Positions 1-64,000 of a stretch of 64,000 bases of DNA are shown here, in pieces. Below the pieces are notes generated by a model. It had not been told where the DNA came from. It searched no databases and saw only the letters and a list, made by a program, of their open reading frames with translations. Position 1 is the stretch's first letter; each line of letters begins with the position of its first letter. The translations under genes were made by a program, and so were the position numbers. This DNA comes from Desulfobacterales bacterium (GTDB lineage: Bacteria; Desulfobacterota; Desulfobacteria; Desulfobacterales; JAAELO01), in contig JAAELO010000380.1 of assembly GCA_024226555.1 (NCBI GenBank), positions 1 to 64,000 of the forward strand, given 5' to 3'.

Positions 1-89
1 ATTTCAAAAAATAACGAGCCGATTTTATTACAGTTTTTTTTTGGAAATAACAAAGTATTTTTCCAAAAGAACAGTTATTAGAGATTCCC
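1..89 (-). mobile_element. MITE copy (cut by window start), subtype A
   Basis: Reads as the reverse complement of the copies at 5802 and 46960, with only one or two differences. It ends in CAGTTATTAGAGATTCCC. The other end lies outside the window. It belongs to the near-palindromic repeat family described in the findings. Confidence 0.9.
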
Positions 90-361
90 ATATCTATAAA
101 AGATCTTTTCTAATCTGTATCATAGGATTCCTAAAGATTAGAATTTAGATCTAAATACGATCGTTCATAAATGTTTTATTTATTATAGAAAAATGATGCT
201 GTTTTTATTCAGTTCTGTTTTTAAAAAATAATTTTTGCAATGCGAACAATCACACAGATGAAATGTTAAGCATTACAAGCGGACACTCTAAAACAAAGTA
301 TTTTCAGTAGAAGTGCTATTACAGATCCACATTATATATAATATTTTTTAGGGAGAATTAT

Positions 362-586
362 ATGAAATATAGTTATGAATGCCCTCAATGTATGTCAGGA
401 AATCAAGATGATCAGTTATCCTGGGTAATTATTGCTACACTTGGTTTTGGTCTTTTAATTCCAACATCCTGCAGTAATTGCAGCGCTCTTGTGATGCCCA
501 GGTGGAGAAACAAGCCACTCTTTTTAGTTCTGGCGATGTTAATTATTGTTCCACTTTATATATTGCTTTCAATACAGGGAGCCTGA
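362..586 (+). CDS. Small membrane protein with two Cys pairs
   Basis: A 74-residue protein preceded by a good ribosome site (AGGGAG) 7 nt before the ATG and an AT-rich promoter-like stretch. Residues 8-11 (CPQC) and 37-40 (CSNC) form two CxxC knuckles, which suggests a small zinc ribbon. Hydrophobic stretches lie near residues 20-36 and 53-71. The zinc-ribbon-plus-membrane-anchor layout is seen directly; no family is recognised and no function is proposed. It stands alone between a repeat copy and a gene-poor stretch. Confidence 0.6.
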   Translation: MKYSYECPQCMSGNQDDQLSWVIIATLGFGLLIPTSCSNCSALVMPRWRNKPLFLVLAMLIIVPLYILLSIQGA

Positions 587-986
587 AAATCAGATTTTTT
601 TATTGTTAGAGAAATAAGAACCTAACAAATGAAGCAAGCCTTAAGTAAGATGCTTCTTTTAGTGACCAATTTTTTGATATTATCAAACTGTTTATTAAAA
701 ATGGAGTGAATCTGTTTTCATTAAGAAAATCACTGGCACATTTTTCAAAAGCAGAAGATTTAGAAACAATGGAATTAGCCCTAAAACAGATTCCTAAAAT
801 CTTAATAACATTAATTAATATAATTTTTCTTTACTGCATTAAAAATACTACTGTTAATCCGTTCCTTATTATTGATCTGTAATTCTTTTAAATTTACTTT
901 TGTTGATTTTAAAAGAAGACCTAAAGCCTTGTCTTTTCCGTTAAAAATAGCTTGTTCAAATCCTAAAACATATTCTTCTACATAAC
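587..986. other. Gene-poor stretch
   Basis: About 400 bases without a convincing gene. On the plus strand a frame is open from about 647 to 882, but it has no ATG and no ribosome site. On the minus strand an open frame (811-1029) overlaps the end of the DUF169 gene. Either may be the relic of a gene; neither supports a call. Confidence 0.4.
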
Positions 987-1799
987 CTACGAAACTAATT
1001 TCTCCCATGAAGGAATATGAAAAATACAATCGTCTGCTTCCTGCTCCATCTGGAAGAAGAGTGGAGCAGGTAAGGTGAGTGTTAGAATCTCGTCCCGGAA
1101 ACGTCTACGCATAACTTCCCGGCCATCGTTTCTAAGCATTCCCATCACAGCTCTGGGTGCTGTAAGTTCAGCTTCAGCATATGCAAAAGAGGCAATACTG
1201 TGACAATCTGCACCCTGGGGAACCCGAACAGTGTCCGTTCCTTTCATAACCGAGCCTGCAAGTGTTACAAGGCCTGAAAGCTCAACTGGATTTACAGGGA
1301 ATATTACTGCCTGAATATTATCATCAGGCTCTGTCTTGCTTAAAGGTTTAAACAGAACATATTTATATTGAATATCATAGCGTGGTAATCCATGAAGAAG
1401 CCACCCTTTGGCCAATTCTGCATTACAGTGCATACGCTCTCCATACTCAAACATGGATTTCCAGTTTTTAGGTACAGATTCTATAAGGGCCTGATATTCA
1501 GCAAGATTATTTGTTGATCTGATCCCTTTACTAAATAAGGAGGCATAACGATCCAATGATTCATCCGATTCATCGAATTCGACTCCAAAACCTAAAGCAG
1601 CACGGCCTCCAGCGCACACAATGTTCTCACGATTGCCGCCTGCAATTTTTCCGCGTGTGCTGGCCTCTGCCAATAAATAGAGAATGCAACCGAATTTTCC
1701 ATTTTTGAACTGGAATGCATCGTCGGGAATCCTATCGCTCCAGACTATTGCCACCGGCTCAAACTCTGGTCTAAGATTTTTTACAATCACGCTTTCCAT
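987..1799 (-). CDS. DUF169 family protein
   Basis: A 270-residue protein of the DUF169 (COG2043) family, recognised by the segment around residues 35-70: a Cys-containing helix, then VCAGGRAALGFG. The family is common in anaerobes and archaea, sometimes beside corrinoid or redox genes, and has no settled biochemical role. The ribosome site AAGGAG lies 5 nt before the ATG at 1799, so I place the start there. The ATG 18 bases upstream lacks a ribosome site. It is a single minus-strand gene, with a degenerate repeat copy between it and the serpin gene. Function is not inferred. Confidence 0.75.
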   Translation of the reverse strand: MESVIVKNLRPEFEPVAIVWSDRIPDDAFQFKNGKFGCILYLLAEASTRGKIAGGNRENIVCAGGRAALGFGVEFDESDESLDRYASLFSKGIRSTNNLAEYQALIESVPKNWKSMFEYGERMHCNAELAKGWLLHGLPRYDIQYKYVLFKPLSKTEPDDNIQAVIFPVNPVELSGLVTLAGSVMKGTDTVRVPQGADCHSIASFAYAEAELTAPRAVMGMLRNDGREVMRRRFRDEILTLTLPAPLFFQMEQEADDCIFHIPSWEKLVS

Positions 1800-2027
1800 A
1801 CTTACTCCTTTTATCATTCATTATTTCAAACAATTAAATAACTTCTTAAAAACAGCTCAGTATTCGAACACTAATATGTGGTCCATATTAAATATATTAC
1901 TACATATCCATTAACGCCTACAAGCCCTTAAAGACTCTTTATTAAGTACTTATGGCTTTTATGAAAGCTTTATATAGCACATTCCACTGTTAACTGTTTG
2001 ATCAACTGTAGTCAAGGAGTAATTTTA

Positions 2028-2161
2028 TGATTGTCCTTTTGATTAATTACAGCGTTATTCTTCGAATCATATCTTCTTGAAATATAAAACCATATTCCTG
2101 CGAGATATAATTTTTGAATGCCTTGTAATTAAAGCAAAAATTCTAATTATTAGAGGTTCCC
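2028..2161 (+). mobile_element. Degenerate MITE copy, subtype C
   Basis: The right end (AATTCTAATTATTAGAGGTTCCC) is intact. The middle keeps recognisable blocks (CTTTTGATT, TTACAGCGTTATT, GCCTTGTA), but the left terminal repeat is eroded, so the left boundary is approximate. It lies between the DUF169 and serpin genes. Confidence 0.7.
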
Positions 2162-2432
2162 TTAATTCAAAATTACGATCGACCGTCATTCCTGAGAATA
2201 ATCCAAATGGAACATTTGTTTGTTGGGAGTCCAGAATCAGCTAACTGATTTTTAAAAGAGATAATAAATTTGGTTGTAACAATCTGCAATATTACAATAT
2301 AATTTTTAGGTTTTTAAAAGTATAGATTTTATTAACGTATTGGTGCTATAGAAAATAATAACGCTCACACAGAACTGTTAATAAAACAGTATCTTGTATT
2401 TTTTTACATCGAACCGTCAGAAAGGAAGTGCT

Positions 2433-3659
2433 ATGCAAGAAAGGTCCAAAACGATCTCACTGTGTATCGTGATTGGGATAATCTTAATTTGTTCTTTGGT
2501 TTTAGCAGGAGAGCAAAAAAACGAAGAGATCCTTGTTAATGACAATACAACCTTTGCTATCGAGCTCTACCAGAAGCTTTGCGATTCAGATGATAATATT
2601 TTCTTTTCGCCTTATAGCATTTCAACAGCCCTTTCTATGACATATGCTGGTGCCCGTGGTAATACCCGTAAGGAAATGGCTAAAGCTCTCAGATTCACAC
2701 TTGACCGGGATAATCTCCACGCAACCTTTGCAATAATTGAGTCAAAACTCAGCAAAATCCAGAAAGCTGGCAACGTTAAACTGAACGTTGTAAACAATTT
2801 ATGGCCACAAAAAGACTACAGGATACTGGATGAATATCTGTCTCTCATCAAGAAGCACTACGGCGTATCAATCACGCCTGTTGACTACATACAAGCAACT
2901 GAAGTTTCACGAAAAATGATAAATAAATGGGTGGAAGAAAAAACTCAGGACAAAATAAAGGATATTATACAGTCCGGCATGATAGATCCACTAACCAGGC
3001 TTGTGTTGGTGAACTCCATTTATTTCAAGGGAAACTGGAAAAAAAAATTCAAAAAAAGCCGAACAAAGGATGCTCCTTTTTACGTATCTCTTAACAAATC
3101 TGTCAAAACGCCGATGATGACTCAAAAACAGAGGTTCAGATATGCGGAGTTCAGGACTCTCAAGATTCTTGCATTGCCATATGCGGGGAATGAATTGTCC
3201 ATGATTGTATTGCTACCAAATAAAGATGTAGGACTTAAACAACTTGAGGGCAACCTGACTGTAGAGAACCTCAGGAGGTGGACAGATCGCCTACGTGAGA
3301 GAAAGCTGCTTGTTTCCTTGCCTAAGTTCAAGACTACATCCATGTTTAAATTGGATAAAACACTTATATCAATGGGTATGGTTGATGCGTTCAATGATGA
3401 CAGGGCTAATTTTGCCGGGATAAACGGTAGCCCCAAAGGGTTGTTCATTAAGCCTTTAGTTCATAAAGCATTTATTGTTGTGAATGAGTATGGCACTGAA
3501 GCAGCAGCCGCAACAGCCATAGTTATGAAAACAAAATCTATTCCATATATACCTGTTTTTCGAGCAGATCGACCATTTATTTTTCTGATTCAGGAGAATA
3601 AAACCAGGAATATTCTATTTATGGGAAGAATGAATGATCCGACAAAGACAGGAGAATGA
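2433..3659 (+). CDS. Secreted serpin (serine protease inhibitor)
   Basis: A full-length serpin of 408 residues. The start at 2433 is chosen because AGGAAG lies just upstream; the in-frame ATG at 2394 has no ribosome site. Residues 1-26 form a signal peptide (basic start, then a hydrophobic core ending LVLAG), so the protein is exported. The family motifs NIFFSPYSISTALSM, LVLVNSIYFKGNW and a C-terminal FIFLI are present. The reactive-centre hinge GTEAAAATA is of the inhibitory type. Counting from its Gly as P15 gives P1-P1' as Lys-Ser (codons at 3534-3539), which predicts inhibition of trypsin-like proteases. It lies 49 bases before the EFR1 gene on the same strand, possibly co-transcribed. 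Confidence 0.93.
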   Translation: MQERSKTISLCIVIGIILICSLVLAGEQKNEEILVNDNTTFAIELYQKLCDSDDNIFFSPYSISTALSMTYAGARGNTRKEMAKALRFTLDRDNLHATFAIIESKLSKIQKAGNVKLNVVNNLWPQKDYRILDEYLSLIKKHYGVSITPVDYIQATEVSRKMINKWVEEKTQDKIKDIIQSGMIDPLTRLVLVNSIYFKGNWKKKFKKSRTKDAPFYVSLNKSVKTPMMTQKQRFRYAEFRTLKILALPYAGNELSMIVLLPNKDVGLKQLEGNLTVENLRRWTDRLRERKLLVSLPKFKTTSMFKLDKTLISMGMVDAFNDDRANFAGINGSPKGLFIKPLVHKAFIVVNEYGTEAAAATAIVMKTKSIPYIPVFRADRPFIFLIQENKTRNILFMGRMNDPTKTGE

Positions 3660-3708
3660 AGGTAAGTAGTAAAATCTCTACGTAGAAAAGAAAGAACAAG
3701 GAATTATA

Positions 3709-4815
3709 ATGAAATCATTTGACTCATCTCTATTATATGTTTTAAGCGGTACTGGTAACACTTACCGGGTAGCATGCTGGATAAAAGAATCCTTTGAAAA
3801 AACTGGAATTATGACTTGTATCAAATTTATTGAAGATGCTGACTTCCAAAGTGATTTTCAAAATCCTGACAAACAACTGACAGCTGTTTTATTTCCAACC
3901 CATGGATTTATGCCGCCATGGTCCATGATCAAATTTCTGTTCAGGATGCCCCGCCAAAAGAGAGTGCCGGTCATGAGTATTGCAACCAGGGGTGCTGTCT
4001 GGCTTGGACCTGTAAAAATACCTGGAGCAGCAGGGTTTTCTAACTTTTTTTCATCTTTAATTCTCTTGTTCAAAAGGTATGATATTCGGGGCTTTTTCAG
4101 CCTGGACATGGCTGCCAATATGAACAATCTTCATCCCAGTCTCAGTACAGAAACTGTGAAAAGTATTTCAGAAAAATCCAAAAGCAGAATTAATTTATTT
4201 TTGAACCCTGTATTGTCAGGAAAGCGGGTTCTGTTTACCCTGAACAACTTGTATGAAGGAATCTGGTCAGGTCTTTTATTTTGGCTAATACCCATATTTC
4301 CAATTCTCTATCTTATCTATGGAAAGACAAGCATGGCAAAAATCATGTTTGCCAGTAATAATTGCGTCTCCTGCGGGATGTGTGCAAAGCTCTGCCCAAA
4401 CAATGGCATTGAAATGAAAAATTTCCTTGGTAAAAAGCGACCGTTTTGGACCTATCATTGTGAAAACTGCATGCGATGCATGGGGTATTGCAAAAAGAAG
4501 GCTGTGGAAGCCGGGCACTCTCTAGGTGTTTTACAATTCTTTTTACTAACTATTCCAATTTTTGCTAAGTTACTCTCATTATTAACTTCTTATACAGGGA
4601 TATCTTTTGAAATTAATAATTTTTGGATTATGAGTTTGGTTGAATCATTATACTATTTGCCAGCTCTTCTTTTATCTTACTGGGTTTTCTGGCTGTTGAT
4701 TCGAATTCCTGTAGTAAATACTATTTTCAGTGTAACAACGCTAACACATTATTTTAAACGTTACCATGATCCGGAAACCAGTATTAAAGATCTTTTTAAA
4801 AAGGAAGCGAAATAA
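3709..4815 (+). CDS. EFR1-family flavodoxin/ferredoxin membrane protein
   Basis: A 368-residue protein of the EFR1 type. The N-terminal part (about 1-175) is flavodoxin-like, with an FMN phosphate loop SGTGNT at 13-18. A hydrophobic segment (about 186-205) follows. Two [4Fe-4S] ferredoxin motifs come next: CVSCGMCAKLCP near 219-230 and CENCMRCMGYC near 249-259. Two further membrane segments lie near 270-290 and 310-335. The combination suggests a membrane-bound electron-transfer protein handling low-potential electrons. The redox partner is unknown. The ribosome site AAGGA is 7 nt before the ATG. Confidence 0.85.
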   Translation: MKSFDSSLLYVLSGTGNTYRVACWIKESFEKTGIMTCIKFIEDADFQSDFQNPDKQLTAVLFPTHGFMPPWSMIKFLFRMPRQKRVPVMSIATRGAVWLGPVKIPGAAGFSNFFSSLILLFKRYDIRGFFSLDMAANMNNLHPSLSTETVKSISEKSKSRINLFLNPVLSGKRVLFTLNNLYEGIWSGLLFWLIPIFPILYLIYGKTSMAKIMFASNNCVSCGMCAKLCPNNGIEMKNFLGKKRPFWTYHCENCMRCMGYCKKKAVEAGHSLGVLQFFLLTIPIFAKLLSLLTSYTGISFEINNFWIMSLVESLYYLPALLLSYWVFWLLIRIPVVNTIFSVTTLTHYFKRYHDPETSIKDLFKKEAK

Positions 4816-4865
4816 AAAAGGAAATCGCCAACCTTAATTTACATTATCATTTTGATTTTTTATCT

Positions 4866-4944
4866 AAGGAATCTTTAATTGAACTATTTGTTTATCCATT
4901 ACTTTTTAAACCATTTCAATTAGCTCAAAATATTAGAGATTCCC
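4866..4944. mobile_element. Probable MITE remnant
   Basis: The right terminal repeat TATTAGAGATTCCC (4931-4944) is clear. A weak match to the left end (AAGGAATCTTTAATT, from 4866) lies 65 bases before it. This looks like an internally deleted, eroded copy. The right end is secure; the left end is a guess. Confidence 0.5.
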
Positions 4945-5140
4945 TTGTATCAAAGTAAAGATATTTACGGTTTTTGATACTGACAAATCCAGCATTTTCA
5001 AGATATATAGTAAAGATGTCCATCAAATCAAGGAGCTCTTTAAAGAAAAATTTCCTGTTTCGTTCAAAAGCTCTTTTTTGTCAGATCCCGGGATGAGCAG
5101 ACTATTGCCTTTGTTAAAAATATTTGATTATCGTATTTAA
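4945..5140 (+). pseudogene. Coding remnant abutting a MITE end
   Basis: A frame open for about 65 codons begins right after the repeat end and stops with TAA at 5138-5140. It reads as ordinary coding sequence (FTVFDTDKSSIFKIYSK, later FLSDPGMSRLLPLLKIF) but has no start codon or ribosome site near its beginning. It is most simply the 3' end of a gene cut off by repeat insertion or deletion. The family is not recognised. Confidence 0.4.
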
Positions 5141-5229
5141 GCAAATTTTATGCACAATTGAACAATACTAATCACTTACTTTTAATGTATTTATTTCTCT
5201 TGATTATGGGAACGAAATAAATTACTCAA

Positions 5230-5358
5230 GGGAACCTCTAATATCTAGAATTTTGCTTGAAATACAAGGGTGAGAAAATGTAACGAGCTGATTTTAAAAC
5301 AGTTATATTTTACGAACAACGCTGTAGTTCGATCAAAAGGCAGCTATTAGAGATTCCC
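5230..5358 (-). mobile_element. MITE copy, subtype C
   Basis: A 129-bp element starting GGGAACCTCTAATA and ending TTAGAGATTCCC, in the opposite orientation to the copy at 5802. Flanking tetramers are TCAA and TCAG, an imperfect direct repeat. It lies 72 bases upstream of the SMR gene. Confidence 0.9.
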
Positions 5359-5430
5359 TCAGGTAAAACAGTTGCTTTTGTTTTATTAGTCGTAATGATC
5401 TCGAAATTAAATTCAGGGAGAGGAGTTAAA

Positions 5431-5751
5431 ATGGGTTATTTATATCTATCGATAGCAATAATAGCAGAAGTTGTCGGAACGAGTGCCTTAAAGGAATCTG
5501 CTGAATTCACTAAGTTAGGTCCGTCTATTATTGTAATTATTAGTTACGGTTTAGCTTTCTATTTCTTATCGCTTGTATTGGTGACAATTCCTGTTGGAAT
5601 TGCTTATGCTATCTGGTCCGGGATTGGAATTGCAATAATTACAATTATTGGAGCATTGTTATTTAAGCAAGTACCAGATATTCCCGCAATAACAGGAATT
5701 TTTTTAATAATAACAGGGGTCGTGATAATCAATGTATTTTCGAAAACGTAA
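5431..5751 (+). CDS. Small multidrug resistance (SMR/EmrE-type) efflux protein
   Basis: A 106-residue four-helix membrane protein of the SMR family. The ribosome site AGGAG lies 6 nt before the ATG at 5431, so the longer frame from 5395 is rejected. The membrane-embedded acidic residue of the family is present (Glu13 in IIAEVVGTSALK, equivalent to EmrE Glu14), as is the WSG motif in helix 3 (AYAIWSGIG). Such proteins work as antiparallel homodimers that exchange protons for cationic compounds such as quaternary ammonium or guanidinium; the substrate cannot be told from sequence. The gene stands between two oppositely oriented repeat elements. Confidence 0.93.
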   Translation: MGYLYLSIAIIAEVVGTSALKESAEFTKLGPSIIVIISYGLAFYFLSLVLVTIPVGIAYAIWSGIGIAIITIIGALLFKQVPDIPAITGIFLIITGVVIINVFSKT

Positions 5752-5801
5752 GTTAAGTCATTAACTCATCTTTATTTGTACTGTTATATTTATTTACTTA
5801 A

Positions 5802-5930
5802 GGGAATCTCTAATAACTGTTCTTTTGGCAAAATACTTTGTTATTTCCAAAAAAAACTGTAATAAAATCGGCTCGTTATTTTTTGAAATGCCTTGTATTT
5901 TATCCAAAATTCTAATTATTAGAGGTTCCC
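5802..5930 (+). mobile_element. MITE copy, subtype A, TTAA duplication
   Basis: A 129-bp element starting GGGAATCTCTAATAACTG and ending AATTATTAGAGGTTCCC, flanked by a perfect TTAA direct repeat (5798-5801 and 5931-5934). It is almost identical to the copy at 46960. Its interior carries an open frame with an ATG at 5825 that runs into the downstream methyltransferase. Confidence 0.95.
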
Positions 5931-5953
5931 TTAAAAGGGGCATTGAAGAAACT

Positions 5954-6607
5954 ATGAGAAGCAATAATACTAAGATGAAACAAAAATACAAAACATTTTC
6001 TATAATCTATGATAACATTTTTAAATTACTCGAAAACTTAATATTTATGAACAAAAAAAATAGTCCACGTTATGCTCTGGGAAGTAAAATTAAAAATAAT
6101 AATCTCCAGATTTTAGATGTTTGTTGTGGTTCAGGAAGAGCTTCCTTACCTTTTGCAGGTAGCACCAATACTATTGTTGGAATAGATTTGTCTTCAGATA
6201 TGCTTGCCCTTGCAAAAAAAAAGAATGGTAAAACAAGATCGCAGAATGTCTCTTTCCTTCAAATGGATGCAACCAAAATTGATTTTCCTGATGAAAAATT
6301 TGATGTGGTTATGAGTTCATTTGCTTTGCATGAAATGAATTCTGATCTAATGACAAGTGTTTTAATGGAGAAATATCGTGTTCTAAAAAAAGGAGGTAAA
6401 CTTTATATCGTTGATTATGGAGAAGAATATTCATTTTTAAATAAGTTGATTTTCTCAACCTATTTAAAAATTTGTTATCCTGAGCGAATCATGGACTTTT
6501 TAAAATACGATTGGGACCAAATACTAAGCAGCATTCATTTTCAATTTGATTATATTGAAAAATACAAGATATCAAGATTGATTTGTGCCACAAAAATCGA
6601 TAATTAA
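5954..6607 (+). CDS. Class I SAM-dependent methyltransferase
   Basis: About 217 residues. SAM-binding motif I is DVCCGSGRASL, followed by IVGIDLSSDML, then motif FDVVMSSFALHEM and a post-motif stretch KKGGKLYIVDYG, typical of UbiE/Methyltransf_11-type enzymes. The substrate is unknown. The frame stays open upstream to an ATG at 5825 inside a MITE, but those 43 codons are repeat-derived and are a near-copy of the repeat ORF at 46983. I take the ATG at 5954 (or 5975) as the native start, though neither has a strong ribosome site. The insertion probably separated the gene from its original promoter or 5' end. Confidence 0.8.
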   Translation: MRSNNTKMKQKYKTFSIIYDNIFKLLENLIFMNKKNSPRYALGSKIKNNNLQILDVCCGSGRASLPFAGSTNTIVGIDLSSDMLALAKKKNGKTRSQNVSFLQMDATKIDFPDEKFDVVMSSFALHEMNSDLMTSVLMEKYRVLKKGGKLYIVDYGEEYSFLNKLIFSTYLKICYPERIMDFLKYDWDQILSSIHFQFDYIEKYKISRLICATKIDN

Positions 6608-6643
6608 ATCAGGAACTATCTTTTTCTTGCAAAACTTACTAAA

Positions 6644-6773
6644 GGGAATCTCTAATAATTGGAATTTCTGATGAAAAACAAGGCATAACAAAAAACAACG
6701 GGTAGATTTTACTACAGTTTTTTTTTGTTATAACGCTGTGTTTCGCAAAAAAGATCAGTTATTAGAGATTCCC
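6644..6773 (-). mobile_element. MITE copy, subtype B, TAAA duplication
   Basis: A 130-bp element starting GGGAATCTCTAATAATTGG and ending CAGTTATTAGAGATTCCC, with a perfect TAAA direct repeat on both sides (6640-6643, 6774-6777). Confidence 0.93.
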
Positions 6774-6777
6774 TAAA

Positions 6778-7118
6778 TTTAATAAAACATTTGTTTAGGT
6801 ATTCTTTGTAGCAGGCAGCTTTTTACTTTATCTTTTATGTTTGAGATACATAGAAATAAGGCAAGTACATTTTGTGCTGGCCTTTATATCTCTGCTTATG
6901 GTATCTTACGATTCAGTTTCATTTCTAATATTAATCTTGTTTCATTGAGGTATTGTACTTTGTCGGAAAGATATCACCAGATACTCCGGTAAAGTAGTCA
7001 AACAGGAAAATGTAGTTTTTTTATGGTACTAATTTATTTGTTAACCTTTAATGTATAACCTTTTATTAACTGATAAGTGAATTTCTTTTAAACTGATAAA
7101 ACAGGAGTAAAGAAACAA
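6778..7118. other. AT-rich intergenic stretch
   Basis: About 340 bases between the repeat at 6644 and the next methyltransferase. No coding frame, tRNA or clear hairpin was seen. It presumably contains the promoter of the gene at 7119. Confidence 0.4.
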
Positions 7119-7982
7119 ATGGATAGCAAAGAAGTCGGTTTGGTTGCAGTGCAACAATTAACAGGTGTTGAAGATTTACATTACGGATTCTGGGATGAGG
7201 ATGTAAAACCAGAAATTCTTGAATTTAAGAATGCCCAGATACGTTATACAGAGTTTGTACTTTCAGCTGTTAAAAATGAGATTGAAGATCCTGCAAATGC
7301 AAAAATCCTGGAGGTAGGGTGCGGAACAGGAGCGATGTTAGCACAGCTTCTAAGTTCCGGTTACCGAATTGACGGTGTTATACCTTCGGAGCATTTAGAA
7401 AAAAAAGTGAATGAGAAAGTTGAAAAGACTGTTTCGGATTATAAGCCAAGGATTTTTGGTTGTACTTTTGAGGCAATTCTGGAAAATCATGATGTTGATA
7501 AGTATGATCTTATTGTTTTTAGTGAAAGTTTTCAATATGTTCAAATTGAAACAAATTTTTCTTTACTAAAGACCCTTTTGAAAGAGGGCGGAAAAGTAGT
7601 AATCTGTGATTTCTTTAAATCAGTTCATCATGGGGATGGTGGTCCTGGGGATAGTAGTTTTGGTGGAGGACATCCCATAATGACATTTTACAAACTTATA
7701 GAGGAAAATAACTTTATGATTTTACAGGATAAAGATATTACTAAAAACATGAGTTTGAACCTTGAACTGATTGAAGAGATTCTTATGGAAAGAGTTCTGC
7801 CAACAGTACAGGTTCTGGACAAATATACATCATTAAAGTATCCAACGATCAGCAAATTGGTCAAATTTATTTACAGAAAAAAACTAAAAAAACTGAAATA
7901 CAAATACATAGCCGGGAATCGTAGTCGAAAAACCTTTGAGCGGTATAAAAACTACAGGTTGGTAGTTCTTGGGAAAAGTTAA
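7119..7982 (+). CDS. Class I SAM-dependent methyltransferase
   Basis: A 287-residue methyltransferase. Motif I (ILEVGCGTGAMLAQLL) lies near residues 64-79, with motif YDLIVFSESFQYV and post-motif KEGGKVVICDFF downstream. An HPIMTFYKLIEENNF segment and a basic C-terminal tail (RKKLKKLKYKY) follow. The layout is that of small-molecule or lipid methyltransferases related to Methyltransf_11/25, but the substrate cannot be named. The ribosome site AGGAG lies 11 nt before the ATG. A strong terminator hairpin follows at 8077. It is not similar enough to the gene at 5954 to be a recent duplicate. Confidence 0.8.
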   Translation: MDSKEVGLVAVQQLTGVEDLHYGFWDEDVKPEILEFKNAQIRYTEFVLSAVKNEIEDPANAKILEVGCGTGAMLAQLLSSGYRIDGVIPSEHLEKKVNEKVEKTVSDYKPRIFGCTFEAILENHDVDKYDLIVFSESFQYVQIETNFSLLKTLLKEGGKVVICDFFKSVHHGDGGPGDSSFGGGHPIMTFYKLIEENNFMILQDKDITKNMSLNLELIEEILMERVLPTVQVLDKYTSLKYPTISKLVKFIYRKKLKKLKYKYIAGNRSRKTFERYKNYRLVVLGKS

Positions 7983-8076
7983 AAGTGTTGTGGTAATAAA
8001 TGCCAAACTATTGAAAGTATATCTATTTCAACATATTTATTTATAATATTGAGATTTTGTAAAATTAACCGACTCA

Positions 8077-8105
8077 AAACAGCCTTAATATTTAAGGCTG
8101 TTTTT
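8077..8105 (+). terminator. Rho-independent terminator (probably bidirectional)
   Basis: An inverted repeat, AACAGCCTTAA and its complement with a 3-nt loop, is followed by TTTTT on the plus strand. A-rich sequence on the other side gives U's on the minus strand too. It lies between the convergent genes ending at 7982 and 8136 and can serve both. Confidence 0.85.
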
Positions 8106-8135
8106 CTCGGGGAAATCATTTAGTTTTCTTCTTTA

Positions 8136-9986
8136 CTATCCACCAAAACTTAGATCGGGTATATCCACAATAACTTTGGAGAAGTTATCAATTGAGTTCA
8201 TCTGACCCAGAGTTTTTGGAAGAATGGTTTCAATATAATATCTTGCTGAGTATATCTGACCTTCATAAAAAGCTTTCTCTTTTCCCTTCTTCCCTTTTAG
8301 ATTCTCAAAATCTTTGTGCTTTTCTATCATATCATTTAATTTACCTGCTGAAACTTCTGCTCTCCAAAGAAGCATCCAGGCCATTATCACATCTCCTGTA
8401 ACATCCAGAAAAGGTTTTGCCTGTGAAAACGCATGTTTCAGATCTTCGGACATTAAGGTTTTACCAAGATTTAGAGCGACATGACCTAATTTGTCCACTA
8501 CCTCTTCAAGCATTGGTGTTATTTCTTTTAAAAATTCGTATTCGGAAGCTTTTTTAATTGTTTCGTTAATTTTACCAAACAGATCCATAACGGATGCCCC
8601 ACCTTTTGCTCCAAGTTTCCGACCAATAAGATCCATGGCCTGAATTCCATTTGTTCCTTCATAGATTGAGTTTATCTTGGAATCTCTTAAAAGCCTCTCA
8701 ACAGGATAATCTGCTGTGTAGCCATAACCACCATAGATCTGCATTGCTGATACGCAGCAGTCAAAACCTTTATCAGAACAGTATGATTTTACAATTGGAG
8801 TTAAAAGATCAGTAAAATCTGTTAGCTTTGATTTCTCCTCTTCATTCTCTTCACATTCAATTTTATCGAAAAGATGAGCTATGTAATAAACAAGGCTTCT
8901 CATTCCTTCCACATGGGTTTTCATCCACATAAGCTCACGCCTGATGTCAGGATGATTAATGATTGCAACTGATGGAGCATCTTTATCCATTATCTGCGAA
9001 AGATCTCTTCCCTGCTTTCTTTGCCTTGCGTAATCAAGGCCATAAAGATATGCACATGAACCGTTGAAAAGGCCTAAAGCTCCAACACCAAGCCTCGCTT
9101 CATTCATCATGTGGAACATAACTTTCATACCTTTGTTCTCTTCACCCAGTAGAACTCCCCTGCAATTTCCCTTTGAACCAAACGCAAGCTGACAGGTTGG
9201 GCTTGCATGGAGCCCCATTTTTTCTTCTATCCCTGTACATACAACATCATTTGCTTCTGCCATGCTTCCATCATCATTAACCCAGATTTTTGGTACAAGG
9301 AAAAGTGAAATTCCTTTTGTTCCCGATGGAGCACCTTCAATTCTTGCAAGAACCGGATGTACAATATTAGGAGTAAGATCGTGCTCTCCGCATGTTATAA
9401 ATATTTTGTTTCCGCAAATTGTGTATGTACCGTCATCATTTTTCTTCGCAGTGGTCGTTAATGCTCCAACATCTGAACCAGCCTCAGATTCTGTTAGAAC
9501 CATAGTGCCGCCCCATTCACCACTGTACATCTTATCCATATATATATTTTTCTGTAGATCGGTACCAAAGATCTCAATCATTTTAGCAGCACCATGGGTA
9601 GCAAAACCGAATGCTCCAAAGGAGAAATCTGCTCCAACTATGTATTCAAGTGCAGCCTGGGAAACGGAATATGGTAATCCCTGTCCTCCAATGTCAATAT
9701 CTTCCATCATGGCTATCCACCCACCCTCTCTCATCTGCTCATAGGGCTTGCGAAATGCTTCAGGTATTTTAACCATGTTATTTTCAAACTTCAGACCCTC
9801 TTTATCTCCAATCTCATTTAAAGGAAGGATCTCTTTTATGGCAAAATTTCTGGCTTCTGTAATCACCATATCAAACATTTTTTTGCCCATACCTTTATAT
9901 TTTTCACTCTCTGAAAGCTCATCTATTTTTAACTGCTCAAATAGTACAAAGTCAACATCTCTTCTGTCTGCGATTAGTTGTGCCAT
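8136..9986 (-). CDS. Acyl-CoA dehydrogenase, long DmdC/AcdA type
   Basis: A 616-residue flavoprotein, longer than the roughly 380-residue classical enzymes because of a C-terminal extension (AcylCoA_DH_C type, about residues 460-610). This architecture is found in 3-methylmercaptopropionyl-CoA dehydrogenase (DmdC) and many anaerobe enzymes. It shows the substrate/FAD motif MVLTESEAGSDVGAL, the YGGYGYTADYPVERLLRD region and the catalytic-base motif IYEGT with the glutamate intact. It should oxidise an acyl-CoA to the 2-enoyl-CoA and pass electrons to ETF. Chain specificity is unknown. The ribosome site AGGAG precedes the ATG at 9986. It heads the minus-strand acyl-CoA island but is split from the rest by a repeat. 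Confidence 0.92.
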   Translation of the reverse strand: MAQLIADRRDVDFVLFEQLKIDELSESEKYKGMGKKMFDMVITEARNFAIKEILPLNEIGDKEGLKFENNMVKIPEAFRKPYEQMREGGWIAMMEDIDIGGQGLPYSVSQAALEYIVGADFSFGAFGFATHGAAKMIEIFGTDLQKNIYMDKMYSGEWGGTMVLTESEAGSDVGALTTTAKKNDDGTYTICGNKIFITCGEHDLTPNIVHPVLARIEGAPSGTKGISLFLVPKIWVNDDGSMAEANDVVCTGIEEKMGLHASPTCQLAFGSKGNCRGVLLGEENKGMKVMFHMMNEARLGVGALGLFNGSCAYLYGLDYARQRKQGRDLSQIMDKDAPSVAIINHPDIRRELMWMKTHVEGMRSLVYYIAHLFDKIECEENEEEKSKLTDFTDLLTPIVKSYCSDKGFDCCVSAMQIYGGYGYTADYPVERLLRDSKINSIYEGTNGIQAMDLIGRKLGAKGGASVMDLFGKINETIKKASEYEFLKEITPMLEEVVDKLGHVALNLGKTLMSEDLKHAFSQAKPFLDVTGDVIMAWMLLWRAEVSAGKLNDMIEKHKDFENLKGKKGKEKAFYEGQIYSARYYIETILPKTLGQMNSIDNFSKVIVDIPDLSFGG

Positions 9987-10115
9987 TTCAAAACTCCTCC
10001 CGGTATTGTTTAAAAATTAATTTCTAAATGGTTGAATCTCTGTTACATATTTTCCAATCTTAGAGTATTATTCAATTTTTACTGACAAAGCTCATTCAGG
10101 AATCAAATAAATATA

Positions 10116-10245
10116 GGAAACCTCTAATAATTAGAATTTTGGTTGAAATACAAGGCATAAGAAAAAATAACGAGCTGATTTTACAACAGTTCTTTTTTCG
10201 AAATAACGCTGTAGTTCAATCAAAAGGCGGTTATTAGAGATTCCC
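10116..10245 (-). mobile_element. MITE copy, subtype C, abutting a stop codon
   Basis: A 130-bp element (left end slightly altered, GGAAACCTCTAATAATTAG; right end TTATTAGAGATTCCC). Flanking tetramers are TATA and TCTA. The stop codon TAG of the acyl-CoA ligase (10247-10249) lies one base beyond the element end. Confidence 0.9.
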
Positions 10246-10246
10246 T

Positions 10247-11893
10247 CTATGATGAAATTCTTTTTAAAATATCTTTTCTAAGTTCTTTTTTTAGTATTTT
10301 TCCCACTGGGTTTCTTGGTATTTGATCTATTACTTCTACTCTTTCAGGATGTTTATATCTTGCTACGCCTTTTTCTGTAAGCAGATCGACAATGCTTTCC
10401 AATGTAACTTCATTTGAGTCTATCGGAACAACATAAACACACATTTTTTCACCAAGTTTTTCATCCGGCATACTCACAACAGCAGCTTCTCTGATATCAG
10501 GGTGTGACAGGATATGATTTTCTACTTCCTGTGAGCTGATATTATAACCTCCACGAATAATTATATCTTTTGCTCTTTCATGGAAAATCAGATAATCACC
10601 ATCAATTCGAAACAGGTCTCCTGTTTTAAAGAAGCCATCGGGAGTAAATGATCTTTGGGTTATCTCTATGTTTTTATAGTACCCGGCAAATAACCCCGGT
10701 CCCAGAAAGACAAGTTCACCAATATCACCATCATCTTTTAATTCTTCTCCCATGGGATCTAAAATTTTTATTTCAACACAGTCGGCAGCTGATGATTTAA
10801 AATTTGTTCCAGGTTTTGAGAAGAATGGAAATGAAGTAGCTCTTTTTTCCATATCCGGAATATCTTCAAGGCCGGCTATAAAACCAGAACCTTCATTTTG
10901 TCCCCAAATATTCGCAATATCTATATCCCATCTTCTTTTGAACTCTTCCATTGTCCAGATAGATGGAGGAGCAGAACCAAGAGTAATGCTTCTGAAGGAA
11001 GACAGATCGAAAGAGTCTACTTTGGGATGTTTTGCTATCATGTTTGCCACTGCTGGAACAAGCAGTGTATAATCAGGTTTCTCCTCCATGATTTGCTGAA
11101 TAAATAAAACAGGATCAAATGGATGGTGAAGGATCATCTGTCCTCCAAACACCAACCACGGGGCAAAGACGGTTCCGACTGATGCCATATTTACCAGTGG
11201 ACCAGCTGTTAAGAATTTATCTCCGGGCTTCATACCAGCTGATTCCTGAACTTTTGACATCCCAGCCCAGTTGTTATGGCTCAAAGGACAACCCTTCGGA
11301 TTAGATTCAGTTCCTGAAGTCCAGCAAATAGTCAGAATATCATCTGAACATACAGGTGCAAACTCAACATCTTCGGATTTATCGTCAGCAATCATATCTT
11401 TCAAATCTTCGTAGAGCAGCACCTCAAAAGGATTTTTTGTTTTGAAATTTAAAGCTGCTTCTTTGTGTTTAAAACCTGCACACTCATTAACTGTTATAAA
11501 ATACTTTATATCCAAATGATTTGCCACATAGGTTAACTCTGATTCTCTCCATAGAGTTGGAACCGGAGAAATAATCCCTCCTGCTTTTCCAACAGCAAGG
11601 TAAAGCATGGCAAGTTCCCAGCAATTAGGCATTTGAACAAGTACGGTTTCATCTTTTTTAAGACCTTTTCTAACAAAATCTTTAGCTACAGAATCAACAG
11701 CTTTATCAAAATCCTGATATGAAAGTCTCTCAGGATCTGTACCTAAAAGATCCTTTTTGTTAAGTGGATCTGAGATGCATATATTGTCAGGATTTTTTGC
11801 AACATGACCTTTTAATAAATCCATCAGAGTTTTATCGCTGTAAATTCCCATTTGTGTGTATTTTTTGATATTTTCTTCATTTGCCAGAATCAT
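10247..11893 (-). CDS. Acyl-CoA synthetase (AMP-forming ligase)
   Basis: A 548-residue member of the acyl-adenylate-forming superfamily. The P-loop is TSGTESNPKGCPLSH near residue 203 (usual form TSGTTGxPKG). Further motifs are IWGQNEGSG in place of the usual YGxTE, TGDLFRIDGDYLIFHERAKDIIIRGGYNIS, and a C-terminal NPVGKILKKELR with the catalytic lysine. It activates a carboxylic acid with ATP and CoA. Sequence flavour is close to medium-chain or alicyclic acid CoA ligases (AliA type), but the substrate is inference. The ribosome site GGAAGAG precedes the ATG. It is the entry enzyme for the downstream oxidation genes. Confidence 0.9.
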   Translation of the reverse strand: MILANEENIKKYTQMGIYSDKTLMDLLKGHVAKNPDNICISDPLNKKDLLGTDPERLSYQDFDKAVDSVAKDFVRKGLKKDETVLVQMPNCWELAMLYLAVGKAGGIISPVPTLWRESELTYVANHLDIKYFITVNECAGFKHKEAALNFKTKNPFEVLLYEDLKDMIADDKSEDVEFAPVCSDDILTICWTSGTESNPKGCPLSHNNWAGMSKVQESAGMKPGDKFLTAGPLVNMASVGTVFAPWLVFGGQMILHHPFDPVLFIQQIMEEKPDYTLLVPAVANMIAKHPKVDSFDLSSFRSITLGSAPPSIWTMEEFKRRWDIDIANIWGQNEGSGFIAGLEDIPDMEKRATSFPFFSKPGTNFKSSAADCVEIKILDPMGEELKDDGDIGELVFLGPGLFAGYYKNIEITQRSFTPDGFFKTGDLFRIDGDYLIFHERAKDIIIRGGYNISSQEVENHILSHPDIREAAVVSMPDEKLGEKMCVYVVPIDSNEVTLESIVDLLTEKGVARYKHPERVEVIDQIPRNPVGKILKKELRKDILKRISS

Positions 11894-12111
11894 TTTTCTC
11901 TTCCTTTTTTTGAAAGTTCAGAAATCTATTATCCAGTTAAAGAATGTACAAAAAAATTAATTAAAAACTTATAGTTATGAGTCAGGTTAAAAACCTGTTT
12001 GTTAAACTTTTCAAAAGTTTAGTTTAAAATAAAAGCAAAGCATTTTATTTCATCACCGGCAGGAGGTTTATCTTAATTTTTTAAAGTTATGTTCCACCGG
12101 ATTGTAACAAG

Positions 12112-13239
12112 TTAAGAGTAAGAAAACTTAGCTATTATCTCCTTCATAATTTCATTTGTTCCTGCAAAAATAGAAGTAATTCTTGAATCCCTGAAAGTTC
12201 TTGCTACCGGGCATTCCTCTAATGATCCAAAATCTCCAATCAGTTCAAGGCATCTTAATGAGATCCTTTTAACAAGATCGGTAGTAAAGTATTTACCCAT
12301 TGAAGTTTCAACAATAATACTCTCTTTTTTCATGTGCTCTTCAACAAGTTTTTCCATGTAAACATTTCCAACAGTAATCTCTGTTCCCATTTCAGAGAGA
12401 GCAAATCTGGCAACCTGGGAATTTAATGCACCTTTGTTTTTCAGATATTCCACTGTCCATTTCAGCATGTTTTCACAGAAGTACATGGCACTGACTGAGC
12501 AAATGAGTCTTTCCTGCTGAAGTTTAGCCATAAGCATTTTAAAACCGTTTCCCTGTGACCCAAGGAGGTTCTCTTTGGGAATCCTACAATCTGAAAAAAA
12601 CAGTTCTGCTGTATCCTGGCTTTTCCAACCCATTTTTTCAAGGGGTTTTCCTTTTGTAAAACCTTTGGTTCCATCCTCCACAAGAAACAGTGAAACAGCT
12701 TTATGTGGATTGTCCCCTTCCGGGTTGATAGCTGCAAGCACTACAAGGTCGCAGTTTACTCCATTTGATATAAATGTTTTTGTGCCATTTATCACAAACG
12801 AGTCACCATCTTCTACAGCAGTAGTATTCATTGAAGCGAGATCACTACCTGAATCGGGTTCAGTCATGCCCACTGCTGTAATTATATCTCCTGTTACACA
12901 GCCTGGTAGATATTTATTAAGCTGCTTCTCTGTTCCATATGCTTCAATATATGGAACTACAATATCACTGTGTATGAAGGTTGCTAATCCATTAAAGTTT
13001 GATCTGGCAAGTTGCTTTGCTACCAGTACAGAGTGCAGGAAATCTCCACCTGTTCCGCCATACTTCTTTGGAAGATTTGGACATAAAAAACCATTTTCTC
13101 CCAACTGTCTCCAGACCGATTTTGGAACTATCTTATCTTTCTCCCATTTCTGGATATTAGGAATCACCTCAAAATCTATAAAGGCCTCAAGCCTTTTTTC
13201 AAAAGCCAGGTGTTCTTCAGAAAATTTTAAAATTTCCAT
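12112..13239 (-). CDS. Acyl-CoA dehydrogenase (IVD/LCAD-type catalytic base)
   Basis: A 375-residue acyl-CoA dehydrogenase with substrate/FAD motif GMTEPDSGSDLASM (124-137). At the position where most family members carry the catalytic glutamate (YEGT), this protein has FAGTNEIMKEII, as in long-chain and isovaleryl-CoA dehydrogenases, which place the glutamate in helix G instead. Glu256 in YFCENML aligns with that alternative base, so the enzyme is probably active. The arginine-rich ETF/FAD segment (RxxFG) is replaced by NKGALNSQ. Its start codon overlaps the stop of the preceding acyl-CoA dehydrogenase gene (TAATG), implying translational coupling and possibly a hetero-oligomer. Confidence 0.9.
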   Translation of the reverse strand: MEILKFSEEHLAFEKRLEAFIDFEVIPNIQKWEKDKIVPKSVWRQLGENGFLCPNLPKKYGGTGGDFLHSVLVAKQLARSNFNGLATFIHSDIVVPYIEAYGTEKQLNKYLPGCVTGDIITAVGMTEPDSGSDLASMNTTAVEDGDSFVINGTKTFISNGVNCDLVVLAAINPEGDNPHKAVSLFLVEDGTKGFTKGKPLEKMGWKSQDTAELFFSDCRIPKENLLGSQGNGFKMLMAKLQQERLICSVSAMYFCENMLKWTVEYLKNKGALNSQVARFALSEMGTEITVGNVYMEKLVEEHMKKESIIVETSMGKYFTTDLVKRISLRCLELIGDFGSLEECPVARTFRDSRITSIFAGTNEIMKEIIAKFSYS

Positions 13240-14369
13240 TATTTGATCTTCCCTATTACTTTATTCGCAATAATATCTTTTAATGCGGAACATGAGGGAT
13301 AAGTTATCTCAAGAGCTTTTGCATCCCTGTAAAATCTCTCCACGTCATATTCAGCCATATATCCATATCCACCCATAAGTTGCACAGCTTCGTCACATAC
13401 ATATACCGCTGCTTTAGATGCAGTTAAAAGGGCCTGGGCAGAGGGCAAATCATCATAATTTCCATTTTCAATATTTTGAGCAGCCTGAAAAGTAAGTAAA
13501 TTTGCTGTTTGAATTTGAGTATCCATATCAGCAATTTTATGTTTTGTTACCTGAAAACCTGCGATTGCTGTACCAAATTGCTTTCTTAGCTTAGTGTATT
13601 CCAAAGCTCTTAAGAATGCTCCTTTTGCAATCCCTATGGCAACAGAAGCCTTTAAAATGTGATCTATGGCAAGATATTTTTTAAGTTTCGATTCACAATT
13701 AAAGGTAAGAATATTTGCGGCTGGTATTTTAGCCTCTGAAAAATCCACATTAGCCACAGGATTCATCCTAAATCCCAATTTTTCACCAAGTGGCCTGATA
13801 TTTATTCCATCTGTATTTTTATCAACTACAATCAATGATAAATTTTCAGAAGGTTCCTCCTTTAAAGATATTAAGCAAAGGATTATAAAATAATCAGCGA
13901 TTTCGGCATTAACTACATATAATTTACTTCCAGAAAGAGTTACAACTCCATCCTGCAAGTAAGCTCTTGTATTTGTACTTTGAAGATTTTTCTCAGATTC
14001 AAGATATGCAAAGGAGCAGACCTTATCTCCTGTTAATAAAGGCACAAGGTATTTTGATCTGAAGTTTTCATCACCATCCATAAAAAGAAGTTCAGCGCCA
14101 CTTGTAGTACTTAGAATAGATGAACCTATACCGGAATCCACAGCACAAAGGGATTGTGCAACAATAACACTATCCACAAGAGATAATTCTTTGTCACCAT
14201 CGATATGTATACCCACAAGCCCAAGCTCTGCAGCTTTTTTCCATATCTCTTCGGGAAACCTACCCTTTTTATCCAGATTCAAAGCTAAATCTTTATCGAA
14301 CTCTCCTTTGGCAAAGGTAGTTGCTGCTTTTTGAATCTCTTTTTGAGATCTTGTCAGATTTAATTCCAT
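13239..14369 (-). CDS. Acyl-CoA dehydrogenase-like subunit lacking catalytic Glu
   Basis: A 376-residue acyl-CoA dehydrogenase homologue. FAD- and dimer-side motifs are kept (LRKQFGTAIAGFQ, VQLMGGYGYMAEYDVERFYRDAKALEI), but the catalytic segment reads TYPSCSALKDIIA where the family has YEGTxEIQ. The usual glutamate is absent, and I find no convincing helix-G substitute. The substrate-side motif TEPxxGSD is also eroded (YLESEKNLQST). It overlaps the next acyl-CoA dehydrogenase gene by one base. The likely reading is a non-catalytic partner in a heteromeric enzyme, as known for actinobacterial ChsE-type enzymes, where one subunit supplies the base. This is inference. Confidence 0.85.
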   Translation of the reverse strand: MELNLTRSQKEIQKAATTFAKGEFDKDLALNLDKKGRFPEEIWKKAAELGLVGIHIDGDKELSLVDSVIVAQSLCAVDSGIGSSILSTTSGAELLFMDGDENFRSKYLVPLLTGDKVCSFAYLESEKNLQSTNTRAYLQDGVVTLSGSKLYVVNAEIADYFIILCLISLKEEPSENLSLIVVDKNTDGINIRPLGEKLGFRMNPVANVDFSEAKIPAANILTFNCESKLKKYLAIDHILKASVAIGIAKGAFLRALEYTKLRKQFGTAIAGFQVTKHKIADMDTQIQTANLLTFQAAQNIENGNYDDLPSAQALLTASKAAVYVCDEAVQLMGGYGYMAEYDVERFYRDAKALEITYPSCSALKDIIANKVIGKIK

Positions 14370-14442
14370 ACTTATTCCCCAACAATAAGATTATCTAATA
14401 ATCAAGTTTTGAGATTAATCCAGTTCGCTTAAAAAATGTTTA

Positions 14443-14841
14443 TTATTCAAGTACGAATTTCAAGGTATGGGTAACCTCCTTAGCATAAGGATCTGGATTT
14501 ACCTTTTTACTTGAAATACTTACTCTTTTTCCAATAAGTTCCATCCCTACAGAATCAGGATCGATATCAAGATTTCCCATAACATGAATTCTGGAATCAG
14601 TTTTAACAAGAGCGACTACAAATGGAGCTTCAAAACCATCTGAGGCAACTCTGATTACTGTATATGTTTTTATTGTACCTGCAGCTTCAAAATTCTTAGT
14701 TTCAAGCTCAGTGGACCCGCAATGTTTACAAACTACCGATGAATGAAAAGAAAACTGATTGCATTTTTTGCAATGGATCCCCAAAAGCTTTTCATCCGCA
14801 AGGCCCTTTTGATATTCATTAAGAGATAATTGATTTATCAT
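14443..14841 (-). CDS. DUF35 OB-fold zinc-ribbon protein
   Basis: A 132-residue protein with an N-terminal zinc ribbon (CKKCNQF at 24-30, CKHCGS at 38-43), then an OB-fold (about 50-130). DUF35 proteins accompany SCP2-type thiolases and act as acyl-CoA-binding partners in thiolase, aldolase and HMG-CoA synthase complexes. Its start ATG overlaps the thiolase stop (TAATG), with the ribosome site GAGGAG inside the thiolase 3' end, so the two are made together. A complex with the thiolase is the natural expectation. Confidence 0.9.
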   Translation of the reverse strand: MINQLSLNEYQKGLADEKLLGIHCKKCNQFSFHSSVVCKHCGSTELETKNFEAAGTIKTYTVIRVASDGFEAPFVVALVKTDSRIHVMGNLDIDPDSVGMELIGKRVSISSKKVNPDPYAKEVTHTLKFVLE

Positions 14842-16013
14842 TACTCACTCCTCAAGATAAGGTTACACACTGTTCCAAACTCTCCGCCCAAAGTATCCAC
14901 AAGTCCTGTCTTTGCACCTTCGACCTGCCTTTTGCCCGACTCACCCCTTAATTGCTCTACTATTTCAGTAACCTGCGCCGCACCTGTGGCACCAATAGGA
15001 TGACCTTTTGCTTTAAGTCCCCCGGATGGATTAATAACAGTTTTTTTGCTACCAAGCCTTGTTTCACCTTTTTGGGCAGCATCATACCCCTTACCAAATT
15101 CATAAAAGCCAAGACATTCGATTGCCAGGATTTCAGCTATTGTGAAGCAGTCATGGAGTTCACAAAGGTCAATGTCAGATGGTTTTACTCCTGCTTCCTT
15201 ATATGCCTGAGCAACAGACGCTTCTCTTGTTTTGATTCTTGTCATATCGGGATTATTAATAATTGGTCCGCCTGCGGCCTGGCCAGTTCCAATTATATAA
15301 ACTGGTTTATCGGTCATCTCCATAACCTTCTGCTTTGTTCCGATTACTACTGCGGAAGCACCATCAGAAAAAGGGCAGCAATCAAGAAAGTGTAGTGGAT
15401 CTGCAACCATAACGCTATTTAAAACTTTATCAACTGTGATCTCTTTTTGAAATTGTGCCTTTGGATTCATGGATGCATGATAATGGTTTTTTACAGAGAC
15501 ATTTGCCATATATTTCTGAAGTTCTTCAATCTCAATCCCATACTTATCAGCATACATATGAGCTGCCATTGCAAACACTCCGGGAAAAGTTATCCCGGTT
15601 GGAGCGCTGTATCCAGCATTTGATGCCATTGCAAAAGTTCTTGTGGCAAGGGGCGTGTCCATTGCTGCAACCCGTTCTGTTCCACCAGCTAAAACAACAT
15701 CATATACTCCTGCCCCAACCATTAGAGCAGCTTGCCTTACAGCAATTGTTGCTGTGGCACATGCATTTTCATATCTCATTGCGGGTGAATCCATTGGAAG
15801 TCCTAATGCCGCATGTATATGTGAAGCTATGTGAGACTGGCCCTCTTCAAAATCTCCAAGGCAGTTACCTACAAAAAGTGCTTCAATGTTTTTTGGTTCG
15901 ATCTTTGATTTGTTAAGAGCATCTATCCCTGCTTCACAAAACATCTCAACGCATGTATTTTCAGAAACTCCAAAATCTGTCATGGAAACTCCTGCGATTG
16001 CTACTTCTCTCAT
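14841..16013 (-). CDS. SCP2-type thiolase (acetyl-CoA acyltransferase-like)
   Basis: About 390 residues. The start at 16013 (MREVAIAG) is chosen for its strong ribosome site GGGAGGAG 6 nt upstream; the frame could extend to 16055. Thiolase motifs are the nucleophile region ENACATATIAV, the HDCFTIAE segment typical of the SCP2/SCPx branch, GGLKAKGHPIGATG with the catalytic histidine, and a late GTVCNLIL with the second cysteine. Both catalytic cysteines and the histidine are present, so true thiolytic cleavage is plausible, although related Ltp2 proteins with DUF35 partners are aldolases. It lies 13 bases after the dehydrogenase gene and is coupled to DUF35. Confidence 0.9.
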   Translation of the reverse strand: MREVAIAGVSMTDFGVSENTCVEMFCEAGIDALNKSKIEPKNIEALFVGNCLGDFEEGQSHIASHIHAALGLPMDSPAMRYENACATATIAVRQAALMVGAGVYDVVLAGGTERVAAMDTPLATRTFAMASNAGYSAPTGITFPGVFAMAAHMYADKYGIEIEELQKYMANVSVKNHYHASMNPKAQFQKEITVDKVLNSVMVADPLHFLDCCPFSDGASAVVIGTKQKVMEMTDKPVYIIGTGQAAGGPIINNPDMTRIKTREASVAQAYKEAGVKPSDIDLCELHDCFTIAEILAIECLGFYEFGKGYDAAQKGETRLGSKKTVINPSGGLKAKGHPIGATGAAQVTEIVEQLRGESGKRQVEGAKTGLVDTLGGEFGTVCNLILRSE

Positions 16014-16026
16014 CTGAAACTCCTCC

Positions 16027-16794
16027 CTATCTTCCTGACATTCGAATGGAACCATCTAATCTGATAGTTTCGCCATTGATTAGTGGATTCTCGATTATAC
16101 TACATACAAGCTGTGCAAACTCTTCCGGTTTACCAAGTCTCTTAGGAAATGGTACCTGCATGGCAAGAGATGCTTTTACTTTTTCGGGAAGTTTACTAAG
16201 CATTGGCGTTTCAAAAATTCCAGGTGCTATTGTGGCAACCCTGATTCCGTAATCAGCAAATTCCCTTGCCATTGGAAGAGTAATACCAACAATAGCTGCT
16301 TTTGATGCTGTGTACGCGACCTGCCCAATTTGCCCCTCAAATGCTGCGACAGAAGCAGTATTGATGACTACACCTTTCTCTCCATCACTATTTGATTCAC
16401 TTTCGATAATTTTTGGAGTGGCATGACAGATAACATTCATTGTTCCTGTAAGATTTATACTAATTGTCTTATTGAAAAAATCCATGGACATGGGACCATC
16501 TTTCCCAAGAACCTTCATCGCTGTTCCGATGCCCGCGCAATTTATAACAAAATTGATACCATTAAATTTATCCATAATGGCATCAATAGCATCTTTTACG
16601 TTTTCTTCATTTGAGATGTCTGTTTTAAAAAAAAGAACTTTATCACCGTACTGGCTCTCAACTTCCTTACCGTTTTTCTCATCCATATCCAAAATTGCAG
16701 CACAAGCGCCTTTTTGAATTAAGAGATCAACACAGGCTTTTCCAAGACCGGAAGCCCCACCTGTTACTATAGCAACTTTATTTTTGATATCCAT
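16027..16794 (-). CDS. Type II 3-hydroxyacyl-CoA dehydrogenase (HSD17B10-like SDR)
   Basis: A 255-residue short-chain dehydrogenase. It shows the NAD motif TGGASGLG, then NCAGIG, INTASVAAFEGQIGQVAY, the catalytic YTASK, and a C-terminal NGETIRLDGSIRM. The stretches INTASVAAFEGQ and the end of the protein follow human HSD17B10/HADH2 almost word for word as I remember it. The expected reaction is NAD-dependent oxidation of 3-hydroxyacyl-CoA, including 2-methyl-3-hydroxybutyryl-CoA of isoleucine breakdown. The ribosome site AGGATAG precedes the ATG. It is first gene of the dehydrogenase-thiolase-DUF35 run. Confidence 0.92.
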   Translation of the reverse strand: MDIKNKVAIVTGGASGLGKACVDLLIQKGACAAILDMDEKNGKEVESQYGDKVLFFKTDISNEENVKDAIDAIMDKFNGINFVINCAGIGTAMKVLGKDGPMSMDFFNKTISINLTGTMNVICHATPKIIESESNSDGEKGVVINTASVAAFEGQIGQVAYTASKAAIVGITLPMAREFADYGIRVATIAPGIFETPMLSKLPEKVKASLAMQVPFPKRLGKPEEFAQLVCSIIENPLINGETIRLDGSIRMSGR

Positions 16795-17002
16795 TTTCTA
16801 TCCTTATTTGAGGTTTTTTCAAAATGAAACAGAATTCAATTGATGTATAGAGCAAAAGGTATACCAAGATAATTGTTGTTTATATGTGTCTGTATATATT
16901 GAAATATAACAAGCTGTAGCTTAAGGAAATTTAGAGAGGACATGTGTAGTGTGTATATTAAAGGACACATATGTCTTCTATTGAGGACAGATATATATTG
17001 AG

Positions 17003-17157
17003 AGAAACCTCTAGTAATTAGAATTTTAGTAAAATAAAAACTAAAGTATTTTATTAGCGTAATGAAATACAAGTTTTGACAAAAAGTAACGAGCCGATTT
17101 TATTACAGTTATTTTTTTTATAACGAAGTATTTTGCTAAAAGAACAGTTATTAGAAA
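17003..17157 (-). mobile_element. Degenerate MITE copy with internal insertion
   Basis: Starts with AAACCTCTAGTAATTAGAATTTT and ends with GAACAGTTATTAGA, but the last terminal bases are lost. The interior matches subtype A (GAGCCGATTTTATTACAGTT) with about 30 extra bases near the left end. Confidence 0.75.
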
Positions 17158-17245
17158 ATGAAAGCCTTCAATTACCAGTCTTTTTTGATCGTACTATAAG
17201 CACAATATTTCAAGTCGACTTCCCGATTTGATTATGCCACTGTTA

Positions 17246-18184
17246 TCAATAACATAACATGGGCATTAAATTGTCTTCATCCTCATCTTCGAAAATTTCA
17301 TTCTGCCCTCTTGTCAGAACAGTTGTATCACTACAGTTATCTATTAGTTTTACTGCTTCAGCGCTTATATAATTTTTTTCAATATTCAATTGTTTCAATC
17401 CTTTTAATAAATCGCTTTTAATAAACTCATTAACTCCTTTTTCTGTTAATGTGCCGAGGGAAAGATCAATTACTTCAAGCTGATTTATAATAGATGCATC
17501 TTTTAAACTTTTCATAATCTCATTTGAAATATCACTTCCTCTGAAACCGAGGCGGGTTAATTTGGGAAATAAATCCTTAGTCATCAAATCTTCTATGTCC
17601 TCTATTCCCACTTCCCGTAAAGGCTGAATCCCACCCTGGGATTGGCTACTCCATGTTCCCAGATCAAGTTCAAGATGCTCTAACTCTGGTAGGCTTGATT
17701 TTGCTATATTTTTAATAATTCTCTGGTCAATAAATGTACCGGTTAATTTAAGTTTCTTAAGTTTTTTACTTTTAATTGGTTTCAGGATTAAATCCGCACT
17801 TCCAACTGTAATAAATGTTTCTAATTCAGGATATGCCTTGAATAAAGGGGTGTAGTCACAATGTATCACATCTTTTATAAAATAGTCAGTATCACCTGAT
17901 AGATCACCCATACATATATCTTTAAGCATGGGTAGTGATTTTTTATTTTCACATAAAAATGACACAATCTCTTTAGGAGATATTAAGTAATCATATGAAT
18001 ATCTATCTGTTCCATGCCAGCATCCAATTTTCACAGATGTTACCATAAGTGATTCTTCAGTTTTTATAAAATCAATAAGTTCTTTAATTATTACCTCTAA
18101 AGCAGGTTCAGTTAGATTTCCATTGTAGGCTATGAATTTTTTTTCAACCTTATTTTTTCCAGGCCAAAACCATACTTTATTCAT
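17246..18184 (-). CDS. STM4015-like leucine-rich-repeat protein
   Basis: A 312-residue cytoplasmic protein with irregular leucine-rich repeats from about residue 95 to 290 (for example LPELEHLELDLG, FPKLTRLGFRGSDIS, INQLEVIDLSLG, LKGLKQLNIEKNYIS). The N-terminal segment SVKIGCWHGTDRYSYDY and PELETFITVGS resemble the STM4015 family, an LRR family of unknown function. The C-terminus is acidic (EDEDEDN). AGGAG lies 7 nt before the ATG. It stands alone between two repeats. A protein-binding role is likely from the fold; no partner is evident. Confidence 0.75.
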   Translation of the reverse strand: MNKVWFWPGKNKVEKKFIAYNGNLTEPALEVIIKELIDFIKTEESLMVTSVKIGCWHGTDRYSYDYLISPKEIVSFLCENKKSLPMLKDICMGDLSGDTDYFIKDVIHCDYTPLFKAYPELETFITVGSADLILKPIKSKKLKKLKLTGTFIDQRIIKNIAKSSLPELEHLELDLGTWSSQSQGGIQPLREVGIEDIEDLMTKDLFPKLTRLGFRGSDISNEIMKSLKDASIINQLEVIDLSLGTLTEKGVNEFIKSDLLKGLKQLNIEKNYISAEAVKLIDNCSDTTVLTRGQNEIFEDEDEDNLMPMLCY

Positions 18185-18299
18185 GAGGGTATCTCCTTTG
18201 AATTTTTAAAAATAAAACAATTAACCCATTTTACAAGTTAAAATGCTTTCAACTTGTATAATGCAGGATAGAACCCGAAATAACTTCAGGTTCTATAGT

Positions 18300-18489
18300 G
18301 GGAATCTCTAATAATTAATATTTTGATTGAAATTCAACGTTTATAAAACTTTCAGTTTTATAAAATCTCTGCTTGAGAAAAAAATAACGAGTTGATTCGT
18401 TTATAAAAAGCTTTTATTTTATAAAGATAACAGTTCTTTTTTTCTTATAACACAGTAATTCGGTCAAAATACAGTTATTAGGGATTCCC
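18300..18489 (-). mobile_element. Long-form MITE copy (190 bp)
   Basis: Terminal repeats GGGAATCTCTAATAATT and CAGTTATTAGGGATTCCC. Flanking tetramers TAGT and TAAT differ at one position. The interior carries two extra palindromic blocks built on TTTATAAA, shared with the copies at 28184, 51733, 52757 and 57781. It ends 19 bases after the stop codon of the large fusion gene. Confidence 0.9.
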
Positions 18490-18508
18490 TAATGTTATTT
18501 AAAAAAAA

Positions 18509-21500
18509 CTATGCAACCTTATTACAACTGTTGCATTTTGACATGTGAAGTACTTCACTGTCCATATTTGGTCTTAACAAGTGATTTGGCTGGGATGCAA
18601 TTCCAAAATTATTGTTATATTTATTATAATTAAGTGCTTCTGTATAGGATTGAACTTTAGTATAGGTACTACAAGGATCAATAGTAGGATCGATGCAATC
18701 TCCATCCAGTACCAGTAGTGGGATACCTATTTCATTTAATGCTGAACGTAAATATCTGATCACTGTAATGTCTGACAGGGCACACCTTCCAAACATATGG
18801 TTATATAATATACAGCCATTTGCACGACTTTTTTGAAGTTGTTCAACAACTAATTTTATACGTGATTCCATATTTAGGAAACCTGCCTCCAGTATTTTTT
18901 TGGATAATGAAGTATAGGGATCATTAATGTCAAGGGGTGACCATTGCACAAAGTTTACTTCTTCCATAATAATTGGAGCATTACAGGTGTTTTCAATAAA
19001 ATTCATAAGATCAGTATTATAAAAAGGAGATAGATGCAGCCACATAATTCTGTGGGTATCATTAATATCTACTTTTCCTTCAAGCTTGTGTTTTTGTTCC
19101 AGCAGATCTACGTTTAGTTGATTCTGGATATCCACAAACTCTTTAGTACCCCATCCCTGTGATAGAATATTGGCAAAGTTAATTGCTGACTGACCTGCAA
19201 TAAGTGGAGGGCTTGTATATCTTAAATGATTGTTTTCTATTGATATTTCCCTCGCCTGATTGGAATATTCAAATGCTTCTTCCAGGCGATTCATATCCAT
19301 TTTTTGCCCAAGGCTCTTTTCCAGACAATGAATAGAGCGTTCTATATCTGCTGATAGATCTTCTACTGCGGAAGGTCCCATATCAATAGGAGTATTTAAA
19401 GAGTAAAATGAATCCTCTTTTCCGTTTGAAACAACAAGATCTCTTAAAATTCGTTCTCCCTGCTGGCAAGGTTGTGATGTTGATACACCGGCAGCTGGCT
19501 GGGGCAATTCCATCCCCTCAAGAACTCTTAAGAAAGAACATGTTTCAGCTCCGTATCCTTTGTACATAGCCTTATCGAGGGATTTTTTTATCTCCTTACG
19601 ATTTTGAGCTGCGAGTGCTGCTCTGGATTCAAGGGTAAATACTCTGCAATCAAGTGCATTTAAAATCTCAACTGGATAAAACAGGTTACGCCATACAAGA
19701 GGCTTATCTTTATTTCCAAAAAAATCTTTAATAACCATTTTACTTCGCATTGTTATTGATTTTTTTCTCAAATCCTCTTCTGAAAAAAATGGTTCATGTG
19801 ACACTTCAGATTTAATTTTTGAGTGTTCCTTTGCAAGAATTGCTGCACCATATGCTCCCATAACCTGATAGTTTTCCGGTACGATAATTTCATTACCTGT
19901 AATTTGGTGCAGGTAGTGAGCAACAACTTTATTTGCAGCAACTCCGCCCTGAAATAGTATTGTTCCCTTATAATTTGAGAAAACATCTCCTACCCCAGAC
20001 ATAACGGTTCTCGCCTGAGCCGCACATGCACCGCCAATTAGTTCTGAGAGAGGATATCTGTTTTTATACTTATTAATAGATGTTGCCGCAAATACAGCAC
20101 AAACTGATGAAAAATCCAGGGTGGAGTTATAATCTGCTACATTCTCCATATCTTCAACGGCAACTTCAAGTTTTGCCGCCACATTATCAAGGAAAGCACC
20201 TGTTCCAGCTGCGCAAATTCCACTCATCTTAGATTGCCATATTCCAAGCTTTGAATCATAAATCATGGATTTACTATCTTGTCCACCAACATCAAGTATT
20301 GCATTACAATCGGGATATAGATTTAAAGCTCCGGCAACATGCGCTGTAACTTCACTTACATGGGCGTCATAGGGAATATGATTCTTTGTCTCTTCAGTAA
20401 TTTGACTTCCGGTAACAATTATGTTCGCTACATTTTCCAATGATAAACTAATTTCAGAAAGGGCATTTGTAACAACATTTTTTAAACTACCCAGGGAACA
20501 AAGACCACATTTTTCACAATTTCCAGCACATTTTGCTGGTTTTCCTTTTCCAGGTTTTGATCGTTCATAGGTGGAGTGGCAGATGTCGCCCTGATCATTT
20601 AAAATGGCAGTTTTAATTGTAGTTGAGCCGGCGTCGATCCCCATAAAATAAAGGTCGCCTTCCCTGTGCTCAAAATCGCTTTTTTGGAATTTAACCTTGT
20701 TTTTTTTGCCTGTTGTAATATTGTTTTCTGATTCAAGGGTTTTACTAATTACTTCCTTGAGTTTACTAACAGCATTATTATCTACTTCAAAGTCTTTAGT
20801 ATAGTATTTTATTAAATCTGCCTGGTATTCATTATATATATAATTTGAGGCCTCTTTAATTGAACTATATTCCAAAAACATAAAAGGATTCAGATCAAGA
20901 TTAAATGTTTCATTTATTTCATTTGTAAATGCTGTCAGACCTATTGAGTCAAACCCCACATCCCCCATATCTGTATCTATTTCAATGTCAGCAATACTTA
21001 TTTTAAAGCACAGGCAGGCAACTCTAATTAACTCTTCACAAATATTACTTAGCAAGTACTCCTTCTTTTCCTCTTCATCCATTTTATGAAGAGATTTTCC
21101 CATTAGTTTTAATGAAGGAGTAGCATTAGAGTTCTTGTTAGTGATGTCATCTTCCATATAAAACCCATCAAACATGAACCTTTTTTTCTTCATAGATTCG
21201 ATCGGGATTTTTTTATATGATATTTCAAAATCTTTTACTTTGTTGTAGTAGGCTGTACGGGATGCCATCTCTTTAATAATATCCTGGAATAAGATCCTTA
21301 AATCACTTTCATCCATTCTCTGGTCTTTCTCTTTTTCAAGTGTTGATACAGCATCAAAATCCGGATGAATTATGGCGTATGTATGTTCTCCAATGAGTGG
21401 GTCAAGTTTGGGCATTACTATTATTTGAGAAATATATTCGCTTTTTAGCAGTTCTTTTTCTATATCCTCTGTATAAATATTTTTGCCACCCTTGTTGACA

Positions 21501-22882
21501 ACAATTTTTCTTATTCGTCCAGTAATATATATAAAACCTTTGTCATCTATTCTTGCGACATCACCTGTATGGAGCCATCCATCTTTATCTATGACAGAAT
21601 CTGTCAACTCCGGCTTTTTATAATAACCTTTCATCATACTCGGTCCCTTTACAAGGAGTTCTCCATTTCCTGTACTATCCGGATTATCAATTTTGACTTT
21701 AGCATTCATAATGACAGGACCAATTGAACCAGGGTTATTGTTATCAGGTTTGTTTGCGCTGACAATTGGGGTATATTCTGTTAAACCGTATCCCTGAAGA
21801 ACTGAAATACCTAACTCACCCATTCCATCAATAATTTTTTTATGCAGGGGAGCACCGCCCGATATTATAAATTTCAAATGATCAAATTTAATATCTTTTG
21901 CTTTTATTATTTTAAACAGATTTTCAACAAGTATCGGAACTGTTGCCATATAATCAATCTGTTCCTCTTTCAATGTACGAACAAAATCTTCCATTTGGAA
22001 TTCGGTTTGAATAACAACGTTACCATATGTAATGATTGGCATAAGAAATCCTGTAAGAACAGGATAGGTATGGTGATAAGGGACATTTGCAAGCCATTTA
22101 TCTCCCTGATTAAAATATTTTCCATTACATTCATAAAGATCGTATGAACCATATGCATTAGCCATTAATCCATTGTGTGTAAGCATGGCAAATGTTGATC
22201 CTTTTGCAAGAATCATTGCTGCCACATCATCTGGTTTTACTATGATTTTTGAAAAAAGATCATAACCTTTCTTAAGGAATTTCCGGCCAATGTTTTTCAT
22301 GGACCAATAAAGAACAAACTCATAGTCTTTAAATGGAACATCTTTTTTGATTTCTTCATTTTCAATAAACTCTATTTTATCGTTCAGGTGGGTTACTGGC
22401 GCGTTTTCTATAAAGTCTCCCTTGTATTCAAATCTCTTTTCATCTATATCAAAGCTGACAACTTTGGTTAATTTTACTAATTCATTTTTGATTCTGAAGA
22501 TATTATCGATATGAAAACCTGAAACAAATATTGTACGTAATCCACTTGCGTTAATCGCTTTTTTCAATTGCTCAGGTTGTAAAAAAATATCTAAAGGCAC
22601 TACAACAGCTCCCATGGAACATATAGCAAGGTATGTTATGGGCCACTCTGTTCTGTTTTCTGAAAGAATACCAACTCTATCGCCTTTTCTAACACCCATT
22701 TTTACAAGGGAAGTACTTATGGACTCAATTTCACTCTTAAGGTCTCCAAAAGTCAATCTTTGATGAATATCTCCAAACCTGAGGCTCATCGCTTCAAGAT
22801 CAAATTTTTCCTTTTTAATACCCCTAATCATATCGCTTATTGTTTCAAACCTGTCATCCATTTTTGAATCTTTGTTTTCCAA
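18509..22882 (-). CDS. Four-module fusion: acyl-AMP ligase / acyl carrier / dehydratase activase / 2-hydroxyacyl-CoA dehydratase subunit
   Basis: A 1457-residue protein, starting at a TTG (22882) with AGAGGTG 6 nt upstream. The frame extends to an ATG at 22942, but that lies in a repeat remnant without a ribosome site. Positions below count from that ATG. Residues 28-600 are an AMP-forming ligase with good late motifs (QGYGLTEYTP, LHTGDVARIDDKGFIYITGR), but the P-loop is shortened to AKGSTFAMLTH (247-256). Residues 630-705 are a carrier domain with GFDSIGL (phosphopantetheine serine 666). Residues 767-1040 are a BadF/BcrA/HgdC activase: GIDAGSTTIK, DVGGQDSK, and cluster cysteines 910 and 948. 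Residues 1085-1470 resemble the HGD-D/BcrB dehydratase-reductase subunit, with Cys 1135, 1387 and 1416. It may perform an ATP-driven radical dehydration or reduction on a carrier-bound acyl group. Confidence 0.88.
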   Translation of the reverse strand: MENKDSKMDDRFETISDMIRGIKKEKFDLEAMSLRFGDIHQRLTFGDLKSEIESISTSLVKMGVRKGDRVGILSENRTEWPITYLAICSMGAVVVPLDIFLQPEQLKKAINASGLRTIFVSGFHIDNIFRIKNELVKLTKVVSFDIDEKRFEYKGDFIENAPVTHLNDKIEFIENEEIKKDVPFKDYEFVLYWSMKNIGRKFLKKGYDLFSKIIVKPDDVAAMILAKGSTFAMLTHNGLMANAYGSYDLYECNGKYFNQGDKWLANVPYHHTYPVLTGFLMPIITYGNVVIQTEFQMEDFVRTLKEEQIDYMATVPILVENLFKIIKAKDIKFDHLKFIISGGAPLHKKIIDGMGELGISVLQGYGLTEYTPIVSANKPDNNNPGSIGPVIMNAKVKIDNPDSTGNGELLVKGPSMMKGYYKKPELTDSVIDKDGWLHTGDVARIDDKGFIYITGRIRKIVVNKGGKNIYTEDIEKELLKSEYISQIIVMPKLDPLIGEHTYAIIHPDFDAVSTLEKEKDQRMDESDLRILFQDIIKEMASRTAYYNKVKDFEISYKKIPIESMKKKRFMFDGFYMEDDITNKNSNATPSLKLMGKSLHKMDEEEKKEYLLSNICEELIRVACLCFKISIADIEIDTDMGDVGFDSIGLTAFTNEINETFNLDLNPFMFLEYSSIKEASNYIYNEYQADLIKYYTKDFEVDNNAVSKLKEVISKTLESENNITTGKKNKVKFQKSDFEHREGDLYFMGIDAGSTTIKTAILNDQGDICHSTYERSKPGKGKPAKCAGNCEKCGLCSLGSLKNVVTNALSEISLSLENVANIIVTGSQITEETKNHIPYDAHVSEVTAHVAGALNLYPDCNAILDVGGQDSKSMIYDSKLGIWQSKMSGICAAGTGAFLDNVAAKLEVAVEDMENVADYNSTLDFSSVCAVFAATSINKYKNRYPLSELIGGACAAQARTVMSGVGDVFSNYKGTILFQGGVAANKVVAHYLHQITGNEIIVPENYQVMGAYGAAILAKEHSKIKSEVSHEPFFSEEDLRKKSITMRSKMVIKDFFGNKDKPLVWRNLFYPVEILNALDCRVFTLESRAALAAQNRKEIKKSLDKAMYKGYGAETCSFLRVLEGMELPQPAAGVSTSQPCQQGERILRDLVVSNGKEDSFYSLNTPIDMGPSAVEDLSADIERSIHCLEKSLGQKMDMNRLEEAFEYSNQAREISIENNHLRYTSPPLIAGQSAINFANILSQGWGTKEFVDIQNQLNVDLLEQKHKLEGKVDINDTHRIMWLHLSPFYNTDLMNFIENTCNAPIIMEEVNFVQWSPLDINDPYTSLSKKILEAGFLNMESRIKLVVEQLQKSRANGCILYNHMFGRCALSDITVIRYLRSALNEIGIPLLVLDGDCIDPTIDPCSTYTKVQSYTEALNYNKYNNNFGIASQPNHLLRPNMDSEVLHMSKCNSCNKVA

Positions 22883-22895
22883 TGTATACACCTCT
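22880..22895 (-). promoter_or_regulatory. Ribosome site deciding a TTG start
   Basis: On the minus strand AGAGGTG, then TATACA, then TTG. The good spacing argues for initiation at the TTG rather than at the ATG 60 bases upstream (22942) or the ATG 21 bases downstream. Confidence 0.7.
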
Positions 22896-22918
22896 ATTGA
22901 TAAAAAATTATTTATGGC

Positions 22919-22958
22919 ACCCTCTAATAATTTAAAGATCATTAATTAGAGGTCGCCC
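22919..22958. mobile_element. Minimal MITE remnant (terminal repeats only)
   Basis: CCTCTAATAATT and AATTAGAGG face each other across about 11 bases, flanked by CACC and TCGCCC. This looks like a copy collapsed to its two ends. It supplies a spurious upstream ATG to the fusion gene. Confidence 0.5.
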
Positions 22959-22959
22959 A

Positions 22960-23310
22960 TATATAGAAAAAATCTTCTGAAGATAATTGGATTGTCAAAA
23001 AGCCTGAAAACAGGATGGTTGATTTATAACAAGGAAAGTACGTGCAAAAACAGTTATAAAAAGAGGAGTGGGAATATAAATCTGCAATACCAATACTAAA
23101 ATGTATAAAAATCAAATCTAAAACCTGTTGGTAACCATCGAATAATACTTTTTTTCAACTATAATACTGATTATTAGGCTACTTGTTGTAAAAACTAATT
23201 TATAACAACCAGTGACAATCTTAATAATTACTTCATAATGTATCTCTCTATATATTCAGGTAATATCCATATTTTTCAAACCATCTTGAAAAACAGATAA
23301 CTACCAATGA
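22960..23310. other. Intergenic stretch without recognised features
   Basis: About 350 bases between the histidine kinase stop and the large fusion gene, both on the minus strand. No coding frame or convincing terminator was seen. It presumably holds the fusion gene promoter. Confidence 0.4.
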
Positions 23311-25119
23311 TTACATTTTTATTCTCTCGTTACATGGAACTTCAACATGAATACGTGTTCCAACTTTCTTCTTTGACTGAATTTTAAACATTCCCTTTAA
23401 CAAACCAACTCTTTCCTCAATACTAATCAGTCCCATCCGTTTTTCAGTAATCAACTCTTTTTTTCTACTACTCAAATCAAAACCCTTACCATTGTCTTCA
23501 ATTTGTAAAATAATATTAGGATATGATGATATAAGATTAACTTTCACAAGACTGGCATTAGCGTGTTTTTTGATATTATGAAGTGATTCCTGTACAACTC
23601 TGTAGATATTAATTTCAGTATCAAAATCCAGGCGCAATTTATCAAGTCCGCCAGAATAAAATTCTACCTCAATACTATTTGTATGTTGAAAATCCTTACA
23701 ATATTCTGAAACTGTTTTCACAATCCCCAGCTGATCTAGACTTGCCGGACGTAAATTATATGTTAGCTGCCTGATTGAATCTATCGATTCCTGACAGATC
23801 CTGGTCATTTTTTTAATCTTTTTTCTTAAACCCGGACCGATTCCAAAACTGAAACCAAAAAAGTTCTCACATATAATTTTAAGGGCTGAAAGATTCTGAG
23901 CTAAATCATCATGTAACTCCCTTGATATTCTCAGTCGTTCATCCTCCTGAACTTTTATTAAAAGGCGTGTTAAATCTTTGATATGCTTATCATTTTGCTT
24001 TTGTTCTGTAATATCTCTCATGATAGTTGAATAATAGATTTCATCAAATTCAAATTTCTGATGAGCCATTACAACCTGTGAAACGATGATATCAGATTTA
24101 TCTTTTGCCGTAAGAGTTCTCTCACCAGTCCATATACCATTGTGAGTTTCAGATGGGATCCCCTCATGTAGAGTCATGTCATCACCAGGAGAAAAGCCAA
24201 ACATCGCCCTTCCGGCTTGATTAAGATATTGAATTTTTCCATTGGCATCGTAAGTAAAAACAAAATCAGGGGTTGCTTCAATTATATCTATAAGTCTTGA
24301 ACGCTCTTCAACAACTTTCCTCTGTGTTATGTCTCTTATACTTGCAAGTATACTAACAGAGTTTTCATTTTCGCTAATAAGTGTTTGATTTATTTCAAGG
24401 TAAAAACGTTTTCCGGATTTGTGAATTCCTTCTATTTCGATCAAGGGTGGCCCTTCACCATTAAGAGCCCCTTGAAAAATAGTAAAAATATTTACCATGT
24501 CCACCGGATGAAAAATGTCCAACTCTGTAAATTTTTTTCCAATTAGATTGTCACTTGTATAGCCAAACAACTCTTCGACTTTTTTATTCGAAGCTCTTAT
24601 AACAGCATTATCATCGAGATAGACTATACCGTCATTTGCATTTTCAAAAAAGGTTTTGAATGATTCGGTTTTTTCCCGAAGTATTTTCTCCTGATATTTT
24701 CGTTCTGTGATATCCCGAATGATACTGACACTTTCTGTAACCCTGTCACCTCTTCGTATCAAACTTGAATTAACTTCTACAAATTTAGGATGTCCATCTT
24801 TGGAAATTGCTTTCAACTCAACCATTTTTGACGAATCATCTATCTGGATATCTTTTATATATTCAGATATTTTCCGAATATCTTCTTCTCTTAGTATATT
24901 TATTTCATGATAGGGCCTACCGACAATATCTTCTGATTTGTAACCAAATGTTTTTTCAAAACTCCGGTTTACATCTAAAATTTTACCTTTATAATCTGTA
25001 TGGACAATTGAATCACCAGCGTTTTCAAAAATCTGTTTATAACAGCTTTCAATCCTCTGAAATTCTATAGATTTATCATCAAATTCATCATATTCAAATT
25101 CATTCAACATATATCTCAT
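23311..25119 (-). CDS. Soluble PAS-domain histidine kinase (NarL-partner type)
   Basis: A 602-residue kinase with no membrane segment. Three PAS modules occupy roughly 20-140, 145-265 and 270-370; each is followed by a PAC-type ending (SIIRDITERK, SIRDITQRK, IMRDITEQK). A HisKA_3 domain (DERLRISRELHDDLAQNLSALK, phosphorylated His) follows near residue 400, then a HATPase_c domain with DNGKGFD and MGLISIEERV. HisKA_3 kinases usually pair with NarL/LuxR-type regulators, and none is encoded beside it, so it is an orphan here. The signal is probably a cytoplasmic redox or small-molecule cue; the ligand is unknown. GAGG precedes the ATG. Confidence 0.9.
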   Translation of the reverse strand: MRYMLNEFEYDEFDDKSIEFQRIESCYKQIFENAGDSIVHTDYKGKILDVNRSFEKTFGYKSEDIVGRPYHEINILREEDIRKISEYIKDIQIDDSSKMVELKAISKDGHPKFVEVNSSLIRRGDRVTESVSIIRDITERKYQEKILREKTESFKTFFENANDGIVYLDDNAVIRASNKKVEELFGYTSDNLIGKKFTELDIFHPVDMVNIFTIFQGALNGEGPPLIEIEGIHKSGKRFYLEINQTLISENENSVSILASIRDITQRKVVEERSRLIDIIEATPDFVFTYDANGKIQYLNQAGRAMFGFSPGDDMTLHEGIPSETHNGIWTGERTLTAKDKSDIIVSQVVMAHQKFEFDEIYYSTIMRDITEQKQNDKHIKDLTRLLIKVQEDERLRISRELHDDLAQNLSALKIICENFFGFSFGIGPGLRKKIKKMTRICQESIDSIRQLTYNLRPASLDQLGIVKTVSEYCKDFQHTNSIEVEFYSGGLDKLRLDFDTEINIYRVVQESLHNIKKHANASLVKVNLISSYPNIILQIEDNGKGFDLSSRKKELITEKRMGLISIEERVGLLKGMFKIQSKKKVGTRIHVEVPCNERIKM

Positions 25120-25418
25120 CGATACCTCGGTTATTTTACCAACAGGTCACAGCAAGTAATTTATGATACGTCGTATGCACTTAAAACATTTGTTCTGGTC
25201 TTATACAAATTTAATGTAATTATAACAAGATTTATTTTATAAACATATTCATCAGACGTGTCAAGGGGACATACCACCTTTAACAACAAAGACCGACATT
25301 CTTTTTTGTAAAGTTGCAGCAAGCCTTGGCATATAACCTTGTAGTTAATGTTATAATATTGAAAAACAGATAATTGAAAAAGACAATGTATTGATATATG
25401 GGTTAATATAATATGTGG

Positions 25419-25445
25419 TCAGGGTATAAATTTTTCATACCCTGA
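25419..25445 (-). terminator. Hairpin after the Amt-chemoreceptor gene
   Basis: TCAGGGTAT and ATACCCTGA form a 9-bp stem with a 9-nt loop just beyond the stop codon at 25452. The following sequence is only moderately U-rich, so termination efficiency is uncertain. Confidence 0.55.
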
Positions 25446-25451
25446 TCTACC

Positions 25452-27713
25452 CTAAGAAGCTTCTAACATTTTGGAACTGTTTTTATAAAGGTTATCAACT
25501 TTACTTCGGATTCCTTCACTTCTTTTTGCTACCTGTTTTACAATATTTCCAACCTCTTTTGCATTTTCACCAGCTATTTTAGCTGTAATACGCATCTGTT
25601 CACCCTCACTTGACTGGTTCAAAATAGAATCGGCAATAAAGTTGTTAATGTCATGAATTCTATCTATTACCATTGTTATCTCATTTATGGACATGATAGT
25701 TTTACTTGATGAATCCTGAATACCTCTGATTTTGTTAGATATCATTTTTGCCGATTCATTGGATTTACCCGATAGGTCTTTTACTTCATTTGCCACAACA
25801 GAAAATGCTTTCCCAAAGCTACCCGCCCTTCCGGATTCAATATTTGCATTAAGAGCAAGCAGTCTTGTCTGATCTGAAATATCCGTAATAGCTTTTACAA
25901 TTGTTGTAATATTTTGTGCCTGGTCCTCAAGAGAATCTACTATTGCTTTACTATTCAGTGTTTCGCCCTTTGCATCATCGGATATTATTTTTGCTTCACC
26001 GGTACTTATGACGATCTCTTTCAGCTGGTTTAAACTTATCTGGATTGTATCACTCATCTCAACAACAGAAGTTATCATATCTTCCGATTTTGAGTAGGTT
26101 TCTTTGAGCGCTGATTCAATCTGATGTGTCTCCTCACGAATCTGAGCAACGTTTTTCTCCATATAACCTGAGTAGTTATCAAGCCTTTCTTTCTCTTTTA
26201 TTCTCATATCTTCAACATGCTTTTGAGAACTATATGCTCTTTTTTGTTCAAGCTGAATAGCATCAATCATAAGATTAAAATGGTGTGCAAGATCACCAAT
26301 TTCAGTACCTGTTTCTACATCAACCTTTACAGAATCATTGAATTGGCTATTGTTTGTAGCTGTTTGCATTGCACTGGCAAGTTCTAAAATCGATGAACGG
26401 GCACCATGTTCTGCTATGTTTAAACCTATTATCTCATCTTCAGGTGTAACTCTCATCTTCCAGCCTAACAGATCTGTAACTTTAAGAAAGATGTATGTAA
26501 GACCAAATGTCCATATAAAACATGCTGCAACTCCCAGACACTGGATTCCAAACTGGTAAAGAGCAGACACTCCTTCAGGCAAAGTACCGGGTACTATTGT
26601 GAGTGCAATTGTTCCCCATGCTCCGCAAACCCCATGAACAACTATTGCGCCAACAACATCATCAATTTTCAAAACCCTTTCAAGATATCTTGTTCCGAAA
26701 TAAACCAAAGCTCCTGATACAAGACCGATTATACATGCTCCAACCCCAGACACCATGTTGCATCCGGCCGTTATTCCAACAAGTCCTCCCAGAATTCCAT
26801 TCGCAATCATTGTGCCTTCAGGACGTTTCTTTGAACTGAAGTTCCAGCTTAAAGCTGTGGCAGAAATACATGCAAAACATGCCGAAATAAGTGTAGTCAT
26901 GGCTATTTTTGCAATTTCAGGTGTTGCTGAAGTTGTACTTCCACAATTAAATCCGAACCAGCCAAAGAAAAGTATAAAAACGCCAAGATAAACCATTGGC
27001 ATGTTATGGGGAGCAATATCGTTTGTGGATCCATCCTTGTTGTATTTTCCAATCCTTGGCCCAACAACGATAACGCCGGCAAGAGCAGCCCAGCCGCCAA
27101 CTGAGTGAACAACTGTTGATCCAGCAAAGTCCAGAAAACCAATTTTCTCAAGCCATCCCTGAGAGGCTTCACCCATTAGAAGTGATCCCCACGCCCAGTG
27201 GCCAAATATCGGATATATTACTGCTGAAACAAATGCTGACATCAGGAGATAACTTGAAAATTTAGTTCTTCCGGCAAGAGCTCCGGAATCTATAGTTGCA
27301 GCTGTACTTGTGAAAACAACCTGGAATATGAAAAAAACACACACCCACTCAACCGGTTGTCCAACAATGGATTCCTGCATTGAGCTCATATTTACATCGG
27401 GAACAGATAGAATATTTGTCCATCCAATAATTCCATTATCAGAAACATTGGCTCCAAACATCAGGCTAAAGCCGACTAACCAGAAAGAACAACTTGCAAT
27501 CACAAAGTCACATATGTTTTTAATGGATACATTTATTGAGTTTTTTGCTCTTGCCATACCCGCTTCCACACATAAAAAGCCTGCCTGCATAATAAAAACC
27601 AGTATTGCCGCTGCAAGAACCCATACGTAATCCACATTACTATGTTCGGCAAGTCCTTGTTCACCAGCATAGATAGAACCGGTCATTAAGAAAAAGAAAA
27701 TTGTAGTTTTCAT
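25452..27713 (-). CDS. Ammonium transporter fused to a methyl-accepting chemoreceptor domain
   Basis: A 753-residue fusion. Residues 1-18 look like the cleavable signal often found on Amt proteins. Residues 25-430 are an Amt/Rh ammonium channel with about 11 helices, including the pore histidine pair in STVVHSVGGWAAL and AIVVHGVCGAWG. After a linker (about 430-540) comes a chemoreceptor signalling region with the hairpin-tip sequence QTRLLALNANIESGRAG, then FSVVANEVKDLSGKS (about 620-660). This predicts a sensor reporting ammonium, or channel conformation, to the CheA/CheW system. No glnK gene is adjacent, although Amt genes are normally paired with it. The ribosome site is weak, and a repeat element lies 34 bases upstream of the start. 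Confidence 0.93.
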   Translation of the reverse strand: MKTTIFFFLMTGSIYAGEQGLAEHSNVDYVWVLAAAILVFIMQAGFLCVEAGMARAKNSINVSIKNICDFVIASCSFWLVGFSLMFGANVSDNGIIGWTNILSVPDVNMSSMQESIVGQPVEWVCVFFIFQVVFTSTAATIDSGALAGRTKFSSYLLMSAFVSAVIYPIFGHWAWGSLLMGEASQGWLEKIGFLDFAGSTVVHSVGGWAALAGVIVVGPRIGKYNKDGSTNDIAPHNMPMVYLGVFILFFGWFGFNCGSTTSATPEIAKIAMTTLISACFACISATALSWNFSSKKRPEGTMIANGILGGLVGITAGCNMVSGVGACIIGLVSGALVYFGTRYLERVLKIDDVVGAIVVHGVCGAWGTIALTIVPGTLPEGVSALYQFGIQCLGVAACFIWTFGLTYIFLKVTDLLGWKMRVTPEDEIIGLNIAEHGARSSILELASAMQTATNNSQFNDSVKVDVETGTEIGDLAHHFNLMIDAIQLEQKRAYSSQKHVEDMRIKEKERLDNYSGYMEKNVAQIREETHQIESALKETYSKSEDMITSVVEMSDTIQISLNQLKEIVISTGEAKIISDDAKGETLNSKAIVDSLEDQAQNITTIVKAITDISDQTRLLALNANIESGRAGSFGKAFSVVANEVKDLSGKSNESAKMISNKIRGIQDSSSKTIMSINEITMVIDRIHDINNFIADSILNQSSEGEQMRITAKIAGENAKEVGNIVKQVAKRSEGIRSKVDNLYKNSSKMLEAS

Positions 27714-27746
27714 GGTAAAGTTACCCCGTTTATTGAAAAAAGTTTA

Positions 27747-27875
27747 GGGAATCTCTAATAGCCGTCTTTTAACCGAACTACTGCGTTTTTGAAAAAAAGA
27801 ACTGTAGGAAAATCAACCCGTAATTTTTTTCTCAGCCTTGTATTTCAATCAAAATCACAGTTATTAGAGATTCCC
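27747..27875 (+). mobile_element. MITE copy, subtype C, TTTA duplication
   Basis: A 129-bp element starting GGGAATCTCTAATAGCCG and ending CAGTTATTAGAGATTCCC, with a perfect TTTA direct repeat (27743-27746, 27876-27879). It sits between the Amt fusion gene and whatever promoter drives it. Confidence 0.95.
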
Positions 27876-28183
27876 TTTATTAAGATTGAAAAGATATGCC
27901 CGGTGAGTTTTATGCTTTCGCTGTTTCATTTTATATTCCCCTTTTTATTAATTTTATTTTTGTAGAATATATAGCAATCGATATGCCACAGCAGAGGAAT
28001 ATAACTATACTCTTTTTAAATAACGGCTTTGAGGTGTTAAGTGTGGATTTTAAGATGTGGATATAAAATACATATATGTCTTTAAAGTGTTTTTATATTA
28101 CATATATGGAATATATATTCTCTGTCAGGTATGCATATTTTGTAACTATTCCATAAAAATGTGGAAAAGCATTACACTGAGTA
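27876..28183. other. AT-rich stretch between two repeats
   Basis: About 300 bases with no coding frame. It contains several runs such as ATATATGGAATATATATTC and probably the original upstream region of the Amt fusion gene. Nothing else was recognised. Confidence 0.4.
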
Positions 28184-28298
28184 ATTCTAAAAAAAGAACT
28201 GTAAACTTTATAAAATAAAAGCTTTTTATAAACGAATCAGCTCGTTATTCTTTTATCACCTTTTATTTCAAGCAAAACCTTAATTATTAGAGGTTCCC
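28184..28298 (+). mobile_element. Left-truncated long-form MITE copy
   Basis: The right end AATTATTAGAGGTTCCC is intact, and the interior has the TTTATAAA block of the long form plus AATCAGCTCGTTATT. The left terminal repeat is missing. It ends 5 bases from the stop codon of the response regulator. Confidence 0.85.
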
Positions 28299-28303
28299 TG
28301 AAG

Positions 28304-28987
28304 TTATTTAAGATCTGATTCTTCAAACTTATATCCAACACTGTAAATGGATTTAATTATCTCCATGGATGGGAAAACAGAAGATATTTTCTTACGGAGT
28401 TTTTTTACATGGCTATCTATAGTCCTGTCTGAAACTATTCTGTCGTCTGCGTATATGTTATTCATTAGGTTTTCACGGCTAAATATAATTCCGGGATTGT
28501 CAGACATCACTTTGAGAAGTTTTAGCTCGATAGTCGTTAAATCAAGTTCCTTTCCTGCTATTTCTGCATAACCCCTTGATTCATCAATTGTGACTATTTT
28601 TGAGGTCTGTTTTTTTTCATTACCATTAACTCTTCTAAGAACAGTTTTCACACGTGCAACAACCTCTCTAAAACTAAAAGGCTTACATATGTAGTCATCT
28701 GCTCCAAGTTCAAGTCCAAGGAGCCTGTCTATCTCTTCCACTTTTGCTGTTATCATAATAATTGGAATATCTGAAAAAGCTCTTAACTCTTTGGCTATTT
28801 CAAGCCCATCTTTGCCAGGAAGCATAAGGTCCAGCAGGATAAGGTTTGGGTTCTCTTTTTTTACAAAATCTGTAACCTCAAGTCCATCATGTATCAGTTC
28901 TGTTTGAAAACCAGCATTTTTAAGATAATCGGAAAGAAGTTCAGCCAGTCTTTTCTCATCTTCAACTATCAGTATTTTTTTGTTCAT
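28304..28987 (-). CDS. OmpR-family response regulator (BaeR/CpxR-like)
   Basis: A 227-residue regulator. The receiver domain (1-118) has the acidic pair at 10-11, phospho-acceptor Asp53 in LILLDLMLP, and the conserved Lys in YICKPFS. A winged-helix DNA-binding domain (about 130-222) ends in SDRTIDSHVKKLRKK and SVGYKFE, typical of OmpR/PhoB. It lies 10 bases after the histidine kinase gene, so the two form one two-component system. With the upstream Spy-like gene, an envelope-stress role like BaeSR or CpxRA is likely. Confidence 0.93.
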   Translation of the reverse strand: MNKKILIVEDEKRLAELLSDYLKNAGFQTELIHDGLEVTDFVKKENPNLILLDLMLPGKDGLEIAKELRAFSDIPIIMITAKVEEIDRLLGLELGADDYICKPFSFREVVARVKTVLRRVNGNEKKQTSKIVTIDESRGYAEIAGKELDLTTIELKLLKVMSDNPGIIFSRENLMNNIYADDRIVSDRTIDSHVKKLRKKISSVFPSMEIIKSIYSVGYKFEESDLK

Positions 28988-28997
28988 TTATTATATC

Positions 28998-30446
28998 CTA
29001 CTTTAGTAATGGGAGTTTAATAACTACAGACAAACCACCCTTCAATGATTTTAATGCTTTTATGTTTCCATCATGTGCCGATACAATATTTTTACAGATA
29101 GCAAGTCCTAAACCTGAACCACCAAAATCCCTGTTTCGGGATGATTCCACCCTGTAGAGTCTATCAAAAAGCTTTGTTAAAGTCTCCTCTGGAACACCCG
29201 GTTTGGAGTCTTCAAAGGTAATTATGATATTCCTATCTTTATCGATGGCACTTATATTAATGCTACCCTTGGAATCGGTATAATCGATTGAGTTTTTAAT
29301 TATATTTCCAAACAACTGACTCAAACGCTCAGTATCACCAAATATTTTAGTAGATTCAATTGTGTTTAAGGATAAAGAAAGTTCAGATAATTCAATTCGA
29401 TCCCTGAATTTATCCACAGATCTTTTAAGTATTTTAACAGGATCAATACTATCCATTTTATAGTTCATTGAACCGATATCAGTTCTTGAAAGTTCGTTAA
29501 GGTCATTTACAAGACGTATCAGATGTCTGATATCTTCCTGCATCAGTTTAACAGTTTTGGAAGTAAGAGGTCTTACCCCATCTTCCATAGCCTCAAGTTC
29601 ACCACTTAAGAGTGTAAGTGGTGTTCTAAGTTCATGTGCGATATCTGCGGCCCACTTTTTTCTATCCTCTTCATTTTCACTTAGGGTTTTGGAAAGGATA
29701 TTAAAATCCCTTGCAAGATCACCCAGTTCATCCCCTGATTTTTCAGGAATTTTTATGTTAAAATTACCTTTAGTGAGCTCTTTTGCACCATCAGCAATAA
29801 TTTTGATCGGTTTTTCTAGAAAGTAGGATGCCCAGATTCCAACAATTACAGATAGTAGAATCATTCCAACAGAGATTATAAAAAAGGTTCTGTACTGGTT
29901 ATACAAAAACCTTTGTTCATCTTCCATCCTGATATTATGACCCGGATAGAACCCAAGATAACCAACTCTTTTATTATTAATTATAAGGGGGACTTTTTTC
30001 AGATCATCTCTGTCTCTTAATCTCCCAAGCACCACAGCACCATTTTTGTCCATGAGGATGATCGGAGGTCTTTTTTTTCCACCCGGTGGCCGTTTATCCA
30101 TATGACGATCCCTTTTGCCTCTTCCCCCAGGGCCAAATTCCCGAGGTCTTCTATCCCCGTCTCTTTTTCGGTCCCGTACTCTTTTTCTGAATAGTTTTAA
30201 AAAAGGTCTTTCAAGCATAAAAAAAATTTCAGGATCATCAATCAAAAACTGAATATCATCCTCTTCGGGAAAGTATTGAGCTATGCTTTTGGATATTGCG
30301 TTAACTCTTTTTAATTCTCTGTGTTCCAGATAGTTTGAGAACTGGTATCTAAAGGTAATTTTAGAGATGAAAAACATACCTGTCACCATCACGATACTGA
30401 TGGATAAAATCATTAAAAACAGTTTATATTTAAGTTTGAATCTCAA
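28998..30446 (-). CDS. Sensor histidine kinase (BaeS-like) with Arg/Gly-rich sensor loop
   Basis: A 482-residue membrane kinase. Transmembrane helices lie at about 8-30 and 187-210. Between them is an extracytoplasmic segment containing an unusual basic, Gly/Pro-rich stretch (about 85-130; for example GPGGRGKRDRHMDKRPPGGK). A HAMP region (about 210-262), a HisKA domain with IAHELRTPLTLLSGELEAM (phosphorylated His) and a HATPase domain with FGGSGLGLAICK follow. It is paired with the regulator 10 bases downstream. The basic loop resembles the C-terminal tail of the neighbouring Spy-like protein, hinting at a shared ligand. Confidence 0.92.
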   Translation of the reverse strand: MRFKLKYKLFLMILSISIVMVTGMFFISKITFRYQFSNYLEHRELKRVNAISKSIAQYFPEEDDIQFLIDDPEIFFMLERPFLKLFRKRVRDRKRDGDRRPREFGPGGRGKRDRHMDKRPPGGKKRPPIILMDKNGAVVLGRLRDRDDLKKVPLIINNKRVGYLGFYPGHNIRMEDEQRFLYNQYRTFFIISVGMILLSVIVGIWASYFLEKPIKIIADGAKELTKGNFNIKIPEKSGDELGDLARDFNILSKTLSENEEDRKKWAADIAHELRTPLTLLSGELEAMEDGVRPLTSKTVKLMQEDIRHLIRLVNDLNELSRTDIGSMNYKMDSIDPVKILKRSVDKFRDRIELSELSLSLNTIESTKIFGDTERLSQLFGNIIKNSIDYTDSKGSINISAIDKDRNIIITFEDSKPGVPEETLTKLFDRLYRVESSRNRDFGGSGLGLAICKNIVSAHDGNIKALKSLKGGLSVVIKLPLLK

Positions 30447-30496
30447 CTTACCTCCGGGTTTTATTTACTATCTTACAGAGTATACTTCTTATAGCG

Positions 30497-30535
30497 TAAA
30501 AATAAAACTTTCCGGCAAATTTAAATGCCGGAAAG
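30497..30535 (-). terminator. Rho-independent terminator after the Spy-like gene
   Basis: On the minus strand CTTTCCGGCA and TGCCGGAAAG form a 10-bp stem with an 8-nt loop, followed by a U-rich run. Placed between the Spy-like gene and the kinase gene, it could uncouple strong spy expression from low kinase/regulator expression. Confidence 0.85.
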
Positions 30536-30581
30536 CTATAATCATTATCTTTGAAACCTTCCAGGGAATCTCTATATTTAT

Positions 30582-31043
30582 TTACATTCTGTCTCCAAAA
30601 TCTCTTTTATGGTGTCTTCCTTTACCTCTGGAGCCTTTATCACCACATAGTCTAAAGATAGCTTTTCCACCCTTTGAAGAGATTGTTTTCCACTGCTCTA
30701 CAGTTAAAATGTTTCTGATTTTATCAATTGAATTAAATTTTGACATCTCCATACTAGTCTTAAGGGCCATTATCTCCTTAACTTGAGATTTAACCTTACT
30801 GTTGCTGAAATCTTTATCCTTTAATATCTCTCCCATCTCAATTTTGGCAAGAGAGATTTTAGCTCGTATAGCGATCATTTGCTTTTTCTGCTCTGTTTTG
30901 ATCTCGGAAAGACTATCCTGTTGCTTTTCAGTTAAGTTTAACTTATCAAGCATTGAACCTCTTTTGCTATGTCCCTGTGCAAAAGATACGGTTGTTATCA
31001 TAAATACCAAGCTGATTATAATTCCTACTGTTCTTTTTTTCAT
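30582..31043 (-). CDS. Spy/CpxP-like periplasmic protein (LTXXQ family)
   Basis: A 153-residue exported protein. The signal peptide (1-22) ends VSFAQ. Two LTxxQ motifs, LTEKQQ near 37-42 and LTVEQW near 113-118, are diagnostic of the Spy/CpxP fold, an all-helical cradle chaperone induced by envelope stress. The tail (about 128-153) is strongly basic and His-containing (GSRGKGRHHKRDFGDR) and may bind metal or anionic surfaces. It lies directly upstream of the BaeSR-like pair on the same strand, the standard arrangement for a CpxP/Spy feedback component. Confidence 0.88.
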   Translation of the reverse strand: MKKRTVGIIISLVFMITTVSFAQGHSKRGSMLDKLNLTEKQQDSLSEIKTEQKKQMIAIRAKISLAKIEMGEILKDKDFSNSKVKSQVKEIMALKTSMEMSKFNSIDKIRNILTVEQWKTISSKGGKAIFRLCGDKGSRGKGRHHKRDFGDRM

Positions 31044-31283
31044 AATGTTATTCTCCTTAATTATAAATATTTGTTTGTGAAACGATTTAATTATTTTGTT
31101 TCCTGGTAACTATATAACCAAATCAATGTGCAGGAAAAATGGAGTGATTGTGCAAAGAATGTGCAAATATAAAAATATCCAGGGAGGGTTGACAATTACA
31201 TAAACAGTAAAAATATTCCATAGTGGAGATTAGGTGATATCAATTAGTTTTTAGAAATGTTTTATGATTATTCCTGAAAAGAA

Positions 31284-31312
31284 AAAAGGAGGACCATAAG
31301 GCCCTCCCATAC
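31284..31312 (-). terminator. Rho-independent terminator of aspS
   Basis: On the minus strand GGAGGGCC and GGTCCTCC (one G-U pair) close a 4-nt loop and are followed by TTTTTTCTTTTC. It lies about 50 bases beyond the aspS stop codon. Confidence 0.85.
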
Positions 31313-31359
31313 AAAATCTTTATTATACTGTATCAGAAAGGATTTTCAGCCACAGATAT

Positions 31360-33147
31360 TTAATCGTCCAGAACTACTTTTAGAGACAACTCATCCAATT
31401 GATCTGTTGAAGCAAAAGATGGTGCTGCCGTTAGAAGGCATGATGCTTTCTGAGTTTTTGGGAACGCTATTACATCACGGATTGAAGATTGTTTACATAG
31501 AATCATGATCAATCTGTCTAATCCAAATGCAATACCTCCATGTGGAGGCGCTCCTGATTCAAGGGCATCAATTAAGAATCCGAATTTTTCTTTATAATCG
31601 TCTTCAGTTAGTCCAAGTGCTGCAAAGACTCTTTCCTGAACAGCTCTGTCGTGAATTCTAATACTACCACCACCAATTTCTGAGCCGTTTAAAACAAGGT
31701 CGTAGGCCCTTGAGTTGATGTTTAAAGGATCTGTTTCAAGTTTATCGTAATCCTCTTCAAATGGTGCTGTAAATGGATGATGAATAGCTGAATATCTCTT
31801 TTCATGCTCATCGTAGTCAAACATTGGAAAATCTGTAACCCAGACAAACTCAAAAAGGTCTTCATCTATCAGTTCCATCTTTTCTGCCAGAAGGTTTCGA
31901 AGGTTTCCTAAAGATTCATTTACTACCTTTGGGTTGTCTGCAACAAAGAAGATTATATCACCAACTTCCATATCTGTTTTTTCAGCGATTAAAGCCTGCT
32001 CTTCAGGTGTAAAGAATTTGGCTATCGGAGACTGCCATGAGCCATCCTCTTTGATTTTAACCCATGCAAGACCTTTGGCTTTATATATACCAACATATTC
32101 TGTTAGATCGTCTATCTCTTTTCTTGAAAAAGTAGCACAACCTTTTGCGTTTATCGCTTTAACAAGGCCACCCTTCTCAACAACACTTGCAAAAACTTTA
32201 AATCCGGTAGTTTTTACTATCTCTGAGATATCTTTCAGTTCAAGCTCAAAACGCATATCCGGTTTATCAAGACCATATTTATCGAGAGCTTCTTTATATG
32301 TAATTCTGTTTATAGGAGTTTGAACCTCTTTACCTATCACATCCTTAAATACTTTTTTTACAAGACCCTCTGCAACGCCCATGATTTCGTCTTCACCAGC
32401 AAAGGACATCTCAATATCTATCTGTGTAAATTCAGGCTGTCTGTCGGCTCTTAAATCTTCATCTCTGAAGCATCTTACAATCTGATAGTATCGGTCAAAA
32501 CCGCTTATCATAAGTAGCTGCTTGAAGATCTGAGGTGACTGTGGAAGCGCATAGAACTGGCCTTCATTTACTCTGCTTGGAACAAGGTAATCTCTTGCAC
32601 CTTCAGGAGTACTTTTAGTCAGAAAAGGAGTTTCTATATCAAGAAAGTTCTGTCCATCCAGATAATTTCTTACAGCCATTGACGCTTTATGTCTTGCGAT
32701 GAAGGTCTTCTGAAGCTCAGGTCTTCTTAAGTCAATATGTCTGTTTGAAAGACGTGTTGCCTCAGATGCATCAACATTATCTTCAATTTGAAACGGAAGT
32801 GTGACAGCAGTGTTGAAGATTCTGAGTTCATCAATCATAACCTCTATTTCACCGGTCTGCATATTTGAATTGATCATATCATCAGGTCTTGCTATTACGG
32901 TTCCCTTAACTCCAAGAACAAACTCATTTCTTAATATGTGAGCTCTATCGTGAACTTCCTTATTATTTTCAGGATTGAAAACTATCTGAGTTAAACCGTA
33001 TCTGTCACGAAAATCGATAAAAATAACACCACCGTGATCACGTCTTCTGTGTACCCATCCCATTAGAACGACTTCCTGTCCAACATCTTTTTTTGAAAGA
33101 TCTACGCAGGTATGTGTTCTTCTCATTGAACCTAATTTGTCAGCCAA
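31360..33147 (-). CDS. aspS: Aspartyl-tRNA synthetase
   Basis: A 595-residue class II synthetase of the bacterial type. The N-terminal OB-fold anticodon-binding domain (about 8-110) has the GWVHRRRDHGGVIFIDFRD signature. The catalytic core carries motif 2 (RCFRDEDLRADRQPEFTQID) and motif 3 (GIAFGLDRLIMIL). The bacterial GAD insertion lies roughly between 290 and 420. Initiation is at a TTG (33147) with AAGGAG 6 nt upstream. It lies 29 bases after hisS on the same strand, the common hisS-aspS pair. Whether it is discriminating or also charges tRNA-Asn cannot be told from this window. Confidence 0.97.
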   Translation of the reverse strand: MADKLGSMRRTHTCVDLSKKDVGQEVVLMGWVHRRRDHGGVIFIDFRDRYGLTQIVFNPENNKEVHDRAHILRNEFVLGVKGTVIARPDDMINSNMQTGEIEVMIDELRIFNTAVTLPFQIEDNVDASEATRLSNRHIDLRRPELQKTFIARHKASMAVRNYLDGQNFLDIETPFLTKSTPEGARDYLVPSRVNEGQFYALPQSPQIFKQLLMISGFDRYYQIVRCFRDEDLRADRQPEFTQIDIEMSFAGEDEIMGVAEGLVKKVFKDVIGKEVQTPINRITYKEALDKYGLDKPDMRFELELKDISEIVKTTGFKVFASVVEKGGLVKAINAKGCATFSRKEIDDLTEYVGIYKAKGLAWVKIKEDGSWQSPIAKFFTPEEQALIAEKTDMEVGDIIFFVADNPKVVNESLGNLRNLLAEKMELIDEDLFEFVWVTDFPMFDYDEHEKRYSAIHHPFTAPFEEDYDKLETDPLNINSRAYDLVLNGSEIGGGSIRIHDRAVQERVFAALGLTEDDYKEKFGFLIDALESGAPPHGGIAFGLDRLIMILCKQSSIRDVIAFPKTQKASCLLTAAPSFASTDQLDELSLKVVLDD

Positions 33148-33176
33148 GGGAAACTCCTTAATTAATTTAATCTAAA

Positions 33177-34430
33177 TTATCCGGTAATTACCGATTTCAC
33201 TGAATCAACAAGCGATTCTACCGGAATCTCTTTTTGATCACTATCATTCATATTTTTTAAAATAACGTTGCCGCAACTAAGTTCTCTTTCATCAACAATA
33301 AGAACATAGGAGGTATTTATTTTATTTGCTCTTTTCATCAGGCTCTTACGACTTCTGCCTGAATAATCCATATCTGTTTTGATACCAGAAAGGTTTAGGT
33401 CACATGCCCACTCAAAAACCATATCTTTTTCACTATCTGGTGCTATTATGAAAAGGTCAGGGCCTGTTTCCACACTCTCAACAGTTTGTGAAAGAAGTTC
33501 AGATAACCTGTCAAAACCAATTGCAAAACCAATTGCCGGCTGCTTTGGACCACCTAAAGCTTCTATTAAACCATCGTAACGCCCTCCACCTGCAACAGCA
33601 GATTGCGCGCCAAGTGATGTTGTCTGAACCTCAAAGATAGTTCTTGTGTAGTAATCAAGACCCCTTACAAGGTTTTTGTCAATCTCGTAAGAGATGTTTC
33701 GTTTTTTAAGGGATCTTTTTACAACATCAAAATGCTCTTCACATGCTGAACAAAGATAATCTATAATTGAAGGCGCATTTTTAACGGCTTCTCTGCACCC
33801 CTCTTTTTTACAGTCCAAAACCCTTAAAGGATTCTTATCTACTCTTCGGATACAATCTTCACAAAGATTATCCTTTGAAGATTCTAACAGATCTAAAAGT
33901 GCTTTCTGAAAATTTGGCCTGCATTCAGGACACCCAAGTGAATTTATAAGAACATTAATATCCGGAACATTTAGTCTTTCAAAAAGTGTAACCAGCATCA
34001 GAATAATCTGTGCATCTATATAAGGTGAATCAATTCCGAAAACTTCAGCATCTATTTGATAAAACTGTCTGTATCGACCCTTTTGTGGTCTCTCTCTTCT
34101 AAACATTGGACCAATTGTATAGAGTTTCTGAATAGGATCTTTTGCGTACATTTTGTGCTGAATATATGATCTTACTGCTGATGCTGTTGCTTCAGGACGT
34201 AGTGTTATAGTACCTTTAGAACCATCTTCAAAGGTATACATCTCTTTTTCGACAATATCTGTGCTTTCACCGATACTTCGTGCAAACAGCTCGGATTTTT
34301 CAAGAATTGGAAGCTTTATTTCACGGTACCCAAAATCCTCAAAAAGCTCTCTTGCTGCGAATTCAATTTTTTGCCATAGAAGATTATCTTCCGGCAGGAT
34401 ATCTTTAAATCCTTTAATAAGTTGTATCAT
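33177..34430 (-). CDS. hisS: Histidyl-tRNA synthetase
   Basis: A 417-residue class II synthetase. Motif 2 (GPMFRRERPQKGRYRQFYQIDAE), histidine-specific motifs LVRGLDYYTRTIFEV and AGGGRYDGL, motif 3 (AIGFAIGFDRL), and a C-terminal anticodon-binding domain (about 320-415) are all present at normal length. A central CPEC...CEDC...CKKEGC...CSAC cysteine set (about 175-235) suggests an extra zinc-binding element seen in some HisRS. The ribosome site is weak (AAGAGAT). It is first gene of the hisS-aspS unit. Confidence 0.97.
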   Translation of the reverse strand: MIQLIKGFKDILPEDNLLWQKIEFAARELFEDFGYREIKLPILEKSELFARSIGESTDIVEKEMYTFEDGSKGTITLRPEATASAVRSYIQHKMYAKDPIQKLYTIGPMFRRERPQKGRYRQFYQIDAEVFGIDSPYIDAQIILMLVTLFERLNVPDINVLINSLGCPECRPNFQKALLDLLESSKDNLCEDCIRRVDKNPLRVLDCKKEGCREAVKNAPSIIDYLCSACEEHFDVVKRSLKKRNISYEIDKNLVRGLDYYTRTIFEVQTTSLGAQSAVAGGGRYDGLIEALGGPKQPAIGFAIGFDRLSELLSQTVESVETGPDLFIIAPDSEKDMVFEWACDLNLSGIKTDMDYSGRSRKSLMKRANKINTSYVLIVDERELSCGNVILKNMNDSDQKEIPVESLVDSVKSVITG

Positions 34431-34887
34431 TTTTTTATAATCTCTTTTAAAAAAACAGACTTTTATTTAATTTTCCGATGTAAAAATAAATATTTTTAAT
34501 TATATCGTAAAATAACTCTTAATAAGTACTGTTTGAAAAATATTCAGTTTTTTATTAAAAATTCACTATCCACCAAATTTGGATAAACACGCATCGTAAC
34601 TAAATTCAATTATTTAGTCAATATTTCTTTAATTTATAAAGCAAATTTGAAAACCGATTAATTAAAAAACAGAGAAAAAACATGTTAAAGATGCAATAAT
34701 ATTTTTAAACTTAAATCTTTAGGATCGAATTTTTCATGTATTTTCATAGAGTTCTATAAATAAATAGATTTTAAATACGATATTCGTTATTTTAATGCTT
34801 TACATAAACGATTATCATGCTATGATGGTTTTATAATACGAATGCTGCTATTTTAAATATAAACAATTCCAGTGAAAGGATAACAAA
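34431..34887. other. Divergent promoter region
   Basis: About 450 very AT-rich bases between the divergent hisS and panB genes. No coding frame, repeat copy or strong hairpin was seen. It must hold both promoters, but no single -35/-10 pair stands out. Confidence 0.4.
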
Positions 34888-35670
34888 ATGAGCGTTACAA
34901 GAAACACACTTCTAAAAATGAAAGAGAACAATGAAAAGATAGTTGTATTAACAGCCTATGATTATTATTCTGCAAAACTTGCTGATGAAGGTGGTGTCCA
35001 TATGATTCTTGTTGGAGACTCTCTTGGAATGGTTATCCAGGGAGAGTCGAGCACCCTTCCTGTCACAATGGATGAGATGCTTTACCACACAAAAATTGTT
35101 TCAAAAACCGCTAAAAATGCAATGATTATTGGTGACATGCCATTTATGTCCTATCAGGCTGATATTAATGATGCCATAATGAATGCCGGACGTTTTCTTA
35201 AAGAGGCTGGAGCCCATGCTGTAAAGCTTGAAGGTGGGGTTACTGTGAAAAACGTTATTAGAGAGATATCCAATGCCGGGATTCCTGTTCAGGGTCACAT
35301 TGGATTAACGCCCCAGTCGGTTCATAATATGGGTGGATTTAAAGTTCAAAGGGATGAAGAGAGACTTATTAATGATGCAGTTGAGGTTGAACAGGCCGGA
35401 GCTTTTTCTGTTGTTCTGGAAGGAATACCAGCTGATATTGCAGAAAAAATATCACAAAAAATCTCTATCCCAACAATAGGTATTGGAGCAGGGGCTTCCT
35501 GTGATGGACAGGTTCTTGTTTTTCATGACGCACTTGGTCTTAATTCGGGGCACATTCCAAAATTTGTAAAGAAATTTGCTAATCTCCATGAAGAAGCCAC
35601 AAAGGGCATCTCAAAGTTTATTGAGGAAGTTCAAAGTGGTGAGTTCCCTGGGAAAGATCATTGTTATTAA
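34888..35670 (+). CDS. panB: 3-methyl-2-oxobutanoate hydroxymethyltransferase
   Basis: A 260-residue enzyme of normal length that makes ketopantoate from 2-oxoisovalerate and methylene-tetrahydrofolate, the first step of pantothenate synthesis. Characteristic segments are [26 protein letters not shown] (metal-binding Asp), [31 protein letters not shown] and the catalytic-glutamate region [13 protein letters not shown] precedes the ATG. panC and panD are not adjacent. It leads a run of plus-strand genes whose other members are envelope proteins. Confidence 0.97.
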
Positions 35671-35762
35671 AAAATCCTAAACTATGAGCCCTTGCAGGCG
35701 AATTGTTGTTATGCTAATGTAAAAGATGTGACAATAATTGAAATAAAAGGTTTCTGCATATA

Positions 35763-36623
35763 GTGAGTTTTAAAAAGGATCTAAACAGAAGAAAATTCCT
35801 TAAACTTATTGCTGGCGGCACTGCATATAGTTTAATTAGTCCAATATCATTACTGGCAGATAATAGTGCCGCTGAACCCTCAAACCCTGATGAAAATATA
35901 AAAGATTACATCTCAAAGATTAAAAACTTTGATAAACCTCATCCTACAGATGTTATCCTTACACCTCAAATGTTCAATGTTTTAAAATCGTCCTATGCCA
36001 AACTTAGAAGAGTACAAAGAACTGTTGGTTATGGGAATTTTAACCTTATCAGCTTTGATGAAGTTATAAAAATTGCCAGAAACTACAGACGTGTTGGTCC
36101 TTTTACAAAGGAAGAGCTTCATTTCATGGAGATGGTTTTTTATGAAAAAAGCTCTAAATATGGTTTTGGTGGAGAAAAAGTTCTAAAAAATATTACCGAT
36201 AAAGTAAAAAGAAAAGAGACAATTAAGGTTCCTTATTCAGGACATTTCCTTTATCGTGGCGACTCACTCATTCTATACAATAAACTTAGAAAAGATGTTG
36301 GTACGAATCTGATTCTCACATCTGGTATCCGAAGTATTATTAAGCAGTTTATACTATTTTTAGGTAAAGCTAAAAAACATAAAGGTAATTTAAGTCTTGC
36401 CTCAAGGTCACTTGCTCCTCCTGGTTACTCATTCCATGGTATTGGTGATTTCGATGTGGGTTTGAAGGGTTATGGTGGTTTAAACTTTACATCTAAATTT
36501 ACAAAAACAACAGTTTACAAAAAGATCAAAACACTTGATTATATCAGTTTAAGATATACCAACAATAACCTTATTGGGGTAAGATTTGAGCCCTGGCATA
36601 TAAAAGTGAATAAGAAAGCATGA
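35763..36623 (+). CDS. Tat-exported M15-family (VanY/D,D-carboxypeptidase-like) peptidase
   Basis: A 286-residue protein starting at GTG. A twin-arginine signal (NRRKFLKLIAGG, residues 8-19) indicates folded export. The C-terminal half carries the M15 zinc-site pattern: SGIRS...Q near 182-190, SFHGIGDFDVG with zinc His and Asp, and EPWHI near the end with the catalytic Glu and last zinc His. It is therefore probably a murein D,D- (or L,D-) carboxypeptidase. It overlaps the next gene by 4 bases (ATGA), so the two are translationally coupled. Confidence 0.85.
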   Translation: MSFKKDLNRRKFLKLIAGGTAYSLISPISLLADNSAAEPSNPDENIKDYISKIKNFDKPHPTDVILTPQMFNVLKSSYAKLRRVQRTVGYGNFNLISFDEVIKIARNYRRVGPFTKEELHFMEMVFYEKSSKYGFGGEKVLKNITDKVKRKETIKVPYSGHFLYRGDSLILYNKLRKDVGTNLILTSGIRSIIKQFILFLGKAKKHKGNLSLASRSLAPPGYSFHGIGDFDVGLKGYGGLNFTSKFTKTTVYKKIKTLDYISLRYTNNNLIGVRFEPWHIKVNKKA

Positions 36624-37972
36624 ATTTAAACCGTACAATCATAAGATTGATAACCCTAGCATCGCTTATTTTCATTAGCAGCAATTTGTTTGCAGGACCC
36701 CTTGAATTTTCTGTTCATAAAAAAAATTCTGGTAAAAAGGGACCTACAATTCTTATTATTGGTGGTATTCAGGGCGATGAACCCGGTGGTTTTAATGCTG
36801 CAAGTCTACTTGTAACAAACTATAAAATAACAAAAGGAAATGTTTGGGTTGTTCCAAACCTTAATTTCTTAAGTATAATAAAAAGATCAAGGGGTGTTTA
36901 CGGGGATCTGAACCGAAAATTTGCATCTTTGAAAAAAACTGATCCTGAATACAGGATTATTAATAAGATAAAATCTCTTATTCAGAATAAAAAGGTTGAT
37001 ATTATCTTAAACCTCCATGATGGCAGTGGTTTTTACAATCCAAAGTACATAAACAAAGGAAACAACCCCAACAGGTGGGGTCACTGCATAATAATAGACC
37101 AGAAAAATATTGCAAACAACAGATTTGGAAAACTTGATAAAATTGCTCAATCTGTTGTTAAAATGGTTAATAAAAAGATTAAAAAACCCTATTTTGTTCA
37201 TAATACAAAAACCAGAGATGGTAATAAAGATATGGCAAAAACTCTTACCTATTTTGCCATAAATAATTTTAAGTCTGCATTTGGAGTTGAAGCAAGTAAG
37301 AGCTTTTTAACCCACACCAGAGCTTTTTATCATCTCCTCACAATTGAATCATTCTTTAAATATACCGGAATCGGGTTTGAAAAAGATTTCAAATTAACTC
37401 TTTCAGGTGTAAAAAAAGCTATAAACAGCAATATCAGAGTTGCTTTTAACCAGAGAATTCATCTTGATATGGATAACGTAAGAAACAGGCTTAGATTTAT
37501 ACCTCTTCAGAAAGATTCAGAGATTGAATATCAGGCAAATAATCCACTGGTTGCGGTAACAGGCAACGGTAAACGTTATAGAATCTCCCATGGCAACAGA
37601 AGGATTTCATATATACATCCCCAGTATTTTGAGTATGATAAATCCATAGATAGAATAACCATGGAAGTTGATGGAGTAAAAAAAGAGGTAAAGTTTGGAG
37701 AGGTTGTAAATATCTCAAATGAATTCAAGGTTCTTCTTAAGAAAGAGTACAGAGCAAATATTATTGGTTTTAAAAAATATAAAGTTGGAAATGAAGCAGG
37801 TATTCTTGTTCAAAGGAAAGATATTAAGAAAAGATTTTCTGTTGACAGGGATGGAAATAAGTTCAGGGTTGAAGTATATAAAGATAAGAAATTTTCAGGA
37901 ATGATAATTGTAGATTTTTCTGAGAAGCTTGTGGCTGAAGATAAAAAAAGAATTGGAGCTGGAAAGACTTGA
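36620..37972 (+). CDS. M99-family murein D,L-carboxypeptidase (Csd4/Pgp1-like)
   Basis: A 450-residue exported protein with a signal peptide (1-25). The M14-like catalytic domain has the unusual zinc motif GGIQGDEPGGF, in which Gln replaces the usual His as in Helicobacter Csd4 and Campylobacter Pgp1. The third ligand is in LNLHDGSGFY and the catalytic Glu in GVEASKS. Two further domains occupy the C-terminal 200 residues, as in Csd4. The known reaction is removal of the terminal residue from uncrosslinked murein tripeptides, which controls helical or curved cell shape. It is coupled to the M15 peptidase upstream and overlaps the coiled-coil gene downstream, suggesting a cell-shape operon. 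Confidence 0.88.
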   Translation: MNLNRTIIRLITLASLIFISSNLFAGPLEFSVHKKNSGKKGPTILIIGGIQGDEPGGFNAASLLVTNYKITKGNVWVVPNLNFLSIIKRSRGVYGDLNRKFASLKKTDPEYRIINKIKSLIQNKKVDIILNLHDGSGFYNPKYINKGNNPNRWGHCIIIDQKNIANNRFGKLDKIAQSVVKMVNKKIKKPYFVHNTKTRDGNKDMAKTLTYFAINNFKSAFGVEASKSFLTHTRAFYHLLTIESFFKYTGIGFEKDFKLTLSGVKKAINSNIRVAFNQRIHLDMDNVRNRLRFIPLQKDSEIEYQANNPLVAVTGNGKRYRISHGNRRISYIHPQYFEYDKSIDRITMEVDGVKKEVKFGEVVNISNEFKVLLKKEYRANIIGFKKYKVGNEAGILVQRKDIKKRFSVDRDGNKFRVEVYKDKKFSGMIIVDFSEKLVAEDKKRIGAGKT

Positions 37973-38712
37973 AAGAGATCAGTGTTGTTTTAAAGTATAA
38001 GTATGCAAATTCAAGTGCATCACACAGTGGCGAAGTAGTTTTTACCGGTAGTAATTTAACTGAATCTGATTTTAAAGATCTTGAAAAAAGAATGAGAGAT
38101 GCTTTTTACAGTAAATCAAGAGATTCCTTTATTCCATCACAGGTTGATATTCCAGATCTTTTTGACTATGTCCCTAGTTTTGAAAATGATACATACTGGC
38201 ATAAATTTACCGGATGCGATGTTTCTCTGAAAAAAAATACTGATAAAAGAGATTTTGAAGCATTTGTTAAAGATGTTGAAGCAGCATCTGAAGAAGGCTG
38301 GGTAAGATTTGATGTTTTAGAGAGAAAAACCGGAAGAATTTCCAAGAAACTATACCAGAAAGAGATTGAAACTCTGAGCAAAAGTTATGCTAAAGAGGTT
38401 GAGCAAACAAATAAATTAAATTCAAAAGAGATCGACCGCCTGACAAAAACACAGGCCAAAGAGATTGAAAATCTAATTAAAAATAATACCAGAGAAATTA
38501 ACCAGATAAAGAAAAGCTACGATCAGGAAATTGAGAAAATCAGAAAAAGTTACGTCAAAGAGATGGACCTTGTTGAGGTGCGCCATGGAAAATCAAAAAA
38601 ACTGCTACTTGAAACATCAGAGTGTATAGAGAATTACTTTGAAGGTGAATCAACTTCTGAAGAACTTGAAAAAATTGGTAAAGATGTAAAAAAAATGGTT
38701 GCTTCCATTTAA
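37969..38712 (+). CDS. Coiled-coil protein with tandem 11-residue repeats
   Basis: A 247-residue protein starting at TTG, overlapping the stop of the M99 gene. Residues 1-130 form an unrecognised globular part. Residues 131-196 are six exact 11-residue repeats of the form KEI-x8 (KEIETLSKSYA, KEVEQTNKLNS, KEIDRLTKTQA, KEIENLIKNNT, REINQIKKSYD, QEIEKIRKSYV), with a seventh beginning KEMDL. This hendecad pattern predicts a right-handed or straight coiled coil. No signal peptide or membrane segment is seen. Its place in a murein-hydrolase operon suggests a structural or scaffold role in shape control (inference). Confidence 0.75.
   Translation: MKEISVVLKYKYANSSASHSGEVVFTGSNLTESDFKDLEKRMRDAFYSKSRDSFIPSQVDIPDLFDYVPSFENDTYWHKFTGCDVSLKKNTDKRDFEAFVKDVEAASEEGWVRFDVLERKTGRISKKLYQKEIETLSKSYAKEVEQTNKLNSKEIDRLTKTQAKEIENLIKNNTREINQIKKSYDQEIEKIRKSYVKEMDLVEVRHGKSKKLLLETSECIENYFEGESTSEELEKIGKDVKKMVASI
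38359..38556 (+). repeat. Six tandem 33-bp coding repeats (hendecads)
   Basis: The repeats encode six 11-residue units with Lys/Arg/Gln-Glu-hydrophobic at positions 1-3. DNA identity between units is much lower than the protein pattern, which points to an old, selected repeat rather than a recent expansion. Confidence 0.8.
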
Positions 38713-38811
38713 AATCAGCCGAAAAAACTGCTGAACAAATATCCTTTAACTTGATAGTGGGGAACTATTAATGGGAAACCCCTGATAAACAAAAATTGAA
38801 GGATTATTATT

Positions 38812-39561
38812 ATGATTCGTTTTGTTTTTATATTATTATTGTCACTCCTTTCGACTACAGCCTTGTCAAATCCATTTGATTTTAAAAATTTAAAGCCTGG
38901 TTCTGACCTCATTGTAAGGGTCGACGGTTTAAGAGTTCGTGCGGAGCCCACTTTATATAGTGATATTTTTACAAATCTAATGAGTGGTGACCGTGTTAAC
39001 TATTCAGGAAATATTGGTAAAAAAGAGCATCCAGCTATTTTAGGTGGTGAGAAGTATCAATCGCCCTTCATTCAGGTTGATTGCAGAGATGGAAAAACTG
39101 GCTGGGTATATGCAAAAGGCCTTCTGGATCTAAACAATGTAAAGATATTTGTACATGTTAATAAGGGCTTTACTTCCACAGGCTTATTTACTTTTGAAAT
39201 ACACAACCTGTCTCCTGTTAAATTCAAATTTCCCAATGCAAGCGTTATTGTGAATGTCTGGAATGAAAAAGGATATCAAATCAAACACCCATTATACAAG
39301 ATTGGTGGGTTTAAATTGAATTCAAATTCCACAGGTAAACCTGATAATAGTTGTAGTAAAGATATGGGAATATGTGAATTTTTAGATGATAACTATATCG
39401 AAAGAAAAGCTGATGGAAGCTACAAATTACAAAAATCAGTTTTTTTACCTAAAATTCCCGATGGTTCCTACAAAATAAGGTTCATAGTCCAGATAAAAGG
39501 CATCAGGTCTTTTTACTCAAAAACCTTTATGGTCGATTTACCTTTTAAACTTAAGAATTGA
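38812..39561 (+). CDS. Secreted protein with SH3-like domain
   Basis: A 249-residue protein with a signal peptide (1-19, ending ALSN). Residues 30-105 look like a bacterial SH3 domain (VDGLRVRAEPTLYSDIFTNLMSGDRV...GWVYAKGL), a fold used to bind murein or proteins. The C-terminal half is beta-rich without a recognised family, with Cys residues at CSKDMGIC. Ribosome site AAGGA. It follows the coiled-coil gene by 99 bases on the same strand and may belong to the envelope operon. Confidence 0.65.
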   Translation: MIRFVFILLLSLLSTTALSNPFDFKNLKPGSDLIVRVDGLRVRAEPTLYSDIFTNLMSGDRVNYSGNIGKKEHPAILGGEKYQSPFIQVDCRDGKTGWVYAKGLLDLNNVKIFVHVNKGFTSTGLFTFEIHNLSPVKFKFPNASVIVNVWNEKGYQIKHPLYKIGGFKLNSNSTGKPDNSCSKDMGICEFLDDNYIERKADGSYKLQKSVFLPKIPDGSYKIRFIVQIKGIRSFYSKTFMVDLPFKLKN

Positions 39562-39646
39562 TTGAGAATGTGTTTAAATATTTGAAATTAATACTTTTTA
39601 GTACTATAATTCAGAATCGTAAGGTCTTTAATATCCTGGAGGTTTA

Positions 39647-40402
39647 ATGAAAAGATTTCTACTTCTGTTTTTGCTCCTACCCCTTAATTTATCAGGTGCT
39701 GAAAAACATGTTACAGCTGCAACTCTTGAGTGGGCCCCATATATAGGTAAAACCCTTCCAAATAAGGGTTATGTTCATGAAATAACTGTCACTGCTTTTA
39801 AGAGAAGTAGTTACAGTGTTAAAATCAATTTTTATCCCTGGGCAAGGGCAGTATATCTTGTTGAAAAAGGAAATAATGATGTTCTTTTACCTGAATATTA
39901 TAGTAAAAAACGTGAAAAAACCTGTATATACTCAAATCCTATTCCGGGTGGTCCAGTAGGACTCTATAAACAGAAATCTCTAAAAGTTAAATGGTTAAAC
40001 AATCCACAGAAAAAACAGACAAAAGCCCTATGGGGCTTTAGAAAATATAAATTCGGTGTGGTACGTGGTTATATCAATACCGAAGAATTCGATAAAGCTA
40101 AGTTTCTGGTTAAAGAGGATGTAACCAATGATGAGTTAAACATTAAAAAGCTACATGGAAACAGGATCGATTTCATATTTATTGACAAGTTCGTTGCTCA
40201 ATACATAATTAAAACCAAATATCCACATTTTAAATATAAACTTGAATTTATGGAACCTGCCATGGAGTTAAAACCTCTTTATCTGACATTTTCCAGAAAA
40301 GGCAAAAATTTTGAAGAAAAATTGAAAGCCTTCAATGATGGTCTTGCCAAGATGAAAAAAGATGGGACGTTGAAAAGGATTATGCAAAAGCATAATTTTT
40401 GA
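39647..40402 (+). CDS. Orphan periplasmic solute-binding protein (SBP_bac_3-like)
   Basis: A 251-residue exported protein with a signal peptide (1-18). The fold signature is that of family 3 solute-binding proteins: LEWAPYIGKTLPNKGYVHEI, INFYPWARAVYLVEKGNNDVLLPEYYSKKR, then FGVVRGYINTEEF and a C-terminal LAKMKKDGTLKRIM. No permease or ATPase gene is nearby, so it may serve as an extracellular sensor subunit or a stand-alone binder. Two similar orphans occur at 51908 and 56818. AGG precedes the ATG by 7 nt. Confidence 0.85.
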   Translation: MKRFLLLFLLLPLNLSGAEKHVTAATLEWAPYIGKTLPNKGYVHEITVTAFKRSSYSVKINFYPWARAVYLVEKGNNDVLLPEYYSKKREKTCIYSNPIPGGPVGLYKQKSLKVKWLNNPQKKQTKALWGFRKYKFGVVRGYINTEEFDKAKFLVKEDVTNDELNIKKLHGNRIDFIFIDKFVAQYIIKTKYPHFKYKLEFMEPAMELKPLYLTFSRKGKNFEEKLKAFNDGLAKMKKDGTLKRIMQKHNF

Positions 40403-40881
40403 ATAAGTATTTTTGGAGTTGTAAAATTACTTTATCTGCATCTAAAATGAAAAAAGCATTTTCTTTCGACGTAGCAACCGAGCAGACGTTCGAAATACTA
40501 AAACCGTACGTCTTCAAGCCTGATCGAACGCTAACGCCTTGTTTTTTAAATCCCTGATCAACAAGGTTTTTACCTAGCTTAAAAGTACTTATTGATTATT
40601 GACAGCTTATAATATGATGTTTTTTTATCACATAAAAAGGATTATCAATATCAATTTGTTGTTCACGTTTATCTCCTTTTTCAGTTTTAGGGATTGCAAA
40701 ATGTTTGATGAATTAACTTATCTGAATGCTGTAGATGCTTCTGGTAAAACGATATATTAATAGGTGTACGATATCGTACTAAACTTGATCCAAAACATAG
40801 TTGATAAATGGCTCACACCTTAAACAAATTTCGTATGTGAAGCGGTATAAAGAATAAGCTCGCTCAGTTTAAACGAACAAC
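40403..40881. other. Intergenic stretch with a perfect 14-bp palindrome
   Basis: About 480 bases without a convincing gene. It contains the perfect palindrome GTACGATATCGTAC at 40766-40779 and a 19-codon frame from 40701 that has no ribosome site. Local GC is higher around 40470-40540 than in the flanks. No known element is recognised. Confidence 0.4.
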
Positions 40882-41217
40882 CTAATTTATTATTTCTGTT
40901 CGGTTTCTATCTAGTAGTTTTAATTGCTTGAATTCATTAATTGGAAATTCATGTTCAACCCATAATTCCTTATATTTTTCTAATCCATGGGTTTCATAAA
41001 TATTTTTTAAAGCGGTAATAATTTCTCCTGTAACTCTATTCAATGTTGTTATTCCACTCAAAATAACTTTATATTTGTCCGCAGGATACATATTCCATGA
41101 GGCCCAATCTTCAAACCACCTGATTTCAAAAACAAGATTTTCTTCTTTTCGTTCGAAAAACAATTGGTGTTCACCTGGTTCGTCCATGAAAATAATTTTT
41201 TCAGACTCAGCTCCCAA
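40882..41217 (-). CDS. Hypothetical protein, possibly 5'-truncated
   Basis: A 111-residue frame from a TTG (41217), closed by an in-frame stop three codons upstream, without a visible ribosome site. It is rich in Glu, Trp and aromatic residues (LVFEIRWFEDWASWNMYPADKYK). The family is not recognised. The lack of a start signal suggests an N-terminally truncated gene or initiation at the internal ATG 30 bases on. Confidence 0.45.
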   Translation of the reverse strand: MGAESEKIIFMDEPGEHQLFFERKEENLVFEIRWFEDWASWNMYPADKYKVILSGITTLNRVTGEIITALKNIYETHGLEKYKELWVEHEFPINEFKQLKLLDRNRTEIIN

Positions 41218-41370
41218 TTTAATGATTTAGCGGCATAAGCCAGATTGCATAAAGAATCATGAAGATTTACTCTCATCAGATACAATAGCTTCTGCCCAAC
41301 CTGCATCATACAACTTATATTCAAATTTGAAATTTGCGATTTTTTCTGAACCCAAATGTCGTCCCTGAAA

Positions 41371-41799
41371 TTATAGGTTATTAGATTTTTGATTCATTAT
41401 ATGGCCACAGTCTATGCATTTATAACGTTTTCGAAAAAATATAAATGGGAGGCCCAATAAAAGGCTGAAAGCACCAGCTTTTCTTGTTGTATTGAGTAAT
41501 ACAATGTTTGAAGAGCTACATTTAATACAAAGATCATTTTGAGTTAAAGCTGGAAATGTTTCTTCAATTTCGATCAGTTCTGATGATTGATCTTTATTAA
41601 GAATTTTCAAGGCCACTTCAGCATCTTCAGTTTTCACCTGAACTTTAACCTCACCTAAAGCGAATGAAACCAACCAGTTAGCTCCAACATGATTCTTATT
41701 CGCAAGGAAACAATATATTCCTTCTGAATCTAATTTGGATTTAGCAAGTTCTGCAAGCGGAAGGTCTCTATATCTTGCGATAGTTTTGAATTGATCCAT
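41371..41799 (-). CDS. DUF2007-type protein with C-terminal zinc ribbon
   Basis: A 142-residue protein. The N-terminal 70 residues resemble DUF2007 (FKTIARYRDLPLAELAKSKLDSEGIYCFLANKNHVG, then VKVQVKTEDAEVALKIL), a small ferredoxin-like fold thought to bind ligands. The C-terminal part has CIKC and CIDC pairs (about 91-94 and 128-131) flanking a hydrophobic segment, suggesting a zinc ribbon near the membrane. The precise role is unknown. Confidence 0.7.
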   Translation of the reverse strand: MDQFKTIARYRDLPLAELAKSKLDSEGIYCFLANKNHVGANWLVSFALGEVKVQVKTEDAEVALKILNKDQSSELIEIEETFPALTQNDLCIKCSSSNIVLLNTTRKAGAFSLLLGLPFIFFRKRYKCIDCGHIMNQKSNNL

Positions 41800-41945
41800 T
41801 TTTAACTCACATTTTCAGCACATAAAACATTAATAGCAGATCGCATTAAAATGCTCTTTTAATTATTTTCGTTATGTACTCCTAATCTTTTTATCTTCAT
41901 TTGTCGAGGGCTTTATAGTCTGTAATTTGTTTCAAACTTTTGAAA

Positions 41946-42725
41946 TTAGTTGCTTTTGTGAAATTTTAGCCTACCTTCCTTGAATGATTTTATTAATTCT
42001 GTTGCAGTGCTTTCAGGATACATTACAGCATATTTTTGAAGAAGAATAATCCCCTGTTTTTCTTTTCCTGCTCTTAAATATACTAATCCAAGTGTAAACA
42101 TAGCATCAAGAGCACCTAATTCTATGGATTTCTTTAAATATTTTACACTTTTCAATTGGAATTTAGCTGTACTAGCAAGAAATATTCCATAATAATAATT
42201 ACCTTTGGGATGATTTGGATGTAATTTGAGAAGTTTTTCAAATGCTTTAATTGCTTTTTTATCACTACCTGGAAAGCCAAGATTGTGCCCCATACTATTT
42301 AAAAAACCAATTCTTATCAGCAATCGTGGATCTTTATTTTCTTGTGTTAATAAAGTTTTTAAAAGATATAAAGTTTTTTTAAGATCAATTACAATCTTTT
42401 TTCTTTGTCCGATATTATCAAATTTAGGAGGGTAATTTCCAGCATGGACAGCAATCCTCTGTGAAATCTGATCTATGATTTGAAAATCTATATAACTCTC
42501 TACTGTTCCAGAATTTAAGGTTTTTGTTTTTATAGCATCTTTAATAGTTATTTCTTTTGAACCTCTAATTGTTTTAGACGCACAACCCATTAAAATGAAA
42601 ACCATACAGATCAATACCATTCTTAATATGTACATTTTTATATTTGATTTACTACCATCTCTTTTGATACGAATATCAGACAAATACTTATGCTTTTCTT
42701 CAAAATTAATACTTGTAATTGTCAT
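41946..42725 (-). CDS. Probable lipoprotein with TPR/Sel1-like repeats
   Basis: A 259-residue protein. A lipobox (ILMGC, Cys near residue 48) follows a hydrophobic stretch beginning at the internal Met31. However, the only good ribosome site (GGGTG) precedes the ATG at 42725, which would put 30 polar residues ahead of the signal. Either Met31 is used or the leader is atypical. TPR-like helices lie at about 130-250 (KAIKAFEKLLKLHPNHPKGNYYYG, SVKYLKKSIELGALDAMFTLGLVY). A protein-protein scaffold at the outer membrane is likely. A repeat lies 54 bases upstream. Confidence 0.65.
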   Translation of the reverse strand: MTITSINFEEKHKYLSDIRIKRDGSKSNIKMYILRMVLICMVFILMGCASKTIRGSKEITIKDAIKTKTLNSGTVESYIDFQIIDQISQRIAVHAGNYPPKFDNIGQRKKIVIDLKKTLYLLKTLLTQENKDPRLLIRIGFLNSMGHNLGFPGSDKKAIKAFEKLLKLHPNHPKGNYYYGIFLASTAKFQLKSVKYLKKSIELGALDAMFTLGLVYLRAGKEKQGIILLQKYAVMYPESTATELIKSFKEGRLKFHKSN

Positions 42726-42779
42726 AAAGTCACCCTTTGATACCGTTAATAATCAGGAGTCATAAACTTAATATCTTAA

Positions 42780-42909
42780 GGGAACCTCTAATAATTAGAA
42801 TATTTGATGAAAAACAAGGCATAACAAAAAATAACGGGTTGATTTTACTACAGTTTTATTTTTGATATAACGATGTGTTTCGCAAAAAGATCAGTTATTA
42901 GAGGTTCCC
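42780..42909 (-). mobile_element. MITE copy, subtype B, TTAA duplication
   Basis: A 130-bp element starting GGGAACCTCTAATAATTAG and ending TTATTAGAGGTTCCC, with a perfect TTAA direct repeat (42776-42779, 42910-42913). It is nearly identical to the copies at 43579 and 50493. Confidence 0.95.
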
Positions 42910-42913
42910 TTAA

Positions 42914-43305
42914 CTATTGCTCAATCTAGATTTTGATAGCAATATACTACTTACGTGTCTGAGTTAATTCTTTTTAACAGATGATTTCTTTTCAATATTG
43001 TTTTTCAACTCTTTGATTAAACAACGCTTCCATCTATGCTCGAAATAAATTATTTCATCAACTTAAATTCTTTCCGCCTTGGTATCCCGTCTGCTATTGC
43101 TTTTTCATGAACTGTGGTCGTCATAAAATAAAAGACAATTATAAAGAATTCCCCATCAATTTTAACAGTTTGATTCAATAGTTCCAACTAACGTTCCCTA
43201 TAACAGTTATAATAAGTAAGAAATAACATCGTTATAGATTATACTGCATTTAGACATATAGTTCAAAAAAACAATGGATATGGTCCAAATATTGATCTTA
43301 CTGAA
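42914..43305. other. Decayed intergenic stretch
   Basis: About 390 bases. The minus strand has a 45-codon frame (43050-43187; contains MTTTVHEKAIADGIPRRKE) that reads like real coding sequence but lacks a normal start. It may be a gene remnant. Nothing else was recognised. Confidence 0.35.
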
Positions 43306-43569
43306 TTAAATTAGTTCTTCCCTCGTATTATCACTGATTTTATAGAGATAGATTTGATCTGGGTCAGGTATATCCAGTTCAGGATTGTTTTTGCAACCTA
43401 TTTGTGTGAGGTAGTTTTTCACAAAATCGATTTGATGAATTGGAGATCTTTCACTGAGAATCCATCCTATTTCTAAAATATCCACATTGTGTATGTTTAG
43501 AAAGCTGTGTTTAGGATCATTTGTTAAACCAACATACCACTGGTAATTACTTCCGCCGAATATTCTCAT
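43306..43569 (-). CDS. Small protein resembling a GIY-YIG-like domain
   Basis: An 87-residue protein. The start MRIFGGSNYQWYVGLTNDPKH recalls the beginning of GIY-YIG-type proteins (YVG-L-T-N-D-P), and IHQIDFVKNYLTQIGCKNNPEL followed by YLYKIS recalls the end of short GIY-YIG-like hypotheticals. The catalytic Arg and Glu of active nucleases are not evident, so nuclease activity is not claimed. There is no ribosome site just upstream; a repeat element begins 10 bases before the start, so the native 5' region may have been replaced. Confidence 0.5.
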   Translation of the reverse strand: MRIFGGSNYQWYVGLTNDPKHSFLNIHNVDILEIGWILSERSPIHQIDFVKNYLTQIGCKNNPELDIPDPDQIYLYKISDNTREELI

Positions 43570-43578
43570 ACAACTTAT

Positions 43579-43708
43579 GGGAACCTCTAATAATTAGAAT
43601 TTTTGATGAAAAACAAGGCATAACAAAAAATAACGGGTTGATTTTACTACAGTTTTATTTTTGTTATAACGATGTGTTTTGCAAAAAGATCAGTTATTAG
43701 AGATTCCC
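43579..43708 (-). mobile_element. MITE copy, subtype B, TTAT duplication
   Basis: A 130-bp element starting GGGAACCTCTAATAATTAG and ending TTATTAGAGATTCCC, with a perfect TTAT direct repeat (43575-43578, 43709-43712). Confidence 0.95.
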
Positions 43709-43845
43709 TTATGAATGAACTTACATTACTGGTTAGGTCGGGTTTTGAGTATACATACATTTTGGTTATCTCCCAATAATTATCTATATAAAGGGTGCAG
43801 GCAAACAGCGCCCCTACAAAAATCAATTTTAATACTAAAATGCAG

Positions 43846-43930
43846 GTCTAATAATTTAGGTTTTGAGTGAATTAGAAGGCACTTCTTAATTGGGAATGCA
43901 GTAATTCGCTAAAAAAACAATTATTAGAAA
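43846..43930 (-). mobile_element. Old, shortened MITE copy
   Basis: TCTAATAATTTAGGTTTTGAGTG at the left and ACAATTATTAGA at the right match the family ends, with GCAGTAATTCGCTAAAA inside. The outermost GGG/CCC bases are lost and the interior is shortened. Confidence 0.6.
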
Positions 43931-44693
43931 TAAAGGTGGCAGCAGGGGCAATTTTACTACCACACTTTTGTTTGTATTTCGTAGTCTTTAACAAAATTTG
44001 AATTAGTTATCTTCAGACAATCAGAAGACACCCTTGGTTTCCGGTCGCCCCTCTCACGCGCAAAACTGGTGTTTAACTGAAGAAAATCATCAGTTACTAT
44101 TTATTTAATTGAAAAACATGGAATTAAATTTTTTTTACATAAAAACTAAAGCATTTTTATGTTGGATTTCATCAGTTCAATTCACTCTCACTCAAGATTC
44201 AGATAAAAGGCATTAGAAACAGTCGCAGATTTACAAACAGATACAGCACTTGTAACAGTTCCCAAATGAGCCTTTTTTATTGAATTTGTGGTGTTTGAGT
44301 GAAAAAACTGCCCCGGCGTGTGAAAGAGGCGTTGACGGAATGGTGGACTTTCTGTAAAAAAGAATACAGACATTTATTTTTCTCCTAAGACGAGAAAGGT
44401 TTCTGTTTAGAGTCAACATGGGAGTTGTCGCTTCCGTGTTGCCTCGCGAGTACATCTAATACAAAAACATAATCTAATGAAAGACAATTGACTAACATTT
44501 TAACTATAGTTTTAAATATTATACAAGGGAAAATATTATTTATTTTTAACAGATGAATTTAATTGAGTCGAATTTTGTTTTAAACATAATGTGTTTATCA
44601 AAAGTTTGGACCTCTCTATAAGACTATTGAGGTTTGTCGCATTATTTTGATAAGGTTGTTGAGTAAAGTTTAATAAATATTTCAGGTATTTCT
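43931..44693. other. Gene-free stretch
   Basis: About 760 bases without a supported gene. Short minus-strand frames at 44188-44455 overlap each other, lack ribosome sites and have no recognisable domains. Local patches (around 44030-44090 and 44290-44345) are more GC-rich than the flanks, which may mark decayed foreign DNA. Confidence 0.4.
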
Positions 44694-46328
44694 ATGGAAA
44701 AAGAAACTAAAACTAATGAAAACGAGTCTAAAATAGCAAAGCAAACTCCCCAACTATTAACTATTGAAGAGGCTTGTAAATTTTATAGACGACCTCTTAG
44801 TGAAGAAGCGTATTCTTATACTGATGAAAATGACTTAGAGCATTTGATAATTAACGGAAAAGAGATAGGTAAAGGAAAATGGGTCGACTACAGACATGGA
44901 AGTTATGTTTATGAAGATGAATCTGGCATTTATCATTTAATACGTGATTGTAAAGAGGTTGCAAGGAGTTTGCGTGTAAATATCTATAGTAATGGTGATT
45001 ATTACTATCAGGATGAAGCTGGTATTTCCCGTTTATTTCGAAATGGCAATGAGATTGCCCGGGGTTTAAGTGTAGAGAGTTTTGAGAATGGTGATTATTC
45101 TTACCGGGATGAATCTGGTGTCTACCATCTGATTCGTGATGGCAAAGAGATTGCTGCGGGTTCATTAGTGCATAGTTATGAGGATGGAGGCTATTTCTAC
45201 AGAGCTGAAAAGGTTAATCATTTAGTTATAAATGAAAACATCCTGACTGATATATCTGTCAGGAATTTATCAACGGAAGTAATAAAATTAAATCTATATA
45301 GCTATGGTAATGGAATTTATGAATATCAGGATGAGAATTTCATTTATCATTTGATCGTAGATGGTGTTGATATAAAAAAATATTCTGATTTGCGTACATT
45401 TGATGATGAATTTTTGAGATACAAGGATGAGAACGGTATCTATCATTTGATTCAGAATGGTGAAGAGGTTGCTAAAGGCTTATATGTATGGGGTTATGGA
45501 AATGGTGAGTATGTATATCAGGATGAGAGTAAATTTTATTACTTGATTAGGGCCGGTAAAGAGATTGTAAAGGGTTTGCATATTGATAGTTACGACTTTG
45601 GCGATTACTCTTATCAGGATGAAACAGGAATTTTTCATTTGATTCGCGATGGTAAAGAGATTGCTAAGGGATTATCTGTGCTTAGTTATGAATTTGGAGA
45701 CTTTTCCTACCAGGATGAATCGGGCCTTTTTCATATGATTCGTGATGGTAAAGAAATTGCTAAGGGATCATCTGTGCATAGTTATAATTTTGAAGATTAT
45801 TCTTTCCAGGAGAAATCCGGCCTTTCCAATTTAATCCGTAATGGTAAAGAGATTACTAAGAGATCAGTATATCCTTTTAACAGCAATGATTATTCTTATC
45901 TGGATGATTCTGGTGTTTATAATTTGGTTCGTGATGGAAAAAAGATCGCTAAAGGTTCAACAGTTGGTGTTTTTGATAACAAAGATTACTATTACAAAGA
46001 TACAAAAAAAAGAAAAAGCCGATATCATTTGGTAAGAGATGGCAGAGAGATTGCAAAAGGTTTTGAAGTACATTCTTATGATGATGGTACTTTTACGTAT
46101 AAAAATAGCAATAATATATATAGTACTTGCAGAATAGAAGATGGTTTTGTCTGGGAGTATTTTGGAAAAGAGGAATTAAAAGAAATTTTAAAGGAAGGTG
46201 TTAAAAGAGGATTGTCTGTAAAATCCTGTTCTATCGGAGATTACAAGTGTAGAAATAAACGCAGAAAGGTAATACATTATCTTAAGGTGATGTATGATGG
46301 TGTTTGGAAAAAAATGCAAAAACTCTAA
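44694..46328 (+). CDS. Repeat protein built of 32-residue units
   Basis: A 544-residue protein with no signal peptide or membrane segment. From about residue 35 to 485 it consists of some 14 tandem units of 32 residues. The best ones read YSYQDESGIYHLIRDGKEI followed by AKGLSVHSYDFGD. Invariant positions are Tyr-x-Tyr-x-Asp-Glu, His-Leu-Ile, Asp-Gly-Lys-Glu-Ile and Ser-Tyr-x-x-Gly. The short beta-strand/turn pattern resembles WG/KWG-type repeats and suggests a beta-propeller or beta-solenoid. The C-terminus (about 500-544) is basic (KCRNKRRKVIHYLK). AGG lies 8 nt before the ATG. No function is recognised. Confidence 0.8.
   Translation: MEKETKTNENESKIAKQTPQLLTIEEACKFYRRPLSEEAYSYTDENDLEHLIINGKEIGKGKWVDYRHGSYVYEDESGIYHLIRDCKEVARSLRVNIYSNGDYYYQDEAGISRLFRNGNEIARGLSVESFENGDYSYRDESGVYHLIRDGKEIAAGSLVHSYEDGGYFYRAEKVNHLVINENILTDISVRNLSTEVIKLNLYSYGNGIYEYQDENFIYHLIVDGVDIKKYSDLRTFDDEFLRYKDENGIYHLIQNGEEVAKGLYVWGYGNGEYVYQDESKFYYLIRAGKEIVKGLHIDSYDFGDYSYQDETGIFHLIRDGKEIAKGLSVLSYEFGDFSYQDESGLFHMIRDGKEIAKGSSVHSYNFEDYSFQEKSGLSNLIRNGKEITKRSVYPFNSNDYSYLDDSGVYNLVRDGKKIAKGSTVGVFDNKDYYYKDTKKRKSRYHLVRDGREIAKGFEVHSYDDGTFTYKNSNNIYSTCRIEDGFVWEYFGKEELKEILKEGVKRGLSVKSCSIGDYKCRNKRRKVIHYLKVMYDGVWKKMQKL
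44800..46150 (+). repeat. About 14 tandem 96-bp coding repeats
   Basis: Units at 45580-45790 are the most alike at DNA level (for example GGTAAAGAGATTGCTAAGGG recurs every 96 bases). This indicates recent unit duplication in the middle of the array, with older units at both ends. Confidence 0.75.
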
Positions 46329-46497
46329 TTAATAGCTGCCCTAAAGAATTTAGATTTCTGCCTTCGAAGCTGTCATAAACCACTATTCCTGGTACGCTCC
46401 AATTGAGTAAATTTTTTTACTGCTTCATTTAAATCATACGAGCAAGTATTCGCTATGCGGATGTCAGTACGTACAATCAGGTTATATAAAAAAGGAG

Positions 46498-46556
46498 TGT
46501 AGGTGGAGCCTAATAATATAGAAATTTAAAAACCTTAGCCAACAACTCCACCTACA
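46498..46556. repeat. Inverted repeat with 37-nt loop
   Basis: TGTAGGTGGAG (46498-46508) and its exact complement CTCCACCTACA (46546-46556) enclose an AT-rich loop. It lies about 100 bases before a good promoter. It could be a terminator, an RNA element or a small mobile relic. It does not match the MITE family. Confidence 0.55.
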
Positions 46557-46652
46557 TGGAAAAGTAAACGTTTTAATTTTGAAATTATTACAACTTTTTT
46601 TCTGTTTCATTTCCATAATGTTAAGAAATGTTAAGCAACCATTAAGTTATGG

Positions 46653-46683
46653 TTTGACAGTTTTTCCTATATTAAAGTAATAA
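46653..46683 (+). promoter_or_regulatory. Sigma-70-type promoter of the split gene
   Basis: TTGACA is followed 18 bases later by TAATAA. A ribosome-like AGAGGAAA lies about 25 bases further on, ahead of the frame that runs into the split gene. Confidence 0.55.
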
Positions 46684-46753
46684 AATTCTAATTTAAAAAA
46701 AGAAAAGAGGAAACAGAATTTTTGCTAAAGCGATTTTAGAATCGAATGAAGGT

Positions 46754-47273
46754 TTGCTTAACATAGATATTAAAAAGAAACTCCAACCCGCATATGATAT
46801 TTTCGTTAGTGAACAGCAGGAAAGTAAAGACTTAAGAATTTTATCTAATTTGCGTTTTGAGGGGATACTTATTCAAGGAAAAAAAACTATGGTATCAAGT
46901 TTTTATTCCTGGGATGAAGTTATTTTAAAATCTTTAATTAGAGAATCTGGAAAACTTAAGGGAATCTCTAATAACTGTTCTTTTGGCAAAATACTTTGTT
47001 ATTTCCAAAAAAAACTGTAATAAAATCGGCTCGTTATTTTTTGAAATGCCTTGTATTTTATCCAAAATTCTAATTATTAGAAGTTCCCTTAATATTAATG
47101 CTACTAAAATAACAAAATTAAAATATGATCAGAATAAAACATACTATGGCATTACTTTATCTAAAGAAGTAAGAATTGATAGATTAAAAAATGTATTTAT
47201 GACAAGTAAACATTTTAACAACCTGGCTTTGAAGCACGAACTCTACTACAATTACTGGACATTAGAAAAGTAG
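46754..47273 (+). pseudogene. Gene split by a MITE insertion (function unknown)
   Basis: Two open frames, 46754 to the repeat and the repeat to 47273, become one frame if the 129-bp element and one TTAA copy are removed. The codons then read GGA AAA CTT AAT ATT AAT GCT ACT across the junction (Gly-Lys-Leu-Asn-Ile-Asn-Ala-Thr). The inserted length of 133 bases shifts the frame, so the present gene is broken. The rebuilt protein has at least 128 residues. The frame is also open upstream to about 46708, without an ATG. Domains are not recognised. The clean junction implies a recent insertion. Confidence 0.8.
46960..47088 (+). mobile_element. MITE copy, subtype A, inserted in a gene, TTAA duplication
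   Basis: A 129-bp element starting GGGAATCTCTAATAACTG and ending AATTATTAGAAGTTCCC, flanked by a perfect TTAA direct repeat (46956-46959, 47089-47092). It differs from the copy at 5802 by one base that I could see. Confidence 0.97.
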
Positions 47274-47295
47274 TTTTTTAAACCCTTTTTCAAAA

Positions 47296-47976
47296 CTATT
47301 CCTTTAATGATTTAATAAAAGACATTATTAATGGATGTGGTGAGTTATTATCAGAGTTTAGTTGTGGTAAAAAAAGTGTTGCAAGAAAAAAAGGGTGGTC
47401 CGGGATCTCAATAACTCTTGCATTTTTATCTTCATCAACCCCTGTAATTTTAAGCTTCCCATCATTTAGATCATTTTGAAATTTATCATTTAAACCATAG
47501 TTGCACTGGAATTTTTCAACAATATTATTTTTGTTGTATGCTTTAAAAGCATGTGTGCCCGATAGTATCTCCATCTCCTGAGATTTACCAGCCAGTGAGC
47601 AGTATAACTTACTCACAATTTCTGTACCATTTTCTCCTGTTTCTTCATGGCAGGCATTTTCAATTTTCAAAACATGTTTAGCATACTCTAACAGAGCATT
47701 TTGAAATCCAGCTCAGGTTCCAAAGTACGGGATTTTTTCCTCCCTGCAATACTTAATAGCAAAGTGTGCTCCTTCAGGATGATCATAATCTCCGGGGGAA
47801 CCCCAAAACCCATCAAATTCATTAAGGTTTGTTTTTGTAATTTTGTTAGTTGGTAGCCATGAAGATCTTATATGTATGGATAATTTTTCTGATATGTGGG
47901 AAAGGGCTTCATTGGTTTTAATCTGTGAAGGCTTGTCGTTAAAATCTCCTATTATTCCAATATTAACATTCTTCAT
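47296..47976 (-). CDS. CTP synthase C-terminal-like selenoprotein (in-frame TGA)
   Basis: Read as one 226-codon gene, although TGA at 47713-47715 would normally split it. The protein is a class I glutamine-amidotransferase-like domain related to the C-terminal half of CTP synthase: GIIGDFNDKPSQIKTNEAL, FDGFWGSPGDY, then IPYFGT-Sec-AGFQNALLEYAKH. Sec88 occupies the place of the nucleophilic Cys (GxCxGFQ). The sequence stays conserved-looking and in frame after it, to HPFFLATLFLPQLNS and PHPLIMSFIK at the end. The catalytic His-Pro-Glu of true amidotransferases is replaced by Leu-Pro-Gln, so glutamine hydrolysis is unlikely. A SECIS-like hairpin follows the TGA. AAGGA precedes the ATG. Families annotated as CTP synthase C-terminal region-related (seleno)protein have this layout. 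Confidence 0.88.
47683..47699 (-). promoter_or_regulatory. Bacterial SECIS-like hairpin
   Basis: On the minus strand AUGCUCU-GUU-AGAGUAU forms a 7-bp stem (one G-U pair) with a GUU loop. The loop starts 20 nt after the UGA, in the range for bacterial SECIS elements, which need a small apical loop with an early G. Confidence 0.75.
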
Positions 47977-48073
47977 ATTTTCCTTTTAAAATATTTAAAT
48001 TTTTTATTAGTTCTAAAATTGTTTACCAAGCTCATATACTATTTTCAGATTTTCATCTTTAAAAGAGCTATCT

Positions 48074-48271
48074 TAAGGCATCATACCACCTAAAATCTCC
48101 ATTTTAGCTTCTTTTACTCCTACACCAAGAAGCCTGTCGTTTAGCATGCTTTCAGCGATTTCAGTATCTTCAAGATGCTGGACTGAGTAACAGCCCCCTT
48201 GTGAATTCAGAAAGAACTTCATTACTAAAAGTATCTTTTGAAGTGTGTTCAAAAAGTATGTAGATATGCAT
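48074..48271 (-). pseudogene. Small gene with a frameshift in a G5 run
   Basis: Downstream of nadR, GGAGGG and an ATG at 48271 open a frame MHIYILFEHTSKDTFSNEVL that stops early. From the G5 run at 48194-48198 a second frame continues as CYSVQHLEDTEIAESMLNDR to a TAA at 48074. With one G fewer they join into a plausible 65-residue protein. This may be a sequencing error, a mutation or a programmed frameshift. The family is not recognised. Confidence 0.5.
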
Positions 48272-48274
48272 AAT

Positions 48275-49282
48275 TTAAATTTTCCCTCCATAAAAATTTG
48301 AATATTTTTCAAATTTACTTAGTACAGATTCAACTCTGTTTATTCTTTCATCAAGACTACCACTTAAAAGAATATAAGGTATATTTCTTTCCTTAAGATC
48401 TGCAATTATTTGTTTTTGAAAAATACCTCTTTTCTGGTCTCCGCTTCTATCCCAAGTATCGTCATATGGAATATCATTATTACAAAGAAAAAAAAGATCG
48501 TACCTTTTATAATTTTGTGAAGCTACCTTTGTAAGATAATCAGGAGCTTTACCATGATAATCTAGTGCGAACATATATGTAGTGATTGCATTGGTATCGA
48601 CAAAGAAGTATTTGTTTGCTTTTAAAACTTCAATATCTTCTATCTCAATATGCCCTTTTGCTATCTCATCAAACGCTTCAAAACCTATCCGCCTGTCGAT
48701 CTGATTTTCCTCCCAGTAATCTCTCCCATATTCTTTTGCAAATGTTGTTTTGTATCTCTCTGCAAGGGCCTCTGTTATTGTGGATTTACCTGTTGACATA
48801 GATCCAACAAAAACAATTTTTGTTATTAAATCTTTATAAACGACATCGGGTACAAACTCTCTGTATCTGTATGGATCAATTCTGATCATGGTTGCAGAGA
48901 TATTATGTTCAGCTCTTTTCTCATCAACCCTTCTGTCAATTGCATTTAAAGCTTTACTAACATGGTCACCATAAAATTCACTACTATAGAAATGTGTTAT
49001 TTTCTGACCTTCGAGAATTCCTAAGATATAATTCTCCTGCTCTATCTCAAATGCTCTCTCATTTGAATAACCTTCGGGTCCATCCCAGCCTTCAATAACT
49101 CTTACATCAGGATAGAGAGTACGAATCCAATTTGCTCTTATATGAAGAGGAGTTTGCATAACAGAGGTATCATAAATTAGTACAAACAGCTCATCCACTT
49201 CTGAAAGGGCTGTTTCTATCATGTATTGATGCCCCCTGTGTAATGGAGCAAATTTTCCAAGAAAAAGACCGGATTTTTTCAT
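48275..49282 (-). CDS. nadR: NadR-like bifunctional NMN adenylyltransferase / ribosylnicotinamide kinase
   Basis: A 335-residue protein with two catalytic parts. Residues 1-160 are a nucleotidyltransferase with GKFAPLHRGHQ (HxGH) and the C-terminal ISATMIRIDPYRY (variant ISTTxIR). Residues 165-325 are a P-loop kinase with GSMSTGKST. The N-terminal helix-turn-helix of enteric NadR is absent, so it is not itself a repressor. It converts nicotinamide riboside to NMN and NAD. It lies 9 bases after pnuC, giving a complete uptake-and-salvage operon. AGAGG precedes the ATG. Confidence 0.92.
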   Translation of the reverse strand: MKKSGLFLGKFAPLHRGHQYMIETALSEVDELFVLIYDTSVMQTPLHIRANWIRTLYPDVRVIEGWDGPEGYSNERAFEIEQENYILGILEGQKITHFYSSEFYGDHVSKALNAIDRRVDEKRAEHNISATMIRIDPYRYREFVPDVVYKDLITKIVFVGSMSTGKSTITEALAERYKTTFAKEYGRDYWEENQIDRRIGFEAFDEIAKGHIEIEDIEVLKANKYFFVDTNAITTYMFALDYHGKAPDYLTKVASQNYKRYDLFFLCNNDIPYDDTWDRSGDQKRGIFQKQIIADLKERNIPYILLSGSLDERINRVESVLSKFEKYSNFYGGKI

Positions 49283-49291
49283 ACGAAACCT

Positions 49292-49996
49292 CTAAACAGT
49301 ATCTTCAGATATGGCGTTCTTATTCCACTTATAGTAGCCATAGACAGCATTTACTAAAAATGCAATCCACATAACAACCATTATTGGCCCATCACTACTT
49401 CCATTGATGTATCTTAAGTACCACATCATAATTGTTACTATATTTAAAGTGATATATAATAACCACTGCTCTTTAAACCGTAAAACCATAAGAATAGTGG
49501 CTACAACCGACAGAACATTTGTTGTTGCATCAATGTATGGTGTATTCTGTTCCGGTATCATTTGCAGTAGTCTGCCCAGAATTAAAGTTGATGTTATGCA
49601 TATTAAAAGAGTGATGATCTTATTTCTTATGCTTAAACCCCTCATCTTAACTGTACTTGATTGTTCATTCATCTTTTTCTTCCACATAACAAAACCAACT
49701 ACGTTCATAGGTGTAAAAAAAATCAGATTTAACCCAACTTCACCAAAAAGATTGTTTTGATAGGCAACGTAGGCATAACTGAATGTTGCAAACATCCCGT
49801 AGATATAGGTCCACAAACTTCCCTTTGCAGCCAGAACAACACACAAAATTCCGGTTATAAGTGCAAAAAAGCTTATTAGTGAATCTGTTGTGAGAAACTC
49901 AACATTCGGGTCCTGTGTGATAACAGTTATAATAATTGCAATAGTTGAAAAAACTGACAGCCAGACTATTTCAAATAGATTCCAGTTTTTTAACAT
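49292..49996 (-). CDS. pnuC: Nicotinamide riboside transporter PnuC
   Basis: A 234-residue membrane protein with about seven helices and PnuC signatures: LAAKGSLWTYIYGMFATFSYAYVAYQNNLFGE, then FFTPMNVVGFVMWKKK and, later, KEQWLLYITLNIVTIMMW. It imports nicotinamide riboside by facilitated diffusion, and NadR traps it by phosphorylation. AAGGAG lies 8 nt before the ATG. A palindromic operator candidate lies about 55-75 bases upstream. Confidence 0.95.
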   Translation of the reverse strand: MLKNWNLFEIVWLSVFSTIAIIITVITQDPNVEFLTTDSLISFFALITGILCVVLAAKGSLWTYIYGMFATFSYAYVAYQNNLFGEVGLNLIFFTPMNVVGFVMWKKKMNEQSSTVKMRGLSIRNKIITLLICITSTLILGRLLQMIPEQNTPYIDATTNVLSVVATILMVLRFKEQWLLYITLNIVTIMMWYLRYINGSSDGPIMVVMWIAFLVNAVYGYYKWNKNAISEDTV

Positions 49997-50049
49997 ATCA
50001 AATACTCCTTAGATAAAATGCAAATAGTGATTCGTGTACACTATCTACA

Positions 50050-50070
50050 ATAGTGTCACATATACACTAT
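50050..50070. promoter_or_regulatory. Candidate operator of the pnuC-nadR operon
   Basis: A perfect inverted repeat, ATAGTGT, 7 bases, ACACTAT. Further near-copies of the half-site (AATAGTG at 50024 and ACACTATC or a similar string just upstream of 50050) suggest several sites. An NAD-responsive repressor of the NrtR or NiaR kind is a natural guess; which one cannot be decided here. Confidence 0.6.
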
Positions 50071-50191
50071 GTCAAGTAATTAATTTTATGAGATCTGCAA
50101 AGCTACTCAAATTAAATAATACAGTGAATTTATAGCAATCCACTGCTTTTTTGAACATATTAATGGATTTTAAATCGGTTGGTCATTTGTG

Positions 50192-50395
50192 TCAGATCCA
50201 GAAAAAAACTTCTCTTAACTTCGGTTGTGTTTTTCTCCATGGGAATAAAATTTCAAGTGAATAAACGAAAAGGGATATGATAGTTAAAGCATAGAAGTAA
50301 TTTACATACCAGGGGTAGCTATTTAAGGTTACTTCACTAAGAAAATATTTGAAAAAGCTCTGGTAAGATTTTAATGCGATCCCTATATATTCCAT
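50192..50395 (-). pseudogene. N-terminal fragment of a sterol desaturase / fatty acid hydroxylase family gene
   Basis: A 67-residue frame: YPWYVNYFYALTIISLFVYSLEILFPWRKTQ then REVFFWI and stop. This matches the amino-terminal membrane part of the family, where the LEILFPWRK stretch is typical. The remaining 200 or so residues with the His-box iron ligands are missing, and the sequence beyond the stop is not coding. There is no ribosome site. It is a dead 5' fragment, with a repeat about 100 bases upstream. Confidence 0.6.
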
Positions 50396-50492
50396 GATTT
50401 TTCAGAATGCCTTATTGAAAAAATGTTGAGTTTCTTCATATGTATTCTAATTGGAAAAGCATAATAAAAATATAATTTTGATATTTAATACA

Positions 50493-50622
50493 GGGAACCT
50501 CTAATAATTAGAATATTTGATGAAAAACAAGGCATAACAAAAAATAACGGGTTGATTTTACTACAGTTTTATTTTTGATATAACGATGTGTTTCGCAAAA
50601 AGATCAGTTATTAGAGGTTCCC
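50493..50622 (-). mobile_element. MITE copy, subtype B, TACA duplication
   Basis: A 130-bp element starting GGGAACCTCTAATAATTAG and ending TTATTAGAGGTTCCC, with a perfect TACA direct repeat (50489-50492, 50623-50626). Confidence 0.95.
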
Positions 50623-50652
50623 TACAATTATTTTAAAGTCTGATAATAAGTT

Positions 50653-50892
50653 CTACTCAACTTTAAGGGTAATCCCCTCTTTCTTAACAAGATCCTTTAC
50701 ACCCGCCTTAACCAAAGAGGGTTTGAAAATCAGCTTTAAAGATTTTACTCCCCTTGCATCAACAAAAGTATCTTCTGCTGTTAATTCAACCTTCTTCAAA
50801 ACCTTTAAACTGCTGTCAAAAAGAATGAAGTGATATCCAAAATAACAATATACGCTAATTCCTAACATTAGTATGAAAATTATTTTTTTCAT
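50653..50892 (-). CDS. Small exported hypothetical protein
   Basis: About 79 residues. The start at 50892 is chosen for the AAAGG 7 nt upstream; the frame extends to 50925. A hydrophobic N-terminus (KKIIFILMLGISVYCYF) is a signal or anchor. The remainder is Lys/Val-rich (LKVLKKVELTAEDTF, KPSLVKAGVKDLVKKEG). No family is recognised. It lies 44 bases downstream of the next gene on the same strand. Confidence 0.55.
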   Translation of the reverse strand: MKKIIFILMLGISVYCYFGYHFILFDSSLKVLKKVELTAEDTFVDARGVKSLKLIFKPSLVKAGVKDLVKKEGITLKVE

Positions 50893-50935
50893 TTTAAAAC
50901 CTTTTTTTAAAATTATAGTCAACAAATATAGAAGC

Positions 50936-51289
50936 TTAAGCTGTTGTTTCCCAATAGCACCTTATGTATATACCTTCATCTTCTATCAAGATATCACTTT
51001 CATTCCATTCATCAACAAAAAACCTGTAAATTGCATTTTTAGATGGTTCATAATTTATATACTTTTTCAAATAGGATAAAATCAGCCCGTGATTTTTATC
51101 ATCAAATTCAACAGGCAACTGGTTTGAAATTATTTGAGAATATGGGAAATAGTCCTCTTCAGATTCAGATGTGGCTTTATAAAACCCAGTATAATTACTG
51201 AACTGTTCATCATCAGCAATTGCTATAATCAGCGATTCTTCTGAACTTGTTGAATCAAATTCATATGGATCTAATATAAGAATTTTCAT
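50936..51289 (-). CDS. Acidic hypothetical protein
   Basis: A 117-residue acidic protein (DPYEFDSTSSEESLIIAIADDEQF, DEWNESDILIEDEGIYIRCYWE). Its ATG overlaps the stop of the preceding gene (ATGA), so the pair is translationally coupled. No family is recognised. The acidic nature and the coupled small partner are reminiscent of immunity/partner pairs, but nothing proves this. Confidence 0.6.
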   Translation of the reverse strand: MKILILDPYEFDSTSSEESLIIAIADDEQFSNYTGFYKATSESEEDYFPYSQIISNQLPVEFDDKNHGLILSYLKKYINYEPSKNAIYRFFVDEWNESDILIEDEGIYIRCYWETTA

Positions 51290-51732
51290 AATACCTCTTC
51301 AAGGCTTTCAAGATAGAAACAAAGCTCTCTGAATATTTCTATATCAGTTATCGATTGTAAATACCTCAGATCAATAAGTTTACCACTTCCAAGATGCTTG
51401 AGAAACTCTGCATTCCAAAGTTCTGTCTCAATAAATCCATTTTCATAGTCATATATCTGTGGCTCAAATTTCTCTATATTTTTACTGAAATAATTAACCT
51501 TTGCAAAACACAGCTTATTTATTCTGAATAGAATCCTTAATATATCGTTTTTAACAAGATAACTATGTTTGAAAATCATTTGTTCATGGGAATTTTCTCT
51601 TCGGGAAACCCAAGACAGATTAGGAGTTGATTCAAGTCCAAACTTTTCAATTATCTTTAATTTTTCGATGGATAACTGTTTTTTTAAAAGATCATCTCTT
51701 GATTCCTGATCTAGTTTTCGTAAATCTCCCAT
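51286..51732 (-). CDS. Hypothetical protein starting at a MITE edge
   Basis: A 148-residue protein rich in Lys, Glu and aromatic residues (SIEKLKIIEKFGLESTPNLSW, GFIETELWNAEFLKHL). The family is unknown. The start ATG is at the very end of a repeat whose terminal AGAGG, 5 nt upstream, can serve as the ribosome site. The native 5' end may have been lost and replaced by the insertion. It is coupled to the acidic protein downstream. Confidence 0.55.
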   Translation of the reverse strand: MGDLRKLDQESRDDLLKKQLSIEKLKIIEKFGLESTPNLSWVSRRENSHEQMIFKHSYLVKNDILRILFRINKLCFAKVNYFSKNIEKFEPQIYDYENGFIETELWNAEFLKHLGSGKLIDLRYLQSITDIEIFRELCFYLESLEEVL

Positions 51733-51903
51733 GGAAACCTCTAATAATTAGAATTTTGATTGAAATACAACGTTTATAAAGTTTACATTTCTTTTTTTTG
51801 AAGATACTCCGTTGTTTTTATTTCTTTTGAAACAATTCAGTTGTTTCGATTTTCAAAACAACGGTAAATAGTTCAGTCAAAAGGCTGTTATTAGAGATTT
51901 CCC
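51733..51903 (-). mobile_element. Long-form MITE copy (171 bp)
   Basis: Left end GGAAACCTCTAATAATTAG, right end TTATTAGAGATTTCCC (one extra T). The interior carries the long-form TTTATAAAG block. There is no matching direct repeat. It fills the gap between the stop of the solute-binding pseudogene (51908) and the start of the gene at 51732. Confidence 0.88.
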
Positions 51904-51907
51904 TCTG

Positions 51908-52701
51908 TTATTTCCCAAACCATCTCCTCTTGATCTCTTCTATCCTGCCTTTTTTCATAAGAATTAAGTTTCCTTTATCAAAATCTTTAATTAATTTGGT
52001 TCCATTTCTGTTGCTTTTAAGCGCTATTAAATATTCAGACGAGGAATCAAATACAGGTAACTTTTTATATTTGGACTTCATTTTTTTTTGTATCAAAAAA
52101 TAGTCCCAGTTGTATTCATAACCTAAAAAACCATCTATTCTTTTTTTATCCAACATAATAAAACCATGGGCCATTGAATTAAGATCACTAAGATCTATAT
52201 TAACCTTTTTTAATTTATCACCCAAATTATACCCTCTGACGAAACCTAATCTAAGCCCTTTAAGTGATTTTATTCCATCCCATTTGAATTTGCTCTCAAT
52301 GGGTACATAAACAAGGAAATTTGCTTGATTAATTGAACGTTTTGAGTAGTTATAGATCTTTTTTCTAGCATTGTTCATTCCTGTTGGAAAGAGAACATCC
52401 CCTTCACCATTTTTGATGTAATTCACGGCCTTATCCAGGGAGATATGGAGAGGTGAATAGTGTAACCCATCTTATGAAAGCTTTCTCTTACCACATCCCA
52501 ACTATATCCTTTAAAGCCCTTTGCATCACTTCCCACAGGGATAATCTGATTTAACTTTACATCTTTATCAGCCATACAGTAAGGAGCGTAATCACCTAAA
52601 GTTGCAATTTTTACTATCTTTTGATCAGCATTAACAATTGTAAAACATAAAAGAATCAAAAGTATCAGCAATACCTTATCCAACATAAATCTCCTTTTCA
52701 T
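51908..52701 (-). pseudogene. Frameshifted solute-binding protein (SBP_bac_3-like)
   Basis: Two overlapping frames encode consecutive parts of one family 3 binding protein. The first part has a signal peptide (about 1-25), ATLGDYAPYCMADKD and SWDVVRESFHKMGYTIHLSISPW. The second has AVNYIKNGEGDVLFPTG to the C-terminal LMKKGRIEEIKRRWFGK. They join if one base is added at about 52433-52437, where TGGATAAGG would become TGG-GAT-AAG-GCC (Trp-Asp-Lys-Ala-Val). A single-base deletion, or a sequencing error, explains the break. No transporter partner genes are present. Confidence 0.8.
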
Positions 52702-52756
52702 TGAAAATATGTTATACTGTAAAAGTTTTTTGTGAATGTGTAAATTTTTTTATTAA

Positions 52757-52919
52757 GGGAATCTCTAATAACTGCCTTTTAATCGAACTACTTCGTTATT
52801 ACAAAAAATAAAACTGTTGTAGAACTGGTTCGTTATTTTTTCTAATGCAGAGATTTTATAAAACTGAAAGCTTTTATAAACGTTGTATTTCAATAATAAT
52901 ACTATTATTAGAGATTCCC
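52757..52919 (+). mobile_element. Long-form MITE copy (163 bp)
   Basis: Left end GGGAATCTCTAATAACTGCC, right end CTATTATTAGAGATTCCC. Flanking tetramers TTAA and TTGA differ at one base. The interior has the TTTATAAA block. It lies between the divergent solute-binding pseudogene and pbpC. Confidence 0.9.
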
Positions 52920-52978
52920 TTGAGATAATTAGATCATTTCTGATTTTTAGAGGTGGTTAAATAAGAAATTAATAATTG

Positions 52979-55330
52979 ATGCAGAATATTAGAAACTTGC
53001 TACTTAAAAAGAGATCTGTTTTTTTTACAGGGGGAGCCCTGATTCTGTTATTTTTTTTTTATAACTGTCTACCTGATCCCCTTTTCAATGACCCGATTTC
53101 TTCAGTTCTACTAAGTTCAGAAGGAAAGCTTTTAAGTGCAAAAATCGCAAAAGACCAACAGTGGCGTTTTCCCTATAATACGAAAATATCTGAAAAATTT
53201 GAAACAGCGATAATTCTGTATGAAGATAAAAGGTTTTACTACCATCCAGGATTTGACCCTTTGGCTATAGTAAGATCTCTTTATCTCAATTTAAAAGCTG
53301 ATAAAACCGTTTCAGGTGCTAGCACTATAAGTATGCAGGTTATTAGATTAGCAAGGAAAAACAAAAAAAGAACATATTTTGAAAAACTTATCGAACTGAT
53401 ACTTGCTCTAAGGCTTGAGGTTAAATATTCAAAAGAAGAGATTCTTGCACTCTATGCAAGTTATGCTCCTTTTGGGGGTAATGTGGTTGGTCTTGAAACA
53501 GCATCTTTCAGGTATTTTGAAAGGGCATCAAGTAATCTTTCCTGGGCTGAAGCATGCACTCTGGCAGTGCTTCCAAACAGTCCCTCACTGATCCACCCCG
53601 GTAGAAACAGAAAAAAACTAAAAGATAAAAGGGATAAACTTCTTAAAACCCTTTTTGAAAAGAAGATAATCAGTAATCTGGATTACAGGCTATCCAAAAT
53701 TGAAGAAGTTCCACAAAATCCTAAAAAACTGCCACAAATGGCTCAGCACTTAATGAACAGTCTGGATAGATCAAATAAAAAAAGGTCTGTTTTAAAAACC
53801 ACACTAAAATATAATATTCAAAAAAACGTTACAAAAATATTAAATGATCATAGTAAAGACCTTTTAATTAAAGATATTCATAATGGCGCTGTGATTGTTA
53901 TCGATAATGAAAATCTGGAAGTGATCGCATATGTGGGAAACACTAATACCGGAAAAAAAGTTAACAAAGGTAATAATGTAGATATTGTAAGAAGCCCAAG
54001 AAGTACAGGAAGTATTCTAAAACCATTCCTCTTTGCTTCCATGCTTGAAAAAAGCGAAATTCTTCCTGACACACTTGTTTCAGATATACCAACACAATAT
54101 AATGGGTACATACCTGAAAATTTTGATGAAAAGTACCGGGGGGTTGTAACAGCAAAAGCTGCACTCTCAAAATCTCTTAATATACCTGCTGTTAGAATGC
54201 TCAGACAACACGGTATCCACAGGTTTTATGATTTTCTTAAAAACTTTGGTATCACGACATTACATAGAGATGCAGATGATTATGGATTAACACTTATTTT
54301 GGGAGGAGCAGAAGGAACTCTTTATGATATTGCAGGGGTATATGCAAACCTTGTAAGAATATCTGAAAATCCAGATAAATATGCCTCACATAAGTTTGAT
54401 AAAAAGTATCAGAAAATTAAGGTTCTAAAAGATAGGGAACACCATAAGGGTGATCTCTCAATATCATCAGGAAGTGCATATCTGACAATGCAGGCGCTTC
54501 TTGAAGTTGTAAGACCTGGGACAGAGAATTTCTGGAAGAAATTCAGCAGTTCAAGAAAGGTAGCATGGAAAACAGGCACAAGTTATGGTCTGCGTGATGC
54601 CTGGGCTATTGGGTGTACAAAAAAATATACAGTTGCTGTATGGATTGGAAATGCAACAGGTGAGGGAAAACCTGGCTTAGTGGGGGTAACTGTTGCAGCG
54701 CCTGTCATGTTCGATATATTTAATTTTCTACCCGAATCTAAATGGATTGAAGAGCCTGAATCAGACCTTAAAACTGTAAAAATATGCAACAAGAGCGGAA
54801 AGTTTCCTACAACACTTTGTGAAACAAAAGATATTAAAATCCCTGTAAACAGCCATTATTCTGATATATGCACTTATCACAAAAGAATTCATGTGGATAA
54901 AAAAGGCTATCGGGTAAACAGCAACTGTGAGTCTGTAAGTAAAATAACTCCAAAGGTATGGTTTGTTCTACCACCCTTACAGGCGTTCTATTACAAAAGA
55001 AAAAATGCCTCTTATAAAAATCTTCCCATGGAGAGATCCGACTGTCAAAGATTAAGTAGTATCAAGGATATGGAGATCGTCTATCCTCCATATGGAACTT
55101 CTCTTTTCATACCTATAGACCTTGATGAGAAAATAAGCGCGACTGTCTTTGAAGCAGTACATAGAGGAAAAGATAGCATTATCTACTGGCATTTAGATGA
55201 TAAATATCTTGGAACGACAAGCTTCATTCACAAAATAAGTTATGCACCCAAACCGGGAAAGCATAAACTTATTTTGGTAGATAATAAAGGAATAAGAGTA
55301 GAGCGACAATTCAAAGTCATTGGCAAATGA
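52979..55330 (+). CDS. pbpC: Penicillin-binding protein 1C
   Basis: A 783-residue bifunctional murein synthase. An N-terminal membrane anchor (about 13-32) is followed by a GT51 glycosyltransferase domain (about 55-225; catalytic EDKRFYYHPG, then GASTISMQVIRL). The transpeptidase domain (about 290-560) has the active serine in GSILKPF, SLN as SxN motif and KTGTSYGLRDAW. A C-terminal BiPBP_C-type domain with Cys residues occupies about 590-783. PBP1C is often adjacent to an alpha-2-macroglobulin gene; none is here, though the same genome carries a secreted serpin. The ATG at 52979 is preferred to the TTG just before it. The ribosome site is weak. Confidence 0.93.
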   Translation: MQNIRNLLLKKRSVFFTGGALILLFFFYNCLPDPLFNDPISSVLLSSEGKLLSAKIAKDQQWRFPYNTKISEKFETAIILYEDKRFYYHPGFDPLAIVRSLYLNLKADKTVSGASTISMQVIRLARKNKKRTYFEKLIELILALRLEVKYSKEEILALYASYAPFGGNVVGLETASFRYFERASSNLSWAEACTLAVLPNSPSLIHPGRNRKKLKDKRDKLLKTLFEKKIISNLDYRLSKIEEVPQNPKKLPQMAQHLMNSLDRSNKKRSVLKTTLKYNIQKNVTKILNDHSKDLLIKDIHNGAVIVIDNENLEVIAYVGNTNTGKKVNKGNNVDIVRSPRSTGSILKPFLFASMLEKSEILPDTLVSDIPTQYNGYIPENFDEKYRGVVTAKAALSKSLNIPAVRMLRQHGIHRFYDFLKNFGITTLHRDADDYGLTLILGGAEGTLYDIAGVYANLVRISENPDKYASHKFDKKYQKIKVLKDREHHKGDLSISSGSAYLTMQALLEVVRPGTENFWKKFSSSRKVAWKTGTSYGLRDAWAIGCTKKYTVAVWIGNATGEGKPGLVGVTVAAPVMFDIFNFLPESKWIEEPESDLKTVKICNKSGKFPTTLCETKDIKIPVNSHYSDICTYHKRIHVDKKGYRVNSNCESVSKITPKVWFVLPPLQAFYYKRKNASYKNLPMERSDCQRLSSIKDMEIVYPPYGTSLFIPIDLDEKISATVFEAVHRGKDSIIYWHLDDKYLGTTSFIHKISYAPKPGKHKLILVDNKGIRVERQFKVIGK

Positions 55331-55339
55331 AGAGGCGTT

Positions 55340-55448
55340 GTAAAAAATCTCCTTTTACGGCGTTAAAAATTTATGTTGAGACTCAACGTATTGGAAATAC
55401 GCCTCGTGCCTAACATAAATTTTATGCCTTGTAACTGAAGTTTTTTAC
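55340..55448. repeat. 109-bp imperfect palindrome with two inner hairpins
   Basis: GTAAAAAA at the left and TTTTTTAC at the right close a structure with inner arms AAATTTATGTT / AACATAAATTT and two perfect inner hairpins: GTTGAG-A-CTCAAC (55375-55387) and CGTATT-GGA-AATACG (55387-55401). It starts 10 bases after the pbpC stop and ends in a T-run, so it may terminate pbpC. It resembles a REP-like repeat and is unrelated to the MITE family. Confidence 0.7.
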
Positions 55449-55768
55449 TTAGCCACAAAGTATAATAGTGTTAAATATTGAAAATTATTTTGAAATAAAG
55501 AAAAAAAGCTTCCCAGTATAATTCTATAAATTTTTGAAAGGTACACCCTTACATCTAAAAACTACTTTCCTCTATAGGTATTAATTCCTGTTAAAATATC
55601 AATGTTACTTTATATACACGGACTCTTTAAATTGAGCATTTCATCTTTTTTAAAAATACTTACAAATTTAATTGTAAATTACATTTTATTTTGATAGCAA
55701 TTTAATTGTCTCTACAACATATTACATTTTTATTAATTGTATTTAAAATTTATGAAAAGGGGTAAAAC
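55449..55768. other. AT-rich upstream region of the OsmC gene
   Basis: About 320 bases with no coding frame. Nothing recognised beyond general promoter-like AT-richness. Confidence 0.4.
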
Positions 55769-56251
55769 ATGTCAATACAGCCAATGACTACTATGCCAGT
55801 TTCTGCAACTATGGCAGCTTTCAGATTACATTCAAAGGGAACCGGCGTTTATCAGGAGGTTAGAACAGAGGGATCAGACCATGTTATTTATGTGGATGCA
55901 GCACCTGTATTTGGTGGAAATGATGAGCATCCGAGTCCAATGTCTTACATACTAGGTTCTTTGATTTCCTGCTCTCAGGTGACTGCTCAACTTGTTGCAA
56001 AAGATATGGAAATTGAGTTAAACGGTTTTGAATTTGATCTTACAGCAAACCTCGATACTGATATATTATGTGGAGGTGCAATTGAAGGAGATCCTAATTT
56101 TCAGGATGTTGAAGTAAATATAGTAGTTGAAACCGATGTTTCAAAAGATGTTTTCAAGAAAATGTATGAAGAAACCGAACGAAGGTGTCCTATATATCAG
56201 CTTTTTTCCAAAAGTGGTTCATCGATTAATTATAATTGGTCAATTAAATAA
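55769..56251 (+). CDS. OsmC-family protein
   Basis: A 160-residue protein of the OsmC/Ohr fold. Two family cysteines are present: one in LGSLISCSQVTAQLVAKDM (near 69) and one in ETERRCPIYQLF (near 137). The layout matches OsmC-type thiol peroxidases acting on organic hydroperoxides, although anaerobe members of this branch may have other thiol-dependent roles. AAGGGG precedes the ATG by 7 nt. It stands alone and is followed by a nested repeat. Confidence 0.85.
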   Translation: MSIQPMTTMPVSATMAAFRLHSKGTGVYQEVRTEGSDHVIYVDAAPVFGGNDEHPSPMSYILGSLISCSQVTAQLVAKDMEIELNGFEFDLTANLDTDILCGGAIEGDPNFQDVEVNIVVETDVSKDVFKKMYEETERRCPIYQLFSKSGSSINYNWSIK

Positions 56252-56284
56252 CCTGTTGTATGAAAATTTTTTTTGTATTAATTA

Positions 56285-56511
56285 GGGAATCTCTTCTTCT
56301 AAGTAACACTTTTTATATATTATGTGTTATTAGGCAGTTAGGTTCCAGAATATCTATTCTGGAGGAGTCGCTAATAACTGATCTTTTTGCGAAACACAGA
56401 TATAACAAAAATAAAACTGTAATAAAATCAACCCGTTGTTTTTTGTTATGCCTTGTTTTTCATCAAAAATTCTAATTATTAGAGACCTATAAGCAGTTAT
56501 TAGAGATTCCC
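56285..56511. mobile_element. Nested MITE composite
   Basis: An outer left end (GGGAATCTCTTCTTCTAAG, from 56285) and an outer right end (CAGTTATTAGAGATTCCC, to 56511) enclose a nearly complete subtype B copy (about 56368-56487, from GTCGCTAATAACTGATC to AATTATTAGAGACC). One element seems to have landed in another, or two copies recombined. A perfect hairpin, CCAGAATA and TATTCTGG, lies at 56345-56363. Confidence 0.75.
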
Positions 56512-56817
56512 TATAAAAAATGTAATTCAATGGAGTGTTGTGAAAGAAAAATTTTAACGATCCTGAGTTGTCAGGTAAGATAAACCTGAATCGTTAATCT
56601 ATGCTTTCAGATACTTCAATTAGTATCGGCGATATCGTTACGCACTCCTAATATTCCATGAAAAACTGTTATATATAGTTTGTTTTATAAAGATTCCCAA
56701 TGCTTATTGATTATTTAATAATTGAACACTCTTTTTTATAGTGTTATATTAAAAGACAATTTCAAAGTTCTTCAGCAATAAATTTTCATAAAGTTTAACA
56801 AACGGAGTTTTTATAAT

Positions 56818-57585
56818 ATGAGAATCTCAATATTTACACTCTTTTTGTATTTGCTTTTTTCATCCATATCAATTGCTGCACCTTTATCTATATATGTAGT
56901 CTCAGACGATGAGTTTCCACCCTTTAGCTTTGTTGAAAACGGTAAAGTTACAGGAATAGATGTGGATATTATAAAAGAGATGGGAAGAAGGAATAATATT
57001 GATATTAAAATAGATCTTTTTCCGTGGAAGAGATTAATAATGATGACAAAAACAGGACGTTGTGATGCAAGTATGTCCTTGTTCCATTCACCGGAAAGAG
57101 AAAAATTTGCTCTATTCACACACGCTGTTCATTACAGTACCTTTGTAATATTTGTAAAAAAAGGGAAACAATTTAACTATTCTTCAATAGATGATTTATA
57201 TGGAAAAAAATTAGCAAAACAGTCAGGCTTTATAATAAGTGACGACTTTGATATGGCTGTAAAAAGCAAAAAGTTGGAAATATTTGATATTTTTAAGACA
57301 AGGGGTGGTATGAAATTCACGATCCTTGGGATATCGAACGGATTTGTTGCAAATAAACATGTAACCCTATATAAACTAAAAAATAATTTGGAATTCAGCA
57401 ACTTCAAAGATAGGTTTGTAATACTGCCAAAACCTGTTAAGCAAAAAAGAGCATCATTTTTTGTTTTATCAAAGAGATCAAAAATTAATAATAAAATTCA
57501 GCTTCAGGAACAAATAATCAAGACTCTAAAAACGATGGAAGAGGAAGGATTTTATAAAAAAGTTAACAATAAGTACCTTGATTAA
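56818..57585 (+). CDS. Orphan periplasmic solute-binding protein (SBP_bac_3-like)
   Basis: A 255-residue exported protein with a signal peptide (1-20, ending SIAAP). Family 3 binding-protein features are DDEFPPFSFVENGKVTGIDVDIIKEMGRR, IDLFPWKRLIMMTKTGRCDASMSLFHSPERE and LYGKKLAKQSGF. The closing segment is LKTMEEEGFYKKVNNKY. It resembles the orphan binding proteins at 39647 and 51908 but is clearly diverged from them. No ABC permease is nearby. GGAG lies 9 nt before the ATG. Confidence 0.87.
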   Translation: MRISIFTLFLYLLFSSISIAAPLSIYVVSDDEFPPFSFVENGKVTGIDVDIIKEMGRRNNIDIKIDLFPWKRLIMMTKTGRCDASMSLFHSPEREKFALFTHAVHYSTFVIFVKKGKQFNYSSIDDLYGKKLAKQSGFIISDDFDMAVKSKKLEIFDIFKTRGGMKFTILGISNGFVANKHVTLYKLKNNLEFSNFKDRFVILPKPVKQKRASFFVLSKRSKINNKIQLQEQIIKTLKTMEEEGFYKKVNNKYLD

Positions 57586-57708
57586 TAGTTCACTTCGTTA
57601 AGAAAAACTATTCCTATTTCATAAGACAATAATCCAATCTCACAGGAATTTATACTATATTTTTCTATCCAACCCACTAATTTATTTTCTAAACAATCTG
57701 TTTTTATA

Positions 57709-58191
57709 GGGAATCTCTAATAACCTCTCTTTTGGCATATCAATTGCTATAAATATCATTTAGCAGATTTAGTAATTAGTGGGAGCCTCTAATAATTAGA
57801 ATTTTTTGATGATAATCAGATTATAAAAGCTTTTATTTTATAAAGTTTACAGTTCTTTTTTGATTATATCCAAAAGATATAACAGCTGTAACTCAGGCTG
57901 TTGCAGAGATCTCTTCAAATAGTACTAACAGTAAAGAATAGTTCAGATGGCTTACTCCAAATGGCTGAGGAGTTAAATAAAATTGTTGGGAGTTTTAAAG
58001 TTTAGCTTTTGGAATTGTCTAATAAAACTATTTTACCTGAACCATCCTGGATTGCCTTCTGTAAGGGTGATCCCTTGTGATTGCCCTATCAGATTGATAC
58101 CTTGACCCCTCGAGGGTTTCTTTCTGTAGGGCAGTCTCAATGTTTTTCATGTCTATTATTTCAACAAAAATTATAATTATTAGAGATTCCC
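57709..58191. mobile_element. Disrupted MITE composite enclosing a gene fragment
   Basis: An outer left end (GGGAATCTCTAATAACC at 57709) and an outer right end (AATTATTAGAGATTCCC to 58191) face each other across 480 bases. Inside are a truncated long-form copy in the other orientation (57781 to about 57871, starting GGGAGCCTCTAATAATTAG), a chemoreceptor gene fragment and about 150 bases of unassigned, more GC-rich DNA. Confidence 0.65.
57873..58005 (+). pseudogene. C-terminal remnant of a methyl-accepting chemotaxis protein
   Basis: One frame reads KDITAVTQAVAEISSNSTNS and, after a one-base shift, a second reads SSDGLLQMAEELNKIVGSFKV and stop. Together they match the usual end of chemoreceptors (ITxAVxQIxxSS... 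LxxMAxELxxxVxxFKV). All upstream parts are gone; the fragment starts at a repeat edge. It is not the tail of the Amt fusion, whose C-terminus differs. Confidence 0.7.
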
Positions 58192-58204
58192 ATATATATA
58201 TATA

Positions 58205-58240
58205 TTGACACTATAGTATAGCTGCTATACATTATAAATA
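58205..58240 (+). promoter_or_regulatory. Promoter and first operator of the DUF4386-marR operon
   Basis: TTGACA at 58205-58210 is followed by the perfect palindrome GTATAGC-T-GCTATAC (58216-58230), which overlaps the likely -10 region (TATACAT/TATAAA). A repressor bound here would block the promoter. Confidence 0.65.
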
Positions 58241-58347
58241 TTGAATACAATGCTTAATAGGCGATGTAAATATATTTTCTATAAGATGAGCAAAACAACA
58301 AATAGTTGCTTAAAACAGCCTATATAAAGGACGATTACATCTTTATA

Positions 58348-58362
58348 GTATAGGCGCTATAC
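58348..58362. promoter_or_regulatory. Second operator copy
   Basis: GTATAG-GCG-CTATAC repeats the palindrome at 58216 about 132 bases downstream, 95 bases before the DUF4386 gene. The pair fits binding by the MarR-type regulator encoded in the same operon, perhaps with looping. Confidence 0.65.
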
Positions 58363-58398
58363 CTTATACGTTCGAGTTAGCATAAAAGGAGTTTCTGA

Positions 58399-58419
58399 TA
58401 TGAAAAAAGATTATAATTA
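58399..58419 (+). other. Six-codon leader-like ORF
   Basis: AAAAGGAG followed by ATG AAA AAA GAT TAT AAT TAG lies between the second operator and the DUF4386 gene. The ribosome site is strong for so short a frame; it may be a leader peptide or the stub of a decayed gene. Confidence 0.35.
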
Positions 58420-58457
58420 GATATCAATTTGGCAGCATTGACCACTAAAGGAGTATT

Positions 58458-59153
58458 ATGGAAAAAAGAAAATTATATATAATTACAGGGATTTCAATAC
58501 TAATCTCACTTATCATGGCTCTTGGGGGAATGATCTATATAGAATCTATTTTCCCATGGGAAGGAATAGCCGTGGGTGAGTATTTAAAAATGTATCATAT
58601 TGCAGGTTCAAATATTAAAATTGGCTGGGCTATCTTTTGTATGGGGTGCTTTCTTATGATTCCCGTTGCACTTTTACTACATAAGGTATTAAATTCAGAG
58701 AACACTCCACTACTATATATTGGGACAACATTTGGTGTTGTAGCTTCTTTTTCTTATGTTATGGGAATTATGAGATGGATTTTTCTTGCTGGAAATTTAG
58801 CCTCGCAATATATGGATCCGAACATAAGTAATGAACTAAAACAAGTCATCGAAACAATATTTTATTCTATTAATATATATGCGGGGAATAGCTTTGGTGA
58901 AACAATAGCGCCACTATCTCATGGTATCTGGTTGATATTTATCGGGCACGCCATGAAAAAAAACAGGCTTTTCCACCCTTCTCTTTCAATTGCTCAAACC
59001 ATAGGTGCTTGTTTCATCATGGTAAGGCCGTTAGAATATGTGGGATTAAGTTTTATGGCAAAAGTCGGTGATACAGGAGTTCAAATCTGGTGTGTTTTAT
59101 TTATTGTTGTTGGTGTTCGATTATTATTTGTCAATGAAAAAGCATCTATCTAA
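58458..59153 (+). CDS. DUF4386 family membrane protein
   Basis: A 231-residue protein with about six hydrophobic helices, matching the DUF4386 family in length and pattern (ISILISLIMALGGMIYI at the start; GMIMRWIFLAG-like stretch near 100; SHGIWLIFIG near 155). The function of the family is unknown. AAAGGAG lies 6 nt before the ATG. It precedes the MarR-type regulator by about 70 bases and shares its operator-bearing promoter, so it is probably the regulated target. Confidence 0.75.
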   Translation: MEKRKLYIITGISILISLIMALGGMIYIESIFPWEGIAVGEYLKMYHIAGSNIKIGWAIFCMGCFLMIPVALLLHKVLNSENTPLLYIGTTFGVVASFSYVMGIMRWIFLAGNLASQYMDPNISNELKQVIETIFYSINIYAGNSFGETIAPLSHGIWLIFIGHAMKKNRLFHPSLSIAQTIGACFIMVRPLEYVGLSFMAKVGDTGVQIWCVLFIVVGVRLLFVNEKASI

Positions 59154-59223
59154 ATCCCAACCTTTTTTATTGACAAGGGTGTTAAGGAGCTATACTTTTT
59201 TCCTTTACTTAAGGAGGAAAATG

Positions 59224-59682
59224 ATGAAGAGAGTAAAGGCTGAAGAGAGATTAACCAGTGCTTTTGAAAGATTAATGTATGTCTTAACAAGTGGCAAACG
59301 ACAAAAGCATGATTACGGTACCGGAGAATTATTGCATATCACCGAATCTCACTTGATTTCCTTCATTGGGGTCCAGCCAGATATAACCTCAAAACAAATT
59401 GCACAGGCACTTGATATAACTAAGGGGGCAGTCTCTCAAACCCTTAAAAAACTTGAAAAGAAAGGATATGTCGTTAAGTATCCAAAAGCAGAAAACCTCA
59501 GGGAGTATTGTTTGAATTTAACAAAAAAAGGACAAACAGTATTCAAACAGCATGAAGAACAAGATTCTAAATTAGTAACATCTTTATTAAACAATTTAAT
59601 CTCCCTTGAGACAGAGCATTTGGATTGTTTTTCAAATCTTTTGGATGAGCTTATTCAATTTGTAAAAGCACGTCAAAAGTAG
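59224..59682 (+). CDS. MarR-family transcriptional regulator
   Basis: A 152-residue winged-helix repressor. The start at 59224 (or the adjacent ATG at 59221) follows AAGGAGG; the longer frame from 59068 runs inside the upstream gene and is rejected. The DNA-binding core is DITSKQIAQALDITKGAVSQTLKKLEKKGYVVKYP (about 52-86), followed by a wing with NLREYCLNLTKKGQ and C-terminal dimerisation helices. It is likely to bind the GTATAG...CTATAC palindromes at 58216 and 58348 and so control its own operon; the ligand is unknown. Confidence 0.9.
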   Translation: MKRVKAEERLTSAFERLMYVLTSGKRQKHDYGTGELLHITESHLISFIGVQPDITSKQIAQALDITKGAVSQTLKKLEKKGYVVKYPKAENLREYCLNLTKKGQTVFKQHEEQDSKLVTSLLNNLISLETEHLDCFSNLLDELIQFVKARQK

Positions 59683-59876
59683 AATTTTCCGGTTATGCTT
59701 AGGACAAAACTTACTTGGATTCGGAAAGAATCTCTGCAAAAGATTAATCAGTATGCTATTATATAAGCTATTTACCATGCTTCTATCCAAATAGGAAAAT
59801 ACATAATAGGATTTACCAGACTTCAAAAACAAAAATGTAAATAACGAAAATTATTAACTGAATAACAGGTGTTTAA

Positions 59877-60674
59877 TTGTTAACATTTCCTTTCACAAAA
59901 AAGAAGTTTAAAGCACTTGATAGTCATGGGCGGTTCAAATGGACTGTAAAGTGGCTTGAGAACATTCATATGGAGCTCCTGCAGGAGAGTATTTCTGAAA
60001 AATCCTTATCGGTTTTTAAGGATGAGTACAGAAATATATTAAATTGGCAAAATGGTGGTATACCTGAATTTCCCGAATCCTTTACTAAAAGAGATTGGAT
60101 AGAGTTCATTTCAGACAGAGTTGCAATTCACAGAGCAGATTTTGGAGCTATCCCAAAAGAGCATGATTTTCTCCCAAAGGTTTTAGAGGGCGATTCCGCT
60201 GATAAAGGACCTTGGGAGCATACTGTGCCATATATTATTGCACTTGATGGTTTAAGAAGTGTTTTTAACGTGGGCTCAATATTCAGAATTTGTGATTGTG
60301 CCGGTTTTCAATCGATAATTCTTGGAAAAACACTTGGAAATGAACATGCTGGTGTGAAAAAAATATCAATGGGCGCAAGTGAGTGGATACCCCATGAAAA
60401 AACAGATAATCTTGCCGGATATCTTCAGGAAAAAAAAGATGCAGGTATTTCTGTTATAGGAATTGAAACGGTTGAAGGCTCACAAAGTTACATGGATTAT
60501 AACTGGAAACAAAAGGGTATTGTTGTTTTTGGTAACGAAGAGTACGGTCTTTCAAAGGATGTTTTGAAAGTTTGTGATGACTTTATACATATTCCCATGT
60601 CAGGGAGAAAAAACTCGCTGAATGTATCTAATGCCATATCAGTTATTTCCTTCCATATCAGATCTCTTTTTTAA
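59877..60674 (+). CDS. TrmH/SpoU-family RNA methyltransferase
   Basis: A 265-residue protein from a TTG start with AGGTG 7 nt upstream. The C-terminal 150 residues form a SPOUT domain with its three motifs: ALDGLRSVFNVGSIFRICD, VVFGNEEYGLS and IPMSGRKNSLNVSNAISV. These predict 2'-O-ribose methylation of tRNA or rRNA. The N-terminal 110 residues are unlike standard TrmH or RlmB and may dictate RNA target. The exact target cannot be given. Confidence 0.87.
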   Translation: MLTFPFTKKKFKALDSHGRFKWTVKWLENIHMELLQESISEKSLSVFKDEYRNILNWQNGGIPEFPESFTKRDWIEFISDRVAIHRADFGAIPKEHDFLPKVLEGDSADKGPWEHTVPYIIALDGLRSVFNVGSIFRICDCAGFQSIILGKTLGNEHAGVKKISMGASEWIPHEKTDNLAGYLQEKKDAGISVIGIETVEGSQSYMDYNWKQKGIVVFGNEEYGLSKDVLKVCDDFIHIPMSGRKNSLNVSNAISVISFHIRSLF

Positions 60675-60802
60675 AAATTCTATAATAAAATTGATAGTTT
60701 AAATGTTCACATCATGTTACAATATTAACAAGATACCATTTAATATGTGTCCCTCACTTTACTGATAACCAACCGTTTTTTAATGTTTCAAAAGGATTTT
60801 TT

Positions 60803-61864
60803 ATGAAAGAAAAGTGGAAAATTCTTATTATTGATGATGAACCAATAAATACTGAAATCTTAAATGCCATTCTAAAAAATGACTATGAAGTTGTTATTTC
60901 AAATAATGGTAAAGAAGTTATTGCTTTGACTGAAAAAGAATCACCTAATCTTATACTTTTAGATGTCCTTATGCCCGGAATTTCAGGATTTGATATTTGT
61001 AAGGGACTAAAGGCAAATCCTTTAACTGAAAAAATCCCTGTTATTTTTATAACAAATTTAAAAGATGCTGAGGATGAGAGTTATGGTTTAACAATTGGTG
61101 GTGTAGATTATATTAGTAAACCTGTTTCAGCAGAGATTCTCCGTGCCAGAGTCGCAACGCATATTGCACTAAACAATCATAGAATAAATATTGAATCTAA
61201 AGTTGCAAGAAGAAATGCTGAACTTATAGAGATTCAAAGGGCAACCATTCATATGTTAGGCGAAGCTGGGCACTATAATGACACAGATACAGGTGTACAT
61301 ATCTGGAGGATGGCTGCATTTTCAGGTGTTATTGCAAAAGCTGCCGGTTGGCATGATGAGAAAGTAAAAATGATAAAATTGGCTGCACCAATGCACGATA
61401 CAGGTAAAATTGGAATCTCAGATAAAATTCTGAAAAAGACCACTCATCTCAATAAAGAGGAGTGGAATATAATGCAAACACATACCAGTATTGGTCACAA
61501 TATACTTTTAAAAAGCTCATCTGAACTTTTTTTAACTGCGGCAGATATTGCGCTGTATCATCATGAAAAATGGGATGGCACTGGCTACCCTGTTGGTTTG
61601 GAAAACGAACAGATACCTGAATCAGCAAGAATAGTTGCTATTGCCGATGTGTTTGATGCCCTAACCACTAAAAGACCGTATAAAGAACCATGGCCAATTG
61701 ATAAAGCTTTTGACGAGATAGAAAAAATGGGTGGCAATCACTTTGAACCCTCCCTTGTGGAGCTTTTCATGAAAAATATTGATGCGATTTTAAATGTTAA
61801 AAAAATGTGGGATAATGAGGAACAGGTAACTAAGAAGAAGTTTTTATTCCCCCTTGAAAATTAG
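60803..61864 (+). CDS. Response regulator with HD-GYP domain
   Basis: A 353-residue protein. The receiver domain (1-122) has the acidic pair at 11-12 and phospho-acceptor Asp54 in LILLDVLMPG. After a helical linker, the HD-GYP domain (about 150-335) carries APMHDTGKIGISDKIL (HD) and HHEKWDGTGYPVGLENEQIP (GYP). Such proteins hydrolyse cyclic di-GMP and link two-component input to motility or attachment. The cognate kinase is not adjacent; the orphan PAS kinase at 23311 is a different (NarL-pairing) type. The last 35 bases overlap the convergent gene on the other strand. Confidence 0.93.
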   Translation: MKEKWKILIIDDEPINTEILNAILKNDYEVVISNNGKEVIALTEKESPNLILLDVLMPGISGFDICKGLKANPLTEKIPVIFITNLKDAEDESYGLTIGGVDYISKPVSAEILRARVATHIALNNHRINIESKVARRNAELIEIQRATIHMLGEAGHYNDTDTGVHIWRMAAFSGVIAKAAGWHDEKVKMIKLAAPMHDTGKIGISDKILKKTTHLNKEEWNIMQTHTSIGHNILLKSSSELFLTAADIALYHHEKWDGTGYPVGLENEQIPESARIVAIADVFDALTTKRPYKEPWPIDKAFDEIEKMGGNHFEPSLVELFMKNIDAILNVKKMWDNEEQVTKKKFLFPLEN

Positions 61865-63128
61865 TCAGATTATTCTCATTATCAAAAACCAATCTGGTTT
61901 TTTCAATCTCAAAACCTGTACCTGAAAACTCTTTTTTTAATTCTGAGCTAATAATAAAACAGTCGAGATGTTTTGTATCTTTTATGAGTATTACTTTTGC
62001 ATCATTTGGGTTATATGGACCTGTTGTCAGAAGAGCTGTTTTAATTGCCATCATATCATCTCTAACTTTCACAGGAATAAATGCCTTTCTTAAAGACATA
62101 CTGGTTAAAGCATTCATAAGAGTTGCTTCATAATTCATCTTTTCAAAAACTTTCTCAGTTATTATATCTGCATTACCTACACCAATTGCATTACCACCTG
62201 TTTTGTCAGTTAGATTTAAAACAGCAACCCTTTTTGCATTGAGCTCTTTTGAAAAGTCATCCTCCATATAATCAAAGGTTCTTCCAGTAACATTTGGATC
62301 CATTCCGGCACCGCTAATCTCTTTACCAATCTGGTCTATAATTAAAGCATCCAGATCATTTACAGGAAGATTCGGGAGATTCCTTTTTGCAATTTTTAAG
62401 AGATCCTTTTCAGATTCAAAGATATCAGAAGCTTCAATAGCCTTGATTTCCATTATTTCATCATAGGAGTTTTCAACTATAGCAACCCCAAATCGAATAT
62501 TTGATTTTTCAACAGCAGATCGCCCCATTTTAATCAGAAGCTCCTGAAACCCATATTTCAAAGCCATATTATGATATGTCATAGCCCCCAGATGTTTCCC
62601 CATTCCCACACAGATCATCTTCAAAAGTCCACTTTCGATCTTACCCTTGAATTTTGTGTGTGATTTAATCCGGTTTATGCATATGGAATGATCTGCATCC
62701 ATACAATCTTTTGAGAAATATACAGGGACCTCTCCAAAAACCTTACCAATCTTATCAACATCAAGGCTGGATTTTATCTGTACACCACAGGTATCCTCAG
62801 AAACACCTAATTTTTCAAGCACTTCAACTTGTCCATCTGTTGTAGCACCACCGTGACTTCCCATAGCAGGGACAATAAAAGGAACTCCTCCCTTATCGCT
62901 GATAAATGTACAAACCGTTTTAACTATTTCAGGAAGGTCCGATATGCCTCTGCTACCAACACAGACTGCGACTTTATCATTTTTCTTGATTTTAATGTTT
63001 CGATAAACAGCTGTTAGCTCTTTCTTTAGCTTAGATATGTATTCAATTTTAGTTGAAGGGTATTTTGCCCTTACTTTGTAAAAATCCGGCAGAACAATGT
63101 CATCTTCAAGATAGGGAGGATATCTCAT
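61830..63128 (-). CDS. LarA/DUF2088-type nickel-pincer racemase-like protein
   Basis: A 432-residue protein resembling the lactate racemase (LarA) N-terminal domain family: KVAVCVGSRGISDLPEIV, PFIVPAMGSHGGATTDGQ, VYFSKDCMDADHSICINRIKSHTKFKGKIESGLLKMICVGMGKHLGA. His residues in SHGG and KSHTKF fit the family pattern. LarA homologues racemise 2-hydroxy acids with a nickel-pincer nucleotide cofactor made by LarBCE, which are not in this window. The substrate is therefore open. It is convergent with the HD-GYP gene, with a 35-base overlap of coding ends. Confidence 0.78.
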   Translation of the reverse strand: MRYPPYLEDDIVLPDFYKVRAKYPSTKIEYISKLKKELTAVYRNIKIKKNDKVAVCVGSRGISDLPEIVKTVCTFISDKGGVPFIVPAMGSHGGATTDGQVEVLEKLGVSEDTCGVQIKSSLDVDKIGKVFGEVPVYFSKDCMDADHSICINRIKSHTKFKGKIESGLLKMICVGMGKHLGAMTYHNMALKYGFQELLIKMGRSAVEKSNIRFGVAIVENSYDEIMEIKAIEASDIFESEKDLLKIAKRNLPNLPVNDLDALIIDQIGKEISGAGMDPNVTGRTFDYMEDDFSKELNAKRVAVLNLTDKTGGNAIGVGNADIITEKVFEKMNYEATLMNALTSMSLRKAFIPVKVRDDMMAIKTALLTTGPYNPNDAKVILIKDTKHLDCFIISSELKKEFSGTGFEIEKTRLVFDNENNLTNFQGGIKTSS

Positions 63129-63166
63129 TGTTTAGTGTTTCCTACTCTTTAGAGGGTTGCCATCGG

Positions 63167-63952
63167 TTAAATTTCAATATGTTTCAGTTCAATCCTCTTC
63201 TTTATTATAGATCTTGCTGTAATTTTAAACTGCTCAGTGACATCTGAAACAAAAAAATCTGTTTTTCCATTTTTACTAAGGGATTTGTCAAAATCCGGGT
63301 TCTCCTGTAAAAAATTAACGACTTCATCAGTAACCGCTTCTGCAGAATCAATCAATTTAACCCTCTTGCCAGCTTTTCTCTGTATAACATCCTTTAAAAC
63401 CGGGTAATGTGTACAACCCAATACCAGAGTATCTATCTGCCTCACTTTCAAAGGCTGGATATATTTTTTAACAATCATTGCAGTTTCAGGTCTTTCAGTC
63501 CATCCCTCTTCAACCAAAGGAACCAGAAGCGGGCATGGTTCTGAAAAGACAGAAGCAGATTTATCAAACCCTTTAATCATCTTCTCATACACATTACTTT
63601 TGATAGTACCACGCGTTCCAATAATTCCGATCTGTTTTTTTCTGGACTCTTTTAAAGCTCTCTTTACAGCAGGTGAGATAACCTCAAAAACAGGTGTATC
63701 AAAATTTTCTTTAACTTTTTCTGTGGCAACAGAAGATGCCGTATTACAAGCCATAATTATTAGCTTTGCACCTTTTTCCATAAGTAGCTTACTATTCTCT
63801 AAAGAATAATTAATAACAGTTCCACAACTTTTAGTTCCATAAGGCGTTCTTGCCGTGTCACCAAAATAAACAATATCATATCCGGGAAGCTTTTCCATAA
63901 TCGCTTTTACAGTAGTAAGCCCACCAATTCCTGAATCAAATATACCAATCAT
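63167..63952 (-). CDS. murI: Glutamate racemase
   Basis: A 261-residue cofactor-independent racemase that makes D-glutamate for murein. Both catalytic cysteines are present: ACNTAS near residue 70 and LGCTHYPVL near 181. The N-terminal FDSGIGGLTTV, the VYFGDTARTPYG loop and the acidic substrate-site residues have the usual spacing. Length is normal. It lies 38 bases upstream of the LarA-like gene on the same strand. Confidence 0.96.
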   Translation of the reverse strand: MIGIFDSGIGGLTTVKAIMEKLPGYDIVYFGDTARTPYGTKSCGTVINYSLENSKLLMEKGAKLIIMACNTASSVATEKVKENFDTPVFEVISPAVKRALKESRKKQIGIIGTRGTIKSNVYEKMIKGFDKSASVFSEPCPLLVPLVEEGWTERPETAMIVKKYIQPLKVRQIDTLVLGCTHYPVLKDVIQRKAGKRVKLIDSAEAVTDEVVNFLQENPDFDKSLSKNGKTDFFVSDVTEQFKITARSIIKKRIELKHIEI

Positions 63953-64000
63953 AAATTAAAAAGAGTTTTACTCATAAATTTTAATGTTTTATAAAAAAGA

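Follow-up and report, generated by a model that had tools for sequence, protein, structure and literature searches.

Enzymes of the 2-hydroxyacyl-CoA dehydratase (HAD) and benzoyl-CoA reductase (BCR) family catalyze anaerobic radical reactions that rank among the most difficult; the characterized members act on CoA esters or, in the case of PlsA, on lipids. We know of no member that acts on a carrier-bound substrate, and no report of a carrier-bound HAD enzyme was found in our literature search. In HAD systems (HgdC/HgdAB, HadI/HadBC), which act on (R)-2-hydroxyacyl-CoA, a two-cysteine activase is paired with an alpha subunit that bears three cysteines and a glutamate and dimerizes with a separate beta subunit. 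Double-cubane-type proteins are homodimers of one subunit type. Activase and reductase functions also occur in a single ORF, as in PlsA, where two activation and two reduction domains are joined (PMC12838417).

A four-module protein in a sulfate reducer

Within the window (i.e., the whole 64,000-nucleotide stretch analyzed here), one gene on the reverse strand encodes a protein that joins a ligase-like domain, an acyl carrier protein (ACP) domain, an activase, and an HGD-D domain. The reading frame is free of internal stops; the exact placement of the start codon is uncertain, and homology starts near residue 29. The features are as follows:

18509..22942 (-): fusion gene, 1477 aa, ligase-like / ACP / activase / HGD-D (ORF, Pfam, coding signal)
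21143..22858 (-): ligase-like ANL domain without P-loop, approximately residues 29-600 (Pfam AMP-binding, motif alignments, tree, moderate-confidence ANL-like model)
22181..22204 (-): site of the missing ATP P-loop, KGSTFAML vs SGTTGxPKG in intact relatives (alignment)
20837..21031 (-): ACP domain, residues 638-702, phosphopantetheine site Ser666 (Pfam, alignment)
20657..20836 (-): Lys/Asn-rich linker from ACP to activase, frame unchanged (coding signal)
19832..20641 (-): HgdC/HadI-type activase, residues 768-1037, C910 and C948, DVGGQDSK motif (Pfam, NCBIfam, alignment)
20498..20530 (-): extra four-cysteine motif within the activase, C805xxxC809xxC812xxC815 (alignment)
18635..19684 (-): HGD-D domain of alpha-subunit type, residues 1087-1436 (Pfam, alignment, profile search)

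The module order given in a preliminary description of this DNA is borne out by a domain search of the full protein, in which the carrier and HGD-D modules were both detected and all matches exceed the curated Pfam cut-offs: AMP-binding (PF00501; residues 56-441, 1e-58, 199 bits), PP-binding (638-702, 3e-10), BcrAD_BadFG (768-1037, 3e-31), and a single HGD-D (1087-1436, 3e-36), the latter in keeping with the one dehydratase-type subunit described. Neither AMP-binding_C nor DUF2229 was matched anywhere in the protein. The accompanying statement that activases and reductases are normally separate was too strong, given the single-ORF PlsA (PMC12838417) and four proteins of ∼1400 aa in this same genome (the two that were checked with Pfam each have two activase domains and DUF2229); activase-reductase fusions as such are already known.

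Among several hundred genomes of the phylum, the four-module order occurs in one genome only, and the activase-HGD-D pair in two. Searches of genome contigs with the full protein recovered distant ligases alone and not the same fusion, viral contigs yielded nothing, and plasmid and phage records contained lone activases only (25-32% identity). Both genomes with the activase-HGD-D pair encode dsrA, and the host of the fusion is an anaerobic sulfate reducer.

A ligase-carrier half of polyketide origin

The ligase-like domain retains the adenylate-binding motifs other than the P-loop, including A5, A7, and A8 (YGLTE, TGD, and GRxRK), while at the ATP P-loop the alignment has a four-residue gap and no consensus. 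The same gap is present in three polyketide synthase (PKS) starter units from the same bacterial order with the module sequence AMP-ACP-KS (on C386, C313, and G040), to which the ligase-ACP half is 37, 34, and 31% identical, respectively. In the tree, these three and the fusion ligase, all lacking the P-loop, form one clade (100/99), and the fusion ligase is sister to C386 (97/95). A lysine aligns at the position of the A10 catalytic lysine in the fusion protein and not in its three clade relatives upon re-alignment. The domain model, built from a seven-row alignment, has a mean pLDDT of 58 and its fold matches are ANL structures; the P-loop region of this model is of low confidence and was left out as evidence. 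Because the P-loop is missing from the fusion ligase and its entire clade, adenylation in cis is unlikely, and an active ligase, as implied by the adenylation domain of the preliminary description, is not supported. No report of a P-loop-less starter ligase was found in the literature search, and the absence of the ATP loop throughout this conserved group of starter-unit ligases raises the question of how such starter units are loaded. With a defective ligase, the entire front half might also be vestigial, which would count against a carrier-based function.

The ACP keeps its serine (S666, in DSIGL) and the PKS-type flanks around it, but unlike in the PKS starter units, where a ketosynthase is next, it precedes the activase. 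The C313 megasynthase adjoins a protein with a PfaD domain (681 bits), PfaD being an enoyl reductase of polyunsaturated-lipid and polyketide synthesis.

The activase-HGD-D half and its relative

The activase has the features of the HAD type, namely ASKHA ATP motifs (DVGGQDSK) and two cluster cysteines, which are intact as first described (C910 in ICAAGTG, C948 in SSVCAVF). It scores 129.1 bits against NCBIfam TIGR00241 (cut-off 125.4) and is 30% identical to HadI. The CxxxCxxCxxC insert is found in the fusion and in the related protein of a second genome (G017, below), and the other activases compared are without it.

For the HGD-D domain, HadB is the closest NCBIfam match (61 bits, with BzdO at 19 bits), and a profile search of the PDB matched the alpha subunits HadB (best) and BzdO, and neither a beta subunit nor a double-cubane chain. 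Residues C1135, C1159, and C1387 align with HadB C84, C117, and C346, the catalytic [4Fe-4S] ligands, and E1105 aligns with HadB E55 and BzdO E65. The position of HadB Ser37, an active-site residue, is a leucine. The ligand and glutamate assignment was compared against a study that lists the six cysteine ligands of the double-cubane [8Fe-9S] cluster (PMC11971306); only the three proximal positions are cysteines here, and identity as a double-cubane protein was rejected. No separate beta subunit accompanies the fusion: the protein itself contains a single HGD-D, and the adjacent genes encode none. This genome has three other HGD-D proteins, located on C354 and C755, and two of these have an activase of their own next to them. 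A missing partner encoded elsewhere is possible, although it is not required, since proteins of the double-cubane type function as homodimers of a single kind of subunit.

A check for conserved neighbors identified two features shared with G017, which belongs to another family of the same order:

23311..25119 (-): PAS histidine kinase upstream of the fusion, 49% identical to the G017 kinase that directly precedes the activase-HGD-D protein
28304..30446 (-): two-component pair with counterparts on the G017 contig, response regulator (63% identity) and histidine kinase (41%)

In G017, the activase-HGD-D protein stands alone, without ligase or ACP, is 52% identical to the fusion, and follows the orthologous PAS kinase after a gap of ∼30 bp. 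It lies ∼2.2 kb downstream of the only PfaD gene of that genome, with the PAS kinase alone between them, and the shared two-component pair supports the orthology of the locus. The fusion itself has no PKS or PfaD gene beside it in the window. Closest to it on the downstream side are genes that include a beta-oxidation-like operon, which contains an ordinary, intact CoA ligase and is set apart from the fusion by gaps of ∼325 and 450 bp and an unrelated gene.

Proposed function and comparison with known systems

Judging from these sequence features, we give a probability of about one half to the reading that the fusion is a carrier-tethered, HAD-like, ATP-driven enzyme of a polyketide or secondary-lipid pathway. 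The carrier-bound acyl chain proposed in the preliminary description is the likely substrate; two observations add weight to this suggestion, the PKS ancestry of the ligase and ACP domains and the PfaD gene beside the G017 relative. A two-domain radical enzyme (activase and HadB-type alpha subunit) would have gained a fused polyketide starter unit. Ser666 would bear an acyl chain and, given that the fused ligase lacks its ATP P-loop, a different ligase or a transferase acting in trans would attach this chain. The pairing of one HGD-D-type module with one activase, as in DCCP, makes a homodimer possible, in which the activase halves would share one [4Fe-4S] cluster through C910 and C948 of each chain. 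The activase would hydrolyze ATP and inject a low-potential electron, and the HGD-D cluster (C1135/C1159/C1387), with an open iron site and E1105 as acid/base, would dehydrate the chain offered by the phosphopantetheine arm as HAD enzymes do or, with lower probability, reduce it. An additional cluster that feeds electrons in may be bound by the four-cysteine insert. If a carrier-acting version of the family exists, anaerobic radical chemistry would enter polyketide and secondary-lipid assembly lines, and strict anaerobes would have a route to remove unactivated hydroxyls there. Weighing against this reading are the occurrence of the full fusion in one genome and of the activase-HGD-D pair in two, the lack of PKS or PfaD genes beside it in the window, where the beta-oxidation-like operon lies downstream, the leucine at the HadB Ser37 position, and the low pLDDT (33) of the activase-HGD-D half when modeled without an alignment.

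The strongest competitor, which we regard as possible but clearly less probable, is that the substrate of the catalytic half is a plain CoA ester, as in HAD enzymes, or a small molecule, as for DCCP, and that the ligase-ACP half is a vestige or scaffold. The lost P-loop, the ligase- and ACP-free orthologue in G017, and the downstream operon with its intact CoA ligase are consistent with this, yet the ACP serine with its flanks and the remaining adenylate-binding motifs are kept, the beta-oxidation genes are separated from the fusion, and it is PfaD that G017 ties to the catalytic half. A more ambitious form of the carrier-tethered reading seems doubtful: the P-loop-less ligase would shuttle acyl groups with AMP and without ATP, from acyl-CoA through acyl-AMP to acyl-ACP, the activase-HGD-D homodimer would use ATP to dehydrate or reduce the ACP-bound chain by a ketyl-radical route, and the insert would be a built-in electron entry cluster, all in one self-contained radical dehydratase. 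It is less probable still that the activase-HGD-D half is a redox-sensing partner of the PAS kinase and not a metabolic enzyme; this would fit the position of the kinase directly before the gene in both genomes and the conserved two-component pair nearby, but the catalytic ligands and acid/base glutamate are intact, neighboring enzymes are often under kinase regulation, and PfaD and the PKS-derived front half would be left unexplained.

A variant plasmalogen synthase (PlsA/PlsR) acting on membrane lipids, a family named in the earlier description, is very improbable and was rejected as an identity: activase and reductase domains likewise share a single ORF in PlsA (PMC12838417), but the fusion has a single BcrAD_BadFG, a single HGD-D, no DUF2229, and an ACP, and its activase is no closer to the separate PlsA-like proteins of its own genome (25-28%) than to HadI. 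There is scarcely any chance that two genes were joined in assembly; the genome is a draft of 904 contigs and alone has the full fusion, but 4431 bases are stop-free at 34% GC, each 75-codon block of ligase, ACP, linker, and activase has the same best-scoring frame, GC3 is even (0.26-0.29) across them, which makes a misassembled join unlikely, and the orthologue of the upstream kinase is retained.

Compared with known systems, the fusion shares with the HAD enzymes the two-cysteine activase and the three cysteines and glutamate of the alpha subunit, and differs in joining activase to dehydratase with no beta subunit alongside, in the carrier placed in front, in the four-cysteine insert, and in the leucine at HadB Ser37. 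DCCP/DCCP-R and E. coli YjiM/YjiL similarly combine one HGD-D-type protein with one activase, although just half of the six cluster cysteines are present in the fusion, and its identity to C354 and YjiM is 16-17%. With class I benzoyl-CoA reductases (BzdNOPQ, Mbd), the fusion has in common the three cysteines and the glutamate (Glu65) of a BzdO-like catalytic subunit, whereas it has no BzdN-like subunit, scores far lower against BzdO than HadB, and lacks a histidine right after the second cysteine. PlsA/PlsR share the single polypeptide, with two activation and two reduction domains in PlsA (PMC12838417) against one of each in the fusion, which adds the ligase-like and ACP domains. Fatty acyl-CoA ligases, FAAL, and AasS have in common with the fusion ligase the ANL fold and the YGLTE, TGD, and GRxRK motifs, and differ in possessing the ATP P-loop. 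The PKS starter units have the same AMP-ACP didomain, monophyletic and with an identical P-loop deletion, followed by a ketosynthase where the fusion has its activase and HGD-D.

A single four-module gene and its surroundings

The minus-strand frame at window positions 18509-22942 is uninterrupted and encodes 1477 amino acids, in which Pfam places four domains, each above its curated cut-off:

residues 56-441, AMP-binding
residues 638-702, PP-binding
residues 768-1037, BcrAD_BadFG (the activase)
residues 1087-1436, HGD-D

In a codon-usage scan, this frame scored highest in all 75-codon blocks, including those of the ACP-activase linker, and GC3 is even over all modules. The four modules are real and encoded by one gene, and the preliminary description of ligase, carrier, activase and dehydratase in one polypeptide is borne out by the Pfam matches and the unbroken frame. 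In searches of order, class and phylum samples, which overlap and comprise several hundred distinct genomes, the four-module protein occurred in one genome only and the activase-HGD-D pair in two.

The host assembly consists of 904 contigs totalling 7.69 Mb and is 98% complete. Because full-length DsrA is encoded by the host and by two relatives used here for comparison, G017 (which has a stand-alone activase-HGD-D protein) and G040 (which has an AMP-ACP-KS starter unit), we read all three as probable anaerobic sulfate reducers. Elsewhere in the window are an LRR-like gene without a Pfam match (17246-18184), flanked by an imperfect 43-base direct repeat (79%; 17112-17154 and 18439-18481), and a 753-aa Amt-chemoreceptor fusion (25452-27713, minus strand) comprising an ammonium transporter domain, HAMP and a chemotaxis signalling domain. 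A compact beta-oxidation-like operon (8136-16794, minus strand) encodes an SDR, a thiolase, a ChsH2-type OB protein, three acyl-CoA dehydrogenases and a CoA ligase with an intact P-loop.

The ligase-ACP half

Residues 1-741 match two PKS proteins of the same genome, on contigs C386 (37%) and C313 (34%), and one of G040 (31%). By Pfam, the C386 and G040 proteins have AMP-binding, ACP and ketosynthase domains; the C313 ketosynthase is seen as PfaA-model matches immediately after the ligase-ACP region. The four ligases form one clade (support 100/99), and within it the C386 ligase is the sister of the fusion's (97/95). In the alignment, all four lack the ATP P-loop and share an identical four-residue gap, the site reading AKGSTFAM, MHGKQFAV, VSNKIGVM and MHGDRFVM, in contrast to the SGTTGxPKG of other ligases. 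A recognisable P-loop is retained in most of the 13 further AMP-binding domains in the alignment; it reads TSGTESNPKG in the window's ordinary ligase, encoded downstream of the fusion, and is partly degenerate in a distant domain (L017). The adenylate-site motifs QGYGLTE, HTGD and ITGRIRK are still present in the fusion, the motif A10 lysine is aligned there but not in its clade relatives, and the ACP phosphopantetheine serine, S666, is kept.

The grouping with PKS proteins, together with the P-loop loss, identifies the front half, at the sequence level, as a polyketide starter unit and makes ATP-dependent activation in cis unlikely; the adenylation domain described earlier probably does not adenylate. 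The gap is common to the whole clade (PKS starter-unit ligases at L021:5694-9749, L022:4014-14342 and L031:3989-11008), which raises the question of how these assembly lines are loaded.

The orthologous locus and a proposed role

G017 belongs to a different family within the order; there the activase-HGD-D pair makes up a separate protein of 702 aa, with 52% identity to the fusion. Its gene starts ~30 bases after that of a PAS histidine kinase, which shares 49% identity with the kinase encoded upstream of the fusion. Since this kinase and a response regulator-kinase pair (63% and 41% identity) are found on both contigs, the loci are orthologous; an in-frame insertion probably placed the starter unit between the kinase and the activase in the lineage of the window. 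The strongest caution follows from the same comparison: as the G017 orthologue has no starter unit, that of the fusion may be vestigial, a mere passenger.

The next gene upstream of the G017 kinase is PfaD (617 bits; cut-off 449), single-copy in that genome (L020:8671-10365) and close to the histidine kinase and activase-HGD-D genes; the PfaA-type synthase is on a different contig. On C313 of the window's genome, the starter-unit megasynthase adjoins a PfaD-domain protein, and secondary-lipid synthases are known in sulfate reducers (PMC3098273). The fusion in one genome and the PfaD neighbourhood in another are two separate lines of evidence linking the radical half with the carrier-based assembly of polyketides or secondary lipids. 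The earlier idea of chemistry on a carrier-bound chain stands and is now better supported. Under this carrier-based reading, an acyl chain would be loaded in trans onto the ACP, which would present it to a HAD-like centre formed by a homodimer and powered by the fusion's own activase; here we infer the substrate, reaction and oligomeric state, as well as the role of the four-cysteine insert described below.

The radical half and known systems

The activase is closest in sequence to HadI and HgdC and has the cluster cysteines in common with them, both being retained as first described. An insert, C805xxxC809xxC812xxC815, is conserved in the G017 protein and was found in none of ten other activase rows of the alignment, eight of which fully test its absence (the DCCP-R and MbdQ rows are without the N-terminal part). 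Against the remark that activases and dehydratases normally occur apart stands PlsA, a single-gene activase and reductase protein (PMC12838417). The window's genome encodes four activase proteins of ~1400 aa (L033:2522-6685, L034:1245-5432, L035:3051-7271 and L036:2955-7256), some near an apparent TetR-type regulator; the two checked by Pfam each have two activase domains and DUF2229, and are PlsA-like.

The PDB entries matched by a profile built from the fusion and G017 proteins were all alpha subunits (HadB and BzdO). The catalytic cluster ligands of HadB, C84, C117 and C346, align with C1135, C1159 and C1387 of the fusion, and Glu55 with E1105. Six double-cubane cysteines are described for the BzdN subunit (PMC11971306); in the alignment, the other three positions are not cysteine in the fusion, whereas they are cysteine in double-cubane proteins, namely E. 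coli YjiM and an HGD-D protein on contig C354 of the same genome. BzdO has the equivalent three cysteines and glutamate (C95, C128, C380 and E65), but for its His131, which is Ala in HadB (PMC11971306), the alignment shows no clear equivalent immediately following C1159, an absence that would fit dehydratase-like chemistry more than aromatic-reductase-like chemistry.
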